Shown here piece by piece: positions 1 to 64,000 of a DNA stretch of 64,000 bases. The DNA comes from Maritimibacter sp. (GTDB lineage: Bacteria; Pseudomonadota; Alphaproteobacteria; Rhodobacterales; Rhodobacteraceae). The DNA lies in the NCBI GenBank assembly GCA_002695005.1, contig NZNT01000020.1, positions 186,001-250,000 of the forward strand, given 5' to 3'. The notes under the pieces were generated by a model, which saw only the letters and a program-made list of their open reading frames with translations, made no database searches and was not told where the DNA came from. The number at the start of each line of letters is the position of its first letter. Position 1 is the first letter of the stretch. The position numbers and the translations under genes were made by a program.

Positions 1-1
1 G

Positions 2-67
2 TTCTTTGCTATCCCGCTGCTGGTCGGTCTCGCGATCTACCTGTTTAGCCGGGACAGGACGGACTAG
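2..67 (+). CDS. C-terminal fragment of a membrane protein (5' end outside window)
   Basis: Only the last 21 codons are visible, followed by TAG at 65-67. They encode a hydrophobic stretch (FFAIPLLVGLAIYLF) and a short charged tail (SRDRTD), as expected for a final transmembrane helix. The frame is open to the left edge. Its stop overlaps the stop of the convergent helicase gene by four bases. The protein family cannot be told from this fragment, and the call rests on hydrophobicity and on the tight convergent fit. Confidence 0.5.
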   Translation, partial: FFAIPLLVGLAIYLFSRDRTD

Positions 68-1377
68 GCCGCCTTGCGTCCGCGCGTCCGGCGACGTCGC
101 TGACCCTGACCACCGCCAGCGGCCTTCTTGGCGCCTTGCGCCGCAGACTTGGGCTGGCCCTGCGGCTTGCCGCCGCCACCACGACGGGGTCCGCCACGGC
201 CACGCCCGCCGCCGCCGCCGCCACGCTTCGGCGGGTCGACTTCCTCGGGCTGGTGGCCGCCAAGGATCGGGATGTCGATCCTCATGACCTTCTGGATCTG
301 GCGCAGAAGCCCGATCTCTTCGCCGGTCACGAAGGCGATCGCATCGCCGCCTGCACCCGCGCGGGCCGTGCGACCGATGCGGTGAATGTAGTTCTCCGGC
401 ACTTCCGGCAGGTCGTAGTTGAACACATGGCTCACGCCCGGAATGTCGATCCCGCGCGCGGCAACGTCGGTCGCCACGAGGATGCGGGCCTCGCCGTCAC
501 GGAACGCCTTGAGCGCACGGTCGCGCTGGCCCTGCGATTTGTTGCCATGGATCGAGACGGCCTTGAACCCATCCGCGCACAACTGCTTCATCAGCCGCTC
601 GGACCCGTGCTTGGTGCGCCCGAAGACGAGCGACAGCCCGTCGGGCTCTTTCTCGAGGTAGGATTTGAGAAGGTCGAACTTGTCGCCCTTGTCCTGCGCC
701 CAGTGGATGCCCTGCGTGACCTTGTCCGCGGCCTTGCCCGGCGTGGCGACCTGCACCCTGACCGGATCGGTCAGGTAGGCGCGCGACAGCTCTTCCATCT
801 GCTTCGGCATCGTGGCCGAGAACAGCATGGTCTGGCGCGGTGTGCCAAGCTCCGGCGCGATCCGGCGCAGCGCGTGGATGAAACCCATGTCGAGCATCTG
901 GTCGGCCTCGTCGAGGACGAGGAAAGTGGCGCGGTCCAGCCGCACGGCGCGGCGGTCCATCAGGTCGATCAGGCGGCCGGGCGTCGCGACGAGGATGTCG
1001 GTGCCCTTGGCGAGGATCTGAACCTGCTTGTTGATCGACTTGCCGCCGACCACGGTGTTCACCTTGATATGGGTGCCTTTGACATAGTCGATCAGGTTGT
1101 CTGCGATCTGGTTCACCAGTTCGCGGGTCGGGGCGAGGATGAGCGCACGCACGCATTTCGGCTCGCGCTTGTCATGCCCGCCCAGGAGCTGTTGCACGAG
1201 CGGCAGACCGAAGGCGGCGGTCTTGCCGGTGCCGGTCTGGGCAAGGCCCATCACATCGGTGCCCGCAAGAGCGTGGGGAATGGCCTGCACCTGAATCGGC
1301 GAGGGGGTTTCGTAGCCCGCCGCGCTTACGGCGGCGAGGAGTTTCGGGTCGAGCCCGAGGTCTTTGAAGGAAGTCAT
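64..1377 (-). CDS. rhlE: DEAD-box ATP-dependent RNA helicase, RhlE type
   Basis: Superfamily 2 RNA helicase, expected to unwind RNA duplexes with ATP in the cytoplasm during ribosome assembly and RNA turnover. From the chosen start (437 residues) the motifs occur in order: Q motif near residues 4-33, Walker A AQTGTGKT 46-53, PTREL 83-87, DEAD 156-159, SAT 187-189, and HRIGRTARAG in the second RecA lobe. The last 65 or so residues are a Gly/Arg-rich basic tail of the kind that adds RNA affinity in RhlE proteins. The frame is open another 89 codons upstream, but that part is low-complexity and unlike the family. The ATG at 1377 begins MTSFKDLGL at the Q motif and has GGAAAG upstream. RhlE is the best family fit; RhlB or SrmB is less likely. 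Confidence 0.93.
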   Translation of the reverse strand: MTSFKDLGLDPKLLAAVSAAGYETPSPIQVQAIPHALAGTDVMGLAQTGTGKTAAFGLPLVQQLLGGHDKREPKCVRALILAPTRELVNQIADNLIDYVKGTHIKVNTVVGGKSINKQVQILAKGTDILVATPGRLIDLMDRRAVRLDRATFLVLDEADQMLDMGFIHALRRIAPELGTPRQTMLFSATMPKQMEELSRAYLTDPVRVQVATPGKAADKVTQGIHWAQDKGDKFDLLKSYLEKEPDGLSLVFGRTKHGSERLMKQLCADGFKAVSIHGNKSQGQRDRALKAFRDGEARILVATDVAARGIDIPGVSHVFNYDLPEVPENYIHRIGRTARAGAGGDAIAFVTGEEIGLLRQIQKVMRIDIPILGGHQPEEVDPPKRGGGGGGRGRGGPRRGGGGKPQGQPKSAAQGAKKAAGGGQGQRRRRTRGRKAA

Positions 1378-1741
1378 ATCGTCTTTCCGCGAAGCGCAAT
1401 CGCTCCGCTCTGCCGGCGCATCATGCGCCGTCGTCGCTGGGACGCGTCGAGCCTCATGACGGGGCGCTTGCCCGTCACCGTCCGGCGCGAAGCCCCCCGC
1501 GTGAATTGGGAACCTGTATTGGGCCGCTTGGGCCCGTTCATCCCGACCCTGCCGCACATCTTCTTGATGGTTGTCTGGCGGCGACGGCTCACGCGGCCGC
1601 GTTCGGGATGGGTCGCATATCGGGCCATCCGTCACGAAAGTCAATGGAGCCCGTCACGAATGGTGAGGGATGAAACCCTTTCACCTCCTCCGGCATTCCT
1701 GTATCAGCGCCCGAAACTTTGACACCGCAAAGGAGAGCCAG
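1378..1741. other. Divergent intergenic region between rhlE and asd
   Basis: About 360 bases lie between two divergent starts with no convincing gene. Near the helicase there is an inverted repeat, CGGCGCA-TCA-TGCGCCG (1414-1430), which would fall in the rhlE 5' leader, and a weaker one, GGGCC-GCTTG-GGCCC (1521-1535). RNA helicase genes often have structured, temperature-responsive leaders, so a role there is possible but not shown. The asd ribosome site AAGGAGA sits just before 1742. I could not assign a clear -35/-10 pair for either gene. Confidence 0.5.
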
Positions 1742-2764
1742 ATGGGCTACAAGGTCGTCGTCTGCGGCGCCACGGGTAACGTGGGTCGCGAAATGCTCAA
1801 CATCCTGGCCGAGCGCCAGTTCCCCGTGGACGAAGTCGCCGCGCTTGCATCGCGCCGGTCGCTCGGCACCGAGGTGAGCTTCGGCGACAAGACCCTGAAG
1901 ACCAAGGATCTCGACACGTTCGATTTCACGGGCTGGGACATCGCGCTCTTCGCCATCGGGTCCGACGCCACCAAGAAATACGCGCCGGTCGCGGCCAAGG
2001 CGGGCTGCGTGGTGATCGACAACTCGTCGCTCTACCGCTACGACCCGGACGTGCCGCTGATCGTGCCGGAGTGCAACCCGGACGCCATCCACGGCTATTC
2101 CAAGAAGAACATCATCGCGAACCCCAACTGCTCGACCGCGCAGATGGTCGTGGCGCTCAAGCCGTTGCACGAACGCGCGAAGATCAAGCGCGTGGTCGTG
2201 TCGACCTACCAGTCGGTTTCCGGCTCCGGCAAGGACGCGATGGACGAGCTCTGGAACCAGACCAAGGGCATGTTCGTGCCGGGTCAGGAAGTGGAGCCGA
2301 ATGCCTATCCCAAGCAGATCGCCTTCAACGTGATCCCGCAGATCGACGTGTTCATGGATTCAGGTGACACGAAAGAAGAATGGAAGATGGTCACCGAGAC
2401 GAAGAAGATCATCGATTCTTCGATCAAGGTCACCGCGACCTGCGTGCGCGTTCCCGTCTTCGTGGGTCATGCCGAGTCGATCAACATCGAGACCGAGGAA
2501 TTCCTCGACGAAGACGAAGCGCGCGAGATCCTGCGCCAGTCGCCGGGCCTTCTCGTCGTCGACAAGCGCGAGCCGGGCGGCTACGTCACGCCCGTCGAAT
2601 GCGTGGGCGATTTCGCCACGTTCATCAGCCGCATCCGGCAGGACGTGACCATCGAGAATGGCCTGAACCTTTGGTGCGTGTCCGACAACCTGCGCAAGGG
2701 CGCGGCCCTGAACGCAGTCCAGATCGCCGAGCTTCTGGGCCGTGAGGTTCTGAAGAAAGGCTGA
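1742..2764 (+). CDS. asd: Aspartate-semialdehyde dehydrogenase
   Basis: Cytoplasmic NADP-dependent enzyme that reduces L-4-aspartyl phosphate to L-aspartate 4-semialdehyde, the branch point to lysine/diaminopimelate, threonine, methionine and ectoine. The 340-residue protein has the usual family length. The N-terminal dinucleotide loop is GATGNVGREML (9-19), and the active-site cysteine lies in NPNCSTAQM (Cys130). The start ATG at 1742 has a good AAGGAGAG site. The frame runs further upstream but that part is unlike the family. It ends six bases before the convergent hypothetical gene. Aspartate semialdehyde is also an intermediate of the ectoine catabolic locus at 40-47 kb, so the two meet at this metabolite. 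Confidence 0.97.
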   Translation: MGYKVVVCGATGNVGREMLNILAERQFPVDEVAALASRRSLGTEVSFGDKTLKTKDLDTFDFTGWDIALFAIGSDATKKYAPVAAKAGCVVIDNSSLYRYDPDVPLIVPECNPDAIHGYSKKNIIANPNCSTAQMVVALKPLHERAKIKRVVVSTYQSVSGSGKDAMDELWNQTKGMFVPGQEVEPNAYPKQIAFNVIPQIDVFMDSGDTKEEWKMVTETKKIIDSSIKVTATCVRVPVFVGHAESINIETEEFLDEDEAREILRQSPGLLVVDKREPGGYVTPVECVGDFATFISRIRQDVTIENGLNLWCVSDNLRKGAALNAVQIAELLGREVLKKG

Positions 2765-2770
2765 CGCACC

Positions 2771-3253
2771 TCAGTCGTCTTCGATCAGAATGAGATCGTC
2801 ATCGCCGTCGGGGGACACCCCGGCGGCGTTTTCATTAAGGATGTGCCGCATCCGGTGCGGATGGCCCGGCATCGGGCACCTGAACTTGCGCACGAGTCGT
2901 GAATAGGGGAAGCCGAGTTCCGACAATTTGCACAGTCGCGCGCCCGTCTCCCGGTCGTGAAGGGTCAGGCCGCCGCCCGCTGGCCGCACTTCATGGCCTC
3001 TGCGCGCGAGGCGGTCGGCAAGGTCGGCCCAGCCGGTCGCGCTCGCCATATCGGCAGCGAGGAGCCGCTGAAGGCGCGCGACGAGCGGCTCATCCGCCCG
3101 GTTGGGCGTCTTCGCCCCGGTGCGCCGCCGAAGCTCGCGCGCCACGAGGTCGCGCAAGACCTGACCTGGCGTCTGGTCCAGGTCGCGACCGATGCGCTCC
3201 AGCGCCTCGACCATCTGTGGCGGCATCGCGAAAGTGACGTCCTGCAACTCCAT
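2771..3253 (-). CDS. Hypothetical protein with a ribbon-helix-helix-like N-terminus
   Basis: A 160-residue protein I do not recognise as a named family. Residues 1-45 (beta strand LQDVTFAMP, then helices around MVEALERIGRDL and PGQVLRDLVAREL) look like a CopG/Arc-type ribbon-helix-helix DNA-binding fold. The middle is polar. The C-terminal half carries RLVRKFRCPMPGHPHR, with one Cys and two His, and ends in a very acidic tail (DGDDDLILIEDD). The start at 3253 has GGGAGC upstream; an in-frame ATG at 3274 has AAGG directly abutting it, which is poor spacing. A DNA-binding role is inference. Confidence 0.6.
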   Translation of the reverse strand: MELQDVTFAMPPQMVEALERIGRDLDQTPGQVLRDLVARELRRRTGAKTPNRADEPLVARLQRLLAADMASATGWADLADRLARRGHEVRPAGGGLTLHDRETGARLCKLSELGFPYSRLVRKFRCPMPGHPHRMRHILNENAAGVSPDGDDDLILIEDD

Positions 3254-3375
3254 GCTCCCATCTTCGCCGATCATCCTTACCGATCGGTGAATAGGCGCCG
3301 ACGGAAATCACGGCGCTTTCCCGGTCTGGCCCGGCGCGTTAGCGTGCCCTCACCGGTTTCCAGAAAGGACCCCCG

Positions 3376-5010
3376 ATGCGTGCCACCGTTTCGCTGATCG
3401 CTCTCCTCGTCGCGGCGCCCGCCGCCGCCGACACCGTCTTCGCTCAGGCACCGGTGGCCGCCGCCACGCTCTATCCCGACGGCGCGACGCTCACGCTGCG
3501 CGCCGAGATCGATCTCCCCGCCGGGTCGCATGTGGTGATGGTGCCTTATGCCAGGGCCGGCGGGTCGGGGAGCCTGCCACGCATCGCCGTGAGTGACGGC
3601 GTCACCGTCGGTGCGCTCGGGTTCCGCCGCGACGTGGTGGCCGATCCGCGCGACATTTATTCCGAGGCGCAGGAGGAGGCCGCGCAGGCCCGCGATGCCG
3701 CCGAGGATCGGCTCCTGGCCAAACAGGACGAATTGGACACGGCGCGCGTGCTGCTTACCGCGCTTCAGGCCAAGGCCGATTACCTCGCCGGAATAACGCC
3801 GCCGGAGGACGCGACTGCCGACCAGATCCTCGCCATTGCCGAAATGGTGTCGTCACAGACGGCCGAAACCCGCTCGGCCATTCTCGTGGCCAAGGCTGAT
3901 CTGCGCCCGCTCGAAGAGGAGCTGGAGGATTTGCGCGGCGCACTCTCTGCCGCCGAGGCCGCGCTCGCCCGCCTGTCGCCGCCGGGGGCCGAGAACGACA
4001 TGCTGACCGTGGAAGTCACGGTGGCCGAGGCCGGGCCGGTCGCGCTCGAGATGACCGAGCAAAGCGGGGCGGCGGGATGGCGCGTGGACTACGATGCGAA
4101 CCTCGACCGCGACGCGGGCGAACTCACGCTGGATCGCAAGCTCATCGTCATCCAGAACGACGGCCGCACCTGGGCGGACGTGGACCTGACCCTGTCCACC
4201 GCGCGGCCCAACGACCAGATCGCGCCGAGCGAAGTCTATTCCGACCGTGCCGAGATCTTCGAGCCGCAACTCGCCCGCAACGCTGCGCCCGAACCGATGG
4301 TCGAGATGGAGATGGCCGAGGAAGGCAGGGGGGTTGCCGACATGGCCGTCGCGCCCGCACCGATGCAGACCGCCGGCCTCAAGGTCGATGGGTTGGCGAT
4401 TTCCTATGTTTATCCCGAGCCGGTCACCATCGCTTCCGGCGAGGCGGCGGAGCTTGCACTCGATAGCCTGACCATCCCGGCGGACCCCGGCATCGAGGCC
4501 GCGCCGCGCTGGGACGACACGGCTTTCCTCATGGCATCCTTCACCAACGTGACGGGTGAGCCGATCCTTCCCGGTGACGCGAGCCTGTCGCGCGACGGGG
4601 CTTTCGTCGGGCGCACCACGTTCCCCATGATCCCTGCGGGCGCGGAGGAGGAGCTGGCCTTCGGTCCCATCGACTCGATCCGCCTCGACACGATCTTCAA
4701 GCGCAACGAGGAAGGGGACGCCGGCATCATCACGCGGTCCTCCACCCGGCAGCAGGACATCACCTTCACGGTCGAGAACCTGTCGGACGAGACGCAGGAG
4801 GTGCGTGCGCTCTATCCGCTTACCTTTTCCGAAAAGGAGAATCTCGAGGTTGCGGTCGTAGCCCAACCCGCGCCGGACGAGACGGACGTGGACGACCGGC
4901 GTGGCGTGTCCGCGTGGAACCTTACGCTCGCCCCAGGTGAGACGCAGGAAGTGCGGATCACCGTGACGCTGGATTGGCCGGAGGGGCAGATCCTGAACTG
5001 GGCGCCGTAA
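3376..5010 (+). CDS. Secreted DUF4139/DUF4140 (mucoidy-inhibitor-like) protein
   Basis: A 544-residue envelope protein. Residues 1-18 form a Sec signal peptide ending in AAPAAADT. The first domain (roughly 25-125) resembles DUF4140, with the typical opening VAAATLYPDGATLTLRAEI. A long helical, probably coiled-coil segment follows (about 100-210, rich in Glu/Ala/Leu). The C-terminal half is a DUF4139 beta domain (GWRVDYDANLD through PEGQILNWAP). A low-complexity Glu/Met/Ala insert (about 305-335) splits this domain. Family members are called mucoidy inhibitor MuiA-like; the biochemical role is unknown. The start at 3376 has AGAAAGGAC upstream. It stands alone with no obvious partner. Confidence 0.85.
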   Translation: MRATVSLIALLVAAPAAADTVFAQAPVAAATLYPDGATLTLRAEIDLPAGSHVVMVPYARAGGSGSLPRIAVSDGVTVGALGFRRDVVADPRDIYSEAQEEAAQARDAAEDRLLAKQDELDTARVLLTALQAKADYLAGITPPEDATADQILAIAEMVSSQTAETRSAILVAKADLRPLEEELEDLRGALSAAEAALARLSPPGAENDMLTVEVTVAEAGPVALEMTEQSGAAGWRVDYDANLDRDAGELTLDRKLIVIQNDGRTWADVDLTLSTARPNDQIAPSEVYSDRAEIFEPQLARNAAPEPMVEMEMAEEGRGVADMAVAPAPMQTAGLKVDGLAISYVYPEPVTIASGEAAELALDSLTIPADPGIEAAPRWDDTAFLMASFTNVTGEPILPGDASLSRDGAFVGRTTFPMIPAGAEEELAFGPIDSIRLDTIFKRNEEGDAGIITRSSTRQQDITFTVENLSDETQEVRALYPLTFSEKENLEVAVVAQPAPDETDVDDRRGVSAWNLTLAPGETQEVRITVTLDWPEGQILNWAP

Positions 5011-5195
5011 GGTTCTGTCAATTTGCCTTAACTAAAATCGTTTTCTCTGGGCACCGTTTCGCCGCAGAGCCGCACGAATTGTGTCCGAATCCGGGGCGAT
5101 CCTGTCTAGGTCGGCAAGACAGCCGGCCCTGCGGCAAAGCCCGCCCCGGCCCGAGAGGCCCCACCGGAAACCGGTTCCCCATCAAACCGCACACG

Positions 5196-5215
5196 CGCGC
5201 CCGCACGCGGGCGCG
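5196..5215 (+). promoter_or_regulatory. GC-rich hairpin abutting the ribosome site of the first small ORF
   Basis: CGCGCCCGC (5196-5204) and GCGGGCGCG (5207-5215) form a near-perfect stem, read either with a two-base loop or as an 8-bp stem with a CACG tetraloop. The right arm touches the GGAAGGA site that precedes the ATG at 5232. Such placement could control translation of the small ORF or stop transcription from the DUF4139 gene, though there is no T-tract. The hairpin is seen in sequence and its function is inferred. Confidence 0.45.
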
Positions 5216-5231
5216 GAAGGACCGGAACGTC

Positions 5232-5417
5232 ATGCACACCACTGTCATCGCATTTCCCCCGCCCCGTCCCGCCAACACCAATGCGCCGGGACTTGCCAAG
5301 GCCGCCGCGACCGTCGTGTCGCTCGAGCGCTGGAAAAGGCGGGCCCGGCCCTTCCGCACGCCGACCGGGGTCTTCTTCAGGACGTCCGTTCTCTGCACGA
5401 CGGGCGATATCGCCTGA
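5232..5417 (+). CDS. Small protein A of a five-member cluster (TVVS-x3-WK motif)
   Basis: A predicted 61-residue protein of unknown function. The ATG at 5232 has GGAAGGA 11 bases upstream. It opens MHTTVIAFPPP and carries TVVSLERWK at 27-35, followed by an Arg-rich stretch. The ORF at 6179 has NVVSIADWK at exactly the same residue numbers and a matching VI-x-F near its N-terminus, so the two appear paralogous. There is no signal peptide or membrane helix. Coding status rests on the ribosome site and the paralogy; translation has not been shown. Confidence 0.55.
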   Translation: MHTTVIAFPPPRPANTNAPGLAKAAATVVSLERWKRRARPFRTPTGVFFRTSVLCTTGDIA

Positions 5418-5449
5418 TCCCAGTCATTTCAGTCAAAGGAAAAGCCGCC

Positions 5450-5704
5450 ATGACCAACCGCGCCAAGACCGCCACCACCGAAACGCTCACGACCACCGGA
5501 AGCGAGGATCTGCCTATCATCGATAAGGCGCGCCGCGGTCGCCTCGCCGCGCTGGCCCGCCTGCGCGCACGGTCGGCGGTGGCAGGCAATGTCGTGTCCA
5601 TGTTCGACAATACGATCCCCAGACGCACAGCCGTGCCGGTCTTCCAGTCCTGCCGGGGGCGGAAATACGCGCCCCTTCTCCTCACGAATCCCATTGCGGC
5701 GTGA
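5450..5704 (+). CDS. Small protein B of the cluster (KAR-x-GR, NVVS-x-FD motifs)
   Basis: A predicted 84-residue basic protein with AAAGGAAAAG upstream of its ATG. Residues 22-70 align with the ORF at 6408: I-x-KAR-x-GR-x-AALA-x-L, then NVVSMFD, then a PxF segment. I count about 21 identities over 46 aligned positions with one gap. Compared with that paralogue, B has an extra Thr-rich N-terminus (about 20 residues) and a longer C-terminus. The pattern suggests a helical basic N-terminal part followed by a short conserved strand. Function is unknown. It lies 32 bases after small ORF A on the same strand. Confidence 0.6.
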   Translation: MTNRAKTATTETLTTTGSEDLPIIDKARRGRLAALARLRARSAVAGNVVSMFDNTIPRRTAVPVFQSCRGRKYAPLLLTNPIAA

Positions 5705-5716
5705 ATGCGACTCACT

Positions 5717-5732
5717 TGTGACGCGCGTCACG
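5717..5732. promoter_or_regulatory. CRP/FNR-family-like palindrome TGTGA-N6-TCACG
   Basis: The bases TGTGA CGCGCG TCACG include a perfect 14-bp palindrome (5718-5731). They match the general CRP-type half-site layout TGTGA-N6-TCACA in nine of ten fixed positions. The site lies 13 bases after the stop of small ORF B and about 190 bases before small ORF C, in a 220-base gene-free stretch that could hold a promoter for ORFs C to E. Which regulator would bind is not known, and the match could be chance in GC-rich DNA. Confidence 0.4.
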
Positions 5733-5924
5733 GCAGGGTCAGATTTGAATCGGGCACTTTTGGCGAAGTGAGGCAAAGTTGGGTCGAAAGGTAGGGAAAC
5801 CCAGCGCTTTCCGGTGTTCAAAGCGTGAAATGTCTCATTCTTGCCCAATTTGAGCAAATTTCCCGCCCGAATCGAGGCGCAGCTTTGTTCACATCGGAAC
5901 AGAAAGATGAACACGAGGTTCAGA

Positions 5925-6101
5925 ATGGCTGCCACCACTCACGACCCGAAGGACACCAAGGTGATCCGCTTCCCGAAGCCGCTCAAAGGCATCGCGAACC
6001 GGGACCGCAACAAGCGCCTTCCGTCCCTGACCAGCGCAGACGTCGAGAACTTCTTCTCGAATGCCGACGCCAAGGGACAAACCAAGAAACTCGCGGCCTG
6101 A
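5925..6101 (+). CDS. Small protein C of the cluster
   Basis: A predicted 58-residue protein of unknown function. It shares the VI-x-FP element (KVIRFPKPLKG) with small ORF A but lacks the VVS motif; it has DVENFFSNAD instead. The ATG at 5925 has GAGG seven bases upstream. In-frame ATGs at 5907 and 5841 exist, but the first has poor spacing and the second has no site. The protein is basic and polar with no membrane segment. Its position between the two paralogous pairs suggests a common transcript with ORFs D and E, from a promoter in 5705-5924. Confidence 0.55.
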   Translation: MAATTHDPKDTKVIRFPKPLKGIANRDRNKRLPSLTSADVENFFSNADAKGQTKKLAA

Positions 6102-6178
6102 CCACCGCGCCCTCCTGACCAAACCTAACCCGGCCGAGAAAAAAACAAACCGGCCACAAAATCCTGGGGAAACAGACA

Positions 6179-6355
6179 ATGACCAACGTAATCGACTTCA
6201 CCGCCTACCGCGCCGCCAAAGCCCCCAAAGCTTCGAACGGCGAAAAGTTCCAGAACAACGTGGTGTCCATCGCCGACTGGAAAGACGCGGCTCACGCCCG
6301 CCGCAACGTCCACGTCACGACCGACGTCCTCGCTTCCATCGGTTCGGCCTGCTGA
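6179..6355 (+). CDS. Small protein D of the cluster (paralogue of A)
   Basis: A predicted 58-residue protein running from ATG 6179 to TGA 6353-6355, with GGGGAA upstream. It opens MTNVIDFTAYRAAK and carries NVVSIADWK at 27-35, the same residue numbers as TVVSLERWK in the ORF at 5232. It ends in Gly-Ser-Ala-Cys. The function is unknown and I see no known domain. The shared motif position, the good ribosome site and the matching strand support a real gene despite its size. Confidence 0.6.
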   Translation: MTNVIDFTAYRAAKAPKASNGEKFQNNVVSIADWKDAAHARRNVHVTTDVLASIGSAC

Positions 6356-6407
6356 GCCACCCTGACCGAAGCTTCCTGACAACACCCCTCATTCTGGAGA
6401 CACCCCA

Positions 6408-6590
6408 ATGACACTCATCGAAAAAGCCCGCGCCGGCCGCCGTGCCGCTCTCGCCTCCCTCGAAAACGAAATCGAGAACGCCTCCAACGTCGTGTCGATC
6501 TTCGACTTCGCCCCGACGAAGAAGAGCGAGCCGATCCCGGCATTCAGCTCGATCCGGACGGAGGGTGCCGTCGTGCGCCTCGCCGCCTGA
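6408..6590 (+). CDS. Small protein E of the cluster (paralogue of B)
   Basis: A predicted 60-residue protein with CTGGAGA upstream of its ATG. The layout is EKARAGRRAALASL (5-18), NVVSIFD (27-33) and a PAFSS segment (44-48), which aligns along most of its length with residues 22-70 of the ORF at 5450. The N-terminus is probably a basic helix, with the conserved NVVS strand after it. The function is unknown. It is the last gene of the cluster: a strong terminator begins 21 bases after its stop. Confidence 0.65.
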   Translation: MTLIEKARAGRRAALASLENEIENASNVVSIFDFAPTKKSEPIPAFSSIRTEGAVVRLAA

Positions 6591-6610
6591 TCCATCTCAC
6601 CCCGATCCGG

Positions 6611-6655
6611 AAAGGACGGGCGCGGTTGCCCTCACCGCGTCCGTCCTTTTCTTTT
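6611..6655 (+). terminator. Rho-independent terminator ending the small-protein cluster
   Basis: AAAGGACGGGCGCGG (6611-6625) pairs with CCGCGTCCGTCCTTT (6635-6649), giving fifteen pairs with one G-T wobble and a nine-base loop. TTTTCTTTT-like sequence follows. This is the clearest intrinsic terminator in the window. It lies between the rightward small ORFs and the end of the leftward lipid operon, and might also serve that operon weakly. Confidence 0.85.
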
Positions 6656-7065
6656 CAGGCAGCGGTGTCGAGGTCCATATCCTCGGAAACCTCCACCGCC
6701 TCCGCCGCACAGATCCTGCGCAAACTGAAGGTGTAGGTCGCGCCATAGATCGTCGCGACCGAGAAGGGCAGCGCGACAGTCAGCCAGAACGCTGGTGTGT
6801 GGGCCGCGGTGTGGATGACCGTGAGAAAAGAGGCAGAGATCGCGCTGGCCGTCAGGGTCGGGGGCAACACGCCAACGGTCCGCCGCGCGACCCATTCGAT
6901 CGCCCGCTTCATGAACAGCGTCACCGTTGCGGTAATCATACCTTGCACAAGACCGGCGATGAGGGGCGCGGGCCAGTCATGGCCGAGGTTCGCGAAAAAC
7001 GCCCACCCGCCCATCATCGTGACGCCAGCCGCGATGTGAGCGATGTTCGAGTGAAGAAAATTCAT
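6655..7065 (-). CDS. Small integral membrane protein, family not recognised
   Basis: A 136-residue protein with three or four hydrophobic helices (around residues 8-25, 33-52, 68-87 and 92-112) and an acidic C-terminal tail (EAVEVSEDMDLDTAA). It begins two bases after the stop of the CdsA-like gene and is the last gene of a four-gene leftward operon, so it is probably cotranslated with lipid enzymes. Operons of this sort often contain a CDP-alcohol phosphatidyltransferase, but I do not see that family's DG-x2-AR signature here. The role is unknown; membrane location is a fair prediction. The ATG at 7065 has only a weak ribosome site, as is common for coupled genes. Confidence 0.7.
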   Translation of the reverse strand: MNFLHSNIAHIAAGVTMMGGWAFFANLGHDWPAPLIAGLVQGMITATVTLFMKRAIEWVARRTVGVLPPTLTASAISASFLTVIHTAAHTPAFWLTVALPFSVATIYGATYTFSLRRICAAEAVEVSEDMDLDTAA

Positions 7066-7067
7066 GC

Positions 7068-8009
7068 CTAGGACCAGAAATATCTGACAATGTGAAAAAA
7101 GATCGGAGCCGCGAATACGACCGAGTCTAACCTGTCGGTAAAGCCCCCGTGGCCCGCAATCAAGTGTCCCCAGTCCTTTACGCCCTTGTCGCGTTTGATC
7201 GCGGACATGACGAGGCCGCCGAATAAGCCCATCAGGGTAACGGTGACGGCCACCCCTGCTGACTGCCAGACGGCGAACGGCGTCAGCCAGGAAAGCACCG
7301 CACCGAGGATCGCGGCAGAGACGATTCCGCCCGCGAATCCCTCCCACGTCTTTGAGGGTGACAGCGTGGGTGCTACCGGATGGCGTCCCCACAGCTTGCT
7401 CCAGACGTACTGAAGCACATCCGCGCCCTGAACCACGACGACGAGCCAGGCAATAAGCAGGATCTCGCGCCCGTCGAAGCCCGGAATATCCAGAGTGAGA
7501 AGGGCGGGCACATGCGAGGCTGCGAAAACGGCGACCATCAGGCCCCATTGGGTCTCGGCAACCCGCGACAGGAACCGGGTCGTGTCGCCCCGCAAGGCCA
7601 CGAGTATCGGCATGAACAGGAAGGCATAGACCGGAATGAAGATCGAATAGAGCCCGTACCAGTCGATATAGATCAGCCAGTATTGCACTGGCACGATGAC
7701 GAAAAAGGACACGAGAAGCGCATAGTGATCGGCCCGACTTTTCGCGGTGAGCGTCAGGAATTCCCGCAGCGCGGCGAATGACAACAGTGCGAACAGGACG
7801 ATCACGCCGATGGACCCGAACAGAAAGGACAGGGCCAGAAGCACCACCATCGCCCACCAGGAACTGATCCGCGCGTTCAGGTTTTCGACCAAGGTGTTGG
7901 TGCCGTCCGCATCGAAACGGCGTCTCAGGGTTTCGCCGAGGATCGAGGCGAGCGAGAGCACCAGGACGATGGCCAGAAGCAACCCATAGAATTCGGCCGA
8001 CGCACTCAT
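7068..8009 (-). CDS. Phosphatidate cytidylyltransferase-like protein (CdsA family)
   Basis: Polytopic membrane enzyme of the CTP transferase family. The expected reaction is phosphatidic acid plus CTP giving CDP-diacylglycerol. The 313-residue protein has about eight hydrophobic helices. The family signature lies near the C-terminus: SPSKTWEGFAGG, and SAIKRDKGVKDWGHLIAGHGG followed by FTDRLDS. The start at 8009 overlaps the acyltransferase stop by four bases (ATGA). The pairing with PlsC suggests an accessory phospholipid or glycolipid route, because housekeeping cdsA usually sits with uppS and dxr. That last point is inference. Confidence 0.88.
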   Translation of the reverse strand: MSASAEFYGLLLAIVLVLSLASILGETLRRRFDADGTNTLVENLNARISSWWAMVVLLALSFLFGSIGVIVLFALLSFAALREFLTLTAKSRADHYALLVSFFVIVPVQYWLIYIDWYGLYSIFIPVYAFLFMPILVALRGDTTRFLSRVAETQWGLMVAVFAASHVPALLTLDIPGFDGREILLIAWLVVVVQGADVLQYVWSKLWGRHPVAPTLSPSKTWEGFAGGIVSAAILGAVLSWLTPFAVWQSAGVAVTVTLMGLFGGLVMSAIKRDKGVKDWGHLIAGHGGFTDRLDSVVFAAPIFFHIVRYFWS

Positions 8010-8662
8010 TCGGGCCGCTCCGGTTTCAGCGCGCGCAATGCCTGCGCGGCGCGTCCGAGAAAGGCGTCTTTGTCCTCGCCATCCTTCAGATGGACTGCCT
8101 GACCGTAGGTGACGGTGCACAGAAGCGGGACGGGGATCACCTCGCCTTTCGGCAGGATGGCGTTCAGGTTCTCGATCCACGTCGGCACGAGTTCGACGTC
8201 CGGCCGCCTGTGGGCGACGTGGTAGATGCCCGTCTTGAACGGAAGGAGCGGGTCGGGCCCCATGTTGCGCCCGCCTTCGGGAAAGATGATGAGGCTCGCC
8301 CCCTCATTCAGCGCGGCGACCATCTTTTCCACCGGGTCCTCGTCCCGCGTCTCGGGGTTGCGGTCGATAAGAACGGCGCGGAAGACGTCGCGCCCGGCGA
8401 ACGCGCGCAGCCGCGACTTCAGCCAGTAGTCTGAGGCCGCGACGGGCCGGGTCCGCTCACGCAGGGCAGGGGGCAGCACGGCCCATGCCAGCACGAAGTC
8501 GCCGTTCGAGGTGTGATTGGCGAAATAGATCCGCTGGGTCGGGACGGGATCGGACCCAGCCCAGACCGCGCGCGGGGCGGTAACGAGGCGGGCGAACAGG
8601 ACGATGGCCTGCCCCGCGATAAGCGCTGCGAGCGCCTTGAGGCCCCGCAGCGCGAGCGTCAT
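8006..8662 (-). CDS. 1-acyl-sn-glycerol-3-phosphate acyltransferase-like protein (PlsC family)
   Basis: Acyltransferase of the PlsC/LPLAT fold, expected to acylate lysophosphatidic acid at the membrane. The catalytic HX4D is seen as NHTSNGD (49-55, His50/Asp55), and the substrate-binding block as FPEGGR (127-132). One N-terminal hydrophobic helix (about 8-27) would anchor it. The length of 218 residues fits the shorter members. It shares an ATGA overlap with the CdsA-like gene and a TGATG overlap with the carbonic anhydrase gene, so the three should be translated from one mRNA. The substrate could be another lysolipid. Confidence 0.88.
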   Translation of the reverse strand: MTLALRGLKALAALIAGQAIVLFARLVTAPRAVWAGSDPVPTQRIYFANHTSNGDFVLAWAVLPPALRERTRPVAASDYWLKSRLRAFAGRDVFRAVLIDRNPETRDEDPVEKMVAALNEGASLIIFPEGGRNMGPDPLLPFKTGIYHVAHRRPDVELVPTWIENLNAILPKGEVIPVPLLCTVTYGQAVHLKDGEDKDAFLGRAAQALRALKPERPE

Positions 8663-9312
8663 CAGACGGGCTGGAACGCGTCGGCGTCCGCGTCGAAATA
8701 CTTCAGCCCGCCTTCCCCGATGTCATGCCAGAGCCCGTGGAGCGAAAGCTCCTCGGACTTGACGGCCGCCTCGACGAAAGGAAACGTCATCAGGTTGTCG
8801 AGCGACACCTTCACGGCTTCCCGCTCAAGATGGTTGATGCATTCGTCACCCGAATAGCTGTCCTTGATCCGGTCGTAGCCCGGTTGGAGCAGGTCCATCC
8901 AGCGGCCCACGAAGCTCGACTTTTCGGTCAGCTCTGGCGCGTTCCCGGTGGCCATGTCGTAAAACCCCCGCACGCCACCGCAGGACGAATGGCCGATGAC
9001 GATCACATGGGCGACCTTGAGCGCCGTGACCGCGTATTCCACCGCCGCCGAGGTGCCGTGCTGGTTCCCGTCCGGCTGGTAGGGCGGCACAAGGTTCGCG
9101 ATGTTGCGGTGGATGAAGAACTCACCCTGGTCCGCACCGAAGATCGAGGTGACGTGCACACGGCTGTCACAACAGGAGATGATCATCGCGCGGGGGTGCT
9201 GACCTTCGCTCGCCAGTCGCCGGTACCACGATTTGTTCTCGGCAAAGCTTGTGGCTTTCCAGCCCTGGTAGCGCTGGACAAGATATTTCGGTAGCGGTCT
9301 TGCGTGTTCCAT
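8662..9312 (-). CDS. Beta-class carbonic anhydrase
   Basis: Zinc enzyme interconverting CO2 and bicarbonate. The beta-class ligands are visible: C-x-D-x-R at 47-51 (Cys47, Asp49, Arg51) and H-x2-C at 108-111 (His108, Cys111). The length of 216 residues is normal. The ATG at 9312 has a good AGAGG site. It is the first gene of the leftward operon with plsC- and cdsA-like genes. Bicarbonate feeds acetyl-CoA carboxylase, which could explain placement with lipid genes, but that link is inference. I see no signal peptide, so it is probably cytoplasmic. Confidence 0.93.
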   Translation of the reverse strand: MEHARPLPKYLVQRYQGWKATSFAENKSWYRRLASEGQHPRAMIISCCDSRVHVTSIFGADQGEFFIHRNIANLVPPYQPDGNQHGTSAAVEYAVTALKVAHVIVIGHSSCGGVRGFYDMATGNAPELTEKSSFVGRWMDLLQPGYDRIKDSYSGDECINHLEREAVKVSLDNLMTFPFVEAAVKSEELSLHGLWHDIGEGGLKYFDADADAFQPV

Positions 9313-9451
9313 GCCTCTTCCCTGCGATTGCGGTTATCCGTGTTTAGGCGGGTTTTTCGGGAAATTCGAGGGATTTCAAAGAGGCGCGGAAACCTTTTCT
9401 TGAGGGGCAAGGGGCATGATGGCCCCGCTTTGAGGGGAAAGGGTGTTCGCC

Positions 9452-9829
9452 ATGTCTGTGGCCACGTTGAAACATGCCGAGCCGGTTACGTTGGATCGTG
9501 ACCAGCTTGAGGTTCTGTATCGCCAGTTGGGGCCGGTGGGCGCCGACAAGGTCGTCAACCACGCGCTGGAGGAGCTTGCTGCGCTTCTGGCGGGCGTGGC
9601 TGTCGATTACCGCGCGGGCCGGATGGCCGAGCTTGCCGCCAACGGACGGGCACTCGCGGCGGTCGCGCAACAGGTCGGCATGACCAAGCTCGCCCGCGTG
9701 GCGCGCGACGTCGCCGATGTCGCCACGGGCCATGACGCGGCGGCGCTTTGCGCGGTGACGGCCCGGTTGGAGCGGATCGGGGACCGCTCGCTGGTGGCGG
9801 TCTGGGACATGGCGGACGGGATCGGGTGA
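9452..9829 (+). CDS. Hypothetical helical protein, possibly a degenerate Hpt-like domain
   Basis: A 125-residue, almost wholly helical, Ala/Leu/Val-rich protein with no signal peptide or membrane segment. The helix around residues 55-90 (AANGRALAAVAQQVGMTKLARVARDV) resembles the core helix of histidine phosphotransfer domains, which usually reads HxLKGxAxxLG, but the phospho-accepting histidine is replaced by Asn. That reading is tentative. The ATG at 9452 lies behind GAGGGGAAAGGG; a GTG at 9443 is an alternative start. It stands between divergent carbonic anhydrase and the downstream aminopeptidase, which starts 89 bases later. Confidence 0.6.
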   Translation: MSVATLKHAEPVTLDRDQLEVLYRQLGPVGADKVVNHALEELAALLAGVAVDYRAGRMAELAANGRALAAVAQQVGMTKLARVARDVADVATGHDAAALCAVTARLERIGDRSLVAVWDMADGIG

Positions 9830-9918
9830 CCCTGGGCCACGGGGGCCGGGTGAAACCAAGTTGCAGGCCCTCCCCGACTCGCTAGTCTTGCCGGATCATT
9901 GACCTGACCGGAGACACC

Positions 9919-11304
9919 ATGTCGCTGACCTTCGCCCCCTCTGCCAAAGATGCGCTTCCACTGACCCTCGTCGACAAGGAGGGGCTGGAGGATTTCACCG
10001 CATCCTTGTCCGCGCCCCACGCCGCCTGGCTCGCGGCCTCGGGGTTCAGGGCGGCGCTTGGCGCGGTGGTCGTGTTCCCCGGAAAAGAGGGCGCGCCGGA
10101 GGCCGCGGTGGTGGGCCTTGGCGACGCCCGCGCCCGCTCACGCAAGCGTTTCGGCGTCGCGAGCGCGCGGGCGAAACTGCCGGACGCGACCTTCCGGCTC
10201 GTGACCGACCTGACAGGCCCCGCGCTGGACGAAGTCGCGCTGGGCTGGCTGCTCGCCGGCTATCGCTTTGATCGCTATGCGAAAAAGAGCGCACCCAAGG
10301 CCATGCTCATCGCCCCGGACGGGGTGGACGCCGCCCGGATCGAGGCGATCGCGGCGGGTGAGGCGCTGACCCGTGACCTCATCAACACGCCGGCCAACGA
10401 CATGGGGCCGGATGAGCTCGAGGCCGCGGTTCGCACGTTGGGCGATACCTTCGGAGCCGAGGTCGCGGTCACGACCGGAGACGCGCTGATCGAAGCGAAC
10501 TTCCCGCTGATCCACGCTGTCGGGAGGGCGGCCACCCGTGCGCCCCGGCTGATCGACCTGCGCTGGGGGACCCGCGGCCCGACCCTCACGCTTGTTGGCA
10601 AAGGCGTCTGTTTCGACACCGGCGGGCTGGACCTCAAGCCCGCCGCGGCGATGGGTCTGATGAAAAAGGACATGGGCGGTGCGGCCACGACCGTCGGCCT
10701 CGCCCACATGATCATGGCCCTCGGGCTTCCGCTCCAGCTGCGCCTCCTGATCCCCGCGGTCGAGAACGCCGTCGCAGGCGACGCCTTCCGCCCCGGCGAC
10801 ATCCTGACGAGCCGCAAGGGCCTGACGGTCGAGATCAACAACACCGACGCGGAAGGGCGGCTTGTGCTGGCCGATGCGCTCGCGCTGGCGGATGAGGAGA
10901 TGCCGGACCTCGTGGTGTCGATGGCGACGCTCACCGGCGCGGCGCGCGTCGCCGTCGGCCCGGACCTCGCTCCGTTCTATGCGAGCGACGGCATGGATGC
11001 CGACGCGCTGCGCCACGCGGCGCCGAAGGTGGCCGATCCGGTTTGGGAACTGCCATTCTGGGCACCCTATGAAACGATGATCGAGCCGGGGATCGCCGAT
11101 CTCGACAACGCGCCCAAAGGTGGCTTCGCGGGGTCGATCACGGCGGCGCTCTTCCTCAAACGCTTCGTCACCGACACGGATCGTTACCTGCACTTCGATG
11201 TCTACGGCTGGCAACCGTCCGCCGCCCCGGCCCGCCCCGTGGGCGGCGTCGGGCAGGGTGCGCGCGCTTTGCTTGAAGCGTTGCCGGGGATGCTCAAGCT
11301 GTGA
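9919..11304 (+). CDS. Leucyl aminopeptidase family protein (M17, cytosol aminopeptidase)
   Basis: Cytoplasmic di-metal aminopeptidase releasing N-terminal residues from peptides. In the 461-residue protein, the C-terminal catalytic domain shows VGKGVCFDTGGLDLKP (metal/active-site Lys228 and Asp233) and the family signature NTDAEGRL (308-315). The N-terminal domain is diverged, as usual. The ATG at 9919 has CGGAGA upstream. It overlaps the NlpC/P60 gene by four bases, so the two hydrolases are translationally coupled. That would fit turnover of peptides from cell-wall recycling. I leave the symbol empty because the family has several paralogues (pepA, pepB). Confidence 0.92.
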   Translation: MSLTFAPSAKDALPLTLVDKEGLEDFTASLSAPHAAWLAASGFRAALGAVVVFPGKEGAPEAAVVGLGDARARSRKRFGVASARAKLPDATFRLVTDLTGPALDEVALGWLLAGYRFDRYAKKSAPKAMLIAPDGVDAARIEAIAAGEALTRDLINTPANDMGPDELEAAVRTLGDTFGAEVAVTTGDALIEANFPLIHAVGRAATRAPRLIDLRWGTRGPTLTLVGKGVCFDTGGLDLKPAAAMGLMKKDMGGAATTVGLAHMIMALGLPLQLRLLIPAVENAVAGDAFRPGDILTSRKGLTVEINNTDAEGRLVLADALALADEEMPDLVVSMATLTGAARVAVGPDLAPFYASDGMDADALRHAAPKVADPVWELPFWAPYETMIEPGIADLDNAPKGGFAGSITAALFLKRFVTDTDRYLHFDVYGWQPSAAPARPVGGVGQGARALLEALPGMLKL

Positions 11305-12155
11305 CCGACCGGCGGCTTTTGAAATCCAACGGGCGCGTGGCCCATGTCTCGCTCGAAGGCGTGGTCAAGGCGGATCGGTTCACCGAGGGTACCTGGCACC
11401 AGGTCAACGTCACAACCGCCGCCATCCTTGCCACGCCCCAGGGACCGCGTGAGCGTGAGATTCTGACCGGCGACAGTTTCTGCGTGCTCGACCGCGAGGA
11501 CCGCTTCGTCTTCGGCTTCTCCGGGCGTGACGGCTACTGCGGCTGGCTTTTCGCCGATCTTTTGCGTGACCTGCGCACGGCCACCCACCGCGTGAGCGCC
11601 GCGCGCAGTTTCCGCAAGGCGACGCCCGACATCAAGGCGTGGGAACCGGCGATGCCCCTGTCCTATGGCGCACGGGTCGAGGTGGTCGACGAAGGCCCCC
11701 GCTGGTCCACGATCCTCGTGCAGGATGAGCCGAATGCCGAGGGTTTCCGCGAATATGCCGTGCCGACCGCGCATCTCGCCCCGCTGGACGCTCAGGCCAC
11801 GGACCCGGTGGCGGAGGCCGCCAAGCTCCTCGGCACACCTTATGTCTGGGGCGGAAACTCGAGCTTCGGGATCGACTGTTCCGGCCTCGTTCAAATGGCC
11901 TATGAGATGTGTGGCGTCCCGATCCCGGCCGACAGCGACCAGCAGATGAGCGCGGGCGAGGCGGCGACGGACTACCGTCCCGGCGATCTCGTCTTCTGGA
12001 AGGGTCATGTCGCGATGGTGGCGGATGCCGACAGGTTCATCCACGCCAACGCGGGCGCGATGGCGGTGAGCTATGAGGGGATCGGGGCCACAATCCGGCG
12101 GATCGAAGAGCAGGGCGAGGGGCCTGTCTTGGCCCACCGCCGCGTAACCGCCTGA
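11301..12155 (+). CDS. NlpC/P60 family cysteine peptidase with SH3-like N-terminus
   Basis: A 284-residue protein starting at GTG 11301, overlapping the aminopeptidase stop by four bases. Residues 1-150 look like bacterial SH3-type barrels (for example GDSFCVLDREDRFVFGFSG). The C-terminal domain is NlpC/P60: catalytic Cys193 in GIDCSGLVQ and His236 in WKGHVAMV. Family members cut the D-gamma-glutamyl-diaminopimelate bond of murein peptides (dipeptidyl-peptidase VI type). There is no signal peptide, which suggests it acts on recycled peptides in the cytoplasm and supplies products to the coupled aminopeptidase; that pathway is inferred. Confidence 0.9.
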   Translation: MTDRRLLKSNGRVAHVSLEGVVKADRFTEGTWHQVNVTTAAILATPQGPREREILTGDSFCVLDREDRFVFGFSGRDGYCGWLFADLLRDLRTATHRVSAARSFRKATPDIKAWEPAMPLSYGARVEVVDEGPRWSTILVQDEPNAEGFREYAVPTAHLAPLDAQATDPVAEAAKLLGTPYVWGGNSSFGIDCSGLVQMAYEMCGVPIPADSDQQMSAGEAATDYRPGDLVFWKGHVAMVADADRFIHANAGAMAVSYEGIGATIRRIEEQGEGPVLAHRRVTA

Positions 12156-12158
12156 CCG

Positions 12159-12494
12159 TCACTCCACCGCGCGGATCAGCTTGCGTTCCAGCACCCGCAG
12201 CACGGTCTTGAGGTCCGCGCCACGTTTGAGGATCTGTCCGTCCATGCCGATCACGGAATACTGCCCCTGCTTTCCGCGTAGCTTCGGGCGTTTTTCGATC
12301 CGGTAAAGCGGGTTTTCGGCGGCGCGGCGGAAGACGGCGAAGACTGCAACGTCTTTCAGAAAACTCATTCCATAGTCGCGCCATTCTCCGGCTGCGACCA
12401 TGCGCCCATAAAGGCCAAGGATGATGGAAAGCTCACGGCGGTCAAAGGCGACCTTTTCGTCCGAGCCGCGGGGAAACGGTGTTGGCGCGTTCAT
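12159..12494 (-). CDS. DUF2794 family protein
   Basis: A 111-residue protein that matches the alphaproteobacterial DUF2794 family as I remember it. Typical features are FDRRELSIILGLYGRMVAAGEWRDY in two adjoining parts (residues 17-31 and 32-41), a basic core and the C-terminal segment VLRVLERKL. No function is established. It is convergent with the NlpC/P60 gene (three bases between stops). The ATG at 12494 has only a weak site. The protein is compact and basic with no membrane segment. Confidence 0.8.
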   Translation of the reverse strand: MNAPTPFPRGSDEKVAFDRRELSIILGLYGRMVAAGEWRDYGMSFLKDVAVFAVFRRAAENPLYRIEKRPKLRGKQGQYSVIGMDGQILKRGADLKTVLRVLERKLIRAVE

Positions 12495-12641
12495 GGGGAA
12501 AATCTGCGCTCAATCGGCCCGCAAATCAATCCCCGGATGTGCCCGCCTGATTCAGGACACAAAAAGACCCGGTGTTTTGCCCGGCCTGCCCGCAATCACG
12601 CCCTGATTTGAAGGCAAACCAGTCCTCGAAGCGCAAGCTTC

Positions 12642-12686
12642 CCCGGTGCCGTGTTCAACAGCCCCCACCCAGTTTGCGGCACCGGG
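12642..12686 (+). ncRNA. Candidate small RNA: perfect 10-bp stem upstream of a terminator hairpin
   Basis: CCCGGTGCCG (12642-12651) pairs perfectly with CGGCACCGGG (12677-12686) around a 25-base loop rich in C. Four bases later comes a terminator-type hairpin on the same strand. The arrangement of stem, loop and terminator in an intergenic region is typical of small RNA genes, but no promoter was identified and strand choice is uncertain. An alternative is a structured 3' end of the leftward transporter mRNA. Confidence 0.35.
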
Positions 12687-12690
12687 ATCC

Positions 12691-12718
12691 AAAACCCCAC
12701 CCTGAGCGGTGGGGTTTT
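12691..12718. terminator. Intrinsic terminator hairpin, potentially bidirectional
   Basis: AAAACCCCACC (12691-12701) and GGTGGGGTTTT (12708-12718) form a perfect 11-bp stem with a six-base loop (CTGAGC). Because the arms begin and end in A4 and T4, it can work on both strands. It lies about 120 bases beyond the stop of the leftward AEC transporter and may end that transcript, or a rightward small RNA. GCATTTTTGC follows on the plus strand. Confidence 0.75.
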
Positions 12719-12837
12719 GCATTTTTGCGCGGGTTCTTGCCGGTTATCAGTGAATGCTTTGCGCGAAGCCGCGTCCGATTTGCGCATTCCGACTCGCGAT
12801 CGGGACCCTCAGGCCACCGTCCTGCATTTCGTCCGGT

Positions 12838-13761
12838 TCAGCCGAGGAGCGCGATCACGCCCGCGACCGTCAGGATCGAGAAGGTCGTCGAGACGAGGAT
12901 CGCCGCCGAAACGCGCGCCGGCGCCACGCCGTAGTGCTGGGCGAGGATGAAGACGTTTCCGGCCACCGGCAGCGCGGCGGCCGAGATCATCACCTTGGCC
13001 GAAAAGGCATCGACCGAGAATACCAGCAGCGCCATGACCGCCACCGCCGCCGGGTGCAGCACCAGCTTGGCGAAGGAAAGCCAGACCGCGATCGACAGCC
13101 GCTCGGCCGATTTCGAGGCGAGCGAGGCACCGATGGCGAACAGCGCGCCCGGTGTCGCGGCGGCACCCAGCAGGACGAGCACCTCGTTGACCGGGCCGGG
13201 AAGCGGCAGACCGGTCGCCGACCATGCGAAGCCCGCGACGATGGACACGATCATCGGGTTCTTCACCAGCCCGAGGCCGACGGTGCCCAGCACCTTGGGG
13301 CTCACGCGACCGTCGCGGTGCCCGGTGATGAGGATCACGATCAGCGACGAGAAGACCACGAGGTCCACGGCAAGGCACAGCATCACCGGACCGATGGCTT
13401 CTTCCCCGAACAACAGCGCGAGCATGGGGACACCGAGAAAGCCGGTGTTGCCGATGACGGCGCATTGGGCCTCCACCGCGGCCTGCTCCAGCCCGATGTG
13501 CCGGACCAGTGCGACGATGGTGGCCACGATGTAAATGGCTGTCGTGCCGATCAGGTAGGCCCAGATGAACGGCCAGTCGATCACGTCGCCAAGGTTCAGG
13601 TTGGCCGAGAACCGGATCAGCATGGCCGAGAGCGCGAAATAGAATACGAACTTGGTCAGCGCGGCGGTCGCGGCTTCTGAGAAAAAGCCTGTCCGTCCCG
13701 CAAGATAGCCAACGGCGATCACGGCGAAAAAGGGCAGGACCTGGATCAGTACAGCGAGCAT
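12838..13761 (-). CDS. AEC (auxin efflux carrier) family transporter
   Basis: A 307-residue inner membrane protein with about ten hydrophobic helices in two five-helix halves, the normal size for the family. The conserved segment GNTGFLGVPML (about 105-115) and a second-half GNVFILAQ block are typical. Bacterial AEC members such as MdcF and MleP carry small carboxylates (malonate, malate); the substrate here is unknown. It lies 38 bases after imuB on the same strand, so read-through from imuB is possible, but I see no functional link. Confidence 0.9.
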   Translation of the reverse strand: MLAVLIQVLPFFAVIAVGYLAGRTGFFSEAATAALTKFVFYFALSAMLIRFSANLNLGDVIDWPFIWAYLIGTTAIYIVATIVALVRHIGLEQAAVEAQCAVIGNTGFLGVPMLALLFGEEAIGPVMLCLAVDLVVFSSLIVILITGHRDGRVSPKVLGTVGLGLVKNPMIVSIVAGFAWSATGLPLPGPVNEVLVLLGAAATPGALFAIGASLASKSAERLSIAVWLSFAKLVLHPAAVAVMALLVFSVDAFSAKVMISAAALPVAGNVFILAQHYGVAPARVSAAILVSTTFSILTVAGVIALLG

Positions 13762-13799
13762 GTTTTGCCCCTAGCACGACATTTCGGGGGCCACCATCC

Positions 13800-15464
13800 T
13801 CAAGCGAAAACACCTTGGCAGAACCATCCCGCGCTCTGCGCCGCGCCGTGGGCGAAATAGAGCCAGAGCCGCTCGCCCCGTTCGGTGGTGACCACCCAGT
13901 AGTCGCGGCTCCCGGTGCGCCAGCCGGGGTCGTCGAGCCACCATTCCGGTGCGATGCGCTCCGGCCCGCTGGCCCCGGCGACCGCGTGGTCGCGCCCGCG
14001 CCAGCGAAACCGCTCGGGGAGGAGGGGCGCGGCGGGGATCATCACCGGCTCGGGGGGCCAGAGCCGGAGCGGGCGTTCACGGGCGGGCGCCTGCCATGTC
14101 GTCGAGGCGGGGGCAAAGACGGCGGCAACCACCGTGGCGCCCTTTTCGGGGATGTGGCTTTCGGCCGGGTGCAGGCGGGTCATCGCCTCCAGCCCCAGCC
14201 GCGTGCCGATCCGGCCCAGAAGGTCGTCGAGCCCGGCCCCCGGTCCGGTCCCCGCCACCTTGGCGCCCGCGTCCAGATGGCCGCGATGCTGCACCGCGTG
14301 GACCGGTTCGTGCTGGATGGCGACCAGACGCACCGCGTCGATGCCGAAGCCCGCGTCCACGTCCGACAGCTTCATGGCCAGCAGGGGCCGGATGCGGTGC
14401 GGATCGGCGGTGGGGCGGGCAAGCCCGGCCTCCACGGCCTGCATCGTGCGGTCGGTGCGCGAAAATTCCGCCCGCACCCGGCGCGCGCCCCGGCCCGCGC
14501 GGGTCAGCCGGTCGCACAGCTCCGGCAGCAGCCGGTCGAAACTCGCCAGCAGGTCCGCCTCCAGCCCCACGGGGTCGGGCAGGCCCATGCGCACGGCGAA
14601 GCGCATCGGGGGACGGGCCGGCGAGACCGGCTCCGGCTCCACCCCGAGCGCCTGGTCCAGCCGTTGCACCATGTGCCGACCGAAGCGGCGGGCGAGCCCG
14701 GCGCGGGGCGTGCCGAACAGGTCCTCGATCCGGCGCAGGCCGAGCCGGGTGAGCGCCTCGACCGTGTCGGGTTCCAGCCGGAGCGCCGACACGGGCAGCG
14801 GGCCGATGGCCTGCCGGGTCTGTCCGGGGGCGGCGATGCGCGGCGCGCTCGCCTCGGTCCGGGCCTTCGGCGCGGCGCCCCCGCGCGTCCAGTGCCGCCG
14901 CTTGACGGCACGCGACCGGGTGGCGCGCGCCTCCTGGTCGATCTCGTCGCCGGAGCGGTGCCCGCCGCCCTCCATCCCCGAATACCGCGCCAGCGCCCAG
15001 GCCGCGCCCAGCGTATCGGCCAGCCCCAGCCGCACGGTCAGGCCCAGACCGGCGCAATCCTCGTCGATCTGCGCCGCCAGCCCCTCTTCCCCGCCGAAGA
15101 GATGCGCGCAGCCGGTGATGTCGAGGATAAGCCCGTCCGGCGCGGCCTCGGCCACCCAGGGGCTGAACCGTCCCGCCCAGCGGCGCAGGGTGGTGAGGAA
15201 CGCGGCCTCGGCAAGCTTGTTCGCAGGGCGCGAGGTCAGGCCCGGACACATCGCCCGCCCGTCGCGCAGGGGCTGGCCCAGCGTCAGCCCGGCGGCCTGC
15301 GCGGCCCCGTTCATCGAGGCGATCACCTGCGCGCCGCGCTGATCCTCGACCACCACGAAGGGTGCTTCGGGCAGACCTCTCTCAAGCCGGAGCAGCCGTT
15401 CGGCGGCAAGCCGGGGAAACCAGAGCGACAGGTGACGTTTGGCAGGCATGGCGGCGGGCAGCAT
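13800..15464 (-). CDS. imuB: ImuB-type Y-family DNA polymerase homologue
   Basis: A 554-residue member of the ImuB branch of Y-family polymerases, part of the SOS mutasome with ImuA and DnaE2. The conserved opening LSLWFPRLAAERLLR and the segments GLILDITGCAHLFGGE and GPERIAPEWW near the end are typical. The branch lacks the catalytic acidic pair and is thought to act as an adaptor binding the beta clamp. A basic, low-complexity linker (about 165-215) separates the palm-like part from the rest. The start is 15464 or, in frame, 15449; neither has a strong ribosome site. A LexA box lies eight bases upstream. No imuA precedes it and no dnaE2 follows, unlike the usual imuA-imuB-dnaE2 cassette. 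Confidence 0.88.
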   Translation of the reverse strand: MLPAAMPAKRHLSLWFPRLAAERLLRLERGLPEAPFVVVEDQRGAQVIASMNGAAQAAGLTLGQPLRDGRAMCPGLTSRPANKLAEAAFLTTLRRWAGRFSPWVAEAAPDGLILDITGCAHLFGGEEGLAAQIDEDCAGLGLTVRLGLADTLGAAWALARYSGMEGGGHRSGDEIDQEARATRSRAVKRRHWTRGGAAPKARTEASAPRIAAPGQTRQAIGPLPVSALRLEPDTVEALTRLGLRRIEDLFGTPRAGLARRFGRHMVQRLDQALGVEPEPVSPARPPMRFAVRMGLPDPVGLEADLLASFDRLLPELCDRLTRAGRGARRVRAEFSRTDRTMQAVEAGLARPTADPHRIRPLLAMKLSDVDAGFGIDAVRLVAIQHEPVHAVQHRGHLDAGAKVAGTGPGAGLDDLLGRIGTRLGLEAMTRLHPAESHIPEKGATVVAAVFAPASTTWQAPARERPLRLWPPEPVMIPAAPLLPERFRWRGRDHAVAGASGPERIAPEWWLDDPGWRTGSRDYWVVTTERGERLWLYFAHGAAQSAGWFCQGVFA

Positions 15465-15471
15465 CGCAAAT

Positions 15472-15486
15472 GTTCACATAATGTTC
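15472..15486 (-). promoter_or_regulatory. LexA/SOS box (GTTC-N7-GTTC)
   Basis: The plus strand reads GTTCACATAATGTTC, a perfect match to the direct-repeat SOS box GTTC-N7-GTTC known for alphaproteobacteria; the imuB strand reads GAAC-N7-GAAC. It sits 8 bases before the longest imuB start and 136 bases before the divergent cytochrome gene. The spacing to imuB and the SOS role of ImuB support DNA-damage control of that gene. Confidence 0.85.
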
Positions 15487-15621
15487 TCATACGCGACTCG
15501 CGCCGGGGGAGTCGAGTCCGCCGATGGGCCGCTTTCGCGGGGTTGTTACTGTGGTTTCACGGATGGCTGGCTAAGGTGGCCCGGGACGAAAGCCAAACCT
15601 ATTGATCACCAAGGAAAATAC

Positions 15622-16059
15622 ATGACCAAGATACGAGTAATCCTCGCCACCGCCGCCCTCGCCATGACCACCGGAACGCTCATCGCACATGCCGATGTCG
15701 AAGATCCGGACGTCAAGGCCCGGATGGACACGATGGGCGGGATCGGTGCCAACATGAAAACCCTGAGCCAGATGTCCAAAGGCCAGATCGCGTTCGACGC
15801 CGCGGCTGCACAGGCGGCCATCGACGAGATGGCCGAAGCGGCGGAAACGATCCCCGATGTTTTCGAAACCCCGGCAAAGGACCCGGAATCAGAGGCCTCC
15901 GACGAGATCTGGGAAAACTGGGAGGATTTCGTGTCCAAGGCCGAAGCGTTGCAAGAGGCGGCCTCCGGCGCGACCGTGACCGATGAGGCCTCGCTCGGCG
16001 CCGCGATGGGGTCCATCGGCGGCACCTGTGGCTCGTGCCACCGCGCCTACCAGCTTTGA
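15622..16059 (+). CDS. Cytochrome c' (class II c-type cytochrome)
   Basis: A 145-residue periplasmic heme protein. Residues 1-24 form a Sec signal peptide ending in AHA. The mature part is helical, as for the four-helix-bundle cytochromes c', and the covalent heme site CGSCH stands at the extreme C-terminus (136-140), which is diagnostic of class II. Family members bind NO and CO and are linked to nitrosative stress defence. The ATG at 15622 has CAAGGAAA upstream. A terminator follows 20 bases after the stop. Confidence 0.93.
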   Translation: MTKIRVILATAALAMTTGTLIAHADVEDPDVKARMDTMGGIGANMKTLSQMSKGQIAFDAAAAQAAIDEMAEAAETIPDVFETPAKDPESEASDEIWENWEDFVSKAEALQEAASGATVTDEASLGAAMGSIGGTCGSCHRAYQL

Positions 16060-16079
16060 ATCACATCTGAGGAACGCGC

Positions 16080-16110
16080 ACGGGGCGGCCCATCGGCCGC
16101 CCCGTTTCTT
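16080..16110 (+). terminator. Rho-independent terminator of the cytochrome c' gene
   Basis: ACGGGGCGGCC (16080-16090) and GGCCGCCCCGT (16095-16105) make a perfect 11-bp stem with a CATC tetraloop, followed by TTCTTGT. It begins 20 bases after the cytochrome stop and lies just before the end of the convergent lipoprotein pair. Confidence 0.85.
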
Positions 16111-16131
16111 GTCCCGTCGCGGAGTCCGGCG

Positions 16132-16407
16132 TCAGCCGCACCAGATGCGCGTGATGACCTCATTCTCGTCGAGGTCGATGTTGAGCCGGTTCTGAAGGTA
16201 GTCCTCCGTCACCGCATCGCCGGGGCGGATGACCCTCAGGTCAGGCCATTCGATGCGGGTGTTGGCATAGGGCTGACCCACGAAATCCTGAAACGCGGGC
16301 GCGGGGCAGACGCCAAGCTGCCCGGTGGGATCGTGGCGCACCTCGGCCCCGCGTTCGCAGGCGGTGAGCATCGTCGCGGCGACGAGGGGAAGCAGGGCAA
16401 GTCTCAT
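16132..16407 (-). CDS. I78-type peptidase inhibitor family lipoprotein (second of tandem pair)
   Basis: A 91-residue protein with a lipoprotein signal: lipobox LTAC with the lipidated Cys at residue 17. The mature part carries the I78 inhibitor family pattern: PAFQDFVGQ, then RVIRPGDAVTEDYLQNRLNI, then a closing acidic strand ending in Cys-Gly. The family is a set of small, potato-inhibitor-like serine peptidase inhibitors. It overlaps its upstream paralogue by four bases. Inhibition of a peptidase in the periplasm is expected from the family only. Confidence 0.82.
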   Translation of the reverse strand: MRLALLPLVAATMLTACERGAEVRHDPTGQLGVCPAPAFQDFVGQPYANTRIEWPDLRVIRPGDAVTEDYLQNRLNIDLDENEVITRIWCG

Positions 16408-16679
16408 CCGCAGTACACCTTCGTGATGGTCCCGTCCTCGTCGACCTCGACATTGAGCCGGTCCGCGCGGAAATCCATCGTCACGGCCATGCCCGGCTCG
16501 ATGATGCGCAGCTTGTCACCCGGTTCAAGGTCGTCCTGTGCGGCGATGTCTTCGCCAACCATCGACTGCCGCGCCTCTGCGCCGCAGTCATCCGTCGGGG
16601 CTTGGGCGGCGGTTTCGTCCTCCGGCTGACAGGCGGCGAGCGCCAGCGCGGCGACCGGTATGAGGGCTGTTCTGAACAT
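16404..16679 (-). CDS. I78-type peptidase inhibitor family lipoprotein (first of tandem pair)
   Basis: A 91-residue lipoprotein. The signal peptide ends in ALAAC (lipobox Cys about residue 17). After an acidic linker comes CGAEARQSMVGED, then IIEPGMAVTMDFRADRLNV and a closing VDEDGTITKVYCG, the I78 pattern. The Cys-to-Cys spacing (CGAEA and the terminal CG) could form a disulfide. The start at 16679 has TAGGAC upstream; the longer frame lacks a signal. It is coupled by an ATGA overlap to a second, diverged copy (16132-16407). Confidence 0.85.
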   Translation of the reverse strand: MFRTALIPVAALALAACQPEDETAAQAPTDDCGAEARQSMVGEDIAAQDDLEPGDKLRIIEPGMAVTMDFRADRLNVEVDEDGTITKVYCG

Positions 16680-16780
16680 GGGTCCTAGATAACCTGCGGG
16701 GGCCGGGGCACAAGTTACGCCATTGAAAGAGCGCGGAATCTCGCCCAATGTGCGGTCGAAGCGAATTGGAGGGCTCCCTG

Positions 16781-17911
<1,131 letters not shown>

Positions 17912-17936
17912 CACCCTGCGCCCGGCGCAGGCACCC

Positions 17937-17970
17937 AACGGTCGGAGCCGCCATGCGGTCTCCGGCCGTT
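17937..17970 (+). terminator. Long hairpin after frmA, terminator-like
   Basis: AACGGTCGGAG (17937-17947) pairs with CTCCGGCCGTT (17960-17970) with one wobble, and the loop itself can pair (CCGC/GCGG). It starts 26 bases after the frmA stop. The run after the stem is not a clean T-tract (CGTGTCTGG), so termination may be inefficient. Confidence 0.6.
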
Positions 17971-18106
17971 CGTGTCTGGTGCGCACCTTTCGCGCTCCCC
18001 CGAAGGGCCCCGGTCCGGGCCCAGCACTGCGATAGCGAGAGCGGGTGACGCCGCCATTCATCTGGGATACCGAGGGCACAGCACATAACGAGAAGGTCCT
18101 CCAAAG

Positions 18107-18811
18107 ATGCCCGACGCCAACCCGCTCCTCGCCGTCCTGATCGACGCCGACAACATCCCGGCCCGCTTCGCCGAACCGATCCTCAAGGAAGTCACGAGCT
18201 ACGGCGAACCCGCGCTGCGCCGCGTCTACGGCGACTGGTCGAGCCAGCGGCTCGCCCCGTGGAAAACCAAGGTCGCCTCGCTCGGCATGGTCGCGCACCA
18301 GGACAGCGCGAACACCAAAGGCAAGAACGCCTCGGACATCGGCCTCGTGATCGACGCGATGGACCTCATGCACACCGGGCGTTTCGACGGCTTCGTACTG
18401 GTCTCGTCCGACAGCGATTTCACCGCGCTCGCCAACCGCATCCGCGAACAGGGGATGACGGTCATCGGCATCGGCGAAGGCAAGACGCCCGAGTCGCTGC
18501 GCAACGTCTGCTCCCGCTTCGTGATGATCGAGAACCTTGTCGACGAAGAGCCCGAGAAGCCCGCCGAGGGCAAGAAGGGCAAGCGTGACGTGAAGGATGC
18601 CCTGCCGCTCATCTTCCGCGCGATGGAAAAGATCGACCAGGATGGCGAATGGTTCCAGCTTGGCGTGATCGGTCAGGCGATCCAGGCCGACAACCGCGAC
18701 TTCGACACACGGACCTACGGGCGTGCCAAGCTTTCCGACCTGATCCGCGACACCAAGCGTTTCGAGTCCAAGCGTGAGGGCAACCACGTCTACATCCGCC
18801 GCGTGGACTGA
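18107..18811 (+). CDS. NYN-domain (LabA/DUF88-like) protein with C-terminal OST-HTH/LOTUS domain
   Basis: A 234-residue cytoplasmic protein. Residues 7-145 are a PIN-like NYN nuclease domain with the expected acidic residues: Asp13/Asp15 in LIDADN, Asp77 in KNASDIGLVIDAMDL, and Asp102/Asp104 in SSDSDF. A charged linker (about 146-165) leads to a C-terminal domain resembling OST-HTH/LOTUS (PLIFRAMEKIDQDGEWFQLGVI through SKREGNHVYIRR), which binds RNA in other proteins. An RNA-directed endonuclease role is likely by family but unproven. The ATG at 18107 has AGAAGG upstream. It appears to be a single-gene unit. Confidence 0.88.
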   Translation: MPDANPLLAVLIDADNIPARFAEPILKEVTSYGEPALRRVYGDWSSQRLAPWKTKVASLGMVAHQDSANTKGKNASDIGLVIDAMDLMHTGRFDGFVLVSSDSDFTALANRIREQGMTVIGIGEGKTPESLRNVCSRFVMIENLVDEEPEKPAEGKKGKRDVKDALPLIFRAMEKIDQDGEWFQLGVIGQAIQADNRDFDTRTYGRAKLSDLIRDTKRFESKREGNHVYIRRVD

Positions 18812-18861
18812 CCCCACCCCGCGACCAAGCGCCCCCTTGCGTTGACGGTATAGTTCACTAG

Positions 18862-18878
18862 TTTGGAATCGTTCCAAA
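18862..18878 (+). promoter_or_regulatory. Irr-type iron control element (ICE-like box) upstream of mbfA
   Basis: TTTGGAA-TCG-TTCCAAA is a perfect inverted repeat with 7-bp arms. It matches the layout of the alphaproteobacterial Irr box (TTTAGAA-N3-TTCTAAA) except for one symmetric change in each arm. It lies 11 bases before the mbfA ATG and only just upstream of its ribosome site, with TTGACG at 18842-18847 as a possible -35, so a bound protein would block initiation. mbfA is a known Irr target in rhizobia, which strengthens the call. Confidence 0.75.
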
Positions 18879-18889
18879 GAGGTGTTGAA

Positions 18890-19870
18890 ATGATCCCCGG
18901 TTTCTCGTCGTCCCGCCGCCGTTTCTCGGACCTGTCCGAACAGGAGATCCTTGCCCTCGCGATTTCGAACGAGGAGGACGACGCCCGCATCTACCGCCAG
19001 TATGCCGAGCGGCTGCGCGAGGATTTCCCCGCCTCCGCCAAAGTGTTCGAGGAGATGGCGCATGAGGAGGACGAGCACCGCCAATGGCTCATCGATGAGC
19101 ATACCCGGCGCTTCGGCTCCGTCATCCCGCTCATCCGGCGTGAGCATGTCGCAGGGTATTTCGCGCGCCAGCCCGTCTGGCTGATCGAAAACCTCGGGCT
19201 GGAGCGGATGCGGGGCGAGGCGCGGGAGATGGAGCGGCAGGCGGAGCAGTTCTACCGCAAGGCCGCCGACCGTACCTCCGATGCCGGAACCCGCAGGCTG
19301 TTGGGTGACCTTGCAGCCGCCGAGGCCGGGCACAACGATACGGCCGGGCAGCTCGAACAGAAATATCTCGGCGGCGAAGCGCGTGAGAAAGAGGATGACT
19401 CGGCGCGCCGCCAGTTCATCCTGACATGGGTGCAGCCGGGGCTCGCGGGTCTGATGGACGGCTCGGTGTCGACCCTCGCGCCGATCTTCGCAACCGCCTT
19501 CGCCACCCGCGATCCGCACACGACGCTTCTCGTGGGCCTCGCCGCCGCCGTGGGCGCGGGGATTTCGATGGGGTTCACCGAAGCTGCGTCGGACGATGGT
19601 GAGCTATCGGGACGTGGCTCGCCGCTCAAGCGCGGTGTCTCGTCCGGGGTGATGACAACGGTGGGCGGGCTGGGCCACGCGCTCCCTTACCTCATCACGG
19701 ATTTCTGGACCGCCACGATCATCGCGATCATCGTCGTCTTTGTCGAACTCTGGGCCATCGTCTGGATTCAGAACAAGTTCATGGACACGCCCTTCTTCCG
19801 CGCGACGTTCCAGGTCGTCCTTGGCGGCGCGCTCGTTTTCGCCGCCGGTGTCCTGATCGGCGGGGGCTGA
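18890..19870 (+). CDS. mbfA: MbfA: membrane-bound ferritin-like / VIT1-type iron exporter
   Basis: A 326-residue fusion protein. The N-terminal rubrerythrin/erythrin domain (about 15-165) has the di-iron motifs E-x2-H at Glu60/His63 and Glu145/His148. The C-terminal part (about 175-326) is a VIT1-like membrane domain with LAGLMDGSVSTLAPIF and several helices. In Bradyrhizobium and Agrobacterium, MbfA exports iron and protects against iron plus peroxide stress under Irr control. The ATG at 18890 has AGAGG upstream; a TTG further up is a weaker option. The Irr-like box upstream fits. It converges with the next gene, one base between stops. Confidence 0.93.
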   Translation: MIPGFSSSRRRFSDLSEQEILALAISNEEDDARIYRQYAERLREDFPASAKVFEEMAHEEDEHRQWLIDEHTRRFGSVIPLIRREHVAGYFARQPVWLIENLGLERMRGEAREMERQAEQFYRKAADRTSDAGTRRLLGDLAAAEAGHNDTAGQLEQKYLGGEAREKEDDSARRQFILTWVQPGLAGLMDGSVSTLAPIFATAFATRDPHTTLLVGLAAAVGAGISMGFTEAASDDGELSGRGSPLKRGVSSGVMTTVGGLGHALPYLITDFWTATIIAIIVVFVELWAIVWIQNKFMDTPFFRATFQVVLGGALVFAAGVLIGGG

Positions 19871-19871
19871 C

Positions 19872-20825
19872 CTAGACCGGGTTGAGAAGCTCGCCGGTGT
19901 CGAGGAACGACAGGATGTTGTCGGCGGCCATCAGCCCCATCGCCTCCCGGACTTCCAGCGCGGCGGTGCCGAGGTGGGGCAGGAGCGTGACGTTCTCCAT
20001 CGCGCGCAGCGCTTCGGGCACATGCGGCTCGTTCTCGTAAACGTCCAGCCCCGCCCCACGAATATCGCCCGCCTCCAACGCGGCGATGAGCGCCGGCTCG
20101 TCCACCACGTCCCCGCGCGAGATGTTCACGAAGATCGCGCCGTCGGGCATCTGCGCGAAGACCTCGCGCCCGATCAGGTGGTGGGTCTCCGGCCCGCCGG
20201 GCACCGCGACGACGAGGATATCGGCAAGCGCAGCCACGTCCCCGATACTCTCGTACTGCCGCGCTGGGAAGTCGCAGCGCTTGGGTGATCGGTTGTAGAA
20301 GATCACGTTCATGTCGAAGCCATAATGGCACCGCTTGGCGATGGCCTGCCCGATCCGTCCCATGCCGATGATGCCCAGCGTCTTGCCGGTCACATGCATC
20401 CCCAGCATCTGCATCGGGTTCCAGCCGACCCACTTGCCCGCCCGCACGAAGCGTTCGCCTTCGCCCGCCCGCCGTGCGGTCATCAGGATCAGCGTGAGCG
20501 CGATGTCCGCCGTGGCATCCGTGACCGTTCCGGGCGTGTTCGTGACCGCCACGCCATGCTCTTTCGCTGCCGCCGCATCGATATGGTTGTAGCCGACCCC
20601 GAAATTGGCGAGCAGTTTGCACCGGATGTCGCCCGCCGCCTCGAACACCTCAGCCGAAAACGCGTCGCCCAGCGTCGGCAACACGGCGTCGAAACTGGTG
20701 AGCGCCGTGATCAGCTCGTCCGCGTCAAGCGGGTCGGAGGTTTCGCGCAGGGTCACGTCATGGCGGTCGCTCAGGCGCGCGACCACCGCGTCCGGCAGGG
20801 GCCGGGTGATGAGGATCTCGGCCAT
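19872..20825 (-). CDS. D-isomer-specific 2-hydroxyacid dehydrogenase (glyoxylate/hydroxypyruvate reductase-like)
   Basis: A 317-residue NAD(P)-dependent cytoplasmic oxidoreductase. The nucleotide loop GMGRIGQAIAKR (about 153-164), the catalytic Arg in NISRGDVVDEPAL, the Glu in DVYENEP and the His in LPHLGTA are all present. The close similarity to GyaR/GhrB-type proteins suggests reduction of glyoxylate or hydroxypyruvate, but the true substrate is not shown. It overlaps csaA by one base (TGATG) and is the last gene of a leftward three-gene unit with proC and csaA. Confidence 0.9.
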   Translation of the reverse strand: MAEILITRPLPDAVVARLSDRHDVTLRETSDPLDADELITALTSFDAVLPTLGDAFSAEVFEAAGDIRCKLLANFGVGYNHIDAAAAKEHGVAVTNTPGTVTDATADIALTLILMTARRAGEGERFVRAGKWVGWNPMQMLGMHVTGKTLGIIGMGRIGQAIAKRCHYGFDMNVIFYNRSPKRCDFPARQYESIGDVAALADILVVAVPGGPETHHLIGREVFAQMPDGAIFVNISRGDVVDEPALIAALEAGDIRGAGLDVYENEPHVPEALRAMENVTLLPHLGTAALEVREAMGLMAADNILSFLDTGELLNPV

Positions 20826-21163
20826 CAGTAAAGCCGCCCGCCGTCGGGCACGGACTTGTCCGGCGTGATCAGCACCACCTCGTCATCCGCGTCTGGCACG
20901 CCAAGGACGAGGACTTCGGACATGAACTTGCCGATCTGGCGCGGCGGGAAGTTGATCACGGCCATGACGCCCATCCCCATGACGCTCGCGGGCGTGTAAT
21001 GCTTGGTGATCTGGGCCGAGGTTTTCTTGACCCCGATCTCCTTGCCGAAGTCGACCCAGAGCTTGATCGCGGGCTTTCGTGCCTCGGGAAACGGCTCGGC
21101 CTTGACCACCGTGCCCTTGCGCACGTCGACCTTGAGGAAGTCGTCGAAACTGATCTCGCTCAT
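20825..21163 (-). CDS. csaA: CsaA-type tRNA-binding domain protein
   Basis: A 112-residue single-domain OB-fold protein of the tRNA-binding family (Arc1p/Trbp111 type). Visible landmarks are FDDFLKVDVRKGTVVKAEPF, RKPAIKLWVDFG, the dimer segment VINFPPRQIGKFMSEVLVLG and the ending PDGGRLY. CsaA was described as a secretion-related chaperone in Bacillus; tRNA binding is also plausible. The ATG at 21163 overlaps the proC stop region on one side and the dehydrogenase start on the other, so it is translated inside the operon. Confidence 0.92.
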   Translation of the reverse strand: MSEISFDDFLKVDVRKGTVVKAEPFPEARKPAIKLWVDFGKEIGVKKTSAQITKHYTPASVMGMGVMAVINFPPRQIGKFMSEVLVLGVPDADDEVVLITPDKSVPDGGRLY

Positions 21164-21975
21164 TCTCCAAGCTCCTTGTCGCGCTTGATCGCCGCTGCTA
21201 CGGCCCGTTTCAGGAGCGGGGGGAAGCCGTCCTCGTCGTTCATCAGAACCTCCAACGCGGCCTGCGTGACCCCGTTGGGCGAGGTGACGTTGACGCGCAA
21301 CTGCCCCGGGTCCTCGTCCGCGTTCTCGGCCAGATGTCCGGCCCCCGCGACAGTGGCCTTCGCCAATTGCAGGGCCAGCTCCGGGGCAAGCCCGTTTGCC
21401 TCGCCCGCTGCCGCCATCGCCTCGATCAGGTGGAAGGTATAGGCCGGGCCGCAGCCGGAAATCGCCGTGACCGCACCCATCTGCGCCTCGCTCTCCAGCC
21501 GCACGACCTGACCGACCGCTGACAACAGGCTTTCTGCAAGGTCCGCGTGATCCGCTCCGGCCGCGCCGTTCCCGATGATCGCCGTCACGCCACGGCCCAC
21601 GGCGGCGGGGGTGTTGGGCATCGCGCGCACGATGGGGGTCTTGTCGCCAAGCATGTCCTCGTAAGTCGCCAGCGTGATCCCGGCGGCGACCGAGACGAAC
21701 AGCGTCGTGCCGTTCCCCATCGCCTTCAGCGTGGGCAGCGCGTCGGCCATCATCTGCGGTTTCACCGCCACCAGAACGACGGCGGGCGCTTCGGGCAAAT
21801 CCGCGTTGAGGTTCAGACCTTCAAGCTCCTGAAGCCACTCCGACGGCTTCGGATCGCTCACCCAGACCGACGACGCCGGAAGTCCGCCGTCCAGCCAGCC
21901 CCTGAGCATCGCCGAGCCCATCTTGCCGCAACCCAGAAGGACCATGCCCTTCTCGCGAATATCGTTCATGTCCAT
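21160..21975 (-). CDS. proC: Pyrroline-5-carboxylate reductase
   Basis: A 271-residue enzyme for the last step of proline synthesis, reducing 1-pyrroline-5-carboxylate with NAD(P)H. The N-terminal loop is VLLGCGKMGSAML (about 12-24). The C-terminal half contains SGCGPAYTFHLIEAMAAAG and the family ending block NVTSPNGVTQAALEVL. The ATG at 21975 has AGGGAGAC upstream; a second ATG two codons later is possible. It is the first gene of the leftward unit proC-csaA-dehydrogenase (ATGA overlap with csaA). Confidence 0.94.
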   Translation of the reverse strand: MDMNDIREKGMVLLGCGKMGSAMLRGWLDGGLPASSVWVSDPKPSEWLQELEGLNLNADLPEAPAVVLVAVKPQMMADALPTLKAMGNGTTLFVSVAAGITLATYEDMLGDKTPIVRAMPNTPAAVGRGVTAIIGNGAAGADHADLAESLLSAVGQVVRLESEAQMGAVTAISGCGPAYTFHLIEAMAAAGEANGLAPELALQLAKATVAGAGHLAENADEDPGQLRVNVTSPNGVTQAALEVLMNDEDGFPPLLKRAVAAAIKRDKELGE

Positions 21976-22040
21976 CGCCGTCTCCCTTGTCGGCGGCGAG
22001 ACTAGGCGGGGGCGGGGCGGGGTGCAATCCGCATACGAAA

Positions 22041-22062
22041 ACAGGGGGCCGAAGCCCCCCGT
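22041..22062 (-). terminator. Terminator of the YbjN-family gene
   Basis: On the minus strand a GGGGGC/GCCCCC stem with a TTCG tetraloop (core 22044-22059), extended by three weaker pairs, is followed by TGTTTTCG. It begins about 27 bases after the YbjN-gene stop and ends before proC, separating the two leftward genes. Confidence 0.75.
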
Positions 22063-22088
22063 CGCCGTTCACTTGGAGATGAAAATCG

Positions 22089-22592
22089 TCAGGCGCGTCC
22101 GTAGGCCTGTGCCATCGCGACCTGCATGGCGTCCTCGACGCTGCGATCGCCCCAGTTCACAAGCTGGAACGCCGGGTAGAAGCGCTCGCAGTTCTGAACC
22201 GAAGACGAGATCAGGCGGGCGAGCTGTTCCGGCCCGGCCATCAGCCCACCGGCGAGGACGAGCCCGTAACGGAACACCATCAGGCGCTGCTCGTACCAGT
22301 AGGTGAAGGCCCCGTCCCAGACCATGTCGTTCGTCGCGTTCAGCGCCTCGTAGAGCTTGCCGAGCTTTTCCTCGGGCGGCTCCATTTCGAAGGTGCAGAT
22401 CAGGCGGAGCGTCTCGTCATACGGGCTCCACGCCAGGGTGATCGAGTAGGTGCGCCACTGACCCTCGACCGCCATCGCGATCTGGTCGTCGGCCACGCGG
22501 TCGAAGTCCCAGGCGTGGTGCTCGGCGAGGGTTTCAACGATGTCTATCGGATGAAGGTCTTCGGATTCGAGGTAATGCTCGGTCGCCGCCAT
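22089..22592 (-). CDS. YbjN domain-containing protein
   Basis: A 167-residue acidic cytoplasmic protein of the YbjN family (fold of type III secretion chaperone-like proteins). Recognisable blocks are PIDIVETLAEHHAWDFDRVADDQIA, ITLAWSPYDETLRLICTFEM and YEALNATNDMVWDGAF. In E. coli, YbjN affects motility and stress response by an unknown mechanism. The ATG at 22592 has GGGAC upstream. A 261-base region upstream (to 22853) has no gene; it holds a weak inverted repeat, CGAGTC...GACTCG, near 22759. Confidence 0.88.
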   Translation of the reverse strand: MAATEHYLESEDLHPIDIVETLAEHHAWDFDRVADDQIAMAVEGQWRTYSITLAWSPYDETLRLICTFEMEPPEEKLGKLYEALNATNDMVWDGAFTYWYEQRLMVFRYGLVLAGGLMAGPEQLARLISSSVQNCERFYPAFQLVNWGDRSVEDAMQVAMAQAYGRA

Positions 22593-22853
22593 GGCTTGTC
22601 CCTTCTGCTCGGTTCAGCCTTCGCGGATGCAGAAACGCAAGGGCTGGTTGCCTGTTCCGGGTGTGGCGTCTCGTGCGCCCCATCCCTACTAGATATGGTG
22701 TGATATTCGTTGACTCCTGTAAAGGAGAAAGTCGAAAATCGGCTTTTTCTGAACGAATCGAGTCGCTTGAGGACTCGCGACTTGCACAATTCGCGTAATT
22801 TATTCGGGATTTCCGTGCGTTAACCACGCCGAACAGCGCGGGATCTTGCCGGG

Positions 22854-24461
22854 TCAGGCGGCGCGGCCCCGGATCAGGTCGGCGGCCTTCTCGGCGATCA
22901 TGATGGTGGGCGACGCGGTGTTGCCCGAGGTGATCGTCGGCATGACGCCCGCATCCACGATCCGCAGTCCATCCATCCCGTGGACCTTCAGATCCGGGCC
23001 GACCACCGCCATCGTATCCGTCCCCATCCTGGTTGTGCCAACCGGGTGGAAGATGGTCGAGGCGATATCGCCGACGCCGCGCAAAAGGTCGGCGTCCGTG
23101 GCGCAGTCCGGGCCCGGCAGGAACTCGCGCGGCGCGTATTTCTGCATGGCGGGCATTCTCATCAGCGCACGGGCCTGCTGCACCGCCTTGACCGCCACCA
23201 GCTTGTCCTTCTCGGCTGTGAGGTAGCCCAGCCGGATATCGGGCTGCTCGCCCGGATCGGTCGAGCGCAGGTGCGATGTGCCCCGGCTTTCGGGGCGCAG
23301 GTTGCAGACCGACACGGTGATGCCGGGGAAGGGGTCGAGCGGATCGCCCAGGGCCTTCGTGGTCAGCGGCTGAACGTGGTATTCGAGGTCAGGCGTCGCC
23401 ACGCTCTCGTCCGACCGGGTGAATATGCCCAGCTGAGACGGGGCCATCGCCAGCGGCCCTGAGCGTTTGAGCGCGTATTCCAGCCCCATCCGCATCTTGC
23501 CGATCATGGAGTTGGTCAGCTGGTTCAGCGTCTTCGCGCCCTCGACCTCATAGGCCGTGCGGATCTGAAGGTGGTCCTGAAGGTTCTTGCCGACACCCGC
23601 CAACCCATGCGCCACATCGATCCCGAAGTTGCCCAGAACCTCCGGGTCGCCGATGCCCGACAGTTCCATGAGCTTGGGGGAATTGAGGCTTCCGGCTGCA
23701 AGGATCACCTCGCGCTGGGCCCGCGCCTCCTGCACCGCGCTGCCGACGCGCCAGCGCACGCCCTTGGCCCGCTTGCCGTCCAGCATGATCTTTTCCGCCA
23801 GCGCGCCCGTCACCACCCGCAGATTGGCCCGGCCCTGCACGGGCCGCAGGAACGCCTTGGCGGTGGACCAGCGCACGCCGTTCGACTGGTTCACCTCGAA
23901 GAACCCGACGCCCTCGTTGAGCCCGTCGTTGAAGTCGTCCGCGACCGGGATGCCGAACTCGATAGCGGCCTGTTTGACGGCCTCGAGCACATCCCACGTC
24001 AGGCGCTGTTTCTGCACCTTCCACTCTCCGCCCGAACCGTGCAGCTTGCTGTCGCCCGCGTGATGGTCCTCGCTCCGCCGGAAATAGGGCAGCACATCGT
24101 CCCAGCCCCAGCCCGTATTGCCCATCTGCCGCCAACCGTCATAGTCGGCGGCCTGACCCCGCATGTAGATCATGCCGTTGATCGACGTGCAGCCGCCCAG
24201 AACCTTGCCTCGCGGATAGGCAAGGCTGCGACCGTTCAGACCCGGCTCCTCGGACGTGCGCATCATCCAGTCGGTGCGCGGATTGCCCATCGTGTAGAGA
24301 TAGCCGACCGGAACGTGAATCCACGCATAGCTGTCGCGCCCGCCCGCTTCGAGAAGCAGCACGCGCGTCGCCGGATCTTCGCTCAGCCGGTTGGCCAGAA
24401 CGCAGCCCGCCGTGCCGGCACCCACGATGATGTAATCCCAGTCGCCCCCGATATCGCCCAT
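22854..24461 (-). CDS. GMC-family FAD-dependent oxidoreductase (alcohol/choline dehydrogenase-like)
   Basis: A 535-residue flavoprotein. The ADP-binding loop is IIVGAGTAGCVLANRLSE near residues 10-27. The GMC signature blocks YPRGKVLGGCTSINGMIYMRG and GSLNSPKLMELSGIG are clear. The C-terminal catalytic region has HPVGTTRMG and NTASPTIMIAEKAADLI. It is close to the AlkJ/BetA/polyethylene-glycol dehydrogenase group, which oxidises primary alcohols to aldehydes; the substrate is not determined. The ATG at 24461 follows GGAGGGG. It is divergent from the LytTR regulator gene, 106 bases away. No betB is adjacent, so a choline role is not supported. Confidence 0.92.
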   Translation of the reverse strand: MGDIGGDWDYIIVGAGTAGCVLANRLSEDPATRVLLLEAGGRDSYAWIHVPVGYLYTMGNPRTDWMMRTSEEPGLNGRSLAYPRGKVLGGCTSINGMIYMRGQAADYDGWRQMGNTGWGWDDVLPYFRRSEDHHAGDSKLHGSGGEWKVQKQRLTWDVLEAVKQAAIEFGIPVADDFNDGLNEGVGFFEVNQSNGVRWSTAKAFLRPVQGRANLRVVTGALAEKIMLDGKRAKGVRWRVGSAVQEARAQREVILAAGSLNSPKLMELSGIGDPEVLGNFGIDVAHGLAGVGKNLQDHLQIRTAYEVEGAKTLNQLTNSMIGKMRMGLEYALKRSGPLAMAPSQLGIFTRSDESVATPDLEYHVQPLTTKALGDPLDPFPGITVSVCNLRPESRGTSHLRSTDPGEQPDIRLGYLTAEKDKLVAVKAVQQARALMRMPAMQKYAPREFLPGPDCATDADLLRGVGDIASTIFHPVGTTRMGTDTMAVVGPDLKVHGMDGLRIVDAGVMPTITSGNTASPTIMIAEKAADLIRGRAA

Positions 24462-24567
24462 CTCGCCCCTCCAGATGCCTCAATAGTGGTCATAATCCGG
24501 CCCGGATCACCGGGGCAAGGAGGATGACGTATGGTTGCCAGAGATCATAATTGCCTGAGTCCGGGGG

Positions 24568-25383
24568 ATGACATATGCAAAGCTCATGGGGGCGGTATTT
24601 TTGCGAAGAGCTGGGGTAATTCTGGCCATGTCGGCGGGTGCGGCCGTCACGGGGCCTTTCGGCACATTTTCGGACCTGACCCTGCTGGAACGCTTGGTCT
24701 ATTGGCCGGCAGGGATTGCCGGCGCGGCGCTTTCCGTGATCGCGGCTGTCGGTATCGCCATGGCGCGGCTGCCAGACAATTGGCACCCGGTGTTCCGAAT
24801 CGCGATCGGCGCGTTCGCGGCAGGCCCGTTGGCCGCGGCTTTGTTGCTCGGCCTCGACATCACGTTCCGTGGAGAGGCGTTGACGGCCTACAACATCGGT
24901 TTCCGCTGGGTCTTCGTCTTCCTGATCGGCTTTCCGATCGCGGTGGTCGAGACCTACGTCCGCCCCGCCACCCTGGCCCGCCACCGTGCAGCGGCGCTGG
25001 CGGAAGTCGAAGGCGCGGCTGCCGAGCCGGAGCCCATCGCGCCGACTGATGAACCCGACGCCCCCGAGCCACCCCTCTTCCTGCGCAACCTGGACGTCGA
25101 TGACGCGAGAAACCTGATCCGGATCGAGACGCAGGACCATTATCTGGACGTGGTGACGTCAGCGGGCGAACATCGCATCCTGAAGCGCATGTCCGATGCC
25201 ATCGCCGAACTGAACGGCTTTCCGGGACTACAGATTCACCGCTCGCACTGGGTGGCCCTCGACGCCGTGGAGCGGCTCGAACGCGAAGGGCGCAAGGCGC
25301 GCGTCGTGCTCAAGAACGGCGACACGATTCCGGTGAGCCGTCCGAATATTCCCGTCGTCGCCACGGCGCTCGAGAACCGCTGA
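24568..25383 (+). CDS. Membrane-anchored LytTR-domain transcription regulator
   Basis: A 271-residue protein. Residues 1-140 contain about four hydrophobic helices (around 10-28, 45-65, 75-95 and 108-128). An Ala/Pro/Glu linker follows (145-170). Residues 175-271 form a LytTR DNA-binding domain (RNLIRIETQDHYLDVVT, ILKRMSDAIAELNGFPGLQIHRSHWVAL). Unlike AgrA or LytR there is no receiver domain, so the membrane part may sense the signal directly. The ATG at 24568 has a GGGGG run upstream. It faces the GMC gene and is followed on the same strand by the flavin oxidoreductase and the putative biosynthetic operon, which are possible targets. Confidence 0.88.
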   Translation: MTYAKLMGAVFLRRAGVILAMSAGAAVTGPFGTFSDLTLLERLVYWPAGIAGAALSVIAAVGIAMARLPDNWHPVFRIAIGAFAAGPLAAALLLGLDITFRGEALTAYNIGFRWVFVFLIGFPIAVVETYVRPATLARHRAAALAEVEGAAAEPEPIAPTDEPDAPEPPLFLRNLDVDDARNLIRIETQDHYLDVVTSAGEHRILKRMSDAIAELNGFPGLQIHRSHWVALDAVERLEREGRKARVVLKNGDTIPVSRPNIPVVATALENR

Positions 25384-25434
25384 GCATGGACAGGCGGTTC
25401 GCGGGTTCCTAGGTATCTGGCGAAAGGACGCCCC

Positions 25435-26430
25435 ATGATACCCTATTCCATCCTCGACCTCGCCCCGATCCCGTCAGGCTCCACGCCCGGCGAGGCGCTC
25501 GCCAATTCCGTCGACCTCGCACAGGAGGCAGAGCGGCTGGGCTACAGCCGGTACTGGTTCGCCGAACACCACAACTCCACCGGCATCGCCTCCGCCGCGA
25601 CCTCGATCCTGATCGGGCATGTCGCGGGACAGACCGACAGGATTCGGGTCGGCGCCGGGGGGATCATGCTGCCAAACCATGCGCCGCTCATGGTGGCCGA
25701 GCAGTTCGGCACCTTGGCCACGCTCTATCCCGACCGTATCGACCTCGGACTTGGCCGTGCGCCGGGCACCGACATGGCGACCGCCCGCGCGCTCAGGCGC
25801 ATCATGACGCAGGCGGATACCTTCCCGGACGATGTTGTCGAGTTGATGAGCTATTTCGACCCGCTCACCGAGGGGCAGCGGATCAAGGCGATCCCCGGCG
25901 CGGGCACGAACGTGCCGGTCTGGATGCTGGGCTCCTCGCTGTTCGGCGCGCAACTCGCCGCACATCTCGGGCTGCCCTACGCCTTCGCCTCGCATTTCGC
26001 GCCCGACGCGCTTGAGGACGCGCTCCACGTCTATCGGTCGTCCTTCCAGCCGGGTCGCACCGACGCCCCGCGCTTCATGCTGGCGGTCAACGTCTTCGCC
26101 GCCGATACCGAGGCCGAGGCGCACCGGCTGCGCACCTCGATGCAGCAGGCGTTCCTGAACCTGCGCACGGGATCGCCCGGACCGCTGCCGGCCCCCGTCG
26201 ATGATATCTCGCTCGTCGCCTCGCCCGACCAGATCGCGATGCTCAACCACGCCCTGCGCGTCACGGCGGTCGGTGATCCGGACCAGGTGGCCCGCCAGCT
26301 CGACGACCTGATCGCGCGTTATCGGCCGGACGAGCTGATCCTGACCGGCATGATCCACGACCCGGCCGCCCGCAAACGCTCCTTCGCCATCGCGGCCGAG
26401 GCGCTGGCGGCCCGCGCCGAAGCCGTCTGA
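25435..26430 (+). CDS. LLM-class flavin-dependent oxidoreductase (luciferase-like)
   Basis: A 331-residue TIM-barrel protein of the bacterial luciferase-like monooxygenase class. Landmarks are the start [22 protein letters not shown] (about 42-49), [30 protein letters not shown] and [18 protein letters not shown]. These match the MsnO8/YhbW-like subgroup, with FMNH2 or F420 as cofactor in different members. The ATG at 25435 has GAAAGGAC upstream, 51 bases after the LytTR gene. It may be a free-standing enzyme or the first step of the operon that starts 93 bases downstream. Substrate unknown. Confidence 0.9.
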
Positions 26431-26523
26431 CCCATGCGCAATCCGCTTGGGAAAGCGCGCGCCGCGCCGTAACATCGGGGCATCGGTTCGCGACCGCGGT
26501 ATGGGACGGCGGAGGAACGCAGC

Positions 26524-27498
26524 GTGATAACTATTCTCGGCACCGGGCGGGCGCTTCCTGAGCGCCGCGTCGACAGCAGCGAGTTCGACGCTCGCCTGTC
26601 CCTGCCCACAGGCCAGCTTGCGGCCGCCACGGGGGTCAGGTCGCGCTATGTCTGCGACGGCGAGAGCCAGGTCGACCTCGCGCTCGCGGCTGCCACGGCG
26701 GCACTCGCGGACGCCGGACTTGCGCCCGCCGACATCGACCTCGTGATCTGCGGGGCCGCCGTGCCGTACCAGCCGATCCCGGCCACCGCGCCGCTCCTGA
26801 TGCAGCGGCTCGGCATGACGGACGGGTCCGCCTCCGCCTTCGACGTGAACGCGACATGCCTCGGCTTCGTCGTGGCGCTCGACACCGCCGCGCGGCTCAT
26901 CGCCACGGGCGGGGCGCGCCGTGCGCTCGTGGTCTCTGCCGAAATCGCCTCCCGCGCCTTGCCGTGGGAAACGCAGCCAGAGGTCGCGGCGCTGTTCGGC
27001 GACGGGGCTGGGGCGGCGGTCGTCGAAGCCGGGGCCGGTTTGAAGGCGAGCCTCACGCGCACCTACCCGTCGGCCTACGACGCCTGTTCCATCGGCGCGG
27101 GCGGGACGCGGTTCGATTTCCACGCATCGCCCGAAGACTTCGCCGCCCATGCGTGGTTCTCGATGGACGGCAAGGAACTCTTTCGTCTCGCCTCCCGCCA
27201 TTTCGGGGCTTTCGTGACCGACCTCCTCGCCCGCGCGGGCTGGTCGCAGGACGACGTCGACCTCATCGTCCCGCATCAGGCCAGCCCCGCCGCGCTCGTC
27301 CATATGGTGCGCCAGACGGGTTTCGATGCGGGAAAGGTCGTGGATATCGTCGCGGACCACGGCAACCAGATCGCGGCCTCGATCCCCTTCACGCTCGACA
27401 CCGCGCGGCGCGCGGGCCGGGTGCCGCCGGGCACGCGCGTGTTGATGCTGGGCACCTCGGCGGGCGTGTCTTTCGGAGGGCTGGCCTATGAAGCCTGA
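26524..27498 (+). CDS. 3-oxoacyl-ACP synthase III-like enzyme (KAS III/FabH-like)
   Basis: A 324-residue thiolase-fold condensing enzyme starting at GTG 26524, with GGAGGAA upstream. The complete KAS III triad is visible: Cys112 in NATCLGF, His251 in VPHQAS and Asn281 in DHGNQIA. Family members condense acyl-CoA or acyl-ACP units, or transfer acyl groups. It is probably not the housekeeping fabH, which normally lies with plsX. It is the first of six overlapping genes (11-base overlap with the SDR), so it probably provides the carbon skeleton of an unknown product. No acyl carrier protein is encoded nearby. Confidence 0.9.
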   Translation: MITILGTGRALPERRVDSSEFDARLSLPTGQLAAATGVRSRYVCDGESQVDLALAAATAALADAGLAPADIDLVICGAAVPYQPIPATAPLLMQRLGMTDGSASAFDVNATCLGFVVALDTAARLIATGGARRALVVSAEIASRALPWETQPEVAALFGDGAGAAVVEAGAGLKASLTRTYPSAYDACSIGAGGTRFDFHASPEDFAAHAWFSMDGKELFRLASRHFGAFVTDLLARAGWSQDDVDLIVPHQASPAALVHMVRQTGFDAGKVVDIVADHGNQIAASIPFTLDTARRAGRVPPGTRVLMLGTSAGVSFGGLAYEA

Positions 27499-28480
27499 GA
27501 GCGGGCGCGTCCTCGTCACCGGTGCGACCGGCTTTCTCGGCGGCGCGGTGGTCCGCCGCCTGCGCGACGAAGGCATCCCCGTGCTCGCCCAGGGGCGCGA
27601 CCCTGCCGCCTGCGCGGCGCTTGCGGCGCAGGGCGTGCCGGTCTTGCGCTGGGACATTTCGCGCGCGCTTTCCGACCGTCCGCCGGAACTGACCGAAGTG
27701 ACCCATATCGTCCACGGCGCGGGCCTCTCTGCGCCCTTCGGACCACGCGCGGCCTTCGAGGCGGCGAATGTCACCGGCACCCGCAACGTGGTCGCGCTGG
27801 CCCGAAGCCTCGGCGTGGGCCGGTTCGTGCAGGTTTCTTCCTCAACCCTCTACTTTGCGCTGCGCGACCAGTTGGACCTGCGCGAGGACGACCCGCTTCC
27901 CAGGCCGTTCAACGAATACGCGCGCACCAAACGCCTGTCGGAAGAGATCGCACTCGCGGCGCGCGACATCGGCCCCATCGCCCTGCGCCCGCGCGGGCTC
28001 TACGGTGCCGGCGACACGGTGCTCTTGCCGCGCCTGCTGGCCACGGCGCGCGCCCGGCCCCTGCCGCTCCTGCGCGGCGGCGCGGCGCGCATCGACCTGA
28101 CCCATGTGGATGACGTGGCCGACGCGGTTCTCGCGGCCCTGCGCGCCGGTCCCGAGGTCGAAGGCGAGGTCTTCAACATCACCGGGGGCGACGTCATCCC
28201 GGTGACCGACATCGCCGGGGCCGTCTGTGCGCGCGCCGGGGTGAACCTGCGCTGGCGACCTATGCCGGTGTCGCTTGGCCTCGCGGCGGCGTGGAGCGCC
28301 GAGAAGGCCGCCCTGCTCACCGGCGGCGGCGAGCCGCAGATCACCCGCTACGCGCTGGCGCTGTTCGCTTATGCCCAAAGCCTCGACATCTCGAAGGCCG
28401 ATCGGCTGCTCGGCTGGCGCCCCCGGATCGGGTTCGAGGACGGGCTGGAGCGGACGTTCGCAGGGGAGCCGACGCAATGA
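27488..28480 (+). CDS. NAD(P)-dependent epimerase / 3-beta-hydroxysteroid dehydrogenase-like SDR
   Basis: A 330-residue extended short-chain dehydrogenase. The nucleotide motif is TGATGFLGG (11-19) and the catalytic pair is Tyr144/Lys148 (EYARTKRL), with a Ser-rich segment VQVSSSTLYFA before it. The C-terminal half (DLTHVDDVADAVL, FNITGGD) is typical of epimerases and of OleD-type 3-oxo acid reductases. Beside a KAS III-like enzyme, reduction of a 3-oxo intermediate is a fair guess. It overlaps the upstream gene by 11 bases and the downstream gene by four. Confidence 0.9.
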   Translation: MKPESGRVLVTGATGFLGGAVVRRLRDEGIPVLAQGRDPAACAALAAQGVPVLRWDISRALSDRPPELTEVTHIVHGAGLSAPFGPRAAFEAANVTGTRNVVALARSLGVGRFVQVSSSTLYFALRDQLDLREDDPLPRPFNEYARTKRLSEEIALAARDIGPIALRPRGLYGAGDTVLLPRLLATARARPLPLLRGGAARIDLTHVDDVADAVLAALRAGPEVEGEVFNITGGDVIPVTDIAGAVCARAGVNLRWRPMPVSLGLAAAWSAEKAALLTGGGEPQITRYALALFAYAQSLDISKADRLLGWRPRIGFEDGLERTFAGEPTQ

Positions 28481-29301
28481 TCCCCGTGTTCGCCAACAGC
28501 GCCACGGTGCGCACACGCGAGTCCTTCGTCCTGCGCGGCGGGCGTCGCGCCCCCGTCGCCTTGCAGGTGCGGTTCGGACTGCTGGAACATCCGACGGTCG
28601 GGCCGGTCCTGATCGACACGGGCTACACCCACGAAACCGTCGCCGGACCACGCAGCGCCGCGCTCCGGACCTATGCGCGTATTCTGCGCCCCCGGTTGCA
28701 CGACGCGGGGCAGCCCGCCGCCGTGCTTGCCCGGCGCGGAATCGGGCCAGAGGACGTGGCGGCGGTCATCCTGACCCATTTCCACGCCGATCACGTCTCG
28801 GGCCTGCGCCAGTTTCCCAATGCACGGGTGTTCGCCTGTGACCGGACGTTCGCCCGGATCGCGGCGCGCGGCACGCTGGGCAACCTCCGGCACGGAATCT
28901 TTCCGGAACTCCTGCCGGACGACATCGCCACCCGCCTGACAGGCTTCTCCACCTTGCCACGCGCACAGGCCGATGTGCCAAAAGCCCTCACGGCAGTTGC
29001 CGACCTGTTCGGCGACGGGCATGTCCTGACGGTCGACCTTCCGGGCCATGCCGAGGGGCATGTGGGCCTTCTGTTTCCCCGCCTCGACACGCCCCTGCTC
29101 TACGCTTGCGACACGCAATGGATGCTGTCGGCCCTCGACCCCGGACGCGCGCCGGGCTGGCCCGCGCGCCTGATCGCGGACGACCCGGACGCCGGCATGG
29201 CGACCACCCGCGCCGTCGCCGCGTTCCGTGCCGCCGGGGGGCAGGTCATGTTGTGCCACGACCCTGACCCGGCGCCCTACGACATGGAGCCCGCCCCGTG
29301 A
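28477..29301 (+). CDS. Metallo-beta-lactamase-fold hydrolase
   Basis: A 274-residue protein with the complete binuclear metal motif HFHADH (His101, His103, Asp105, His106) after a strand ending in VILT. Later metal-site segments are DLPGHAEGHVGLLFP and LLYACDTQWML. The shape is like N-acyl homoserine lactonases and other MBL esterases, so a thioester, lactone or ester substrate is likely. The ATG at 28477 overlaps the SDR stop (ATGA). There is no signal peptide. In this operon it could release or edit the acyl product, a place taken by the alpha/beta hydrolase OleB in olefin pathways; that comparison is inference. Confidence 0.9.
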   Translation: MIPVFANSATVRTRESFVLRGGRRAPVALQVRFGLLEHPTVGPVLIDTGYTHETVAGPRSAALRTYARILRPRLHDAGQPAAVLARRGIGPEDVAAVILTHFHADHVSGLRQFPNARVFACDRTFARIAARGTLGNLRHGIFPELLPDDIATRLTGFSTLPRAQADVPKALTAVADLFGDGHVLTVDLPGHAEGHVGLLFPRLDTPLLYACDTQWMLSALDPGRAPGWPARLIADDPDAGMATTRAVAAFRAAGGQVMLCHDPDPAPYDMEPAP

Positions 29302-30551
29302 TCCCGGCGGGCGAGGCAATCGGTTCCTTCCTGACCGCCCGCCGCATGGGCCGTGCCGGACTGAGCCGCGCGCGGTTCGAGTCCTGGCAGGCACGGCGCC
29401 TGTCCCGCTGGCTCGCCCGCGACTTGCCGCGTGTGCGGGCCTACGTGTCCGCGCCCGACCGGCTCGACGACCTGCCAATCACCGACAAGGCCACGCTGAT
29501 GGCCGACTTCAGCGCCTACAACATCCACGGGATCACATCGGACCAGGTTCGGGCGGCCATCGCCTCGGACTGCCGAATCGGGAGCCTTACGGTCGGTCAA
29601 AGCACCGGGACCAGCGGCAATCGCGGCTATTTCGTCATCTCGGACGGCGAGCGGTTCCGCTGGCTGGGCGCGATCCTCGCCAAAGCGATCCCTGACCTCG
29701 TCTGGCGCCGGCCCCGGGTGGCAATCGTCCTGCCGCAATCCACGCCGCTCTACGACTCCGCGCGCCAGTCGGGGCGCATCGACCTGAGGTTCTTCGATCT
29801 CGTCTCCGGCCCGGACCAGTGGATCGATGACCTCGCCGCCTTCGATCCGACCGTGGTCGTCGCCCCGCCCAAGATCCTACGCCACCTTGCGGAACGCGGC
29901 GTGGCTCTCGCCCCGACCCGGACGTTCGCCGCCGCCGAAACGCTCGACCCCGTCGACCGGCCGGTGATCGAGGCCGCTTTCGGCCCGCTCGAACAGATCT
30001 ACATGGCCACCGAGGGCCTCCTCGGCGTCACCTGCCGCCACGGACGCCTCCACCTGTGCGAGGACTCCATGAAGTTCGAGTTCGAACCGGTGGGCGATGG
30101 CCTTGTCACCCCGCTCGTCACCTGCTTAGGGCGGCAGGTTCAGATCATGGCACGCTACCGGATGAACGACCTGCTGCGCCTCTCTGCCACGCCCTGTCCC
30201 TGCGGGTCGCCGCTTCAGGCGGTGGACGAGGTGGTCGGCCGGATGGACGACATCTTCCGCATCGGCGGCACGCTCATCACCCCCGACGTGCTGCGAAACG
30301 CGGTGCTCGACGCGGGGCCGGGGATCGACGATTTCCGCATCATCCAGACGGGCCCGGAAACCGTCGACCTGACCCTGCCGCCTGCGGTCACCAAGGCAGA
30401 GGCGCAGGCCGCGGTGGCGGCCCTGACCGCGTTGCTCAGGAGCCGTGCCAAGGGGGTCAAAGTCACGCTGACCCGCGCGCCCCTCACGCTCGAAACAGCC
30501 GCGAAGCTGAGGCGCGTGGCCTGTCACCTCCCGCACACCGACGCGTCATGA
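29298..30551 (+). CDS. PaaK/F390-synthetase-like adenylate-forming enzyme
   Basis: A 417-residue protein of the phenylacetate-CoA ligase / coenzyme F390 synthetase group. The nucleotide-binding loop is STGTSGNRG (102-110). YRMNDLLRL (287-295), CPCGSP and VVGRMDDIFRIGG are typical of the group. The expected chemistry is ATP-dependent activation of a carboxylate as acyl-AMP, with transfer to CoA or another acceptor. The start is GTG 29298, overlapping the hydrolase stop by four bases. The next gene overlaps by four bases too. Substrate not predictable from motifs. Confidence 0.85.
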   Translation: MIPAGEAIGSFLTARRMGRAGLSRARFESWQARRLSRWLARDLPRVRAYVSAPDRLDDLPITDKATLMADFSAYNIHGITSDQVRAAIASDCRIGSLTVGQSTGTSGNRGYFVISDGERFRWLGAILAKAIPDLVWRRPRVAIVLPQSTPLYDSARQSGRIDLRFFDLVSGPDQWIDDLAAFDPTVVVAPPKILRHLAERGVALAPTRTFAAAETLDPVDRPVIEAAFGPLEQIYMATEGLLGVTCRHGRLHLCEDSMKFEFEPVGDGLVTPLVTCLGRQVQIMARYRMNDLLRLSATPCPCGSPLQAVDEVVGRMDDIFRIGGTLITPDVLRNAVLDAGPGIDDFRIIQTGPETVDLTLPPAVTKAEAQAAVAALTALLRSRAKGVKVTLTRAPLTLETAAKLRRVACHLPHTDAS

Positions 30552-31678
30552 ACGCTCCACGAAAAATCGGGGCTGGGGCGGCGAACGACCCTGCGAAAGT
30601 CGCGGCCTTTGCTGCCCTGTTCGACCGGCATCCGTCGTCCGCCTTGATCGCGAACCTCGATACGCGGGTCGAGACTGTGGAGGTCGGCGGTCAGGTCTTT
30701 CCCCTTACGCTCAACGACCGCGACCAGCGCGGCAATTGTTACATCTGCCGGCCGAGCGCGGCCTATATCGACTACGGGCTGGAGGAGACGCGGCATTTCG
30801 TGTCCCACGCCGTCCTGCGCGCCGCGACGCGGGCGTTGATCCGATCCGCCACGCCCGTTCTCCGCCTGAGCGGGCTCGACCATCAGGTTCAGGTGAACAA
30901 CTGGCTTCTCTCGACAAACCCGGTACCGTCGCTCGACAGGGCGAACGTGGCGCATCTGCGTGACACGCTGTTGAACGCGCATCCGGACAGGGCCATCGTT
31001 CTTCGCTCGCTTAACGCTCTGGCGGATGCGGCGACGATGGCCGCCTTACGGGCCGAGGGGTTCACTCTCCTGCCCGCGCGGCAGGTCTATTTTTTCGCGG
31101 ACCGCAGCGACAGGCCCCGCCTGAGCCGCGACATGACGCGCGACCGCAAGCTCCTGGACGACACATCGCACGAAATGGTCGGGAATGGGGATTTCCTGGC
31201 AGAGGATTATGCCCGCGCCGCCGACCTCTACGCGATGCTCTACCTCGACAAGTACACCCCGCTGAACCCACGCTACACCGCGCTCTGCGTGGCCGAATGG
31301 CACCGGGCGGGGATCATCGAGATGCTGGGGCTGCGCGAGCGCGAGAGCGGCGCCCTCGTCGCCGTGACGGGCATGTTCCTCTCCGGCACGACCCTCACGC
31401 AGCCCATCGTCGGTTACGACACGACGCGCCCGCAGTCCGAAGGACTCTACCGCATGATGATGGCCGCCTCGCAGCGGCGGGCGAGCGAAGAGGGGCTTTT
31501 CTTCAACATGAGCGCGGGGGCCGCCGGTTTCAAACGGTCGCGCGGCGCGGTGCCGGTGGTGGAATACACCGCGGTTCACGTCCGCCACCTGCCACCGTCG
31601 GCACGCGGGTCCGTCGCGGTGATGGAGGCGCTTCTGCGTCGGGTGGGCGTCCCGCTGCTTGAAAGGTTCGGGCTTTGA
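30548..31678 (+). CDS. Uncharacterised protein, possible GNAT/FemAB-like acyltransferase
   Basis: A 376-residue protein I do not recognise with certainty. The C-terminal two thirds (about 200-350: DFLAEDYARAADLYAMLYLDKY, LVAVTGMFLSGTT, EGLYRMMMAASQRRASEEG) follow the pattern of BioF2/FemAB-like GNAT folds. The N-terminal part has RGNCYICRPSAAYIDY, with a Cys-Tyr-Ile-Cys pair and a conserved-looking Arg/Tyr stretch. No membrane segments are evident. The ATG at 30548 overlaps the ligase stop (ATGA), and its own stop overlaps the TTG start of the oxygenase. Transfer of the activated acyl group made by the neighbouring ligase is a reasonable guess. Confidence 0.65.
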   Translation: MNAPRKIGAGAANDPAKVAAFAALFDRHPSSALIANLDTRVETVEVGGQVFPLTLNDRDQRGNCYICRPSAAYIDYGLEETRHFVSHAVLRAATRALIRSATPVLRLSGLDHQVQVNNWLLSTNPVPSLDRANVAHLRDTLLNAHPDRAIVLRSLNALADAATMAALRAEGFTLLPARQVYFFADRSDRPRLSRDMTRDRKLLDDTSHEMVGNGDFLAEDYARAADLYAMLYLDKYTPLNPRYTALCVAEWHRAGIIEMLGLRERESGALVAVTGMFLSGTTLTQPIVGYDTTRPQSEGLYRMMMAASQRRASEEGLFFNMSAGAAGFKRSRGAVPVVEYTAVHVRHLPPSARGSVAVMEALLRRVGVPLLERFGL

Positions 31679-32661
31679 CGCAGGACGTTTGGCAGGCCGT
31701 CGCCCTCAGCCGCGCGGTCCGGCAGACACCGAAGCGCGTCCTGTTGGACGGTGTCCCGGTCGTGCTGTTTCGCGGGCGCGACGGGGCCATTGCCGCGCTG
31801 CACGACAGATGCCCGCACCGGTTCGCTTCCCTGTCCGAGGGCCGGTGCCTCGACGGTGAGATCCAGTGCCCCTACCACGGCTGGCGCTTTGCATCCGACG
31901 GGCGATGCACGGCGATCCCGGGTCATGTCGGGCCCTTGCCGACCCTGCGGGCGCAGGCGCTCACCGTGACCGAGGCCGAAGGCGCGATCTTCCTGTCCAC
32001 CGGCACGCCGCAGGCGGCACCTTACGTTCACTGCCTGACCGGGCAGGACGTCATCACGCGCCGAGTGACCAGCGCGACGCGCTCCACCCTGATCGACACG
32101 GCTGAGAACATCCTCGACGCCACGCACACCCATTTCACCCACCGGGGCCTCCTGCGGGGCCTCGGCACGAAACGGTATGCCGTGGATGTCGCGATCACCG
32201 GCGGGCCGGGATGGGTTGAGGCGACATATACGGGCGAAGACCGCCAGCAGGGCCTGATCTCGAAGCTGCTCGAAGGCGCGCGGGTGCGGACCGTCGGGCG
32301 CTACCGTCACCCCGGTATCGCCGAACTGGAATACTGGGGTCCGAACGGCATCGTGCTGGCCACGACCTTTCACCTGCGGCAGGCGGATGCTGAGACGGTC
32401 GAAGGGGTCGGCTGGCTCATGGGACCGAAACAGGCGGGGCTGGGGTATCTCAAGGCACTGGCGTTCAAGCCGATGTTCCGGCTCGCGCTGGACCAGGACC
32501 GCCGGGTGCTGTCACGGGCCTTCGACAATGCGCGCCTGCTGCCCACGGCCAGACCTGTGATCGGCCCGCTCGACATCCTGCGCGAAGACATCGCGCGGAT
32601 CGCCGCGGGCGAGATGCCGAAAGCCGCCCAAACACCCCGCCGGGTTCAGATCGCGCTCTGA
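31675..32661 (+). CDS. Rieske-type non-heme iron oxygenase, alpha subunit
   Basis: A 328-residue oxygenase. The Rieske [2Fe-2S] ligands are Cys46 and His48 (CPHR) and Cys65 and His68 (CPYHGW). The mononuclear iron site has Asp148, His151 and His156 in the D-x2-H-x4-H arrangement (NILDATHTHFTHRG). The size and the two domains fit vanillate O-demethylase-type (VanA) enzymes. No ferredoxin or reductase gene is adjacent, so electrons must come from elsewhere. The start is TTG 31675, overlapping the previous stop by four bases. Its 3' end overlaps the convergent ATP-grasp gene by 16 bases. Confidence 0.9.
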   Translation: MTQDVWQAVALSRAVRQTPKRVLLDGVPVVLFRGRDGAIAALHDRCPHRFASLSEGRCLDGEIQCPYHGWRFASDGRCTAIPGHVGPLPTLRAQALTVTEAEGAIFLSTGTPQAAPYVHCLTGQDVITRRVTSATRSTLIDTAENILDATHTHFTHRGLLRGLGTKRYAVDVAITGGPGWVEATYTGEDRQQGLISKLLEGARVRTVGRYRHPGIAELEYWGPNGIVLATTFHLRQADAETVEGVGWLMGPKQAGLGYLKALAFKPMFRLALDQDRRVLSRAFDNARLLPTARPVIGPLDILREDIARIAAGEMPKAAQTPRRVQIAL

Positions 32662-33806
32662 TCCGGCCCGTTCCATTCGATGTCGTATGTAGACGCGCCA
32701 AGCAGGCTGATCCGCTTGCGCAAAGCCAGCATCGCGAACTCCGCCATGGCCGGAACTTGTGCGCGCCGTGCGCCGGGGTCATCGGGCCAGTCCAGCAAGT
32801 CCTCTGTCTCGCGCAGCACCGCGCGAAACGCCGCGAGGTCGCCGCGCCCCAGCGCCGCCGGGAGGCCATAGACCCAGAGCGCCAGCCGCACGTCCTGCGG
32901 CGTCGAAACATCCGGCGCGAGGGGCGCGCCCGCTCCCGCCAGCATCCGCGCGAATGCAGCACCGTCACGAAAGAAGTGCAGCCCGCTCGTCGCCCTTGGA
33001 TTGCACTCCAGCGGCCGCACGCTGCCATCCGCCAGCCGCATCAGGTCGAACGAGATCTGCCCGCTCCACCCGGTGCCCTCGACAAAGCGTGTCACGAATT
33101 CCGTGACCGCCGCATCCTCGACCGGGGCAAAGGCGACGGCGGCCCCCCGCCCGGCACGGGCAAGGGCGCGGTAGGCGGACAGCGCACCAACGTGGCCTTC
33201 GTGGGCGATGGCATAGGCGCACAACTCGCTCCCATGCAGGTATTCCTGCGCGACCCAGGGCCGCGCGGGCGACGGCGTGATCGCGTCCAGCCCGCGTGGG
33301 TCGGGGCGGATCAGCACATGCTCGGCGAAGCGCGACCAGACCGGCTTGAACACCATGTCCCCCGCCCGCGCGCGCTGGGCGTCCAGATCGGGCAGCCCGC
33401 GCAAGAGGTGCGTTTCGGGCACGGGCAGTCCCAGCCCCGCGCACAATTCGATGAACCTGTGCTTGTCGTGAACCTGCGCGAGCTGGTCGAGGCCCGGCGC
33501 AAACACCGGCAACGGCAGCCCGGCCTCGTCACGCAGGCGGGCGAGGTGAAAGACCTCTTCGCAGGTCGGCACGATCAGGTCGACGCCCTCGCGCGCCACG
33601 ATCTCCTGCACCGCCGCGCCGAATGCGTCGGGCGCGAAACGCGGTGATGGCGTGCGGACATAGCTGGCAAAGCGCGTCGCCGCCGCCAAAGGGCGGGCCA
33701 GCGCATCCGTAAGGATGACCCTGTGACCGGCGCTGCCCAGAAGGCGCGCCATGTGCAACGCCACGGGCGCACGCGCCCCGGTCACGAGGAATGTCTGGCC
33801 GGTCAT
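32646..33806 (-). CDS. ATP-grasp domain ligase-like protein
   Basis: A 386-residue protein with an N-terminal preATP-grasp domain (FLVTGARAPVALHMARLLGSAG) and an ATP-grasp core: MVFKPVWSRFAEHV (ATP-binding Lys) and SFDLMRLADGSVRPLECNPR (Mg-binding Glu-x-Asn). The family joins a carboxylate to an amine or thiol with ATP. It converges with the Rieske gene and lies 40 bases downstream of the last transporter gene on the same strand, with a GCGCCG/CGGCGC hairpin between (33823-33839). It may belong functionally to the biosynthetic operon, to the transporter, or to neither. The start ATG at 33806 has no strong ribosome site. Confidence 0.82.
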   Translation of the reverse strand: MTGQTFLVTGARAPVALHMARLLGSAGHRVILTDALARPLAAATRFASYVRTPSPRFAPDAFGAAVQEIVAREGVDLIVPTCEEVFHLARLRDEAGLPLPVFAPGLDQLAQVHDKHRFIELCAGLGLPVPETHLLRGLPDLDAQRARAGDMVFKPVWSRFAEHVLIRPDPRGLDAITPSPARPWVAQEYLHGSELCAYAIAHEGHVGALSAYRALARAGRGAAVAFAPVEDAAVTEFVTRFVEGTGWSGQISFDLMRLADGSVRPLECNPRATSGLHFFRDGAAFARMLAGAGAPLAPDVSTPQDVRLALWVYGLPAALGRGDLAAFRAVLRETEDLLDWPDDPGARRAQVPAMAEFAMLALRKRISLLGASTYDIEWNGPDQSAI

Positions 33807-33846
33807 GCCCGGACGCTACGGAGCGCCGCCGCACGGCGCAAGCGGG

Positions 33847-34797
33847 TCAGCCTTCGGGATAGAAGCAGGCCGCCGGGTGGTCGCCCATCAGTTCCGGCCG
33901 CTCGGCCCGGCACCTGTCCTTGGCCTTCCAGCAGCGCGGCGCAAAGGGGCAGCCGTCGGGAATGGCGAGCGGCGAGGGCAGCTCGCCCTCCAGCTTGATG
34001 CGCTTCTTGTCGGGGTTCGGCTCGGTCGATGGCGTCGCCGAGAGGAGCGCCTTGGTGTAGGGGTGGCGCGGGTTCGAGAACACCGCATCCTTGGACCCGA
34101 ACTCCACGGGCCGGCCCAGATACATCACGACCACGTCGTCTGCGACGTGTCGCACGACTGACAGGTCGTGCGAGATGAACAGATAGGCAAGGTCCAGACG
34201 CTCCTGCAAATCGAGCAGCAGGTTCAGCACCTGTGACTGGATCGACAGGTCGAGCGCCGAGACGGGTTCGTCCAGCACCAGAAGCTTCGGCTCCAGCATC
34301 AGCGCACGGGCGACCGCGATGCGCTGACGCTGACCGCCCGAGAACATGTGCGGGAACCGGTCGTAATGCTCGGGCCTGAGCCCCACGAGCTCGATCATCT
34401 CTCGCGCCTTCGCCTGCCGCTCCTTGGCCGACATGTTCGGGCGGTTGATCTTGAGCGGTTCCTCCAGAATGGCTCCGACCCGGTGGCGCAGGTTGAGCGA
34501 TCCATACGGGTCCTGAAACACGATCTGCACGGTGTCGCGCAGCTTGTCCCAGTTGTCGGGCGTCGCATCCGTGCCCGCGATGTTCAGCGTGCCGGCCGTC
34601 GGCTCTTCGATCAGAGTGACGAGCCGCGCGAGGGTGGACTTGCCGCAACCGGATTCGCCCACCACGGCCAGCGTCTTGCCCGCCTCGATGGTGAAGGACG
34701 CATGGGACAGCGCCTTGACCACGCCGGGCTTCGAAAACAGCCCGCCGCCCACTTCGTAATGGCGGGCGAGGTTCTCGGCGGTGACGACGACGCTCAT
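33847..34797 (-). CDS. dppF: Dipeptide/oligopeptide ABC transporter ATP-binding protein (DppF-like)
   Basis: A 316-residue ATPase. Walker A is GESGCGKST (47-55), the ABC signature lies in FSGGQRQRIAVARAL, and Walker B is LLVLDEPVSALD. The C-terminal oligopeptide extension has four cysteines (CPFAPRC, then two more after RAERP), a pattern seen in Dpp/Opp ATPases. It works in a heterodimer with the neighbouring DppD-like ATPase and overlaps it by four bases. It is the last gene of the leftward transporter operon. The symbol is by family; the substrate may differ from dipeptides. Confidence 0.9.
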   Translation of the reverse strand: MSVVVTAENLARHYEVGGGLFSKPGVVKALSHASFTIEAGKTLAVVGESGCGKSTLARLVTLIEEPTAGTLNIAGTDATPDNWDKLRDTVQIVFQDPYGSLNLRHRVGAILEEPLKINRPNMSAKERQAKAREMIELVGLRPEHYDRFPHMFSGGQRQRIAVARALMLEPKLLVLDEPVSALDLSIQSQVLNLLLDLQERLDLAYLFISHDLSVVRHVADDVVVMYLGRPVEFGSKDAVFSNPRHPYTKALLSATPSTEPNPDKKRIKLEGELPSPLAIPDGCPFAPRCWKAKDRCRAERPELMGDHPAACFYPEG

Positions 34798-35768
34798 GCC
34801 ACGTCCTCCTTCGCGTTGACCGGGTAGTGGCAGCGGGCGAGGCCCAGTTCGCGCGACTGCACCGGCGGATCGATCCTCCGGCAGGTATCGTCGGCGAACT
34901 TGCAGCGCGGCGAGAACAGGCAGCCCTCGGGCCGGTCGTACTGCCCCGGAACGACGCCGGGAATCGTGGGCAGGTGCCGCTCGGTCGCGCGCTCGGGCAG
35001 CGCGTCGAGCAGGGCGGAGGTATAGGGGTGATGCGGCTGCGAGAAGAGCTTGCGCACCTCCTGCTCCTCGACCTTCTGGCCCGCGTATTGCACCTGCACG
35101 CGCTGGGCGGTCTCGGCCACGACGCCCATGTCGTGGGTGATAAGGATCAGGCCCATGCGGTTCTCACGCTGAATGTCGATCAACAGGTCGAGAATCTGCG
35201 CCTGGATCGTCACGTCGAGCGCGGTGGTCGGCTCATCCGCGATCAGCAGACGCGGCTTGCAGGCCAGCGCCATCGCGATCATCACCCGCTGGCTCATGCC
35301 CCCGGACAACTGATGCGGGAAGGTCTTGAGCCGCTTTTCGGGGTCCGGGATGCCGACGAGTTCCAGAAGCTCGATGGCCCGGCGCTGCCGCTCGGCCCGG
35401 TCGAGGTCGAGGTGGATGCGCAGGCTCTCCTTGATCTGGAAACCCACGGTGAAGCACGGGTTGAGCGAGGACATCGGCTCCTGAAAGATCATCGACAGGT
35501 CGCGCCCGATGACCTTGCGGCGCGAGCGGGCCGTCATGCCGCGCAGGTCGATCCCGTCAAAGCTCATCTCGTCGGCGGTGATGGTCGCGGTCCACGGGAG
35601 AAGACCCATCGCGGCCAGCATCGACACCGACTTGCCGGAGCCGGATTCGCCGACGATGGCGAGGATGTCGCCCTCGTCCACGGTGATGTCGACCCCGTCC
35701 ACGGCGCGGAACTGGCCGCCGGCGGTGTCGAAATCGACGCTGAGGTTGCGGATATTGAGGAGGGTCAT
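34794..35768 (-). CDS. dppD: Dipeptide/oligopeptide ABC transporter ATP-binding protein (DppD-like)
   Basis: A 324-residue ATPase. Walker A is GESGSGKS (40-47), the signature is [15 protein letters not shown], and Walker B is [12 protein letters not shown]. The C-terminal oligopeptide extension with four cysteines is present (CLFSPRC onward). The ATG at 35768 (MTLLNIRNL) follows GGAGGCC; the frame is open far upstream but that part crosses the palindromic repeat and is not protein-like. It is separated from the permease gene by 133 bases containing this repeat, which may set different expression of the ATPases and permeases. Confidence 0.92.
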
Positions 35769-35791
35769 GGCTGGCCTCCGGTCAGGTGTTT

Positions 35792-35880
35792 CGCCTTGGC
35801 TGACGCCAAGGCGACCGGGTGGGGGAGGCGCTGCCTCCCCCACACCCCCTCCGAGGTATTTGTGGACCGAAGAAGCAGGG
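35792..35880. repeat. REP-like palindromic element: two perfect hairpins inside the dpp operon
   Basis: The first stem is CGCCTTGGC-TGAC-GCCAAGGCG (35792-35813). The second is GTGGGGGAGGC-GCT-GCCTCCCCCAC (35819-35843). After it comes a C-rich run and GAGGTATTTGTGGACCGAAG with a following AAGC. From memory, very similar units (GC stem plus GAGGTATTT-x-GAAGAAG) recur between genes in Rhodobacteraceae genomes. Only one copy is seen in this window. It lies between dppC and dppD and could act as an mRNA stabiliser or partial terminator. Confidence 0.65.
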
Positions 35881-35901
35881 GTTCGGTGCGTCGGGTCACG
35901 G

Positions 35902-36813
35902 TCAGCTCCTCTTGAGTTTCGGGTCCAGCGCGTCGCGCAGACCGTCACCCATCAGGTTGATGGCGAGCACGGTGACGAGGATGGCGAGGCCGGGGAAGGT
36001 CACCACCCACCAGGCCCGCAGGATGAATTCGCGCGCTTCGGCGAGCATGGTGCCCCATTCCGGCGTGGGCGGCTGTGCCCCCATGCCCAGAAACCCAAGC
36101 GCGGCCACGTCGAGGATCGCGTTGGAGAAGGACAGCGCCGCCTGCACGATGATCGGGGCGAGGCAGTTGGGAAGCACGGTGACGAACATCAGGCGCGGAA
36201 GCCTGGCCCCCGCCACGCGTGCCGAGATCACATAGTCCTTGGACAGTTCCGTCATCACGGCGGCGCGGGTCAGGCGGACGTAATGGGGTTGCAGGACGAT
36301 GGCGATGGCGATCATGGCGTTGAGCAGCGACGGCCCGAGGATCGCGACCAGCACAAGGGCCAGAAGGAGCGACGGGATCGACAGGATGATGTCCATGATC
36401 CGCATGATGATCGTGTCCAACCAGCGCGGCGCGAAGCCCGCGACAAGGCCCGTGAGGATACCGCCGGTCGCCGCGATGATCACGACGACGGTGCCCACGA
36501 GGAAGGAATAGCGCGCGCCGTGGATCAGACGTGAAAGCATGTCGCGGCCCAGCGGATCGGTGCCCAGCGGATAGGTCCATGTCCCGCCGTCCAGCCACGC
36601 GGGCGGGACGAGGGTGGCACCGCGGTTCTGGGCCGATGGCTCGAACGGCGCGATGAGCGGCGCGAAGATCGCGACGAACAGGAAGAACAGGAAAACGTAA
36701 AAGCCGATGACGGCCCCCCGGTTTTCGCGGAAGTACCGCCAGAACTCCTTGAACCGGCCGGGGCGGACGGTGGTGGTCGGCGTGGTGTTGGTCGAAGAAC
36801 TCACGTCTGCCAT
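35902..36813 (-). CDS. dppC: Dipeptide ABC transporter permease (DppC-like)
   Basis: A 303-residue inner membrane protein with about six helices, the first after a polar 30-residue N-terminus. It has the extracytoplasmic segment YPLGTDPLGRDMLSRLIHGAR typical of DppC/OppC and the cytoplasmic EAA-type loop DYVISARVAGARLPRLMFVTVLPN that contacts the ATPases. It starts one base after the DppB stop (start at 36813, DppB ends at 36815), so the two permeases are coupled. Substrate range is not evident from the permease. Confidence 0.92.
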   Translation of the reverse strand: MADVSSSTNTTPTTTVRPGRFKEFWRYFRENRGAVIGFYVFLFFLFVAIFAPLIAPFEPSAQNRGATLVPPAWLDGGTWTYPLGTDPLGRDMLSRLIHGARYSFLVGTVVVIIAATGGILTGLVAGFAPRWLDTIIMRIMDIILSIPSLLLALVLVAILGPSLLNAMIAIAIVLQPHYVRLTRAAVMTELSKDYVISARVAGARLPRLMFVTVLPNCLAPIIVQAALSFSNAILDVAALGFLGMGAQPPTPEWGTMLAEAREFILRAWWVVTFPGLAILVTVLAINLMGDGLRDALDPKLKRS

Positions 36814-36814
36814 G

Positions 36815-37822
36815 TCAGCGCTTCCGGATCTTGGGGTTGATGAGGCCGTAGAGCAGATCGACGATCAGGTTGACGACCATCACCAGCAGCGCGACGAGCA
36901 GCAGCCCGCCCTGCACCACCGGGTAGTCGCGGCGATAGATGCTGTCGACCATCCACTTGCCGATGCCGGGCCATGAGAAGATCGTCTCGGTCAGGATCGC
37001 GCCGGCAAGCAACATGCCCACCGACAGGCCGATCACGGTGACGACCGGGATCATCGCGTTGCGCAGCGCATGGACGCCGTTCACGCGCGGCGGGGCCAGC
37101 CCCTTGGCCTTGGCGGTGCGGATGTAATCCTCGCCCAGCACTTCGAGCATGGCCGAGCGCGTCTGGCGCGCGATGACGGCCAGCGGGATCGTGGCCAGCA
37201 CGATCGACGGCAGGATCAGGTGTCGCACGGCAGATTTGAATGCGCCCTCCTGACCGGACAGCAGGCTGTCGATCAGCATGAAGCCGGTCTTGGCGTCGAA
37301 GAAATACAAAAGGTCGATGCGGCCCGAAACGGGCGTCCAGCCGAGGTTGCCCGAGAAGATGATGATGAGCAGCAACGCCCACCAGAAGATCGGCATCGAA
37401 TACCCGATGAGCGCGGAGGACATCAGCGCGCGGTCAAAGAACTTGCCGCGGTTCACGGCGGCGATGACGCCCGCGGGCAGGCCGAGCGCCACGGCGATGA
37501 TGATGGCGCAGAAGGACAATTCCAGGGTCGCCGGGAACAGCGCGAAAAACTCGTCCCAGACGGGGCGCTTGGTCACATAGCTCTGGCCGAGGTCCCCTTG
37601 CAGGACGCCGGTGAAATAGTCCCAGAACTGCACGACGAGCGGACGGTCGAAGCCGAACTGCTGATAAAGCTCGTTGTAGCGCTCTTCGGACATGCCGCGC
37701 TCGCCCGCCATGACGATGATCGGATCGCCCGGCAGCACGCGGATGAAGGCGAATGAGATGATACAGACGCCTATGAATGTGGGAACGAACGTGAGGAGCC
37801 TCGAGAACAGGTACTTCAGCAT
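36815..37822 (-). CDS. dppB: Dipeptide ABC transporter permease (DppB-like)
   Basis: A 335-residue inner membrane permease with six predicted helices. The N-terminus, YLFSRLLTFVPTFIGVCIISF, is the usual first helix. A typical loop, LRHLILPSIVLATIPLAVIARQTRS, and the EAA motif DYIRTAKAKGLAPPRVNGVHALRN are visible. The start ATG at 37822 is 102 bases after the binding-protein gene stop, with a strong hairpin between. Confidence 0.92.
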   Translation of the reverse strand: MLKYLFSRLLTFVPTFIGVCIISFAFIRVLPGDPIIVMAGERGMSEERYNELYQQFGFDRPLVVQFWDYFTGVLQGDLGQSYVTKRPVWDEFFALFPATLELSFCAIIIAVALGLPAGVIAAVNRGKFFDRALMSSALIGYSMPIFWWALLLIIIFSGNLGWTPVSGRIDLLYFFDAKTGFMLIDSLLSGQEGAFKSAVRHLILPSIVLATIPLAVIARQTRSAMLEVLGEDYIRTAKAKGLAPPRVNGVHALRNAMIPVVTVIGLSVGMLLAGAILTETIFSWPGIGKWMVDSIYRRDYPVVQGGLLLVALLVMVVNLIVDLLYGLINPKIRKR

Positions 37823-37892
37823 CGGGTTGCCTCTCGGTCTGGCTGGGCCGTGGCCTGGCGCGGTCGGGACATGTCGGCTCCTTCAGGGGGTC

Positions 37893-37914
37893 GGCGGGGC
37901 CCGAAGGCCCCGCC
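37893..37914 (-). terminator. Intercistronic hairpin after the binding-protein gene
   Basis: GGCGGGGCC (37893-37901) and GGCCCCGCC (37906-37914) form a perfect 9-bp stem. On the transcribed minus strand the loop is the stable tetraloop TTCG. It lies ten bases past the dppA stop and has no T-tract. Such hairpins commonly protect abundant binding-protein mRNA from 3' decay and lower expression of the following permeases. Confidence 0.7.
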
Positions 37915-37924
37915 GGGTATCAGA

Positions 37925-39496
37925 TCATTCAGCCAGGCTGACTTCGGTGAAGATATGGCCGCCGAGCGGGTGGACCTTGTAGCCCTCCACTTCGGGGCGC
38001 ACCGGCATGAACACGACCGAGTGCGCGATCGTCGCCCACGGGGCCTGATCCTTGAAGATGGCCTGAGCCTCTTCATAAAGCGCGGCGCGTTCGTCCTGCG
38101 AGGACAGCGTCTTGGCTTCCACGATCAGCTCCTGGAACGGCTCGTGGCACCAGTTGGCGCGGTTCGACCCGCCGACACCGTCACAGCCCAGAAGGACGGC
38201 GAGGAAGTTGTCCGGGTCGCCGTTGTCGCCGGTCCAGCCGAGAAGCACGGCACCGTCACGCTCTTCGTCGGCCGAACGCTCGAGGTACTCACCCCATTCG
38301 TAGGTGACGATCTCCACGTCCACGCCGATCTGCGACATGTCTTCCTGAATGAGCTCGGCCATGCGGCGCGCATTCGGGTTGTAGGGGCGCTGCACCGGCA
38401 TCGCCCAGACTTTCATCGACAGGTCTTCGACACCGGCATCGGCCAGCATCTGCTGGGCGGCTTCCGGATCATACGGATCGTCTTCGATGGCTTCGTTGTA
38501 GGACCACATGGTCGGCGGAATCGGGTTCGATGCGATCTGGCCCGAGCCCTGGAACACGACGTCGATGATGGCCTGCTTGTCGATGGCCATGTTCAGCGCC
38601 TTGCGGACGTCCGGGTTGTCGAACGGTTCCTGCATGGTGTTGTAGGCGAGGTAGCCGACGTTCAGACCTTCCTGCTCGAGAACGTTGATGTTCTCGTCCG
38701 ACTGCATCGCTTCGATGTCGGCCGGGTTCGGGTAGGGCATGATGTGGCATTCGCCGGCCTGGAGGCGCTGGTAGCGCACCGAGGCGTCCGTCGTGATCGC
38801 GAAGACGAGGTTGTCAACCTTCGGCAGACCCTCTTTCCAGTAGTCCTCGTTGGCCGCATACCGGATCACCGCGTCGCTCTGGTAATCGACGAACGAGAAC
38901 GGGCCGGTGCCGATGGGCTGCTGGTTCAGCATCTCGGGCGTGCCGGCTTCTTCCATCGCGTCCGCGTATTCCTTGGACTGGATCGAGGCGAAGTCCATCG
39001 CGAGGTTGGCGACGAACGGCGCTTCGGGACGGGTCAGGGTGAACTTGACCGTCATGTCGTCGACCTTCTCGATCGAAGAGATCAGATCGCCCATGCCCAT
39101 GGCGGTGAAGTATTCGCCGGTCCAGCCGTCCACGGTCTGACGCTCGAACGAGTAGATCACGTCGTCGGCGTTGAAGTCACGCGACGGGGTGAACATGTCG
39201 TTCGAGTGGAACTTTACGCCTTCACGCAGGTTGAAGGTCACTTCCATGCCGTCTTCCGACACGTCCCAGCTTTCGGCCAGGCCCGGAATGACGTTGGTGG
39301 TGCCGACTTCGAACTCGGTCAGGCGGTTGTAGATCGGGTGCGACGACGCGTCGAAGGTCGTGCCCGACGTATAGAGCGCCGGGTCGAAGCCCTCGGGGCT
39401 GCCTTCGGAGCAATAGACGAGCGTCGATTGCGCCGAAGCGGTGCCCGCGAGCAAGGCAAAGAGGCCTGCTGCGGTCAGTGTTTTTCTTAGAGACAT
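37925..39496 (-). CDS. dppA: Peptide ABC transporter substrate-binding protein (DppA-like)
   Basis: A 523-residue periplasmic protein of family 5 binding proteins. The Sec signal peptide is residues 1-22 (ends GTASAQ). The mature start LVYCSEGSPEGFDPALYTSGTT and the Asp/Glu-rich peptide-binding regions are typical of DppA. The ATG at 39496 has AGGGAG upstream. It is the first and probably the most abundant gene of the leftward operon A-B-C-D-F. The substrate may be dipeptides, but related systems carry heme, nickel or opines, so it is not certain. Confidence 0.92.
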   Translation of the reverse strand: MSLRKTLTAAGLFALLAGTASAQSTLVYCSEGSPEGFDPALYTSGTTFDASSHPIYNRLTEFEVGTTNVIPGLAESWDVSEDGMEVTFNLREGVKFHSNDMFTPSRDFNADDVIYSFERQTVDGWTGEYFTAMGMGDLISSIEKVDDMTVKFTLTRPEAPFVANLAMDFASIQSKEYADAMEEAGTPEMLNQQPIGTGPFSFVDYQSDAVIRYAANEDYWKEGLPKVDNLVFAITTDASVRYQRLQAGECHIMPYPNPADIEAMQSDENINVLEQEGLNVGYLAYNTMQEPFDNPDVRKALNMAIDKQAIIDVVFQGSGQIASNPIPPTMWSYNEAIEDDPYDPEAAQQMLADAGVEDLSMKVWAMPVQRPYNPNARRMAELIQEDMSQIGVDVEIVTYEWGEYLERSADEERDGAVLLGWTGDNGDPDNFLAVLLGCDGVGGSNRANWCHEPFQELIVEAKTLSSQDERAALYEEAQAIFKDQAPWATIAHSVVFMPVRPEVEGYKVHPLGGHIFTEVSLAE

Positions 39497-39817
39497 ATCT
39501 AACTCCCTGTTTGGGTCTCTCGCTCGGAACGGTCTTGCCTCGGGAGGGGTGCGTGGCCCGGCGGCTCCATAAACGGAACTGCCCGCCTCGTAGGCGGGCC
39601 AGGCATACTCTCCCTGTGGATCGGGGTCTGGTGCCCCTTGTGATCAAATTTCTGGACAGCGGGGCTGTTGCAGACAACCCATACCGTCGCGTCAAGTTTG
39701 ACCAAGGGGTCAAAGCCGCGCAAGCCCTATTTTCGGCGCACCGCGTGAACGAAACGGGACATTTGCGGGCAGACGTGCAAACTGCGACCTTCGCGCCACG
39801 CGAACAGGAGAAACCCA
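39497..39817. other. Divergent intergenic region between dppA and the GFA gene
   Basis: No gene is seen in these 321 bases. GCCCGCCT-CGT-AGGCGGGC (39581-39599) forms an 8-bp hairpin that would lie in the dppA leader. GTCAAGTTTGAC (39691-39702) is a short palindrome that could be an operator, followed closely by another GGTCAAA. Promoters for both genes should be here but I could not place them with confidence. The GFA gene has CAGGAGAA upstream of its start. Confidence 0.5.
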
Positions 39818-40210
39818 ATGGAAACAGCGACCGGCGGCTGCCTCTGCGGCCGCGTACGACTTGTCGTGACCGGCCAGCCCTACCGGGTCGGCCTGTGCCA
39901 TTGCCTCGACTGCCGCAAGCATCACGGGGCACTGTTCTATGCGGCGGCGGTGTTCGAGCAGGACGACGTGAGCGTCACCGGCGAATTGCAGGCCTATAAC
40001 GGGCGGTTCTTCTGCCCCAACTGCGGCTCATCCGTCTTCGCCCGCAGCGGCGACGAGGTCGAGGTTCATCTGGGCACTTTCGACGCCCCTGACCGCTTCA
40101 CGCCAACCTACGAACTCTGGACGGACCGCCGCGAGTCGTGGCTGCCGGACTTCCCCGTGCTCCACAAGTATCCCCGCAACAGGGGCCGGGAGGGCAGGGG
40201 AGAGGACTAG
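39818..40210 (+). CDS. GFA family zinc-binding protein
   Basis: A 130-residue protein of the glutathione-dependent formaldehyde-activating (Gfa/CENP-V) fold. Zinc-binding Cys pairs are visible: GGCLCG near the N-terminus, CHCLDCRK (about 28-35) and CPNCGS (about 67-72). The original Gfa enzyme of Paracoccus speeds glutathione-formaldehyde adduct formation, but most homologues have no proven activity. The ATG at 39818 has CAGGAG upstream. It is convergent with the ectoine hydrolase gene, seven bases apart. The class III alcohol dehydrogenase gene is 22 kb away, so no operon link exists. Confidence 0.9.
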   Translation: METATGGCLCGRVRLVVTGQPYRVGLCHCLDCRKHHGALFYAAAVFEQDDVSVTGELQAYNGRFFCPNCGSSVFARSGDEVEVHLGTFDAPDRFTPTYELWTDRRESWLPDFPVLHKYPRNRGREGRGED

Positions 40211-40217
40211 GCCCGCC

Positions 40218-41402
40218 CTAGTCCTTCACGAACAGCTTGCGCTCGACGTTGCAAAGGGTCTGCGCCGGGCCGTTCTCGGTGATGAGAATCGTCTCGGTCG
40301 TCTCCAGCCCCCAATCGTCCATCCACAGGCCGGGCATGAAGTGGAAGGTCATGCCGGGTTCCAGAACGGTCTCGTCAAACGCGCGGATCGACACGGTGTG
40401 TTCGCCCCAGTCCGGCGGATAGGACAGGCCCACGGCATAGCCCGCGCGGTTCGGGCGTTCGATCCCGACCTTCATCAGTTCCACGTCCAGCGCCCGCGCG
40501 ATGTCGCAGGCGCGGTTGCCGGCCTGCGCGACCTCGATCCCGGCGTTGAGCCCTTCGGTCAGCGCCTCGGCCGCGTCCTTCATGTGCTTGGGAGGCTTTC
40601 CAAAAAAGATCGTCCGGCTCAAAGGCGCGTGGTAGCGGCGGTAGCAGCCGGACTGCTCGATGAACGTCGCCTCGCCCTTCTTCAGCGCCTCGCCGTTCCA
40701 CGTCAGGTGCGGCGCGCTCGCATCCGCGCCCGAGGGGAGGAGCGGCACGATGGCCGGGTAGTCGCCCCAGGAGTCGTCCTCGCCATGCACGGAGGTCTTG
40801 AACAGCTCACCCACCAGCTCGTGCTTGAGCATACCCGGCTCGGCAATCTCCATCGCACGCTCGATCACCAGCTCGGAAATGCGCGCGGCCCGGCGCATGA
40901 ATGCCAGCTCTTCGTCGGATTTCCTCAGCCGCACCCAGTTCACCAGCGTCGAGGCGTCGATGAACTCGGCGTCCGGCAGGCCCTCGGCCAGCACGGCAAA
41001 GGCGCGGGCGGTGAAGAAATACGTCTCCATCTCGACCCCGATGCGCTTGTCGCCATAGCCCATGATGCGCAGGTGGCTGGCAAGGTCCTCCATCGGGTGA
41101 ATGTCGGTCGCCTGGATATAGCGGTCGGCGTAGAAGATGATCTCGTCATACTCCATCCAGACCGTGCGCTTGGCCCCGTTGGCGTCCTGCATCCGGCCCC
41201 ACCAGATCGGCGCTCCGTCCAGCGGCAGGATCACGCCCTGATGGACATAGAACGACCAGCCGTCATAGCCGGTGATGTAATTCATGTTCGACGGGTTGGT
41301 GAGGAACAGCACGTCGATGCCCATCGCCTCCATCGCGGCACGGGTCAGCGCGATACGGCGGTCGAATTCGGACTGGCTGAAATGGGCGTTTTCGATAGGC
41401 AT
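40218..41402 (-). CDS. doeA: Ectoine hydrolase (DoeA/EutD)
   Basis: A 394-residue M24/creatinase-fold protein. The ectoine-hydrolase branch is recognised from blocks such as NMNYITGYDGWSFYVHQG (about 39-56), EQSGCYRRYHAPLSRT and GLSYPPDWGEHTVSIR (about 330-345). The enzyme opens the ectoine ring to give N-acetyl-L-2,4-diaminobutyrate. A general Xaa-Pro peptidase is less likely given these blocks and the neighbours. The gene is divergent from eutB with 118 bases between. The next enzyme, the deacetylase DoeB/EutE, is not encoded in this window. Confidence 0.9.
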   Translation of the reverse strand: MPIENAHFSQSEFDRRIALTRAAMEAMGIDVLFLTNPSNMNYITGYDGWSFYVHQGVILPLDGAPIWWGRMQDANGAKRTVWMEYDEIIFYADRYIQATDIHPMEDLASHLRIMGYGDKRIGVEMETYFFTARAFAVLAEGLPDAEFIDASTLVNWVRLRKSDEELAFMRRAARISELVIERAMEIAEPGMLKHELVGELFKTSVHGEDDSWGDYPAIVPLLPSGADASAPHLTWNGEALKKGEATFIEQSGCYRRYHAPLSRTIFFGKPPKHMKDAAEALTEGLNAGIEVAQAGNRACDIARALDVELMKVGIERPNRAGYAVGLSYPPDWGEHTVSIRAFDETVLEPGMTFHFMPGLWMDDWGLETTETILITENGPAQTLCNVERKLFVKD

Positions 41403-41520
41403 GGGGCCTCCGGCTGGCTGGAACTGCGGCGCGTCGCGGTAAGGATGGGCAAAAAGCCATTGGGTTCAATGACTTTCTGCCGGGGTTTTCCCCGCGCGTA
41501 TGCCTGATAGAACGGAAGTC

Positions 41521-42540
41521 ATGCCCGACCCAAGCGACCTTCCCGTCACATTAGGCGACATTCGCGCCGCTGCCCGCACCATCGCGGGTCTGGCGGACGC
41601 AACGCCGATGGTGCCGTCGCCCTTCATGTCCGACCGCATCGGCCACCCGTTCTGGATGAAGCTGGAGATCGGCCAGCCCACCGGCGCCTTCAAGCTGCGC
41701 GGGGCCACCAACGCGATCCGCGCACTGGGCGACGTGCCCGGCGTGGTCTGCTGCTCCACCGGCAATCATGGCCGCGCGGTGGCCTATGCGGCGGGCGAGG
41801 TCGGCCTGCGCGCCGTGATCTGCATGTCCGAACTCGTGCCCGCCGCCAAGGTCGAACGCATCCGCGCGATGGGGGCCGAGGTGGTGATCGAAGGCCGCTC
41901 GCAGGACGAGGCGCAGCTTGCCGCGAACCGTCTGGTCCGCGACGAGGGACTGATCGACATTCCCCCCTTCGACCACCCCGACGTCATCGCGGGGCAGGGG
42001 ACCATCGGGCTGGAAATGCTCGACGCCCGGCCCGAGATCGACACAGTCATCATCCCGCTCTCCGGCGGGGGCCTCGCGGCCGGTGTCGCCGTGGCCGCGA
42101 AAGCGATCAAACCCGGCATCCGCCTCATCGGCGTGACGATGGAGAACGGCGCGGCGATGGACGCCTCGCTCAAAGCGGGCAAGCCCGTGGACGTCACCGA
42201 AGTCGCCTCCCTCGCCGACTCGCTCGGTGGCGGCATCGGCCTGACGAACCGCTACACCTTCCCGATCTGCCGCGACCTGCTCGACGAGGTGGTGCTCGTC
42301 ACCGAGGGCGAAATCCTCACCGGAATGCAGACGCTCTACTACGAGGACGCGCTGGTGGCCGAGGGCGCCTGCGCCGTGGCCCATGCCGCGCTCCTCGCAG
42401 GCAAGATCACCGTCACCGGCCCCACCGCCACGATCATCACCGGGCGCAATCTCGACATGCAGACCTTCACCCGGCTCATGGCGGGTGAGGACGTGGCGCT
42501 GGGCGACACGACACTGAAAGGACAGACCTATGGCGCATGA
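41521..42540 (+). CDS. eutB: Hydroxyectoine utilisation dehydratase EutB (threonine-dehydratase-like)
   Basis: A 339-residue PLP enzyme of fold type II. The PLP lysine lies in TGAFKLRGATNAI (about 55-67), and the phosphate loop is the Gly-rich SGGGLAAG. In ectoine-degrading marine bacteria, EutB works with EutA and EutC to convert 5-hydroxyectoine to ectoine; taken alone the sequence could also be read as threonine ammonia-lyase. The ATG at 41521 has CGGAAG upstream; one further upstream lacks a ribosome site. It overlaps eutC by 11 bases. Confidence 0.87.
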   Translation: MPDPSDLPVTLGDIRAAARTIAGLADATPMVPSPFMSDRIGHPFWMKLEIGQPTGAFKLRGATNAIRALGDVPGVVCCSTGNHGRAVAYAAGEVGLRAVICMSELVPAAKVERIRAMGAEVVIEGRSQDEAQLAANRLVRDEGLIDIPPFDHPDVIAGQGTIGLEMLDARPEIDTVIIPLSGGGLAAGVAVAAKAIKPGIRLIGVTMENGAAMDASLKAGKPVDVTEVASLADSLGGGIGLTNRYTFPICRDLLDEVVLVTEGEILTGMQTLYYEDALVAEGACAVAHAALLAGKITVTGPTATIITGRNLDMQTFTRLMAGEDVALGDTTLKGQTYGA

Positions 42541-43510
42541 CATCCGCATCGTGACCGAGGCCGAACTGCGCGGCGCGCTGTCGCTCGACCTCTCGACGGT
42601 CGAGGTGATCGAACAGGCCTTCGCCAAGCTCGCCGAGGGCGGTGTCGTCATGCCCCCGATCCTGTCGATGGACCTGCACGAGGCCAACGGCGATGTCGAC
42701 GTGAAGACCGCCTATATTCCCGGCTTCGACGGCTTCGCGATCAAGGTCTCGCCTGGCTTCTTCGACAACCCCAAGCTTGGCCTGCCCAGCCTCAACGGGT
42801 TGATGATCCTGTTTTCCGCCAAGACCGGGCTGGTCGAGGCGGTGTTTCTCGACAACGGCTATCTCACCGACCTGCGCACCGCCGCCGCCGGGGCCGTGGC
42901 CGCCAAACACCTCGCGCCCGAAACGGTCGAGGTCGCGGGCGTCATCGGCACCGGCGTTCAGGCGCGGCTTCAGATGCAGGCGGCACACCTCGTCCGCCCC
43001 TTCACCCGCGTCCTCGTCCACGGGCGCAATCCCGACCATGCCAAGGCCTGCGCCGAAGACCTCAAAGCGTCTCTGGGCGTCGAGGTCGAAGTCTGCGCGG
43101 CAGACGAGCTCGCCGCCCGCTCCCAACTCGTCGTCACCACGACGCCTGCGCGTGAGCCGGTGTTCACCGCAGACATGCTCCACCCCGGCCTGCACGTCAC
43201 CGCAATGGGCTCCGACCAGACCGGCAAGAACGAGATCGACCCACAGGCACTTGCACAAGCCGACCTCTATGTTTGCGACCGGGTGAGCCAGTGCGAAGTC
43301 TCCGGCGAACTCGAAGCCGCGCGTGCCGCTGGCACCATGAATGGCACGCCCCCGGAACTGGGCGACATCATCACGGGCAAAGCCACGGGCCGCACCAGCG
43401 CGGATCAGGTCACGATCTGCGACCTCACCGGCACTGGGGCGCAGGACACGGCCATCGCCAGCCACGTCATCAAGCTGTTGGGAAATACGGGAACCGTGAT
43501 AAACGCCTGA
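42530..43510 (+). CDS. eutC: EutC: ornithine cyclodeaminase-like enzyme of hydroxyectoine utilisation
   Basis: A 326-residue member of the ornithine cyclodeaminase / mu-crystallin family. Visible motifs are VKTAYIPGFDGFAIKVSPGFFDNP, LTDLRTAAAGAVAAKHLAP and the NAD loop GVIGTGVQARLQM (about 140-152). The pairing with a threonine-dehydratase-like partner and an ectoine hydrolase marks it as EutC, although family members also act as imine reductases or alanine dehydrogenases. It overlaps eutB by 11 bases and the regulator starts one base after its stop. Confidence 0.88.
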   Translation: MAHDIRIVTEAELRGALSLDLSTVEVIEQAFAKLAEGGVVMPPILSMDLHEANGDVDVKTAYIPGFDGFAIKVSPGFFDNPKLGLPSLNGLMILFSAKTGLVEAVFLDNGYLTDLRTAAAGAVAAKHLAPETVEVAGVIGTGVQARLQMQAAHLVRPFTRVLVHGRNPDHAKACAEDLKASLGVEVEVCAADELAARSQLVVTTTPAREPVFTADMLHPGLHVTAMGSDQTGKNEIDPQALAQADLYVCDRVSQCEVSGELEAARAAGTMNGTPPELGDIITGKATGRTSADQVTICDLTGTGAQDTAIASHVIKLLGNTGTVINA

Positions 43511-43511
43511 C

Positions 43512-43991
43512 ATGGTTGCCCTCGACCCCACAGACCTCGCCATTCTCAAGGTGCTCGCCCGCGACGGGCGCATCACCAAGGCCGCGCTTGCCGACGCGGT
43601 CGGGCTGTCGCCCACGCCCTGCTGGAACCGGCTCAAGCGGCTTGAGAAACTGGGCGTGATCGACGGCTACGGCGCCCGCTTCGACCTGCGCAAACTCGGC
43701 CCCTCGGTCACGGTGTTCGTCGCGGTCGAAATCGCCGACCACACCGCCGCGAGCTTTCGCATCTTCGAGGATGCGCTCTCGCGATACGACGAGATCACGG
43801 CCTGCTGGGCGCTCGGCGGCGGCTATGATTACCTGATGCAGGTCGTCACCCGCGACATCGACGCCTACCAACGCCTGATGGACGTGATGCTCGACGCCCG
43901 CATCGGTCTGTCGCGCTACTTCACCTACATCGTGACCAAGCCGGTGAAAGGCGCTGGCCCCCCGCTCGGCCTGATCGCGGGAGAGGAATAG
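43512..43991 (+). CDS. Lrp/AsnC-family regulator of ectoine catabolism (DoeX-like)
   Basis: A 159-residue regulator. An N-terminal winged helix-turn-helix (LDPTDLAILKVLARDGRITKAALADAVGL, recognition helix around PTPCWNRLKRLEKLG) is followed by the RAM ligand-binding domain (VTVFVAVEI through YFTYIVTKPV). Ectoine loci of Halomonas (DoeX) and Ruegeria (AsnC) contain such a regulator in the same place. It lies between the eutBC pair and the aldehyde dehydrogenase gene. Feedback from pathway intermediates is likely by analogy. An EnuR/MocR-type regulator is not seen in the window. Confidence 0.9.
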   Translation: MVALDPTDLAILKVLARDGRITKAALADAVGLSPTPCWNRLKRLEKLGVIDGYGARFDLRKLGPSVTVFVAVEIADHTAASFRIFEDALSRYDEITACWALGGGYDYLMQVVTRDIDAYQRLMDVMLDARIGLSRYFTYIVTKPVKGAGPPLGLIAGEE

Positions 43992-44100
43992 TCTCCCCCA
44001 ACCGGCCCGGCGCAGACGAATCCTCTCCCCGACAGACCAAATTCGGCCTCGACGCCTGCGCGAATCCACCATGTTCCTCCCATCGAACAGGAGGCATGAG

Positions 44101-45576
44101 ATGCTCGACACAGCGATCCCGACCCATGTGGACATCACCGACAAACGGCTTCTGCGCAGCTTTTCCTATGTGAACGGCAAATGGTGCGCGGCGTCGGACG
44201 GCGGCTCTTTCAACGTCACCGACCCGGCCAGCGGCGCTTTCCTCGGCGAAGTCGCCAAGCTGACGGCCGACGATTCGCGCAGCGCGGTCGACGCGGCGCA
44301 GGCGGCCTTTGACGACTGGTCCTTCAAACTCCCGCAGGAACGCGCGGCCATCCTGCGTCGCTGGTTCGACCTGATGCTGGAACACCGCGAAGACCTCGCC
44401 AAGATCATGGTGCTGGAGCAGGGCAAGCCGATCTCGGAAGCGCGGGGTGAAATCGACTACGCCGCGTCGTTCGTCGAGTTCTACGCCGAAGAGTCCAAGC
44501 GCCCGAACATCGAAGGCGTGACCTCGCACCTGCACGACGCTGAAGTCGAGCTCTGGCTCGAACCCGTGGGTGTCGTCGCCCTCATCACCCCGTGGAACTT
44601 CCCCGCCGCGATGCTGACGCGCAAGGCCGCCGCAGCCCTCGCCGCCGGTTGCACCATCGTCGCGCACCCGTCGCATGAAACGCCCTATTCCGCCCTCGCG
44701 CTGGCCGAACTGGCCGAACGCGCGGGCGTGCCGGCCGGCGTGTTCAACGTCGTCACCGGCAACGCGCCCACCGTCGTCGAGCCGTGGACACAGGATCACC
44801 GCGTGCGCACGCTGTCCTTCACCGGCTCCACCGAGGTCGGGCGGCTCCTCTACCGCCAGTCCGCCGACACGGTGAAACGGCTGGTCATGGAACTGGGCGG
44901 CCACGCCCCCGTCATCATCTTCAAGAACTGCGATCTGGACGAGGCCGTGGCCGAGACGATGAAGGCCAAATGGGCCACCTCGGGGCAGGATTGCCTTGGC
45001 GCCAACCGCATCTATGTCGAACGCGCCGTCTATGACGAGTTTTGCCAGATGTTCACCGAGGCGACCGAGGCGCTGACCATCGGGCGCGGCATGGACGACC
45101 CCGACATCGGCCCGCTCATGAACGAGAAAGCCGTCGCCAAGCAGGAGGAACACGTCGCCGACGCGCTCGCCAACGGCGCGACCGTCATGTGTGGCGGCAA
45201 GCGCACCGAGCATGGCGATCTGTTCTATGCGCCCACCGTGCTCAAGGACGTGACCGACGAGTGCCTCATCATGCGTGAGGAAACCTTCGGCCCCGTCGCC
45301 GCGATCACCCCCTTCGACAGCGAGGACGAGGTGGTGCGCCGTGCCAACGACACGGAATACGGGCTGGTGGCCTATGTCCATTCGATGGACCCGCGCCGCA
45401 TCTACCGCCTGACCCGCGCGCTGCAATACGGCATGGTCGCCGTGAACCGCACCAAGGTCACGGGCGCGCCGATCCCCTTCGGCGGGACCAAGCAATCCGG
45501 TCTGGGCCGCGAAGGTGCGCGCCGGGGCATGGAAGAGTTCATGGAAATCAAATACGTCTGCCGCGACTGGGCCTGA
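44101..45576 (+). CDS. doeC: NAD(P)-dependent semialdehyde dehydrogenase of ectoine degradation (DoeC/Ssd)
   Basis: A 491-residue aldehyde dehydrogenase close to succinate-semialdehyde dehydrogenases. The catalytic Glu is in MELGGHAP and the catalytic Cys in TSGQDCLGANR (about residue 300). LITPWNFPAAMLTRKAAAALAAGC is the cofactor region. In this setting it should oxidise L-aspartate semialdehyde to L-aspartate, the last step of ectoine breakdown. The ATG at 44101 follows AGGAGG at ideal spacing. GabD-like activity on succinate semialdehyde is an alternative. Confidence 0.88.
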   Translation: MLDTAIPTHVDITDKRLLRSFSYVNGKWCAASDGGSFNVTDPASGAFLGEVAKLTADDSRSAVDAAQAAFDDWSFKLPQERAAILRRWFDLMLEHREDLAKIMVLEQGKPISEARGEIDYAASFVEFYAEESKRPNIEGVTSHLHDAEVELWLEPVGVVALITPWNFPAAMLTRKAAAALAAGCTIVAHPSHETPYSALALAELAERAGVPAGVFNVVTGNAPTVVEPWTQDHRVRTLSFTGSTEVGRLLYRQSADTVKRLVMELGGHAPVIIFKNCDLDEAVAETMKAKWATSGQDCLGANRIYVERAVYDEFCQMFTEATEALTIGRGMDDPDIGPLMNEKAVAKQEEHVADALANGATVMCGGKRTEHGDLFYAPTVLKDVTDECLIMREETFGPVAAITPFDSEDEVVRRANDTEYGLVAYVHSMDPRRIYRLTRALQYGMVAVNRTKVTGAPIPFGGTKQSGLGREGARRGMEEFMEIKYVCRDWA

Positions 45577-45646
45577 GATACCCGCGCAGTCCGGCCCCGG
45601 TATTCCGGCCCGGCTGCGCGACAAGAACAAGAAAGGTTAAGAAAAA

Positions 45647-47017
45647 ATGCTCAAGAACGATCAACTCGACCGCTGGGACCGGGAGAATTTCTTCCACCCC
45701 TCGACCCACCTCGCCCAGTTCGCCCGCGGCGAAGCGCCGTCGCGCGTCATCAAGTCCGGCAAGGACTGTCACATCACCGACCGTGACGGCAACGAACTGC
45801 TCGACGCCTTCGCGGGGCTCTACTGCGTGAACGTCGGCTACGGGCGTCAGGAAATTGCCGAAGCCATCGCCGAGCAGGCGAAAGAGCTGGCCTATTACCA
45901 CGCCTATGTCGGCCACGGGACCGAGGCGTCGATCACGCTCGCCAAGATGGTGCTCGACCGCGCGCCCGACCATATGTCCAAGGTCTATTTCGGCCTGTCC
46001 GGGTCGGACGCGAACGAAACCAACATCAAGCTGGTCTGGTACTACAACAACATCCTGAACCGCCCCGAGAAGAAGAAGATCATCTCGCGCTGGCGTGGCT
46101 ATCACGGCTCCGGCCTCATGTCCGGCTCGCTCACCGGCCTGCACCTTTTCCACAAGAAGTTCGACCTGCCGCTGGAGCAGGTCATCCACACCGAGGCGCC
46201 GTATTACTACCGCCGCCCGAACCTCGACATGACCGAGGAGGATTTCGTCGGTCACTGTGTCTACGAGCTCGAACAACTGATCGAACGCGAAGGCGCCGAC
46301 ACCATCGCGGCCTTCATCGGTGAACCTGCGCTGGGCACCGGCGGCCTCGTCCCGCCGCCCGCCGGGTATTGGGAGGCGATCCAGAAGGTGCTCGACAAGC
46401 ACGACATCCTGCTCATCGCGGATGAGGTCGTGACCGGCTTCGGGCGTCTGGGGTCCATGTTCGGGTCCGAGCACTACGGCATGAAGCCCGACCTCATCAC
46501 CATCGCCAAGGGCCTCACCTCGGCCTATGCGCCGCTGTCCGGCTCCATCGTGTCCGACAAGATGTGGAAGGTGCTGGAGCAGGGCACGGACGAGAACGGC
46601 CCCATCGGCCACGGCTGGACCTATTCGGCCCACCCGATCGGCGCGGCGGCGGGCATCGCCAACCTCGAACTGATCGACAAGCTGAACCTGATCGAGAACG
46701 CGGGCACCGTGGGCGCGCATTTCAAGGCCGCGCTCAAGGCCGAGGTGGGCGACTACGCCCATGTCGGTGAAGTGCGCGGCGAGGGGCTGCTCTGCGCGGT
46801 CGAATTCGTGAAAGACCCCGAAACGCGGGAGTTCTTCGACCCGTCCGAAGGCGTCGGCGCCAAACTGGCGGGTGCGCTGCTGGCCGAAGGCGTCATCGCG
46901 CGCGCCATGCCGCAGGGCGACATCCTCGGTTTCGCGCCGCCCTTCTGCCTGACGGAAGCGCAAGCGGACGAAATCGCGACCAAGCTGGGACGCGCCGTCA
47001 AATCCGTCCTCGGCTGA
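45647..47017 (+). CDS. doeD: Class III aminotransferase of ectoine degradation (DoeD/Atf, diaminobutyrate transaminase)
   Basis: A 456-residue PLP enzyme of the omega-aminotransferase class. The conserved blocks are FAGLYCVNVGYG, SGSDANETNIKL, RWRGYHGSGLMSGSLTG and LIADEVVTGFGRLG, with the PLP lysine in TIAKGLTSAY. In the ectoine pathway it removes the 4-amino group of L-2,4-diaminobutyrate to give aspartate semialdehyde. Beta-alanine or putrescine transaminase activity is possible from sequence alone; neighbours decide the call. The ATG at 45647 has GAAAGG upstream. A terminator-like hairpin starts eight bases after the stop. Confidence 0.88.
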   Translation: MLKNDQLDRWDRENFFHPSTHLAQFARGEAPSRVIKSGKDCHITDRDGNELLDAFAGLYCVNVGYGRQEIAEAIAEQAKELAYYHAYVGHGTEASITLAKMVLDRAPDHMSKVYFGLSGSDANETNIKLVWYYNNILNRPEKKKIISRWRGYHGSGLMSGSLTGLHLFHKKFDLPLEQVIHTEAPYYYRRPNLDMTEEDFVGHCVYELEQLIEREGADTIAAFIGEPALGTGGLVPPPAGYWEAIQKVLDKHDILLIADEVVTGFGRLGSMFGSEHYGMKPDLITIAKGLTSAYAPLSGSIVSDKMWKVLEQGTDENGPIGHGWTYSAHPIGAAAGIANLELIDKLNLIENAGTVGAHFKAALKAEVGDYAHVGEVRGEGLLCAVEFVKDPETREFFDPSEGVGAKLAGALLAEGVIARAMPQGDILGFAPPFCLTEAQADEIATKLGRAVKSVLG

Positions 47018-47025
47018 GGACACGC

Positions 47026-47054
47026 GCGGGGCCGATCTTGAATTTCGGCCCCGC
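47026..47054 (+). terminator. Terminator-like hairpin between doeD and nadA
   Basis: GCGGGGCCGA (47026-47035) and TCGGCCCCGC (47045-47054) form a perfect 10-bp stem with a nine-base loop. It starts eight bases after the doeD stop. The following bases (CACCCCATATTTGGG) are only weakly T-rich, so some read-through into nadABC is possible. Confidence 0.7.
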
Positions 47055-47072
47055 CACCCCATATTTGGGTCA

Positions 47073-47110
47073 GTAAACCAGACCTAAAACCCTTCAAAAC
47101 AGCAGTTTAC
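47073..47110 (+). promoter_or_regulatory. Possible operator upstream of nadA
   Basis: GTAAAC (47073-47078) and GTTTAC (47105-47110) are inverted copies 26 bases apart. The left one is also framed by GGTC...GACC (47068-47084). They lie 60 to 100 bases before the nadA start, where a repressor of NAD synthesis could bind. The bases are seen; the regulator and function are guesses. Confidence 0.25.
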
Positions 47111-47170
47111 CTTGAAGCTTTCCGACCAAGGTGCTTGAAGGGGCCGGTATGACCCATCAAGGGGGCGGAT

Positions 47171-48223
47171 ATGCTCGATTTTCGCACCATGCGGCAGGAA
47201 CTGGCCGAGACCTACGACCTCGCGCCGAACCCTGACCTGGCCGAGGAAATGAATGACACCTACGCGAAAATGAGTCGCGTGGTGACACCGCCCGACTGGG
47301 CGACGGCAGCCCCGTATGTGGCCGCGATCAACCGCCTCAAGAAAGAAAAAAACGCGGTCATCCTGGCGCATAACTACATGACGCCCGACATCTATCACGG
47401 TGTGGCCGATTTCATGGGCGACTCCCTCCAGCTCGCGATCAAGGCGACCGAGGTCGAGGCCGACATCATCGTCCAGGGCGGCGTGCATTTCATGGCCGAG
47501 ACGTCCAAGATCCTGAACCCGTCCAAGACGGTGCTGATCCCCGATATGGAAGCGGGCTGTTCGCTCGCCAATTCCATCGGTGCGGCGGGCATCGCGGCCA
47601 TGCGCGAGAAATATCCGGGCGCGCCGGTCGTGACCTATGTGAACACGACCGCCGAGGAAAAGGCCGCCTCCGACATCTGCTGCACCTCGTCCAACGCCGC
47701 CGCCATCGTGCGCGCGATGGAGAGCGACACGGTCATCATGACGCCCGACCAGTACCTCGCCCAGAACGTCGCGCGTCAGGTGCCGGAAAAGAACATCGTC
47801 TGGTGGAACGGCTCCTGCGTCGTGCACGAAAGCTTCACAGCGCAGGACCTCAGGGATTACCGCAAGTGGAACCCCGAGACGACGATCATCACCCACCCGG
47901 AATGCCCGACGGACGTGGTGGATGAGAGCGATTTCTCAGGCTCCACCAGCGGCATCATCAACTACGTCCGCGAACACAAGCCGGCACAGGCCCTGCTTGT
48001 GACCGAGTGCTCGATGGCGTCGAACATTTCCGACGAACTGCCCGAGGTCGATTTCGTCGGCCCGTGCAACATGTGCCCCTTCATGAAGAAGATCACGCTT
48101 GAGAAAATACTGTGGTCGCTTCACGCCGGGGGTGAGGAAGTGCATGTGGACGAGGCCGTGGCCGACAAGGCGCGCGTCGCGGTGCAACGCATGATCGACC
48201 TGTCCCGCGACCTGGGCATCTGA
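47171..48223 (+). CDS. nadA: Quinolinate synthase
   Basis: A 350-residue [4Fe-4S] enzyme condensing iminoaspartate with dihydroxyacetone phosphate to quinolinate. Typical parts are [64 protein letters not shown] and the C-terminal cluster region [16 protein letters not shown]. The ATG at 47171 has AAGGGGG upstream. It is followed 14 bases later by nadB. Confidence 0.96.
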
Positions 48224-48237
48224 TAGGGGCGACCCCC

Positions 48238-49788
48238 ATGAAAACCGACCGCATCGTCATCGTGGGCGCAGGCATGGGCGCGCTCTATGCGGCTCTGGCC
48301 CTCGCGCCCCGTCCCGTCCTCATGATCTCACCCGAAAGTCTGGGCGAAGGCGCGTCCTCGGCCTGGGCGCAGGGCGGCGTCGCCGCGGCGATGGCCGAGA
48401 CCGACAGCCCCGAGGCGCACGCGCTCGATACGGTAACAGCGGGTGCCGGGACCGTGGACAGCGACGTCGCCGCGATGGTGACCCGGCACGCGGCCGAACA
48501 CATCATCGACCTGACCGATTTCGGCACGCCCTTCGACCGGGATGCAGGCGGCAAATACGTCATGAGCCGCGAAGCCGCCCACTCCGCCCCGCGCGTTGTG
48601 CGGGTGAAGGGGGATCAGGCCGGGCGCCAGATCATGGAAACCCTGATCGGCCGGCTGCGCGCCCTGCCGTCTGTACAGGTGATCGAGGGCGCGCTTGCGA
48701 CCGGCCTCGCCACCGAAGGCGACCGGGTCACGGGCGTCTGGGTGCGCCGGGCCGACCCCGCGTCCGGTAAGCTGCTGATCGAAACGCCCGCCGTCCTTCT
48801 GGCCGGTGGCGGCTCCGGCGGGCTTTACGCCCACACCACGAACCCGCCGCGCATCCGGGGGCAGGTCATCGGCTTCGCCGCCCGCGCTGGTGCGGTGATC
48901 GCGGACCCCGAATTCGTCCAGTTCCACCCCACCGCCATCGACATGGGCGAAGACCCGATGCCGCTCGCGACCGAAGCGTTACGGGGCGAGGGTGCGATCC
49001 TCATCAACAAGCACGGTGAACGGTTCATGACGGCGGTCCACAAGGACGCCGAACTGGCCCCGCGCGATATCGTCGCCCGCGAAATCTTCGCCCAGACACA
49101 GGCGGGCAACCGCCCGATGCTCGACACGCGCGAGGCGCTGGGGGCCGAGGTTCTGACCCGTTTCCCGGCAGTGGCCGAGGCCTGCGCGCGCGCCGGTGTC
49201 GATCCGGTCGAAAACCCGATCCCCGTCGCCGTGGCCGCGCATTACCACATGGGCGGGATCGACACCGACGAACATGGCCGGGCCTCGCTCGACCGGCTCT
49301 GGGTCTGTGGCGAGGCATCCTCGACCGGGCTGCACGGGGCGAACCGGCTCGCCTCCAACGGGTTGCTCGAGGCGCTCGTCTACGCCCGCAAGGCGGCGGA
49401 AGACATGGATGCCACCCTGGGGGCGGTGCCCGAAGCGCCGGAGTTGGACTTCGACTGGCCCGAGGGCGGCGAGAACGTCGATGAAGACACCGTCATGGAA
49501 TTGCGCGAAACGATGACCGCCCATGTCGGCGTGCGCCGCAATACCGAAGGGCTCAAGCACGCGCTCGCGACCATCGCGCGCATCGAGGCCGAGGCAGACA
49601 CCGAAACCATGCGCAACATGACCGCGACCGCGACGCTCATCGCCGCTGCGGCGCTCACCCGCGAGGAAAGCCGGGGCGGGCACTTCCGCGACGACTTCCC
49701 CGAACCGGTGCCCGCGCTCGCGCACCGCACGCGCATCACGCTGGAGGCCGCGACGGGCATCCGCGACGCTGCCAAGGATCTCACATGA
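48238..49788 (+). CDS. nadB: L-aspartate oxidase
   Basis: A 516-residue FAD enzyme oxidising L-aspartate to iminoaspartate for NAD synthesis. The FAD loop is VIVGAGMGALYAAL (about 6-19). Typical blocks are SSAWAQGGVAAAM, the active-site Arg and His in HMGGIDTD, and EASSTGLHGANRLASNGLLEAL. It overlaps nadC by four bases (ATGA). Its substrate, aspartate, is also the expected end product of the ectoine pathway encoded just upstream. Confidence 0.96.
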   Translation: MKTDRIVIVGAGMGALYAALALAPRPVLMISPESLGEGASSAWAQGGVAAAMAETDSPEAHALDTVTAGAGTVDSDVAAMVTRHAAEHIIDLTDFGTPFDRDAGGKYVMSREAAHSAPRVVRVKGDQAGRQIMETLIGRLRALPSVQVIEGALATGLATEGDRVTGVWVRRADPASGKLLIETPAVLLAGGGSGGLYAHTTNPPRIRGQVIGFAARAGAVIADPEFVQFHPTAIDMGEDPMPLATEALRGEGAILINKHGERFMTAVHKDAELAPRDIVAREIFAQTQAGNRPMLDTREALGAEVLTRFPAVAEACARAGVDPVENPIPVAVAAHYHMGGIDTDEHGRASLDRLWVCGEASSTGLHGANRLASNGLLEALVYARKAAEDMDATLGAVPEAPELDFDWPEGGENVDEDTVMELRETMTAHVGVRRNTEGLKHALATIARIEAEADTETMRNMTATATLIAAAALTREESRGGHFRDDFPEPVPALAHRTRITLEAATGIRDAAKDLT

Positions 49789-50633
49789 CCTACGCGACCC
49801 TGCCCGACATCGTGCTCGAACCGATCATCCGCAACGCGCTGATGGAAGACCTCGGTACCTATGGCGACGTGACCACCCGCGCCGTGATCCCCCCGGAAAC
49901 GACCTATGACGCGGCGATCAACGCGCGTGAACCGGGGATCGTGTCGGGGATGCAGGTCGCTCGCATCGCCTTCGCGATGGTCGACCCGGCGCTCGAGATC
50001 GAGACGCTGGTGGAGGACGGCAGCCGCATCGCCCCCGGCGACACGCTCATGCGTATCCGGGGCCGCGCCGCCTCGATCCTGTCGGGCGAACGCGTGGCGC
50101 TGAACTTCGCCGGTCGCCTGTCAGGGATCGCCACCAAGACGGCGGGCTTCGTCGAAAAGACCGAAGGTACACAGACCCGGATCACCTGCACGCGCAAGAC
50201 CACGCCGGGCCTGCGCGTGGTGGAAAAGCTCGCCGTTCTGCACGGGGGCGGGTTCAACCATCGCTATTCGCTCTCCGACGCGATCCTCATCAAGGACAAC
50301 CACATCGCCGCCGCAGGCGGTGTGCGCGCGGTTCTGGAGGCGTCCAGGGCCGTCGCCAGCCACATGATGAAGGTCGAGATCGAGGTGGATACCCTCGACC
50401 AGCTTGCCGAGGTGCTGGAGGTCGGCGGGGCCGATGTCGTCCTGCTCGACAACATGGACACGCCGACGCTCTCGAAAGCGGTGGACATGACCGCGGGCCG
50501 GCTGGTGCTTGAAGCATCGGGCAACATGACGCTGGACCGCATCGCCGAAGTGGCCGCGACGGGGGTGAACTACATCTCGTCCGGCGCGCTGACCCATTCG
50601 GCGCAGACGCTGGACCTCGGGCTGGACTTCTGA
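49785..50633 (+). CDS. nadC: Nicotinate-nucleotide diphosphorylase (carboxylating)
   Basis: A 282-residue quinolinate phosphoribosyltransferase converting quinolinate and PRPP to nicotinate mononucleotide. The conserved parts are EDLGTYGDVTTRAVIP near the N-terminus, TRKTTPGLRVVEK (about 138-150), HRYSLSDAILIKDNH and the C-terminal YISSGALTHSAQTLDLGLDF. It is the last gene of the nadABC unit. A bidirectional terminator follows 34 bases downstream. Confidence 0.96.
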   Translation: MTYATLPDIVLEPIIRNALMEDLGTYGDVTTRAVIPPETTYDAAINAREPGIVSGMQVARIAFAMVDPALEIETLVEDGSRIAPGDTLMRIRGRAASILSGERVALNFAGRLSGIATKTAGFVEKTEGTQTRITCTRKTTPGLRVVEKLAVLHGGGFNHRYSLSDAILIKDNHIAAAGGVRAVLEASRAVASHMMKVEIEVDTLDQLAEVLEVGGADVVLLDNMDTPTLSKAVDMTAGRLVLEASGNMTLDRIAEVAATGVNYISSGALTHSAQTLDLGLDF

Positions 50634-50666
50634 AGCACCGGCGCTTCGCGGGTATTCATCAGACAC

Positions 50667-50706
50667 GAAAAGGGACCGGGAAACCCCCCGTATCCCGTTG
50701 CTTTTT
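50667..50706. terminator. Bidirectional terminator between nadC and the SDR gene
   Basis: GGGA-CC-GGG...CCCG-TA-TCCC (stem 50672-50696, with a small internal loop) is flanked by AAAA on the left and CTTTTT on the right. This suits termination of the rightward nad unit and of the leftward SDR unit. Confidence 0.65.
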
Positions 50707-50749
50707 CATGAAAACCGCGCCGATTCCGGCAACCAACCGCCCCGCGTCG

Positions 50750-51523
50750 TCAGCTTTCCTCGATCGACCAGCCGCCGTCGATGATCAGCGTCTGTCCCGT
50801 CGTCCACGCCCCGGCGCGGGAGGCAAAGAACAGCGCGGCCCCCGCGATATCGTCCGGTTCGCCCAGCCGTTTCAGCGCATAGGATGCCGACACCCGTTTT
50901 TCCCGCTCCGGATCTTCGTAAAGCGCCCGCGCGAAGTCCGTCTTGACCACCGCCGGGGCGATCCCGTTCACGCGGATATTGTCCGGGCCATAGGCGCTCG
51001 CCAGATTGCGCACGATCTGCGTGTCCGCCGCCTTTGTCACCGCGTAGATGCCCAGCATCTTCGATCCCTTGAAGGCCGCGATGGACGACACGATCACGAT
51101 GGACCCGCCGCCCTTCGCCTGCATCCCCGGCACGACGCGCTTGGCGAGCTGCATGTTCGCACGGATATTGACCTTGATCGTCTTGTCGAACGCATCGTCC
51201 GGCGTGTCGAGGAACGGCCCCATATAGGGGTTCACCGCCGCGTTGCACACGAGGATGTCGACGCTCCCCAACTGCGCCTCGGTCTCGGACACAAGACGTT
51301 CCAGATCCTCATCGCGCGAGATGTTGGCGGGGATCGGCACCGCCTTCCCCCCGCCGAGCGCGTTGATCTCCGCCGCGACCGCCTCGCACACGTCGCCCTT
51401 GCGCGACGAGATCACGACATTCGCCCCGGCCTCGGCCAGCGCAAAGGCGATGGCCTTGCCGATCCCCTTTGTGGACCCGGTGACGAGTGCGGTCTGGCCG
51501 CTCAGATCGAACAGCGAATGCAT
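50750..51523 (-). CDS. Short-chain dehydrogenase/reductase (classical SDR)
   Basis: A 257-residue NAD(P)-dependent oxidoreductase. The nucleotide motif is TGSTKGIG (about 15-22), with NAA at DILVCNAAVNP, the catalytic Ser in VSSIAAFKG, and Tyr/Lys in YAVTK. The C-terminus with IIDGGW is usual. Beside an acyl-CoA ligase and an enoyl-reductase-like protein, a 3-hydroxyacyl or related substrate is plausible but not shown. It overlaps the upstream oxidoreductase gene by one base and is the end of a leftward two-gene unit. Confidence 0.9.
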   Translation of the reverse strand: MHSLFDLSGQTALVTGSTKGIGKAIAFALAEAGANVVISSRKGDVCEAVAAEINALGGGKAVPIPANISRDEDLERLVSETEAQLGSVDILVCNAAVNPYMGPFLDTPDDAFDKTIKVNIRANMQLAKRVVPGMQAKGGGSIVIVSSIAAFKGSKMLGIYAVTKAADTQIVRNLASAYGPDNIRVNGIAPAVVKTDFARALYEDPEREKRVSASYALKRLGEPDDIAGAALFFASRAGAWTTGQTLIIDGGWSIEES

Positions 51524-52560
51524 CAGCCGACCTTCACGATCTGTTTGCCGAAGTTGCCGCCCTTCAGCATCGACATGAAGGCGTCGGGCGCGTTCTCAAG
51601 CCCGTCCGCCACGTCCTCGGTGAACTTGATCGTGCCGTTGGCGACCAGCGGTGCGACCTCGCCGAGGAAATCGTTCAGCCGGTGCCAGCCGTCGGTGATG
51701 ATGAAGCCCTCGACCTTGAGCCGGTTCACCAAAATGGTGCGCCACGCGCGCGGGAGCTGGTCCTTGCCCGGCCCGTCGCCCAAGCCAAGCCCGCCCAGAT
51801 CGTACCACGCGATCATGCCGCAGACCGGGATGCGCCCGAAGGTGTTCATGTTCGGCAGAACGCCCTCGAGCACCTTGCCGCCCACGTTCTCGAAATAGAT
51901 GTCCACGCCATCCGGGCAGGCCCCGGCGATGGCATTGCGCATCTCTTTTCCGTCCGCATAGGCGCGGTGGTCGAGGCATTCGTCGAACCCGAAATGCTCG
52001 ACCGCGTGCTTGCACTTCTCGGGTCCGCCCGCGATGCCCACGGCGCGCAGGCCAAGGTGCTTGGCATATTGCCCGACCATCGAGCCGACGGGGCCGGTGG
52101 CGGCCGCGACCACGACCGTCTCACCCTTCTTCGGTTTGCCGATGTCGGTCAGCCCGTGCCAGCCCGTGAAACCGGGCATCCCGAGCACGCCAAGCGCGGC
52201 GGTGGGAGGAACGCCCCCCGGCACCTTGGTCAGCGCCTTGGCGTTCATCACGGCATGGTCGCACCAGCCGGTCATGCCGAAAACCACGTCGCCCTCGGCA
52301 AAGCCTTCGGCGTTGGACACGATAACCTCACCCACCGTGCCGCCTTCCATGACCGCATCGACCTCGACCGGCGCGGCATAGCTCTTGGCGTCGTCCATCC
52401 GGCCCCGCATGTAGGGGTCGAGAGACAGGGCGGTAACGCGCACCACGACTTCACCCTCTTTCGGGTCCGGCACCTCGTAATCCTCAAGGCGGAAATTCTC
52501 CGGCGTCACTTCGCCTTCAGGCCGCTTGGCCAGAACGATCCGTTTTGCAGCTGTCGACAT
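51523..52560 (-). CDS. NADP-dependent oxidoreductase (MDR family, curcumin/alkenal reductase-like)
   Basis: A 345-residue zinc-free medium-chain reductase like YncB/CurA and prostaglandin reductases, which reduce activated double bonds. It has RIVLAKRPEGEVTPENF at the start, LSLDPYMRGRM (typical for this subgroup), GVLGMPGFTGWHGL and the NADP loop VVAAATGPVGSMVGQYAK. The start ATG at 52560 has GGAAGGAAAG upstream; the longer frame has no site. It is divergent from the acyl-CoA ligase gene with 124 bases between. Confidence 0.9.
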   Translation of the reverse strand: MSTAAKRIVLAKRPEGEVTPENFRLEDYEVPDPKEGEVVVRVTALSLDPYMRGRMDDAKSYAAPVEVDAVMEGGTVGEVIVSNAEGFAEGDVVFGMTGWCDHAVMNAKALTKVPGGVPPTAALGVLGMPGFTGWHGLTDIGKPKKGETVVVAAATGPVGSMVGQYAKHLGLRAVGIAGGPEKCKHAVEHFGFDECLDHRAYADGKEMRNAIAGACPDGVDIYFENVGGKVLEGVLPNMNTFGRIPVCGMIAWYDLGGLGLGDGPGKDQLPRAWRTILVNRLKVEGFIITDGWHRLNDFLGEVAPLVANGTIKFTEDVADGLENAPDAFMSMLKGGNFGKQIVKVG

Positions 52561-52684
52561 TTGTGCTTTCCTTCCTCCCGAGTCGCGCTGATACTCATGC
52601 TTGAAACTGAGTTTCGCAAGGCAAAACGCCGCGTAATCCAAGACACCGGACGAGTGTCGGACGCGGCAGCAAAGGGAGGAGATC

Positions 52685-54316
52685 ATGCAAGGCATGATGA
52701 TGAATCGACCGCTGTCGATCATTTCAATTCTGGACTACGCGGCAGAGGCGCACCCGGACTCCGGGATCGTCAGCGTGCGCACCGAGGGCGACACGCACCG
52801 CACCACATATCGAGACACCTACAAGCGGGTCGGCAAGCTCGCACATGCGCTCGAAAAGCTGGGCGTGAAGCCCGGAGACCGGGTCGCGACCCTCGCCTGG
52901 AACGGCTACCGGCATTTTGAGCTCTACTACGCCATCTCGGGCATGGGCGCGGTCTGCCACACGATCAACCCGCGCCTGTCGGCCGAGCAGATGATCTACA
53001 TCGTCGGCCACGCCGAGGATAAGGTGATCTTCGTCGACACGACGTTCCTGCCGATCCTCGAGGCGCTGCGCGACCATCTGCCCGCCGACCTCAGGATCGT
53101 GGTGATGACGGATCGCGACCACCTCCCGGACACCAAGCTCGACGTGCTGGTTTACGAGGATCTGCTCGACGGTGAGCCGGAGACCTACGACTGGCCGGAC
53201 CTTGATGAGAATACCGCCGCCGGCCTGTGCTATACCTCGGGCACCACGGGCAACCCCAAGGGCGCGCTCTATTCCCACCGCTCGACCGTGCTCCATGCGC
53301 TGATGGTCGCGGCCGTGATGGGCGGGGCTCTGGGGCAGGGGGTCAATGTCCTCCCGGTCGTCCCGCTCTTCCACGTCAACGCCTGGGGTCTGCCCTATGC
53401 GGGTCCGATCCTCGGCATCAACCTCGTCATGCCGGGCCCCGCGCTCGACGGGCCGAGCGTCTACAAGCTGATGGACAGCGAAAACGTCTACTCGGCCTGG
53501 GGCGTCCCGACCGTCTGGATGGGTCTGCTCGGCGAGATCGAGAAGCAGGGCAAGCCGCCCAAGGGCTTCGGTGACGTGGTGATCGGCGGCTCCGCCGCAC
53601 CGCGCACGATGATCGAAGCCTTCGAGAAGATGGGCATCAACGTGAACCACGCCTGGGGCATGACCGAGATGTCGCCCATCGGCACCCACGGTGTCAGCCC
53701 GCCGGCGGTCGATGACCTGCCGTTCGACAAGAAGATCGATGTGAAGGCCAAGCAGGGCCGCCGGGTCTTCGGCGTCGACCTCAAGATCGTCGACGACGAC
53801 GGGAACCGGCAACCGCATGACGGCAAGGCCATCGGCGAGCTTTTCGTGCGCGGCAACGCCATCGTCTCGGGCTACTACAAGAACGAGGAGGCGAGCGCCA
53901 AGGCCATCGACGCCGAGGGCTGGTTCGGCACCGGCGACGTGGCGAGCATCGACCCGGACGGTTACCTCACCATCCAGGACCGCTCCAAGGACCTCATCAA
54001 GTCGGGCGGCGAATGGATTTCCTCCATCGACCTCGAAAGCGCCGCACTCGCCCATCCGGGCATCGCCAACTGCGCAGCCATCGGCGTGGCGCATCCGAAG
54101 TGGGACGAACGCCCCGTTCTGGTCGCCGTCGCGGCGGGGGAGGACAAGCCCTCACTCGACGAGATCCGCGAGACGATGGCGGAGCATTTCGCAAAGTGGC
54201 AGCTCCCCGATGACGTGATCTGGGTCGACGACCTGCCCCTCACCGCGACCGGCAAGGTGTCCAAGCTGAACCTGCGTCAGCAGTTGTCGGACTACAAACA
54301 CCCCGAAGTGGCCTGA
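52685..54316 (+). CDS. Fatty-acid/medium-chain acyl-CoA ligase (ANL family, AlkK-like)
   Basis: A 543-residue adenylate-forming enzyme activating fatty acids to acyl-CoA. The AMP-binding loop is [11 protein letters not shown] (183-193). The A5/A8 regions are visible as [27 protein letters not shown] and [15 protein letters not shown], with the catalytic Lys in [12 protein letters not shown] near the end. The similarity to AlkK and to DMSP-related ligases (DmdB) of roseobacters is notable; substrate not determined. The ATG at 52685 follows GGGAGGAG. The 215 bases after the stop hold a GCCGGA-CAT-TCCGGC hairpin (54380-54394) without a T-tract. Confidence 0.92.
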
Positions 54317-54531
54317 GGGTCGGGGGATGCCCTCGCAGGGAACTGCGGGGGCAGTTTCGGTGTCGCGGATGGCCGGTGTGCCGGACATTCCGGCCCTTCG
54401 CTTCGCGCGCCCTCGACAGCGTCGTATCGGCGCTGGCGATCAACTCTGGAACTGCTTGCGTGCCAGTTCTGCCCAACTGCGTGTTCTCGGATTTTTCCCA
54501 TCTTTGCGGCGAAAACCGCCGGAAGCGCAGA

Positions 54532-56085
54532 TCAGAAGCCGAGGCTATCGAACGCACGCTCGATGGCGCGTTTCCGTTTGGTCGGATACCAAGGGCTGTT
54601 GTGGAACAGCGCCGCCATGTAGTCGAGGCGCGAATAGTCGGGCCAGCCCTGACGAATCCGCGCAAGACATTCCAAGGCAGCATGGCGGTCGCCACAGAGC
54701 TCGTTGACCCAAGCCGCCACCGCCAGGGCGAAGGCGTGGACGTTGGGGTGATCGGCAATGCGCCGGGCATGGTGCAGCGCCCGATCCGTTTCGCCTTCGA
54801 AGCACCGAAGGTGCGCCAGGATGCAGTGGAACGCGAAGGCCATGGGGTCGAGCGGGCTGAGCCGGATCGCGGTCTCGCAACACCGAATGGCCTCGGTTTC
54901 CCTTCCGGTGAGATACAGCGTGTAACCCAGCGAATAGTGCCCGATTGGAAAGCTCGGATTGAGCGAGACCGCACGCTCCAGATTCTCGGCCGCCGCCTCC
55001 AGATCGCCCGAGAGCCAACGGGCCCGACCGAGGGACCAGTGTCCGAGCGGCTCCCGAGAGTCGAGGTCGATGCTCTCCATTGCCAGATCCCGAGCTTTCC
55101 GCAGACCCGTCCTGCGATCCCGCGCGAGACCGAAAAACAGCTCCTGCCAGGCATGCCAGGACCGCGCCGCGGCGATCCGGGCGCAAGAAGGATCGGCGCG
55201 CGCTGCCGCCCGCAACGTTTCGTCTACCGAGGCGAGGGTCGTCCGATCCTGCCGTTGCAAAAGGTTCATGCCGCGGTGCAACCCGATCCAGGGCGCCACG
55301 CCGCGGACGGGCGCAATCATCGCCTGTTTCTGTTCGCGAAGCTGGATCTCTCGTTCGACGGACGAGACGACCAGACTGCACACCTCTTCCATCAATTCGG
55401 CGACGGATCCGCTGCGCCGCGCTATCCGGTCGGCCCACAGAATCCGCCCCTTCGGCGCGTGGACCAGGGCGATCTGGAGGGTCAGCAGGTCGCCGGCCTG
55501 CTGCAGGTCTCCGTCGAGGAGATAGGCGACATCGAGCGTCTTCGCGGCCGTCTGTCGACTGCTTTCGCGGCAGAGGGCTTCTGCACTGGCGCTTCCCGCC
55601 ACGGTCAGCCAACGCGTGCGGGCGAGACCCACGGCGATGTCCCGGGCCAAGGCTCGCGCGATCGGTTCGGTTTCGGCTGCCCGGGCAGCGAGCGGCAAGA
55701 CGCCCACCGTCGCGCCACCCGGTCGGCACTCTGCGTCGGGCGCTGGGGTGCTGACCGTCGCGCGCGCACGGATGCCGCGTTCCGCCGGAAGAGCAAGAGC
55801 ACTGATAAGTCGGTATCCGGTGCCCGAGACCGTTTCGATCCATTCAGGCGTGCGCGCGGAGTCGCCGAACGCCCGGCGGATCTCGCGTATGCAGCCGGGC
55901 AGCACATCCGGCGATACACTGCGCCCGGACCAGACCCGGTCGATGAGGTCTTCCTTCGAAAACAGGTGCTGTGGGCGGCTTGCCAGGAGTGCCAGCAACT
56001 CGAATGTCTTTGGCCGCAAGCGAACCCGCACGCCGTCGATCAGGACGCGACGTTCCGCGAGGTCTATGCTTACCGTGCTCGCCAT
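54532..56085 (-). CDS. Winged-helix (OmpR/CadC-type) regulator with TPR repeats
   Basis: A 517-residue regulator. Residues 1-95 are an OmpR/PhoB-type winged helix (RRVLIDGVRVRLRPKTFELLALLASRP, then FGDSARTPEWIETVSGTGYRL). The middle (about 120-260) resembles the TolB-like/adenylate-cyclase-associated segment. Residues from about 290 to the end contain several TPR-like helical pairs (for example PLGHWSLGRARWLSGDLEAAAENLERA). There is no membrane helix, so unlike CadC it is probably cytoplasmic, more in the style of HilA. It is divergent from the secreted CxxC protein gene across 97 bases and may control it. Confidence 0.85.
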   Translation of the reverse strand: MASTVSIDLAERRVLIDGVRVRLRPKTFELLALLASRPQHLFSKEDLIDRVWSGRSVSPDVLPGCIREIRRAFGDSARTPEWIETVSGTGYRLISALALPAERGIRARATVSTPAPDAECRPGGATVGVLPLAARAAETEPIARALARDIAVGLARTRWLTVAGSASAEALCRESSRQTAAKTLDVAYLLDGDLQQAGDLLTLQIALVHAPKGRILWADRIARRSGSVAELMEEVCSLVVSSVEREIQLREQKQAMIAPVRGVAPWIGLHRGMNLLQRQDRTTLASVDETLRAAARADPSCARIAAARSWHAWQELFFGLARDRRTGLRKARDLAMESIDLDSREPLGHWSLGRARWLSGDLEAAAENLERAVSLNPSFPIGHYSLGYTLYLTGRETEAIRCCETAIRLSPLDPMAFAFHCILAHLRCFEGETDRALHHARRIADHPNVHAFALAVAAWVNELCGDRHAALECLARIRQGWPDYSRLDYMAALFHNSPWYPTKRKRAIERAFDSLGF

Positions 56086-56182
56086 AGAGGGGACACTAGC
56101 AAGTTCTCAGAAAAATTTCATCTCCGCCGCGCCGCCGGCGACGCAACATGCCAGTGCAATCCCATGAAAAAGGAGGATGATC

Positions 56183-56578
56183 ATGAAGACAGCATTTCTC
56201 GCAGCCGCCCTGGGTCTGACCGCCACGGTCTCGATCGGTCAGGATGCGCCGCGCTTCTTCTCGGAGACTTACCCGTCGCATTCGCTTGGACCGGCGATGC
56301 AATGGTACGGAAGCCTCGGAGGAGAAGACGCGGAGCTCGACGCCGCGACCCGGGAGCTCGTCATGCTCGGCGTGGCCGCCCAGGTTCCCTGCGACTATTG
56401 TGTCTACGCCCATACCAAGAACGCACGCGCCGCGGGCGCGACGGAGGCGCAGATCAGGGAGGCTGTCGCCGCGGCCGCTGCGGTCCGCATGTGGAGCACT
56501 GTGCTCAACGGGATGAACTACGACTACGCGGACTTCACCGCTGAAATCGACAGCATGCACGCCGGCTCCGGAAAGTGA
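56183..56578 (+). CDS. Exported carboxymuconolactone decarboxylase-family (AhpD-like) protein
   Basis: A 131-residue protein. Residues 1-20 form a Sec signal peptide (KTAFLAAALGLTATVSIG), which is unusual for the family. The rest is the AhpD/CMD helical fold with the redox pair Cys-x2-Cys in VPCDYCVYAHTKNARAAGAT, as in peroxidase-linked members. A periplasmic thiol or peroxidase role is likely by motif. The ATG at 56183 is six bases after AGGAGG; an ATG directly abutting that site (56177) is less suitable. It is divergent from the winged-helix/TPR regulator. Confidence 0.87.
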   Translation: MKTAFLAAALGLTATVSIGQDAPRFFSETYPSHSLGPAMQWYGSLGGEDAELDAATRELVMLGVAAQVPCDYCVYAHTKNARAAGATEAQIREAVAAAAAVRMWSTVLNGMNYDYADFTAEIDSMHAGSGK

Positions 56579-56884
56579 TCGGCCATCCGAGCCCCTGCGC
56601 GGCAGCCGTTGCCGGGGCTCGGGAGAGGCGGTCTTTTGAATGCGGCCCGTGACGTGATCGCCGATCTACGGTCCGTACTAGCCGTTCCGAGTCGACAACG
56701 GAAACCCACCCGGCCCGAACGCTGCAATGCCGGCTCCGGGCTCGAAGCTGCCGTTCTCTTCGCCGCGCAACAAAATCGGCTTTGGCCCCCACCCCCCCGG
56801 TTGACCCAGCCCACCCCCCTATGCCACCCACGCCCCTTTCACCAAGCCCCCGGCGTGCGCCGGGCCAAGCCGAAGGAAGGACAC
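56579..56884. other. Gene-free stretch, nothing specific seen
   Basis: The 306 bases between the exported AhpD-like gene and the GNAT gene contain no supported ORF and no clear hairpin with a T-tract. A C-rich run (CCCCCACCCCCCCGG, near 56786) stands out. The GNAT ribosome site GAAGGAAGG occupies the right end. Confidence 0.45.
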
Positions 56885-57352
56885 ATGCCCCTGACCCTGC
56901 GCCGCAACCGCGAACGCGATCTGGCCCCCTTGGCCGAGATGCTGCCCGACGCGGATATCCCGCTCCTGAACCCCAATGCGAAAGTCCCGTTCGACGAGAT
57001 GGAATGGCAGCGCAAATGGCTGGGCGAGGGTCAGGATGTCTCCTTCTACCTCCAGGATGACGCGGGCCGGGACGTGGGGTTCTTTGCGCTGCGCGAAGGG
57101 ATCGGGCCGGAAGTGCGCCACCTCACTTACGTCTACCTCGCCGAAGAGGCGCGCGGCGGGGCGGCGGCGGAACTGACCGAACGGGTGGAGCAGGCGGCGG
57201 TGGACCTTGGCGCCCTGACCCTCACGCTCAAGGTCGAGGTCGACAACGCCCCGGCCCACAACGCCTATCTCTCGGCCGGGTATGAGGAGATGTCGCGCCG
57301 TCACGGCATGGCGACCATGCGGCTCGACCTCAAGCATCGGCACGCGGCCTGA
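56885..57352 (+). CDS. GNAT-family N-acetyltransferase
   Basis: A 155-residue protein of the GNAT fold, expected to use acetyl-CoA. Strand beta4 and the CoA loop appear as VRHLTYVYLAEEARGGAAAELTERV, with the C-terminal NAPAHNAYLSAGYEEMSRRHGMATM block, the usual motif B end of GNAT proteins. The pyrophosphate loop Q/R-x2-G-x-G/A is only partly kept (ARGGAA). The substrate is unknown. The ATG at 56885 has GAAGGAAGG upstream. It is convergent with the MarR gene (21 bases). Confidence 0.85.
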   Translation: MPLTLRRNRERDLAPLAEMLPDADIPLLNPNAKVPFDEMEWQRKWLGEGQDVSFYLQDDAGRDVGFFALREGIGPEVRHLTYVYLAEEARGGAAAELTERVEQAAVDLGALTLTLKVEVDNAPAHNAYLSAGYEEMSRRHGMATMRLDLKHRHAA

Positions 57353-57373
57353 CCGGGGCCGCCCGCCGCCCCG

Positions 57374-57850
57374 TCAGCCCGCGTCGTCGGCGGTCTGCGC
57401 CAGCGCGTTGATCTCGGTGAAAAGCTGCGCGAGGCCCGTGTCGGGCGACATCTCCGCCTCCACCTGGCGTTGCGCCGTGGACCATGCGGCGGCACCGTCG
57501 GTCAGCCGCGCCACGCCCTCCTCCGTCAACGCCAGCACCGACTTGCGCTTGTCGCGGGGGTGCGGCGCGCTGGTGACGAGTCCCTCGCGCTCCAGCGGGC
57601 GGATGCCGCGCGACGCGGCGGACTGGTCCATCTCCATGCAATCCGCGATCTTCTGAACCGTCGGCGTCCTGAGCCCCTTCACCCAAGCCAGCATGGCGAG
57701 TTGCGAGATCGTCAGGCCCCGCTCCGCCAGTGCCGCATCGTAGAGCCGGACCATCCGGCGCGAGGCGCGGCGCACGGCGAGGCAATAGCAACTGCCGGTG
57801 AGCAATTCCGCCAGTTCCGGTGTCATGTCTTCCGACAGCTCTGCGCTCAT
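57374..57850 (-). CDS. MarR-family transcriptional regulator
   Basis: A 158-residue winged-helix regulator. The DNA-binding part is GLTISQLAMLAWVKGLRTPTVQKIADCMEMDQSAASRGIRPLEREGLV, with the wing PHPRDKRKSVLALTEEG. Cys residues near the N-terminus (SCYCLAVRR) could be redox-sensing. It is divergent from a thioesterase gene across 73 bases that carry two copies of a perfect 12-bp palindrome, as expected for autorepression and control of the neighbour. The inducer is unknown. Confidence 0.92.
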   Translation of the reverse strand: MSAELSEDMTPELAELLTGSCYCLAVRRASRRMVRLYDAALAERGLTISQLAMLAWVKGLRTPTVQKIADCMEMDQSAASRGIRPLEREGLVTSAPHPRDKRKSVLALTEEGVARLTDGAAAWSTAQRQVEAEMSPDTGLAQLFTEINALAQTADDAG

Positions 57851-57873
57851 GCCGCTACGTCTCCCTTGACTCG

Positions 57874-57905
57874 ATGCATATGCATGTGATCCGATGCATA
57901 TGCAT
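57874..57905. promoter_or_regulatory. Double operator for the MarR regulator
   Basis: ATGCATATGCAT occurs at 57874-57885 and again at 57894-57905. Each copy is a perfect 12-bp palindrome, preceded by CG, and the centres are 20 bp apart, about two helical turns. They lie between the divergent MarR and thioesterase starts, 24 and 18 bases from the two ATGs. Binding of two MarR dimers on one DNA face is the natural reading. Confidence 0.85.
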
Positions 57906-57923
57906 TCAAATGGAGACTAGGCC

Positions 57924-58418
57924 ATGTTCGACGAAGTGCCAAGACCCGAGATCAACGCCGGCCCGGCGGATATCGGCAAGCTCATCGCGATGTCCGGGCT
58001 GGACATCATGCGCGCCACGATGTCGGGCGACCTTCCCGCGCCGACCATCGCCGAGACGATGAACTTCTGGATTCATCGGGCGGACGAAGGCGAGGCGGAA
58101 TTTCGCGGCGAACCCACGCCCGCCCACATGAACCCGCTGGGCACGGTTCACGGCGGCTGGGCGATGGCGCTTCTCGACAGCGTTCTGGGCTGCGCGGTCC
58201 ACACGACCTGCGCCCCGGGCGAGGGGTTCGTGTCGATGGATACCTCGGTCAAGTTCGTGCGGCCCCTGATGCCCGGCGGCGGACAGGTGCGCGCCGTCGC
58301 CACGGTGCAGACGCGCGGGCGCCGGGTCGCGAATGTGGAGGGCAGGGTGGAGACCCGCGACGGCAAGGTGATCGCGCTGGGCACCTCCACCTGCTTCATC
58401 CAGCAGATCGGCGGTTAG
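57924..58418 (+). CDS. PaaI-family hotdog-fold thioesterase
   Basis: A 164-residue hotdog-fold protein. The active-site segment HMNPLGTVHGGWAMALLDSVLG (about 68-89) is typical of PaaI/DUF4442-like acyl-CoA thioesterases, with the catalytic Asp/Glu in the helix and SVKFVRPLMPGGGQVRAVA after it. It should hydrolyse aryl- or acyl-CoA esters. The ATG at 57924 follows TGGAGAC. It is probably controlled by the divergent MarR protein. A terminator begins 40 bases after the stop. Confidence 0.92.
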   Translation: MFDEVPRPEINAGPADIGKLIAMSGLDIMRATMSGDLPAPTIAETMNFWIHRADEGEAEFRGEPTPAHMNPLGTVHGGWAMALLDSVLGCAVHTTCAPGEGFVSMDTSVKFVRPLMPGGGQVRAVATVQTRGRRVANVEGRVETRDGKVIALGTSTCFIQQIGG

Positions 58419-58457
58419 GCCCACCTTCTCCTTCCCTTGGAGGGGGCCGACCACCGC

Positions 58458-58482
58458 GGGGCGGCGTTCGCGCCGCCCCTTT
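58458..58482 (+). terminator. Terminator of the thioesterase gene
   Basis: GGGGCGGCG (58458-58466), TTCG loop, CGCCGCCCC (58471-58479) and TTT make a perfect 9-bp stem with the stable UUCG tetraloop. It lies between the thioesterase and the CPBP protease gene. Confidence 0.8.
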
Positions 58483-58520
58483 GAGTTGCAGCTTTCCGCG
58501 GACCGGTGCAGGGTCGCGCC

Positions 58521-59252
58521 ATGAATTTCCTGCGTCCTTTCCTCGCCTGGATGGCGGTCGGCCTTGTCGGTCTCATCGCCCTCGGGGTGACAATCGACAT
58601 TTCGGGGATACGCGCCATGCCGGAAGCGCCGGAGGTTCCGGACGCGGGCTTGCGGTTTCTTCTCATGTTTCAGCCCGCGATCCTCATGGGTCTGGGCGTC
58701 GCGCTCGGTGTCGGACTGTCCGGGCGCGTCGGTCTGCACTCGTGGCTCACCGCGCGGATGCGCGGCGAGGCGGCGGTGTTCCCGGCGGTCTGGCTGCCGA
58801 TCTGTCTCGGGCTGGGCGGAGGCGTGTTGATCGCGCTTGCCGATTGGCTTTTCTTCTGGCTGCGCGGCGCGGACGGCGGCCTGACGATCCCCACCGTGCC
58901 GGGCGCCCTGGCCGCGCTGACCTATGGCGGGATCGTCGAAGAACTCATGCTGCGCTACGGCCTCTTGACCGCCCTCTTCTGGGCGGCCTGGAAGATTGGC
59001 CGACAGACGCTACGGCCCGTGGTCGCATGGGTCCTGATTGCCGTCGTCGCCGTGCTGTTCGGACTGGGCCATCTCCCGGCCATGATGACGCTCGGCCCGC
59101 TGGATGCCGCCCTGATCGCGCGCACAATCCTGCTCAACGCGGCCCTCGGCCTCGTTTACGGCTGGCTCTACTGGCGTCGCGGGCTGGAGGCCAGGATGGT
59201 CGCCCACATGGCGACGCACCCCGGTATGTGGCTGGTGTCGGCGGTGCTCTGA
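58521..59252 (+). CDS. CPBP-family intramembrane glutamic endopeptidase
   Basis: A 243-residue membrane protein with about seven hydrophobic helices. The conserved motifs of the CPBP/Abi family are EELMLRYG (Glu140, Glu141, Arg145) and the FxxxH motif in FGLGHLPAM, plus a third N/H block around YGWLYWRRGLEARMVAHM. Related proteins process CAAX-like termini in eukaryotes or give bacteriocin immunity; here the role is open. The ATG at 58521 has AGGGTC upstream. It is convergent with livF, 117 bases apart, with a CCGGCGC/GCGCCGG stem (59338-59357) between. Confidence 0.9.
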   Translation: MNFLRPFLAWMAVGLVGLIALGVTIDISGIRAMPEAPEVPDAGLRFLLMFQPAILMGLGVALGVGLSGRVGLHSWLTARMRGEAAVFPAVWLPICLGLGGGVLIALADWLFFWLRGADGGLTIPTVPGALAALTYGGIVEELMLRYGLLTALFWAAWKIGRQTLRPVVAWVLIAVVAVLFGLGHLPAMMTLGPLDAALIARTILLNAALGLVYGWLYWRRGLEARMVAHMATHPGMWLVSAVL

Positions 59253-59369
59253 CACCCGACGGATGCACGATCGTATGTACAGTGTGTGCACAGGATGTGT
59301 ACGCCCGGTGCATGGCGTTCCAGGCGGTTGTGAGAGCCCGGCGCGCACGGGCGCCGGACCCCCGATCGG

Positions 59370-60077
59370 TCACACTTCGAGCCACTCGGCCCGCACGTCG
59401 TCACGCTCGGCAAACTCCGCCGGCGTGCCGCCATAGACGATCTCGCCATGGCCCATCACATAGACCCGATGGGCGATGCGCAGCGCGATGGAGAGCTTCT
59501 GTTCGACCAGCAGAATCGCCACGCCCGTCGCCGCGATTTCGGCGATCATGTCGCCGATCTGCTGCACGATCTTGGGGGCAAGCCCCTCGGTCGGCTCATC
59601 GATGATGATAAGCTCCGGGTCACCCATGAGCGTCCGGCACATCGTGAGCATCTGCTTCTCGCCACCCGACAGAACGCCCGCCTGATTGTCGGCCCGTTCG
59701 CGCAGGTTGGGGAACATGTCGAGCATCTGGTCGATGGAGTATTTCCCGGGCCGCCGCATGTCCTTGACGCCCAGAACAAGGTTCTGGCGCACCGTCATCG
59801 CCGGGAAAATATCCCGGCTTTCAGGCACATAGCCCAGCCCCATCAGGGCGATCTTGTGGCTTTCGAGCCCCGCTATGGGCTGGCCCTTGAACAGGATGTC
59901 ACCCTTCGGTGCCACCTCGCCCATGATGGCCTTGGCCGTCGTCGAACGACCCACGCCGTTGCGGCCCAGAAGCGCCACGACCTCGCCCGGCATGATCTCC
60001 ATGTTCACGCCGCGCAGGACGTGGGATTTGCCGTAATACGCGTGCAGGTCCCGGACCTGGAGCATTGCCTCGCTCAT
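59370..60077 (-). CDS. livF: Branched-chain amino acid ABC transporter ATP-binding protein
   Basis: A 235-residue ATPase. Walker A appears as GRNGVGRST (about 38-46), in which the usual Lys before Ser/Thr is replaced by Arg (GVGRS instead of GVGKS), the most notable oddity here. Signature LSGGEKQML and Walker B LIIIDEPTEGLAP are normal, and the size is typical of LivF. It overlaps livG by four bases. If the Arg is real, ATP binding might rest mainly on LivG, although Arg in LivF Walker A is, from memory, seen elsewhere in the family. Confidence 0.92.
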   Translation of the reverse strand: MSEAMLQVRDLHAYYGKSHVLRGVNMEIMPGEVVALLGRNGVGRSTTAKAIMGEVAPKGDILFKGQPIAGLESHKIALMGLGYVPESRDIFPAMTVRQNLVLGVKDMRRPGKYSIDQMLDMFPNLRERADNQAGVLSGGEKQMLTMCRTLMGDPELIIIDEPTEGLAPKIVQQIGDMIAEIAATGVAILLVEQKLSIALRIAHRVYVMGHGEIVYGGTPAEFAERDDVRAEWLEV

Positions 60078-60841
60078 GCCACTTCCTCCGGCAGTTCTTC
60101 GTCACCCAGATACGCCTCGCGCACGGCCGGGTCGCCCCTGATTTCACTCGGCGGGGCCGAGGCGATGATCTCGCCATAGACCAGCACGCTGATCCGGTCG
60201 GCGAGGTCGAAGATCACGCCCATGTCGTGTTCCACGATCACCAGTGTTTTGCCTTCGCTCGCCCGGCGAATCAGGTTCACCGCCCGCTCGGTTTCCGAAT
60301 GGCTCATCCCCGCCGTGGGTTCGTCCAGCAGGATCACATCCGCCCCGCCCGCGATGGTGATCGCGATCTCGAGCGCCCGTTGATCAGCATAAGGCAATAG
60401 CGCCGCCGGCACGTTGGCCTTGTCGGTCAGCGCGCAGTGCTCCAGCACCTCCCACGTCTTTTGCTGCACGGCCTTGTTCGATCCGATGTTGCGCCACCAG
60501 GCATAGCCCTGACCCATCGAGTGAAGCACGCCGCACCGCACGTTCTCTCGCACCGTCATGTTGGTGAAGATGTTGGACACCTGGAACGAGCGCGACAGGC
60601 CCTTCTTGTTGATCTCGTGCGCGGGCATCCCGGAGATCGCTTCCCCGTTCAGCTCCACCGTGCCGGATGTGGGCGTGTAGAGGCCCGAGATCAGGTTGAA
60701 GAGCGTGGACTTGCCCGCCCCGTTCGGCCCGATGATCGCGTGACGCTCCCCCGGCGCGATGTCGAGGGAGACTTCATTGATGATCTTGGCCGGGCCGAAG
60801 CTTTTGTTCAGGCCCTTGAGTGACAAGGCTGGGGTGCTCAT
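60074..60841 (-). CDS. livG: Branched-chain amino acid ABC transporter ATP-binding protein
   Basis: A 255-residue ATPase partner of LivF. Walker A is GPNGAGKST (about 38-46), the Q-loop region is LSRSFQVSNIF, the signature is weakly conserved around ALLPYADQRALEIA (normal for LivG, which has a degenerate signature), and Walker B is VILLDEPTAGM. It overlaps livF and livM by four bases on either side. Confidence 0.94.
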   Translation of the reverse strand: MSTPALSLKGLNKSFGPAKIINEVSLDIAPGERHAIIGPNGAGKSTLFNLISGLYTPTSGTVELNGEAISGMPAHEINKKGLSRSFQVSNIFTNMTVRENVRCGVLHSMGQGYAWWRNIGSNKAVQQKTWEVLEHCALTDKANVPAALLPYADQRALEIAITIAGGADVILLDEPTAGMSHSETERAVNLIRRASEGKTLVIVEHDMGVIFDLADRISVLVYGEIIASAPPSEIRGDPAVREAYLGDEELPEEVA

Positions 60842-62100
60842 TGGCCCTCCTCCTCTTTCGATGCGAACCGCGTGAGCCAGACGCCTGCCACGGCGGGCAG
60901 GATCACGAGGAGCCAGCTCAGGACATTACCGTGGCCCAGATGCAGGCCGAAGGGTTCGTAGACTTCGCCATAGCCGTTGGACCAGCGGACCGAGACTTCG
61001 ACCAGCACGATCAGGCCCATGAGCATCAGCAGGATCCCCACGAGGCGCATGATCCAGCGGCCGAAGTAGCGCCCCGGGTTCTCGCCACGCACACCGTCGA
61101 GGAAGCCGAAGACAACCCCGGCGATGCCGCGCGGCGCGAACATCACGATGGCGATGAACAGCACGCCGAGATACAGCAGCCACGCTTCGGTGAAGTCCGA
61201 CAGCATCGACTGCATGTAGGTGAGCAGGATCGCCCCGAAGATCGGCCCGACGAAGTAGGTGATGCCCCCCACATAAGCCATGATGAGCACGAAGCCCGAG
61301 GGCACGAGGCTCAGCGCGTCCGGCGTGAAGATCTCGTAGTTCACCGCCGCCATGCCGCCCGCGAGACCCGCGAAGCCGCCCGCGAAGATGAACACGAGGT
61401 AGCGCACGCGCTGCGGGTTGTAGCCGATGAACTGCACCCGCTGGGCGTTGTCGCGCGTCGCCTCGGACAGTTTGCCGAGCGGCGTGCGGGTGAAGGCCCA
61501 CATGCCGATGACGCCCACGACGGTCCAGAAGGCGATGAACCAATAGACCTCGTCGATCGGTCCCATCGACAGGCCGAACAGCTCGATCCCGTTCATCCGG
61601 TCGCCCGAGATGCCCTGTTCGCCGCCGAAGAAGCTGTCGAACATGAAGGCCGCCGCGAAGATCAATTCCGCAACGCCGAGCGAGATCATGGCAAAGGTCG
61701 TGCCCGCCTTGCGGCAGGACGGCCAGCCGATGATCGCGCCGGCGAGGGCCCCGCCGGCAAAGCCGACGAGGGGGAGAAAGAACATGGGAATCGCGCCCCA
61801 GATGCCGACGCCATCCTCGATCCAGTTCATCGCGTGCATGGCGAGATAGCCGCCCAGCCCGAAGTAGACCGCGTGGCCGAAGGACAGAAGCCCGCCCTTG
61901 CCCAGGATCATGTTGTAAGACAGCGCGAACACGATGTTGATGCCCATCTGGTGAGCCAGCGTGTAGAAGGTGCGCGACGGGCCGGCCATCGGGATCGCGA
62001 ACAGGATCGCCGCGAAGATCAGGATGGGCAGCGTGCGCTGGCGGAACTTGGCCCCCGTCGAAGGGGCGAGATCCGCGAAACCTCTCGTCGTATCGCTCAT
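60838..62100 (-). CDS. livM: Branched-chain amino acid ABC transporter permease
   Basis: A 420-residue inner membrane permease, longer than E. coli-type core domains but common in alphaproteobacteria. It has about ten helices. Typical blocks are YNMILGKGGLLSFGHAVYFGLGGYLAMH, the ATPase-contact loop SEATRDNAQRVQFIGYNPQRVRYLVF and GFAGLAGGMAAVNY. A large extracytoplasmic loop (about 165-205) separates helix groups. It overlaps livH by four bases. Confidence 0.92.
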   Translation of the reverse strand: MSDTTRGFADLAPSTGAKFRQRTLPILIFAAILFAIPMAGPSRTFYTLAHQMGINIVFALSYNMILGKGGLLSFGHAVYFGLGGYLAMHAMNWIEDGVGIWGAIPMFFLPLVGFAGGALAGAIIGWPSCRKAGTTFAMISLGVAELIFAAAFMFDSFFGGEQGISGDRMNGIELFGLSMGPIDEVYWFIAFWTVVGVIGMWAFTRTPLGKLSEATRDNAQRVQFIGYNPQRVRYLVFIFAGGFAGLAGGMAAVNYEIFTPDALSLVPSGFVLIMAYVGGITYFVGPIFGAILLTYMQSMLSDFTEAWLLYLGVLFIAIVMFAPRGIAGVVFGFLDGVRGENPGRYFGRWIMRLVGILLMLMGLIVLVEVSVRWSNGYGEVYEPFGLHLGHGNVLSWLLVILPAVAGVWLTRFASKEEEGQ

Positions 62101-63029
62101 AGCTCTTTCTCCCCCATGAGGCCCTGCGGGCGGAAGATCAGGATCAGCACGAGCAGCAGGAACGGAAGCACCGGCGCAAGGCTGGAGACCGAGATGCGCC
62201 CGACTTCAGACAGGTCGGTCATCCCGAGGAAGCCGAAGATCTCGGCGAACTTGAGGTTGATGCCGACCGCGAAATTCTGGAGCAGCCCGATCAGGAGCGA
62301 GGCAAGGAAAGCCCCTTCGAGCGAGCCGATTCCGCCGACCACGACGACCACGAAGACGATCGGTCCCATCTGGACCGCCATCGCCGGGTCGGTGACGAAG
62401 ATGTTGCCCGCCATGACCCCTGCGAGACCCGCAAGCGCACAGCCGATGCCGAAGACCATCATGAAGATGAAGGGCACGTTGTGGCCAAGGTGGCCGACCA
62501 TGTGCGGATGGGTCAGAGCGGCCTGGATAATGAGGCCCGCGCGGGTGCGTTTGAGCAGGAACCACAGGCCCACGAGCATCGCCACCGCGATGAAGATCAC
62601 GAAGATCCGGTAGGCCGGGAAGCTGGCGCCATAAAGCTCGAACGCCGCGAAATTGAGGAGGTCCGGAACGCGGTAATCCACCGCCGTCTTGCCGTAGACG
62701 ATCTTCACGATCTCTTCGATCAGGTAGGCGAGGCCGAATGTGAACAACAGCTCGGCCACATGCCCGTTCGGGTGAACGCGACGCAGGCCGAAGCGTTCGA
62801 CCACCGCCCCGATCAGGCCCACGAGCACGGGCGCGATGAACAGCGCGATCCAGAAGCTCGTCGAGCCGGTGATGGTGAAGGCGAAGTAGGCGCCCAGCAT
62901 ATAGAATGCGGCGTGGGCGAAGTTGAGAACACCCATCATCGAGAAGATGAGCGTGAGCCCGGAGGAGAGCATGAACAGGAGCAGACCATAGCTCACACCG
63001 TTCAGCAGTCCGAAGACGATCGTTTCCAT
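62097..63029 (-). CDS. livH: Branched-chain amino acid ABC transporter permease
   Basis: A 310-residue inner membrane permease with about eight helices. The start METIVFGLLNGVSYGLLLFMLSSGLTLIFSMMGVLNFAHAAFYML, in its first helices, is characteristic. IIQAALTHPHMVGHLGHN is the ATPase-contact loop, followed by FGIGCALAGLAGVMAGN. The ATG at 63029 has a weak site. It follows the binding-protein gene by 82 bases with a strong hairpin between. Confidence 0.92.
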   Translation of the reverse strand: METIVFGLLNGVSYGLLLFMLSSGLTLIFSMMGVLNFAHAAFYMLGAYFAFTITGSTSFWIALFIAPVLVGLIGAVVERFGLRRVHPNGHVAELLFTFGLAYLIEEIVKIVYGKTAVDYRVPDLLNFAAFELYGASFPAYRIFVIFIAVAMLVGLWFLLKRTRAGLIIQAALTHPHMVGHLGHNVPFIFMMVFGIGCALAGLAGVMAGNIFVTDPAMAVQMGPIVFVVVVVGGIGSLEGAFLASLLIGLLQNFAVGINLKFAEIFGFLGMTDLSEVGRISVSSLAPVLPFLLLVLILIFRPQGLMGEKEL

Positions 63030-63052
63030 GAGGACCTCGTTCCGATGGAAGA

Positions 63053-63083
63053 GGGGCGCCGCAGCCCAGCGGCGCGGCGCCCC
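63053..63083 (-). terminator. Intercistronic hairpin between livK and livH
   Basis: GGGGCGCCGC (63053-63062) pairs with GCGGCGCCCC (63074-63083) around an 11-base loop. It lies 28 bases after the binding-protein stop, with no T-tract. The layout repeats that found after dppA: a strong stem between the binding-protein gene and the permease genes. Confidence 0.65.
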
Positions 63084-63111
63084 GGTTCAGACCCGTGCGA
63101 AAGGGGCCGGA

Positions 63112-64000
63112 TTACTCCGGACGTTCCATTTCACAGGTGGTCGGCTGCTCGGCGGCTTCCATCGAGATGGTGCCGGCGTCCACCAGCTTCCAGCCGAGGT
63201 CGATGTTGTCGACGCCGTATTTCACGTCATCCGACACCACCGAGATGTAGAGCGGCTGCTGGAGTTGGTGATCCTCGGCGCGCATGGTCGCGGTGCCGTA
63301 GGCATGTTCGATGGTCATGCCCTCGAGCGCCTTGGCCACCGGGATCGGGTCGGCAGTACCGGCCTCTTCCGCCGCCTTCTTGAACATGTCCATCACGTTC
63401 CAGATGCGGTGGTAGTAGTAGTCGTAGTCCGGGAACCGCTCCTTGTATTCCTCGATGAGCGCGTATTGCTCGTCGGAGGCTTCGAGGTTGGTCAGGCCTT
63501 CGCTCACCTGGTGGAGAAGGCCGACGCCTTTGTCACCGAGCGAGGAGACGGCGCCTTTCGACCCGCCATAGAAGGTCAGGTACGGCACGTCCGACCCGGT
63601 TTCCGCAGCGGCCTTCATCAGGAGCTGCATGTCCGCGCCCCAGTTGCCGGTGATGACCGCATCCGCGCCGGACGAGATGATCTTCTGGATGTAGGGGGTG
63701 AAGTCCTTGACCTTGCCGAGCGGGTGAAGCTCGTTGCCCACGATCTCGATGTCCGGGCGCTTTTCGGTCAACTGGCCTTCCGCGGCGGAGGCCACGGCCT
63801 GACCGAAGACGTAGTCCTGACCGATCAGGTAGACCGACTTGATGTCGTCACGCTCGGCGATCCAGTCGGTGATGGCGGCCATCTTCATGTCGGCATGGGC
63901 GTCGAAACGGAAATGCCAGAAGCTGCACAGCTCGTTGGTGAAGGCGGGCGTGACGGCGGCATAGTTGAAGAACACCACCTCGTCGCCCGGGTTGCGCGCA
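63112..64000 (-). CDS. livK: Branched-chain amino acid ABC transporter substrate-binding protein (N-terminus outside window)
   Basis: At least 296 residues are visible and the frame is open to the right edge, so the signal peptide and first part are missing. The fold is that of the type I periplasmic binding proteins: SVYLIGQDYVFGQAVASAA, IVGNELHPLGKVKDFTPYIQKI, GADAVITGNWGADMQLLMKAA and YYHRIWNVMDMFKKAAEEAG. It is the first gene of the leftward liv operon. The substrate could be branched-chain amino acids, or amides or urea as in related systems. Confidence 0.9.
   Translation of the reverse strand, partial: ARNPGDEVVFFNYAAVTPAFTNELCSFWHFRFDAHADMKMAAITDWIAERDDIKSVYLIGQDYVFGQAVASAAEGQLTEKRPDIEIVGNELHPLGKVKDFTPYIQKIISSGADAVITGNWGADMQLLMKAAAETGSDVPYLTFYGGSKGAVSSLGDKGVGLLHQVSEGLTNLEASDEQYALIEEYKERFPDYDYYYHRIWNVMDMFKKAAEEAGTADPIPVAKALEGMTIEHAYGTATMRAEDHQLQQPLYISVVSDDVKYGVDNIDLGWKLVDAGTISMEAAEQPTTCEMERPE

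Follow-up and report, generated by a model that had tools for sequence, protein, structure and literature searches.

What does a run of seven overlapping genes with no named product make in Maritimibacter sp. (Rhodobacteraceae), and do these genes form a pathway at all? The window analysed here, a 64,000-nucleotide stretch of contig NZNT01000020.1, holds the cassette at positions 26524–33806, with six genes on the plus strand and a convergent ATP-grasp gene on the minus strand:

26524..27498, plus strand: KASIII (FabH-like beta-ketoacyl synthase III), 324 aa, GTG start; core gene 1
27488..28480, plus strand: extended SDR nearest OleD 2-alkyl-3-oxoalkanoate reductase, 330 aa, ATG start; core gene 2
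28477..29301, plus strand: MBL-fold hydrolase (lactonase/thioesterase type), 274 aa, ATG start; core gene 3
29298..30551, plus strand: PaaK-like adenylate-forming ligase, nearest TIGR02304, 417 aa, GTG start; core gene 4
30548..31678, plus strand: transferase with predicted double-GNAT fold (Fem/MprF/Sbb17), 376 aa, ATG start; tailoring
31675..32661, plus strand: Rieske non-heme iron oxygenase, 328 aa, TTG start; tailoring
32646..33806, minus strand: ATP-grasp carboxylate-amine-ligase-like protein (NF005315/PRK06849-like), 386 aa; tailoring, convergent

The six rightward genes overlap head-to-tail by 11, 4, 4, 4 and 4 bases, in order, and the Rieske and ATP-grasp genes overlap tail-to-tail by 16 bases. 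These ends and starts confirm the first-pass annotation, which had described six rightward genes overlapping by 4–11 bases with GTG, ATG and TTG starts, and its proposal of a coupled, unnamed biosynthetic operon is borne out by gene order, overlaps and togetherness in unrelated taxa. Because all seven genes overlap, there is no room in the window's cassette for a carrier protein gene, as had also been claimed. Clustering alone, applied to flanking open reading frames of at least 70 aa from 87 loci, yielded among the 40 largest clusters no further family recurring with the cassette across genera, and none recurring across genera in the Rieske–ATP-grasp gap of Mesorhizobium. By consensus, no sigma-70 promoter or terminator lies directly upstream of the cassette. 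Luciferase-like and LytTR genes upstream were rejected as members of the unit; they were not found in the 19 kb around the Maritimibacter cassette at locus L049.

The cassette is no one-off arrangement of this genome. The full set of seven is seen again in Mesorhizobium, Rhizobium, Shinella, Stappia and Rhodobacterales; Paraburkholderia, Paenibacillus and Pontibacillus have variants of it, and Fusobacterium has the core. In one of the record sets behind this comparison, 11 of 12 records were opened. The neighbourhood comparison that the first-pass annotation had called for found the genes, or their core, together in unrelated taxa (Rhizobiaceae, Bacillales, Fusobacterium, Burkholderiaceae and E. 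coli). When 76 loci were fetched by the GNAT gene alone (80 of 474 relatives, minus four contig ends of one Ralstonia assembly, L125–L128), 65 also held KASIII, SDR, MBL, ligase and ATP-grasp genes, and eight of the 11 loci without the full set abut the end of a contig. The ligase of G880, a genome of the same phylum, matches 26 plasmid records; 18 of the 19 opened also show KASIII, SDR and MBL genes, and the seven unopened come from Escherichia, Paracoccus, Ketogulonicigenium (four) and Shinella. The remaining opened record, L143, shows the ligase and ATP-grasp genes only, and two Deinococcus plasmid records show ATP-grasp and GNAT genes without the ligase (search of the plasmid records only). 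Phage carriage of the ligase was rejected, as a search of 50,697 phage records at E 1e-20 gave no match.

The core proteins are also inherited jointly. Pairwise distance matrices of the four correlate at r = 0.87–0.90 (n = 35–43 loci), the best of 999 permutations reaching 0.55, and GNAT distances follow the core less well (r 0.68–0.72). Among 249 genomes of a phylum sample, the TIGR02304 ligase and the ATP-grasp protein each occur in six, five of them shared with the own genome included (hypergeometric 5e-9; 6e-6 once the own genome is removed together with one member of a congeneric pair). Two further genomes count against the pathway reading given below, as do the Deinococcus plasmid records and the looser GNAT distances: G692 has the ATP-grasp gene and no TIGR02304 match at E 1e-30, and G576 has adjoining GNAT, Rieske and ligase-fragment genes and no ATP-grasp match. 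Chance adjacency, or a set of unrelated catabolic roles, would suit the patchy distribution (of 394 family genomes, 7 have the GNAT gene at E 0.001, one of these only as a 26% relative), but it is contradicted by the neighbourhood data: the genes recur in several phyla, are inherited jointly and form modules that are rearranged yet intact. We give it next to no weight.

The unit is modular. The six genes had been presented as one set and are indeed kept together, but only KASIII–SDR–MBL–ligase is constant, with GNAT, Rieske and ATP-grasp being one of several tailoring sets that vary between loci. The other sets seen are a BtaA-like DUF3419 enzyme, whose gene separates ligase from GNAT in three copies from Rhizobiaceae with no ATP-grasp gene on the same record, and a PAP2 protein, a sterol-desaturase-family hydroxylase and a desaturase, encoded after the core in E. 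coli, G880, Burkholderia stagnalis, Ralstonia pickettii and Burkholderiaceae bacterium 26. This latter form is present in 672 of 5,426 complete E. coli genomes, including Nissle 1917; the window itself encodes no membrane hydroxylase or desaturase, which counts against the lipid-like pathway proposed below. In all four whole genomes with GNAT–Rieske away from a core, a TIGR02304 gene over the cut-off lies elsewhere, and the complete core is present in all three of the four that were read. The ATP-grasp gene, initially counted as an extra, is missing from other branches but is a regular partner in this one.

The residues reported as intact in synthase, hydrolase and oxygenase are present and conserved across aligned copies (rows left out of the alignments were short, split or weak pieces). 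KASIII has the Pfam domains ACP_syn_III/ACP_syn_III_C and a Cys112/His251/Asn281 triad identical in 88 of 88 compared copies (L093 and L145 left out), and scores 288 bits with NF005541/PRK07204, under the cut-off of 402. We rejected it as the housekeeping FabH; another KASIII-like gene (35% identity) sits on another contig of the genome. The SDR (Pfam Epimerase) carries S117/Y144/K148, identical in 90 of 90 copies (L118, L041 and L147 left out), and its best NCBIfam match is the OleD model NF042422, at 157.1 bits against a cut-off of 580; the G880 copy scores 161–164 bits with two OleD models. The hydrolase (Pfam Lactamase_B) has the HFHADH motif and a metal-site set, H101, H103, D105, H106, H191, D212 and H261, identical in 92 of 92 copies (L081 left out), with weak AHL-lactonase NCBIfam matches far under cut-off. 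Ligase residues S102, G104, G107, E239 and K403 are identical in 94 of 94 copies (L074 left out). The best family for the ligase is TIGR02304, ‘F390 synthetase-related’, with the window copy at 227.6 bits, 24 under the cut-off of 251.9; the cut-off is passed by ligases of two Ralstonia, one Burkholderiaceae and one Thalassospira, and the G880 copy, from an E. coli-type operon, reaches 587 bits. The TIGR02304 model name conveys no function.

In OleABCD, too, a single operon combines a thiolase-superfamily condensing enzyme and an OleD-like SDR with an adenylate-forming enzyme plus a hydrolase, and the first-pass annotation had seen its logic here. The SDR is Ole-like, but the resemblance goes little further: the OleB alpha/beta hydrolase and OleC ligase are absent, their places taken by an MBL-fold enzyme and a PaaK/F390-like ligase matching TIGR02304; KASIII scores nearer FabH (177 bits with a FabH versus about 82–87 with 3row/4ktm-type synthases, which we take to be OleA); and the cassette has additional ATP-grasp, double-GNAT and Rieske enzymes. 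On sequence scores, OleABCD appears to fit loosely, as an analogy only. Head-to-head condensation, reduction, a ligase-made beta-lactone and a lactonase standing in for OleB, leading to a beta-lactone or alkyl beta-hydroxy acid, would agree with the SDR's best match and with the hydrolase's likeness to lactonases; given the missing OleB and OleC, the SDR far under the OleD cut-off and the KASIII scores, we regard such chemistry as unlikely.

Other matches would suit aromatic substrates. The KASIII matches include PQS biosynthetic enzymes (3h76–3h78), PqsC and CorB, and solved relatives of the ligase include AjiA1, PaaK and PaaK-like ligases. Aromatic acids are common substrates of PaaK-like ligases, so an aryl scaffold is conceivable. 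The cassette parallels PqsA, PqsD and PqsE, the PqsABCDE alkylquinolone pathway likewise having a CoA ligase, a KASIII and MBL thioesterase logic; by this route the ligase would make an aryl-CoA, KASIII would join it to malonyl, the hydrolase would be a thioesterase of PqsE type and the ketone would be reduced by the SDR, giving an aryl beta-hydroxy acid or its amide. The cassette differs, however, in its other tailoring and in its SDR, whose reduction would by our reasoning block quinolone ring closure. No aryl-acid synthesis gene is among the annotated neighbours in the opened records, and in E. coli, Burkholderia and Ralstonia the core has lipid-type membrane enzymes beside it, making an aryl product improbable.

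Predicted structures bear on the tailoring steps. The putative acyltransferase of the first-pass annotation has no Pfam match at E 0.001 (a Paenibacillus relative passes PF13480), and its alignment gave chance-level matches only in a sequence search of the PDB. Its predicted model (pLDDT 92, from 44 hand-picked rows of the loci) has as best Foldseek matches in the PDB Sbb17/Sba18 and MprF/LPGS, with FemX lower in the list; the fit is moderate, at TM 0.40–0.52 by query length and 8–16% identity for these named matches. By predicted model and Foldseek, the protein thus probably has the double-GNAT fold of aminoacyl-tRNA-dependent transferases, so that the ‘acyl transfer’ assigned to it may be aminoacyl transfer. 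FemABX, MprF/LPGS and Sbb17/Sba18 appear to share with it a conserved Phe–Lys pair, here F328–K329, identical in 90 of 90 copies. According to PMC12945691, the protein's best fold neighbours use aminoacyl-tRNA, and DhpH-C depends on a pair of Phe and Lys residues.

The double-GNAT fold also serves acyl-CoA-dependent enzymes, which counts against an aminoacyl reading. Tandem-GNAT acetyltransferases and a glycine N-acyltransferase are among the fold matches and the ligase could supply acyl-CoA, so an ordinary acyl-CoA N-acyltransferase, making an N-acyl amino acid or signal instead of an aminoacylated lipid, deserves serious consideration, if short of being probable; the top-ranked matches are aminoacyl-tRNA enzymes, and the invariant F328–K329 recalls, at sequence level, the DhpH-C pair of PMC12945691.

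The Rieske protein (Pfam Rieske; best solved relatives DdmC and SxtDIOX/SxtT) has both the 2Fe-2S CxH..CxxH motif and the 2-His-1-carboxylate site, with C46, H48, C65, H68, D148, H151 and D275 identical in 79 of 79 copies and H156 in 78 of 79 (L077, L039 and L141 left out). The ATP-grasp protein scores 317.7 bits with NF005315 (PRK06849), under the cut-off of 406. Its predicted model (pLDDT 93) was built from 38 hand-picked rows, excluding four of 39 convergent copies in which the BLAST range crossed the stop codon 2–4 residues before the end, and its fold neighbours are 2pn1, PurK, PurT, an L-amino acid ligase and PylC. K154, E267, N269 and R271, the Lys and Glu/Asn/Arg residues expected of an ATP-grasp enzyme, are identical in 90 of 90 copies. 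Sequence searches of the PDB with the ATP-grasp protein alone and with DUF3419 returned nothing useful.

We put at about 0.45 the probability that the cassette encodes a self-contained route, save for a carrier protein, to an undescribed lipid-like small molecule by the following steps, whose substrates and order we infer. The PaaK-like ligase would activate a carboxylic acid, and KASIII would join an activated acyl unit to malonyl (or a second acyl) from primary metabolism, giving a beta-keto acyl thioester that the OleD-like SDR would reduce to beta-hydroxy acyl; the MBL enzyme would cleave the thioester (or a lactone) hydrolytically. The ATP-grasp enzyme would link the core acid to an amino-acid-type partner through an amide (or ester), the Fem/MprF-like double-GNAT enzyme would add an aminoacyl (or acyl) group, and the Rieske enzyme with a borrowed reductase would oxygenate the product. 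The order would differ if the ligase acts after the hydrolase.

A beta-hydroxy-acyl, lipid-like scaffold with an amino-acid-type head group is our best reading of the product. Lipid character is suggested because PAP2, hydroxylase and desaturase genes come after the core in the genomes named above, from E. coli to Burkholderiaceae bacterium 26, and because the G880 hydroxylase has a weak OlsE match (65 bits, cut-off 475). An amino-acid head group is suggested because the ATP-grasp fold neighbours include amino acid ligases, because the best GNAT fold neighbours, according to PMC12945691, use aminoacyl-tRNA, and because three Rhizobiaceae copies carry the BtaA-like gene. In those copies it replaces ATP-grasp, recalling BtaA/BtaB betaine-lipid synthesis, but in a different operon setting and with no DUF3419 gene in the window.

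Neither family models nor open-licence PubMed Central literature, judged mostly by title and abstract start, yielded a description of the cassette or a named pathway matching it, in line with the first-pass annotation, and an undescribed pathway is the best reading. More tentatively, the cassette may represent a new and widespread class of specialised lipid, unreported as far as we found, in which a core of four enzymes, with no dedicated carrier protein, is combined with interchangeable modules: ATP-grasp, aminoacyl-tRNA-dependent transferase and Rieske enzymes; a SAM-dependent aminocarboxypropyl transferase; or a membrane hydroxylase and desaturase. A member would then be made by roughly one complete E. 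coli genome in eight, Nissle 1917 among them. Should the double-GNAT enzyme turn out to take aminoacyl-tRNA as its donor, tRNA-dependent natural product chemistry would gain a new acceptor class. That Fusobacterium, Bacillales, alphaproteobacteria and E. coli have this core in common implies that its product does something useful for many bacteria. As the core recurs in such different bacteria, including many E. coli strains, its product could be sought in an ordinary laboratory, and the E. coli form would allow a direct test in a strain from the laboratory or a probiotic.

The cassette occupies the middle of a three-part stretch of the window:

Features of the window
24568-26430, + strand: LytTR-type regulator and MsnO8-family luciferase-like monooxygenase gene, the latter ending 93 bases ahead of the KASIII gene
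26524-33806: cassette, with KASIII, SDR, MBL hydrolase, PaaK-like ligase, GNAT and Rieske genes on the + strand and an ATP-grasp gene on the - strand
33847-39496, - strand: oligopeptide/dipeptide-type ABC transporter gene set

The six rightward genes overlap by 11, 4, 4, 4 and 4 bases and start, in gene order, with GTG, ATG, ATG, GTG, ATG and TTG, bearing out the coupled unit and the start codons of the first-pass annotation; the last of them shares 16 bases with the ATP-grasp gene that converges on it. Pfam and NCBIfam place six of the proteins in the KASIII, extended SDR, MBL, TIGR02304-like ligase, Rieske and ATP-grasp families, and leave the putative acyltransferase of that annotation, here GNAT, without an assignment. 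The best NCBIfam model for the SDR is OleD, and no listed NCBIfam model reaches its cut-off for any of the seven window proteins. Cassette GC (69.9%; rest of the window 65.5%) equals the maximum among same-length window slices sampled every 500 bases, which suggests acquisition by the host.

The constant part of the gene set is the four-gene core, KASIII-SDR-MBL-ligase. TIGR02304 was found in 6 of 249 phylum-sample genomes (E 1e-30), with KASIII, SDR and MBL genes beside the ligase in all six. Plasmid records matching a ligase numbered 26, of which 19 were examined; core neighbours accompany the ligase in 18 of these, although in one of the 18 (L147) they are scattered across 10 kb. Distance matrices of the four core proteins correlate (r = 0.87-0.90; 0/999 permutations attain any observed value), an agreement that reflects joint inheritance rather than function, because the permutation test leaves shared species history in. 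Some core genes lie in several frames or pieces (SDR in L147 and in phylum-sample locus L138, where 6982-7991 holds it in two pieces; ligase in L057 and L074), as decayed genes or sequencing errors.

What accompanies the core varies. PAP2, hydroxylase and desaturase genes follow it in Escherichia coli, Burkholderia stagnalis and database genome G880, and ATP-grasp and Rieske genes occur without a nearby GNAT gene in Novosphingobium and in the L138 and L139 genomes, where GNAT was not found elsewhere in the genome either. Paracoccus and Ketogulonicigenium carry a bare core next to a TetR gene and a sulfotransferase gene, both divergent from it; a sulfated product is conceivable there. Because it carries narGHJI, galU and hns, the 386 kb E. 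coli 'plasmid' NZ_CP141085.1 is probably a mislabelled chromosome piece, and the 2.1 Mb Fusobacterium vincentii 'plasmid' is likewise probably chromosomal.

By megablast, the E. coli operon is present in 672 of 5,426 complete E. coli genomes, and query coverage is 80% or more in 671 of them (identity at least 99% in 102 records, 95-99% in 568 and 90-95% in 2). In the two E. coli records examined, narI flanks it on one side and the purU region on the other, and a tRNA-Tyr pair adjoins it in strain UPEC 26-1. Matches listed include Nissle 1917, ABU 83972 and EC958 and span clinical, probiotic and river-water isolates; these data do not tie the operon to virulence.

The conserved-neighbourhood check proposed in the first-pass annotation found the cassette genes kept together across taxa, both in plasmid records and in 84,980 species genomes. 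The GNAT gene occurs in 2 of 8 genomes of the genus, including the window's own, and Maritimibacter alkaliphilus HTCC2654, the best GNAT-profile match, has all seven genes (67-79% identity), with the same Opp-type gene (93%) after them. In Maritimibacter locus L049, the OppF-like gene, 93% identical to the window's, adjoins the cassette, and neither the LytTR-type regulator nor the MsnO8-family gene is near it. The plasmid search used the GNAT protein alone (12 records matched, 11 examined).

Gene content of the 11 plasmid records matching GNAT
Shinella, two Rhizobium and Roseateles (4/11): full seven-gene set, arranged as in the window
Paraburkholderia: ATP-grasp within the operon; Rieske-like stretch after GNAT in two pieces
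Paenibacillus: ATP-grasp within the operon; Rieske not found in the DNA retrieved
Three Rhizobiaceae: ligase and GNAT flank a DUF3419-like gene (Pfam scan run on one record); no ATP-grasp on the plasmid records, the only records covered
Two Deinococcus: ATP-grasp and GNAT only

Roseateles sp. XES5 (NZ_CP084753.1), whose record carries an unverified-organism flag, has the cassette and flanking aguA genes in common with Shinella locus L038 and is therefore probably related to Shinella.

The GNAT profile found 474 relatives among the species genomes; from the best 80, 76 loci were counted after removal of four contig ends of one assembly. Core, GNAT and ATP-grasp genes occur together in 65 of these 76, with Rieske also in 59 of the 65. 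Six other loci are interrupted by contig ends, and the fetched DNA of five (L110, L120, L122, L123 and L124) contains no core, L120 and L123 starting at a contig end. Ten of the 65 have the core on the strand opposite to GNAT, relocated with respect to it yet retained. Many Mesorhizobium loci (within L050-L087) share a recurrent setting, with two flanking gene families in 32 and 27 of 87 loci, so the cassette is probably fixed at one site there.

We searched the whole genomes of Ralstonia pickettii SSH4, Burkholderiaceae bacterium 26, Ralstonia sp. TCR112 and Thalassospira, in which fetched GNAT-Rieske DNA lacked the core. ATP-grasp adjoins GNAT in all of these except TCR112, where a contig ends immediately before the GNAT gene. 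All four have a TIGR02304 gene above cut-off elsewhere, within a complete E. coli-type operon (core, PAP2, hydroxylase and desaturase genes) in R. pickettii and Burkholderiaceae bacterium 26 (of three such genomes examined) and a four-gene core in Thalassospira; the co-occurrence counts as two lineages only, since the first three genomes are kin. Among phylum-sample genomes, ATP-grasp occurs in 6/249 (5 overlapping with the ligase) and GNAT in 3/249 (ligase in 3/3), and hypergeometric tests of overlap assume that the three 249-genome draws are the same genomes. Even where they are unlinked, the modules are parts of a single pathway. Against this stand G692, with a lone ATP-grasp, G880, whose E. 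coli-type operon comes without ATP-grasp or GNAT matches, and G576, with GNAT and Rieske and no ATP-grasp match; the tailoring modules are thus alternatives as well as partners. Separate use of the ATP-grasp enzyme is possible at L173 (8999-10186), where a lone relative with no core stands beside genes for a B12-binding radical SAM protein and a polysaccharide deacetylase.

Solved relatives place KASIII with FabH-type synthases (CorB and PQS enzymes lower down), the ligase with AjiA1 and PaaK, and the Rieske protein with DdmC and SxtDIOX/SxtT; MBL weakly matches N-acylhomoserine lactonase and 4-pyridoxolactonase structures. The predicted ATP-grasp structure (pLDDT 93) has 2pn1, PurK, PurT, an L-amino acid ligase and PylC as fold neighbours. 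For GNAT, the AlphaFold model (pLDDT 92) best resembles the peptide synthases Sbb17 and Sba18, then MprF and LPGS, with FemX lower (TM by query length ~0.40-0.52). Double-GNAT transferases using aminoacyl-tRNA feature a lysine, Lys305 in Weissella FemX and Lys329 in DhpH-C, where Phe328 also contributes, according to a 2026 review (PMC12945691). Phe328-Lys329 is unvaried in the window GNAT family (90/90); the identical numbering is coincidental.

No description of the gene set was found in open-licence PubMed Central full text. The enzyme families, the GNAT-like one excepted, are already named, and the logic resembles that of the Ole and Pqs pathways, so we do not judge the cassette categorically new. 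In our proposal the ligase would activate, KASIII condense, SDR reduce and MBL hydrolyse, each core enzyme acting once, with carriers drawn from primary metabolism only; this would account for the lack of a carrier gene in the cassette. Because PAP2, hydroxylase and desaturase accompany the core in relatives, their gene content, rather than that of the window, suggests a lipid-like scaffold. In betaine-lipid synthesis, BtaA moves an aminocarboxypropyl group from SAM. A BtaA-like (DUF3419) enzyme occupies the place of ATP-grasp in the three Rhizobiaceae records, and this gene content suggests that both enzymes would install an amino-acid-type group.
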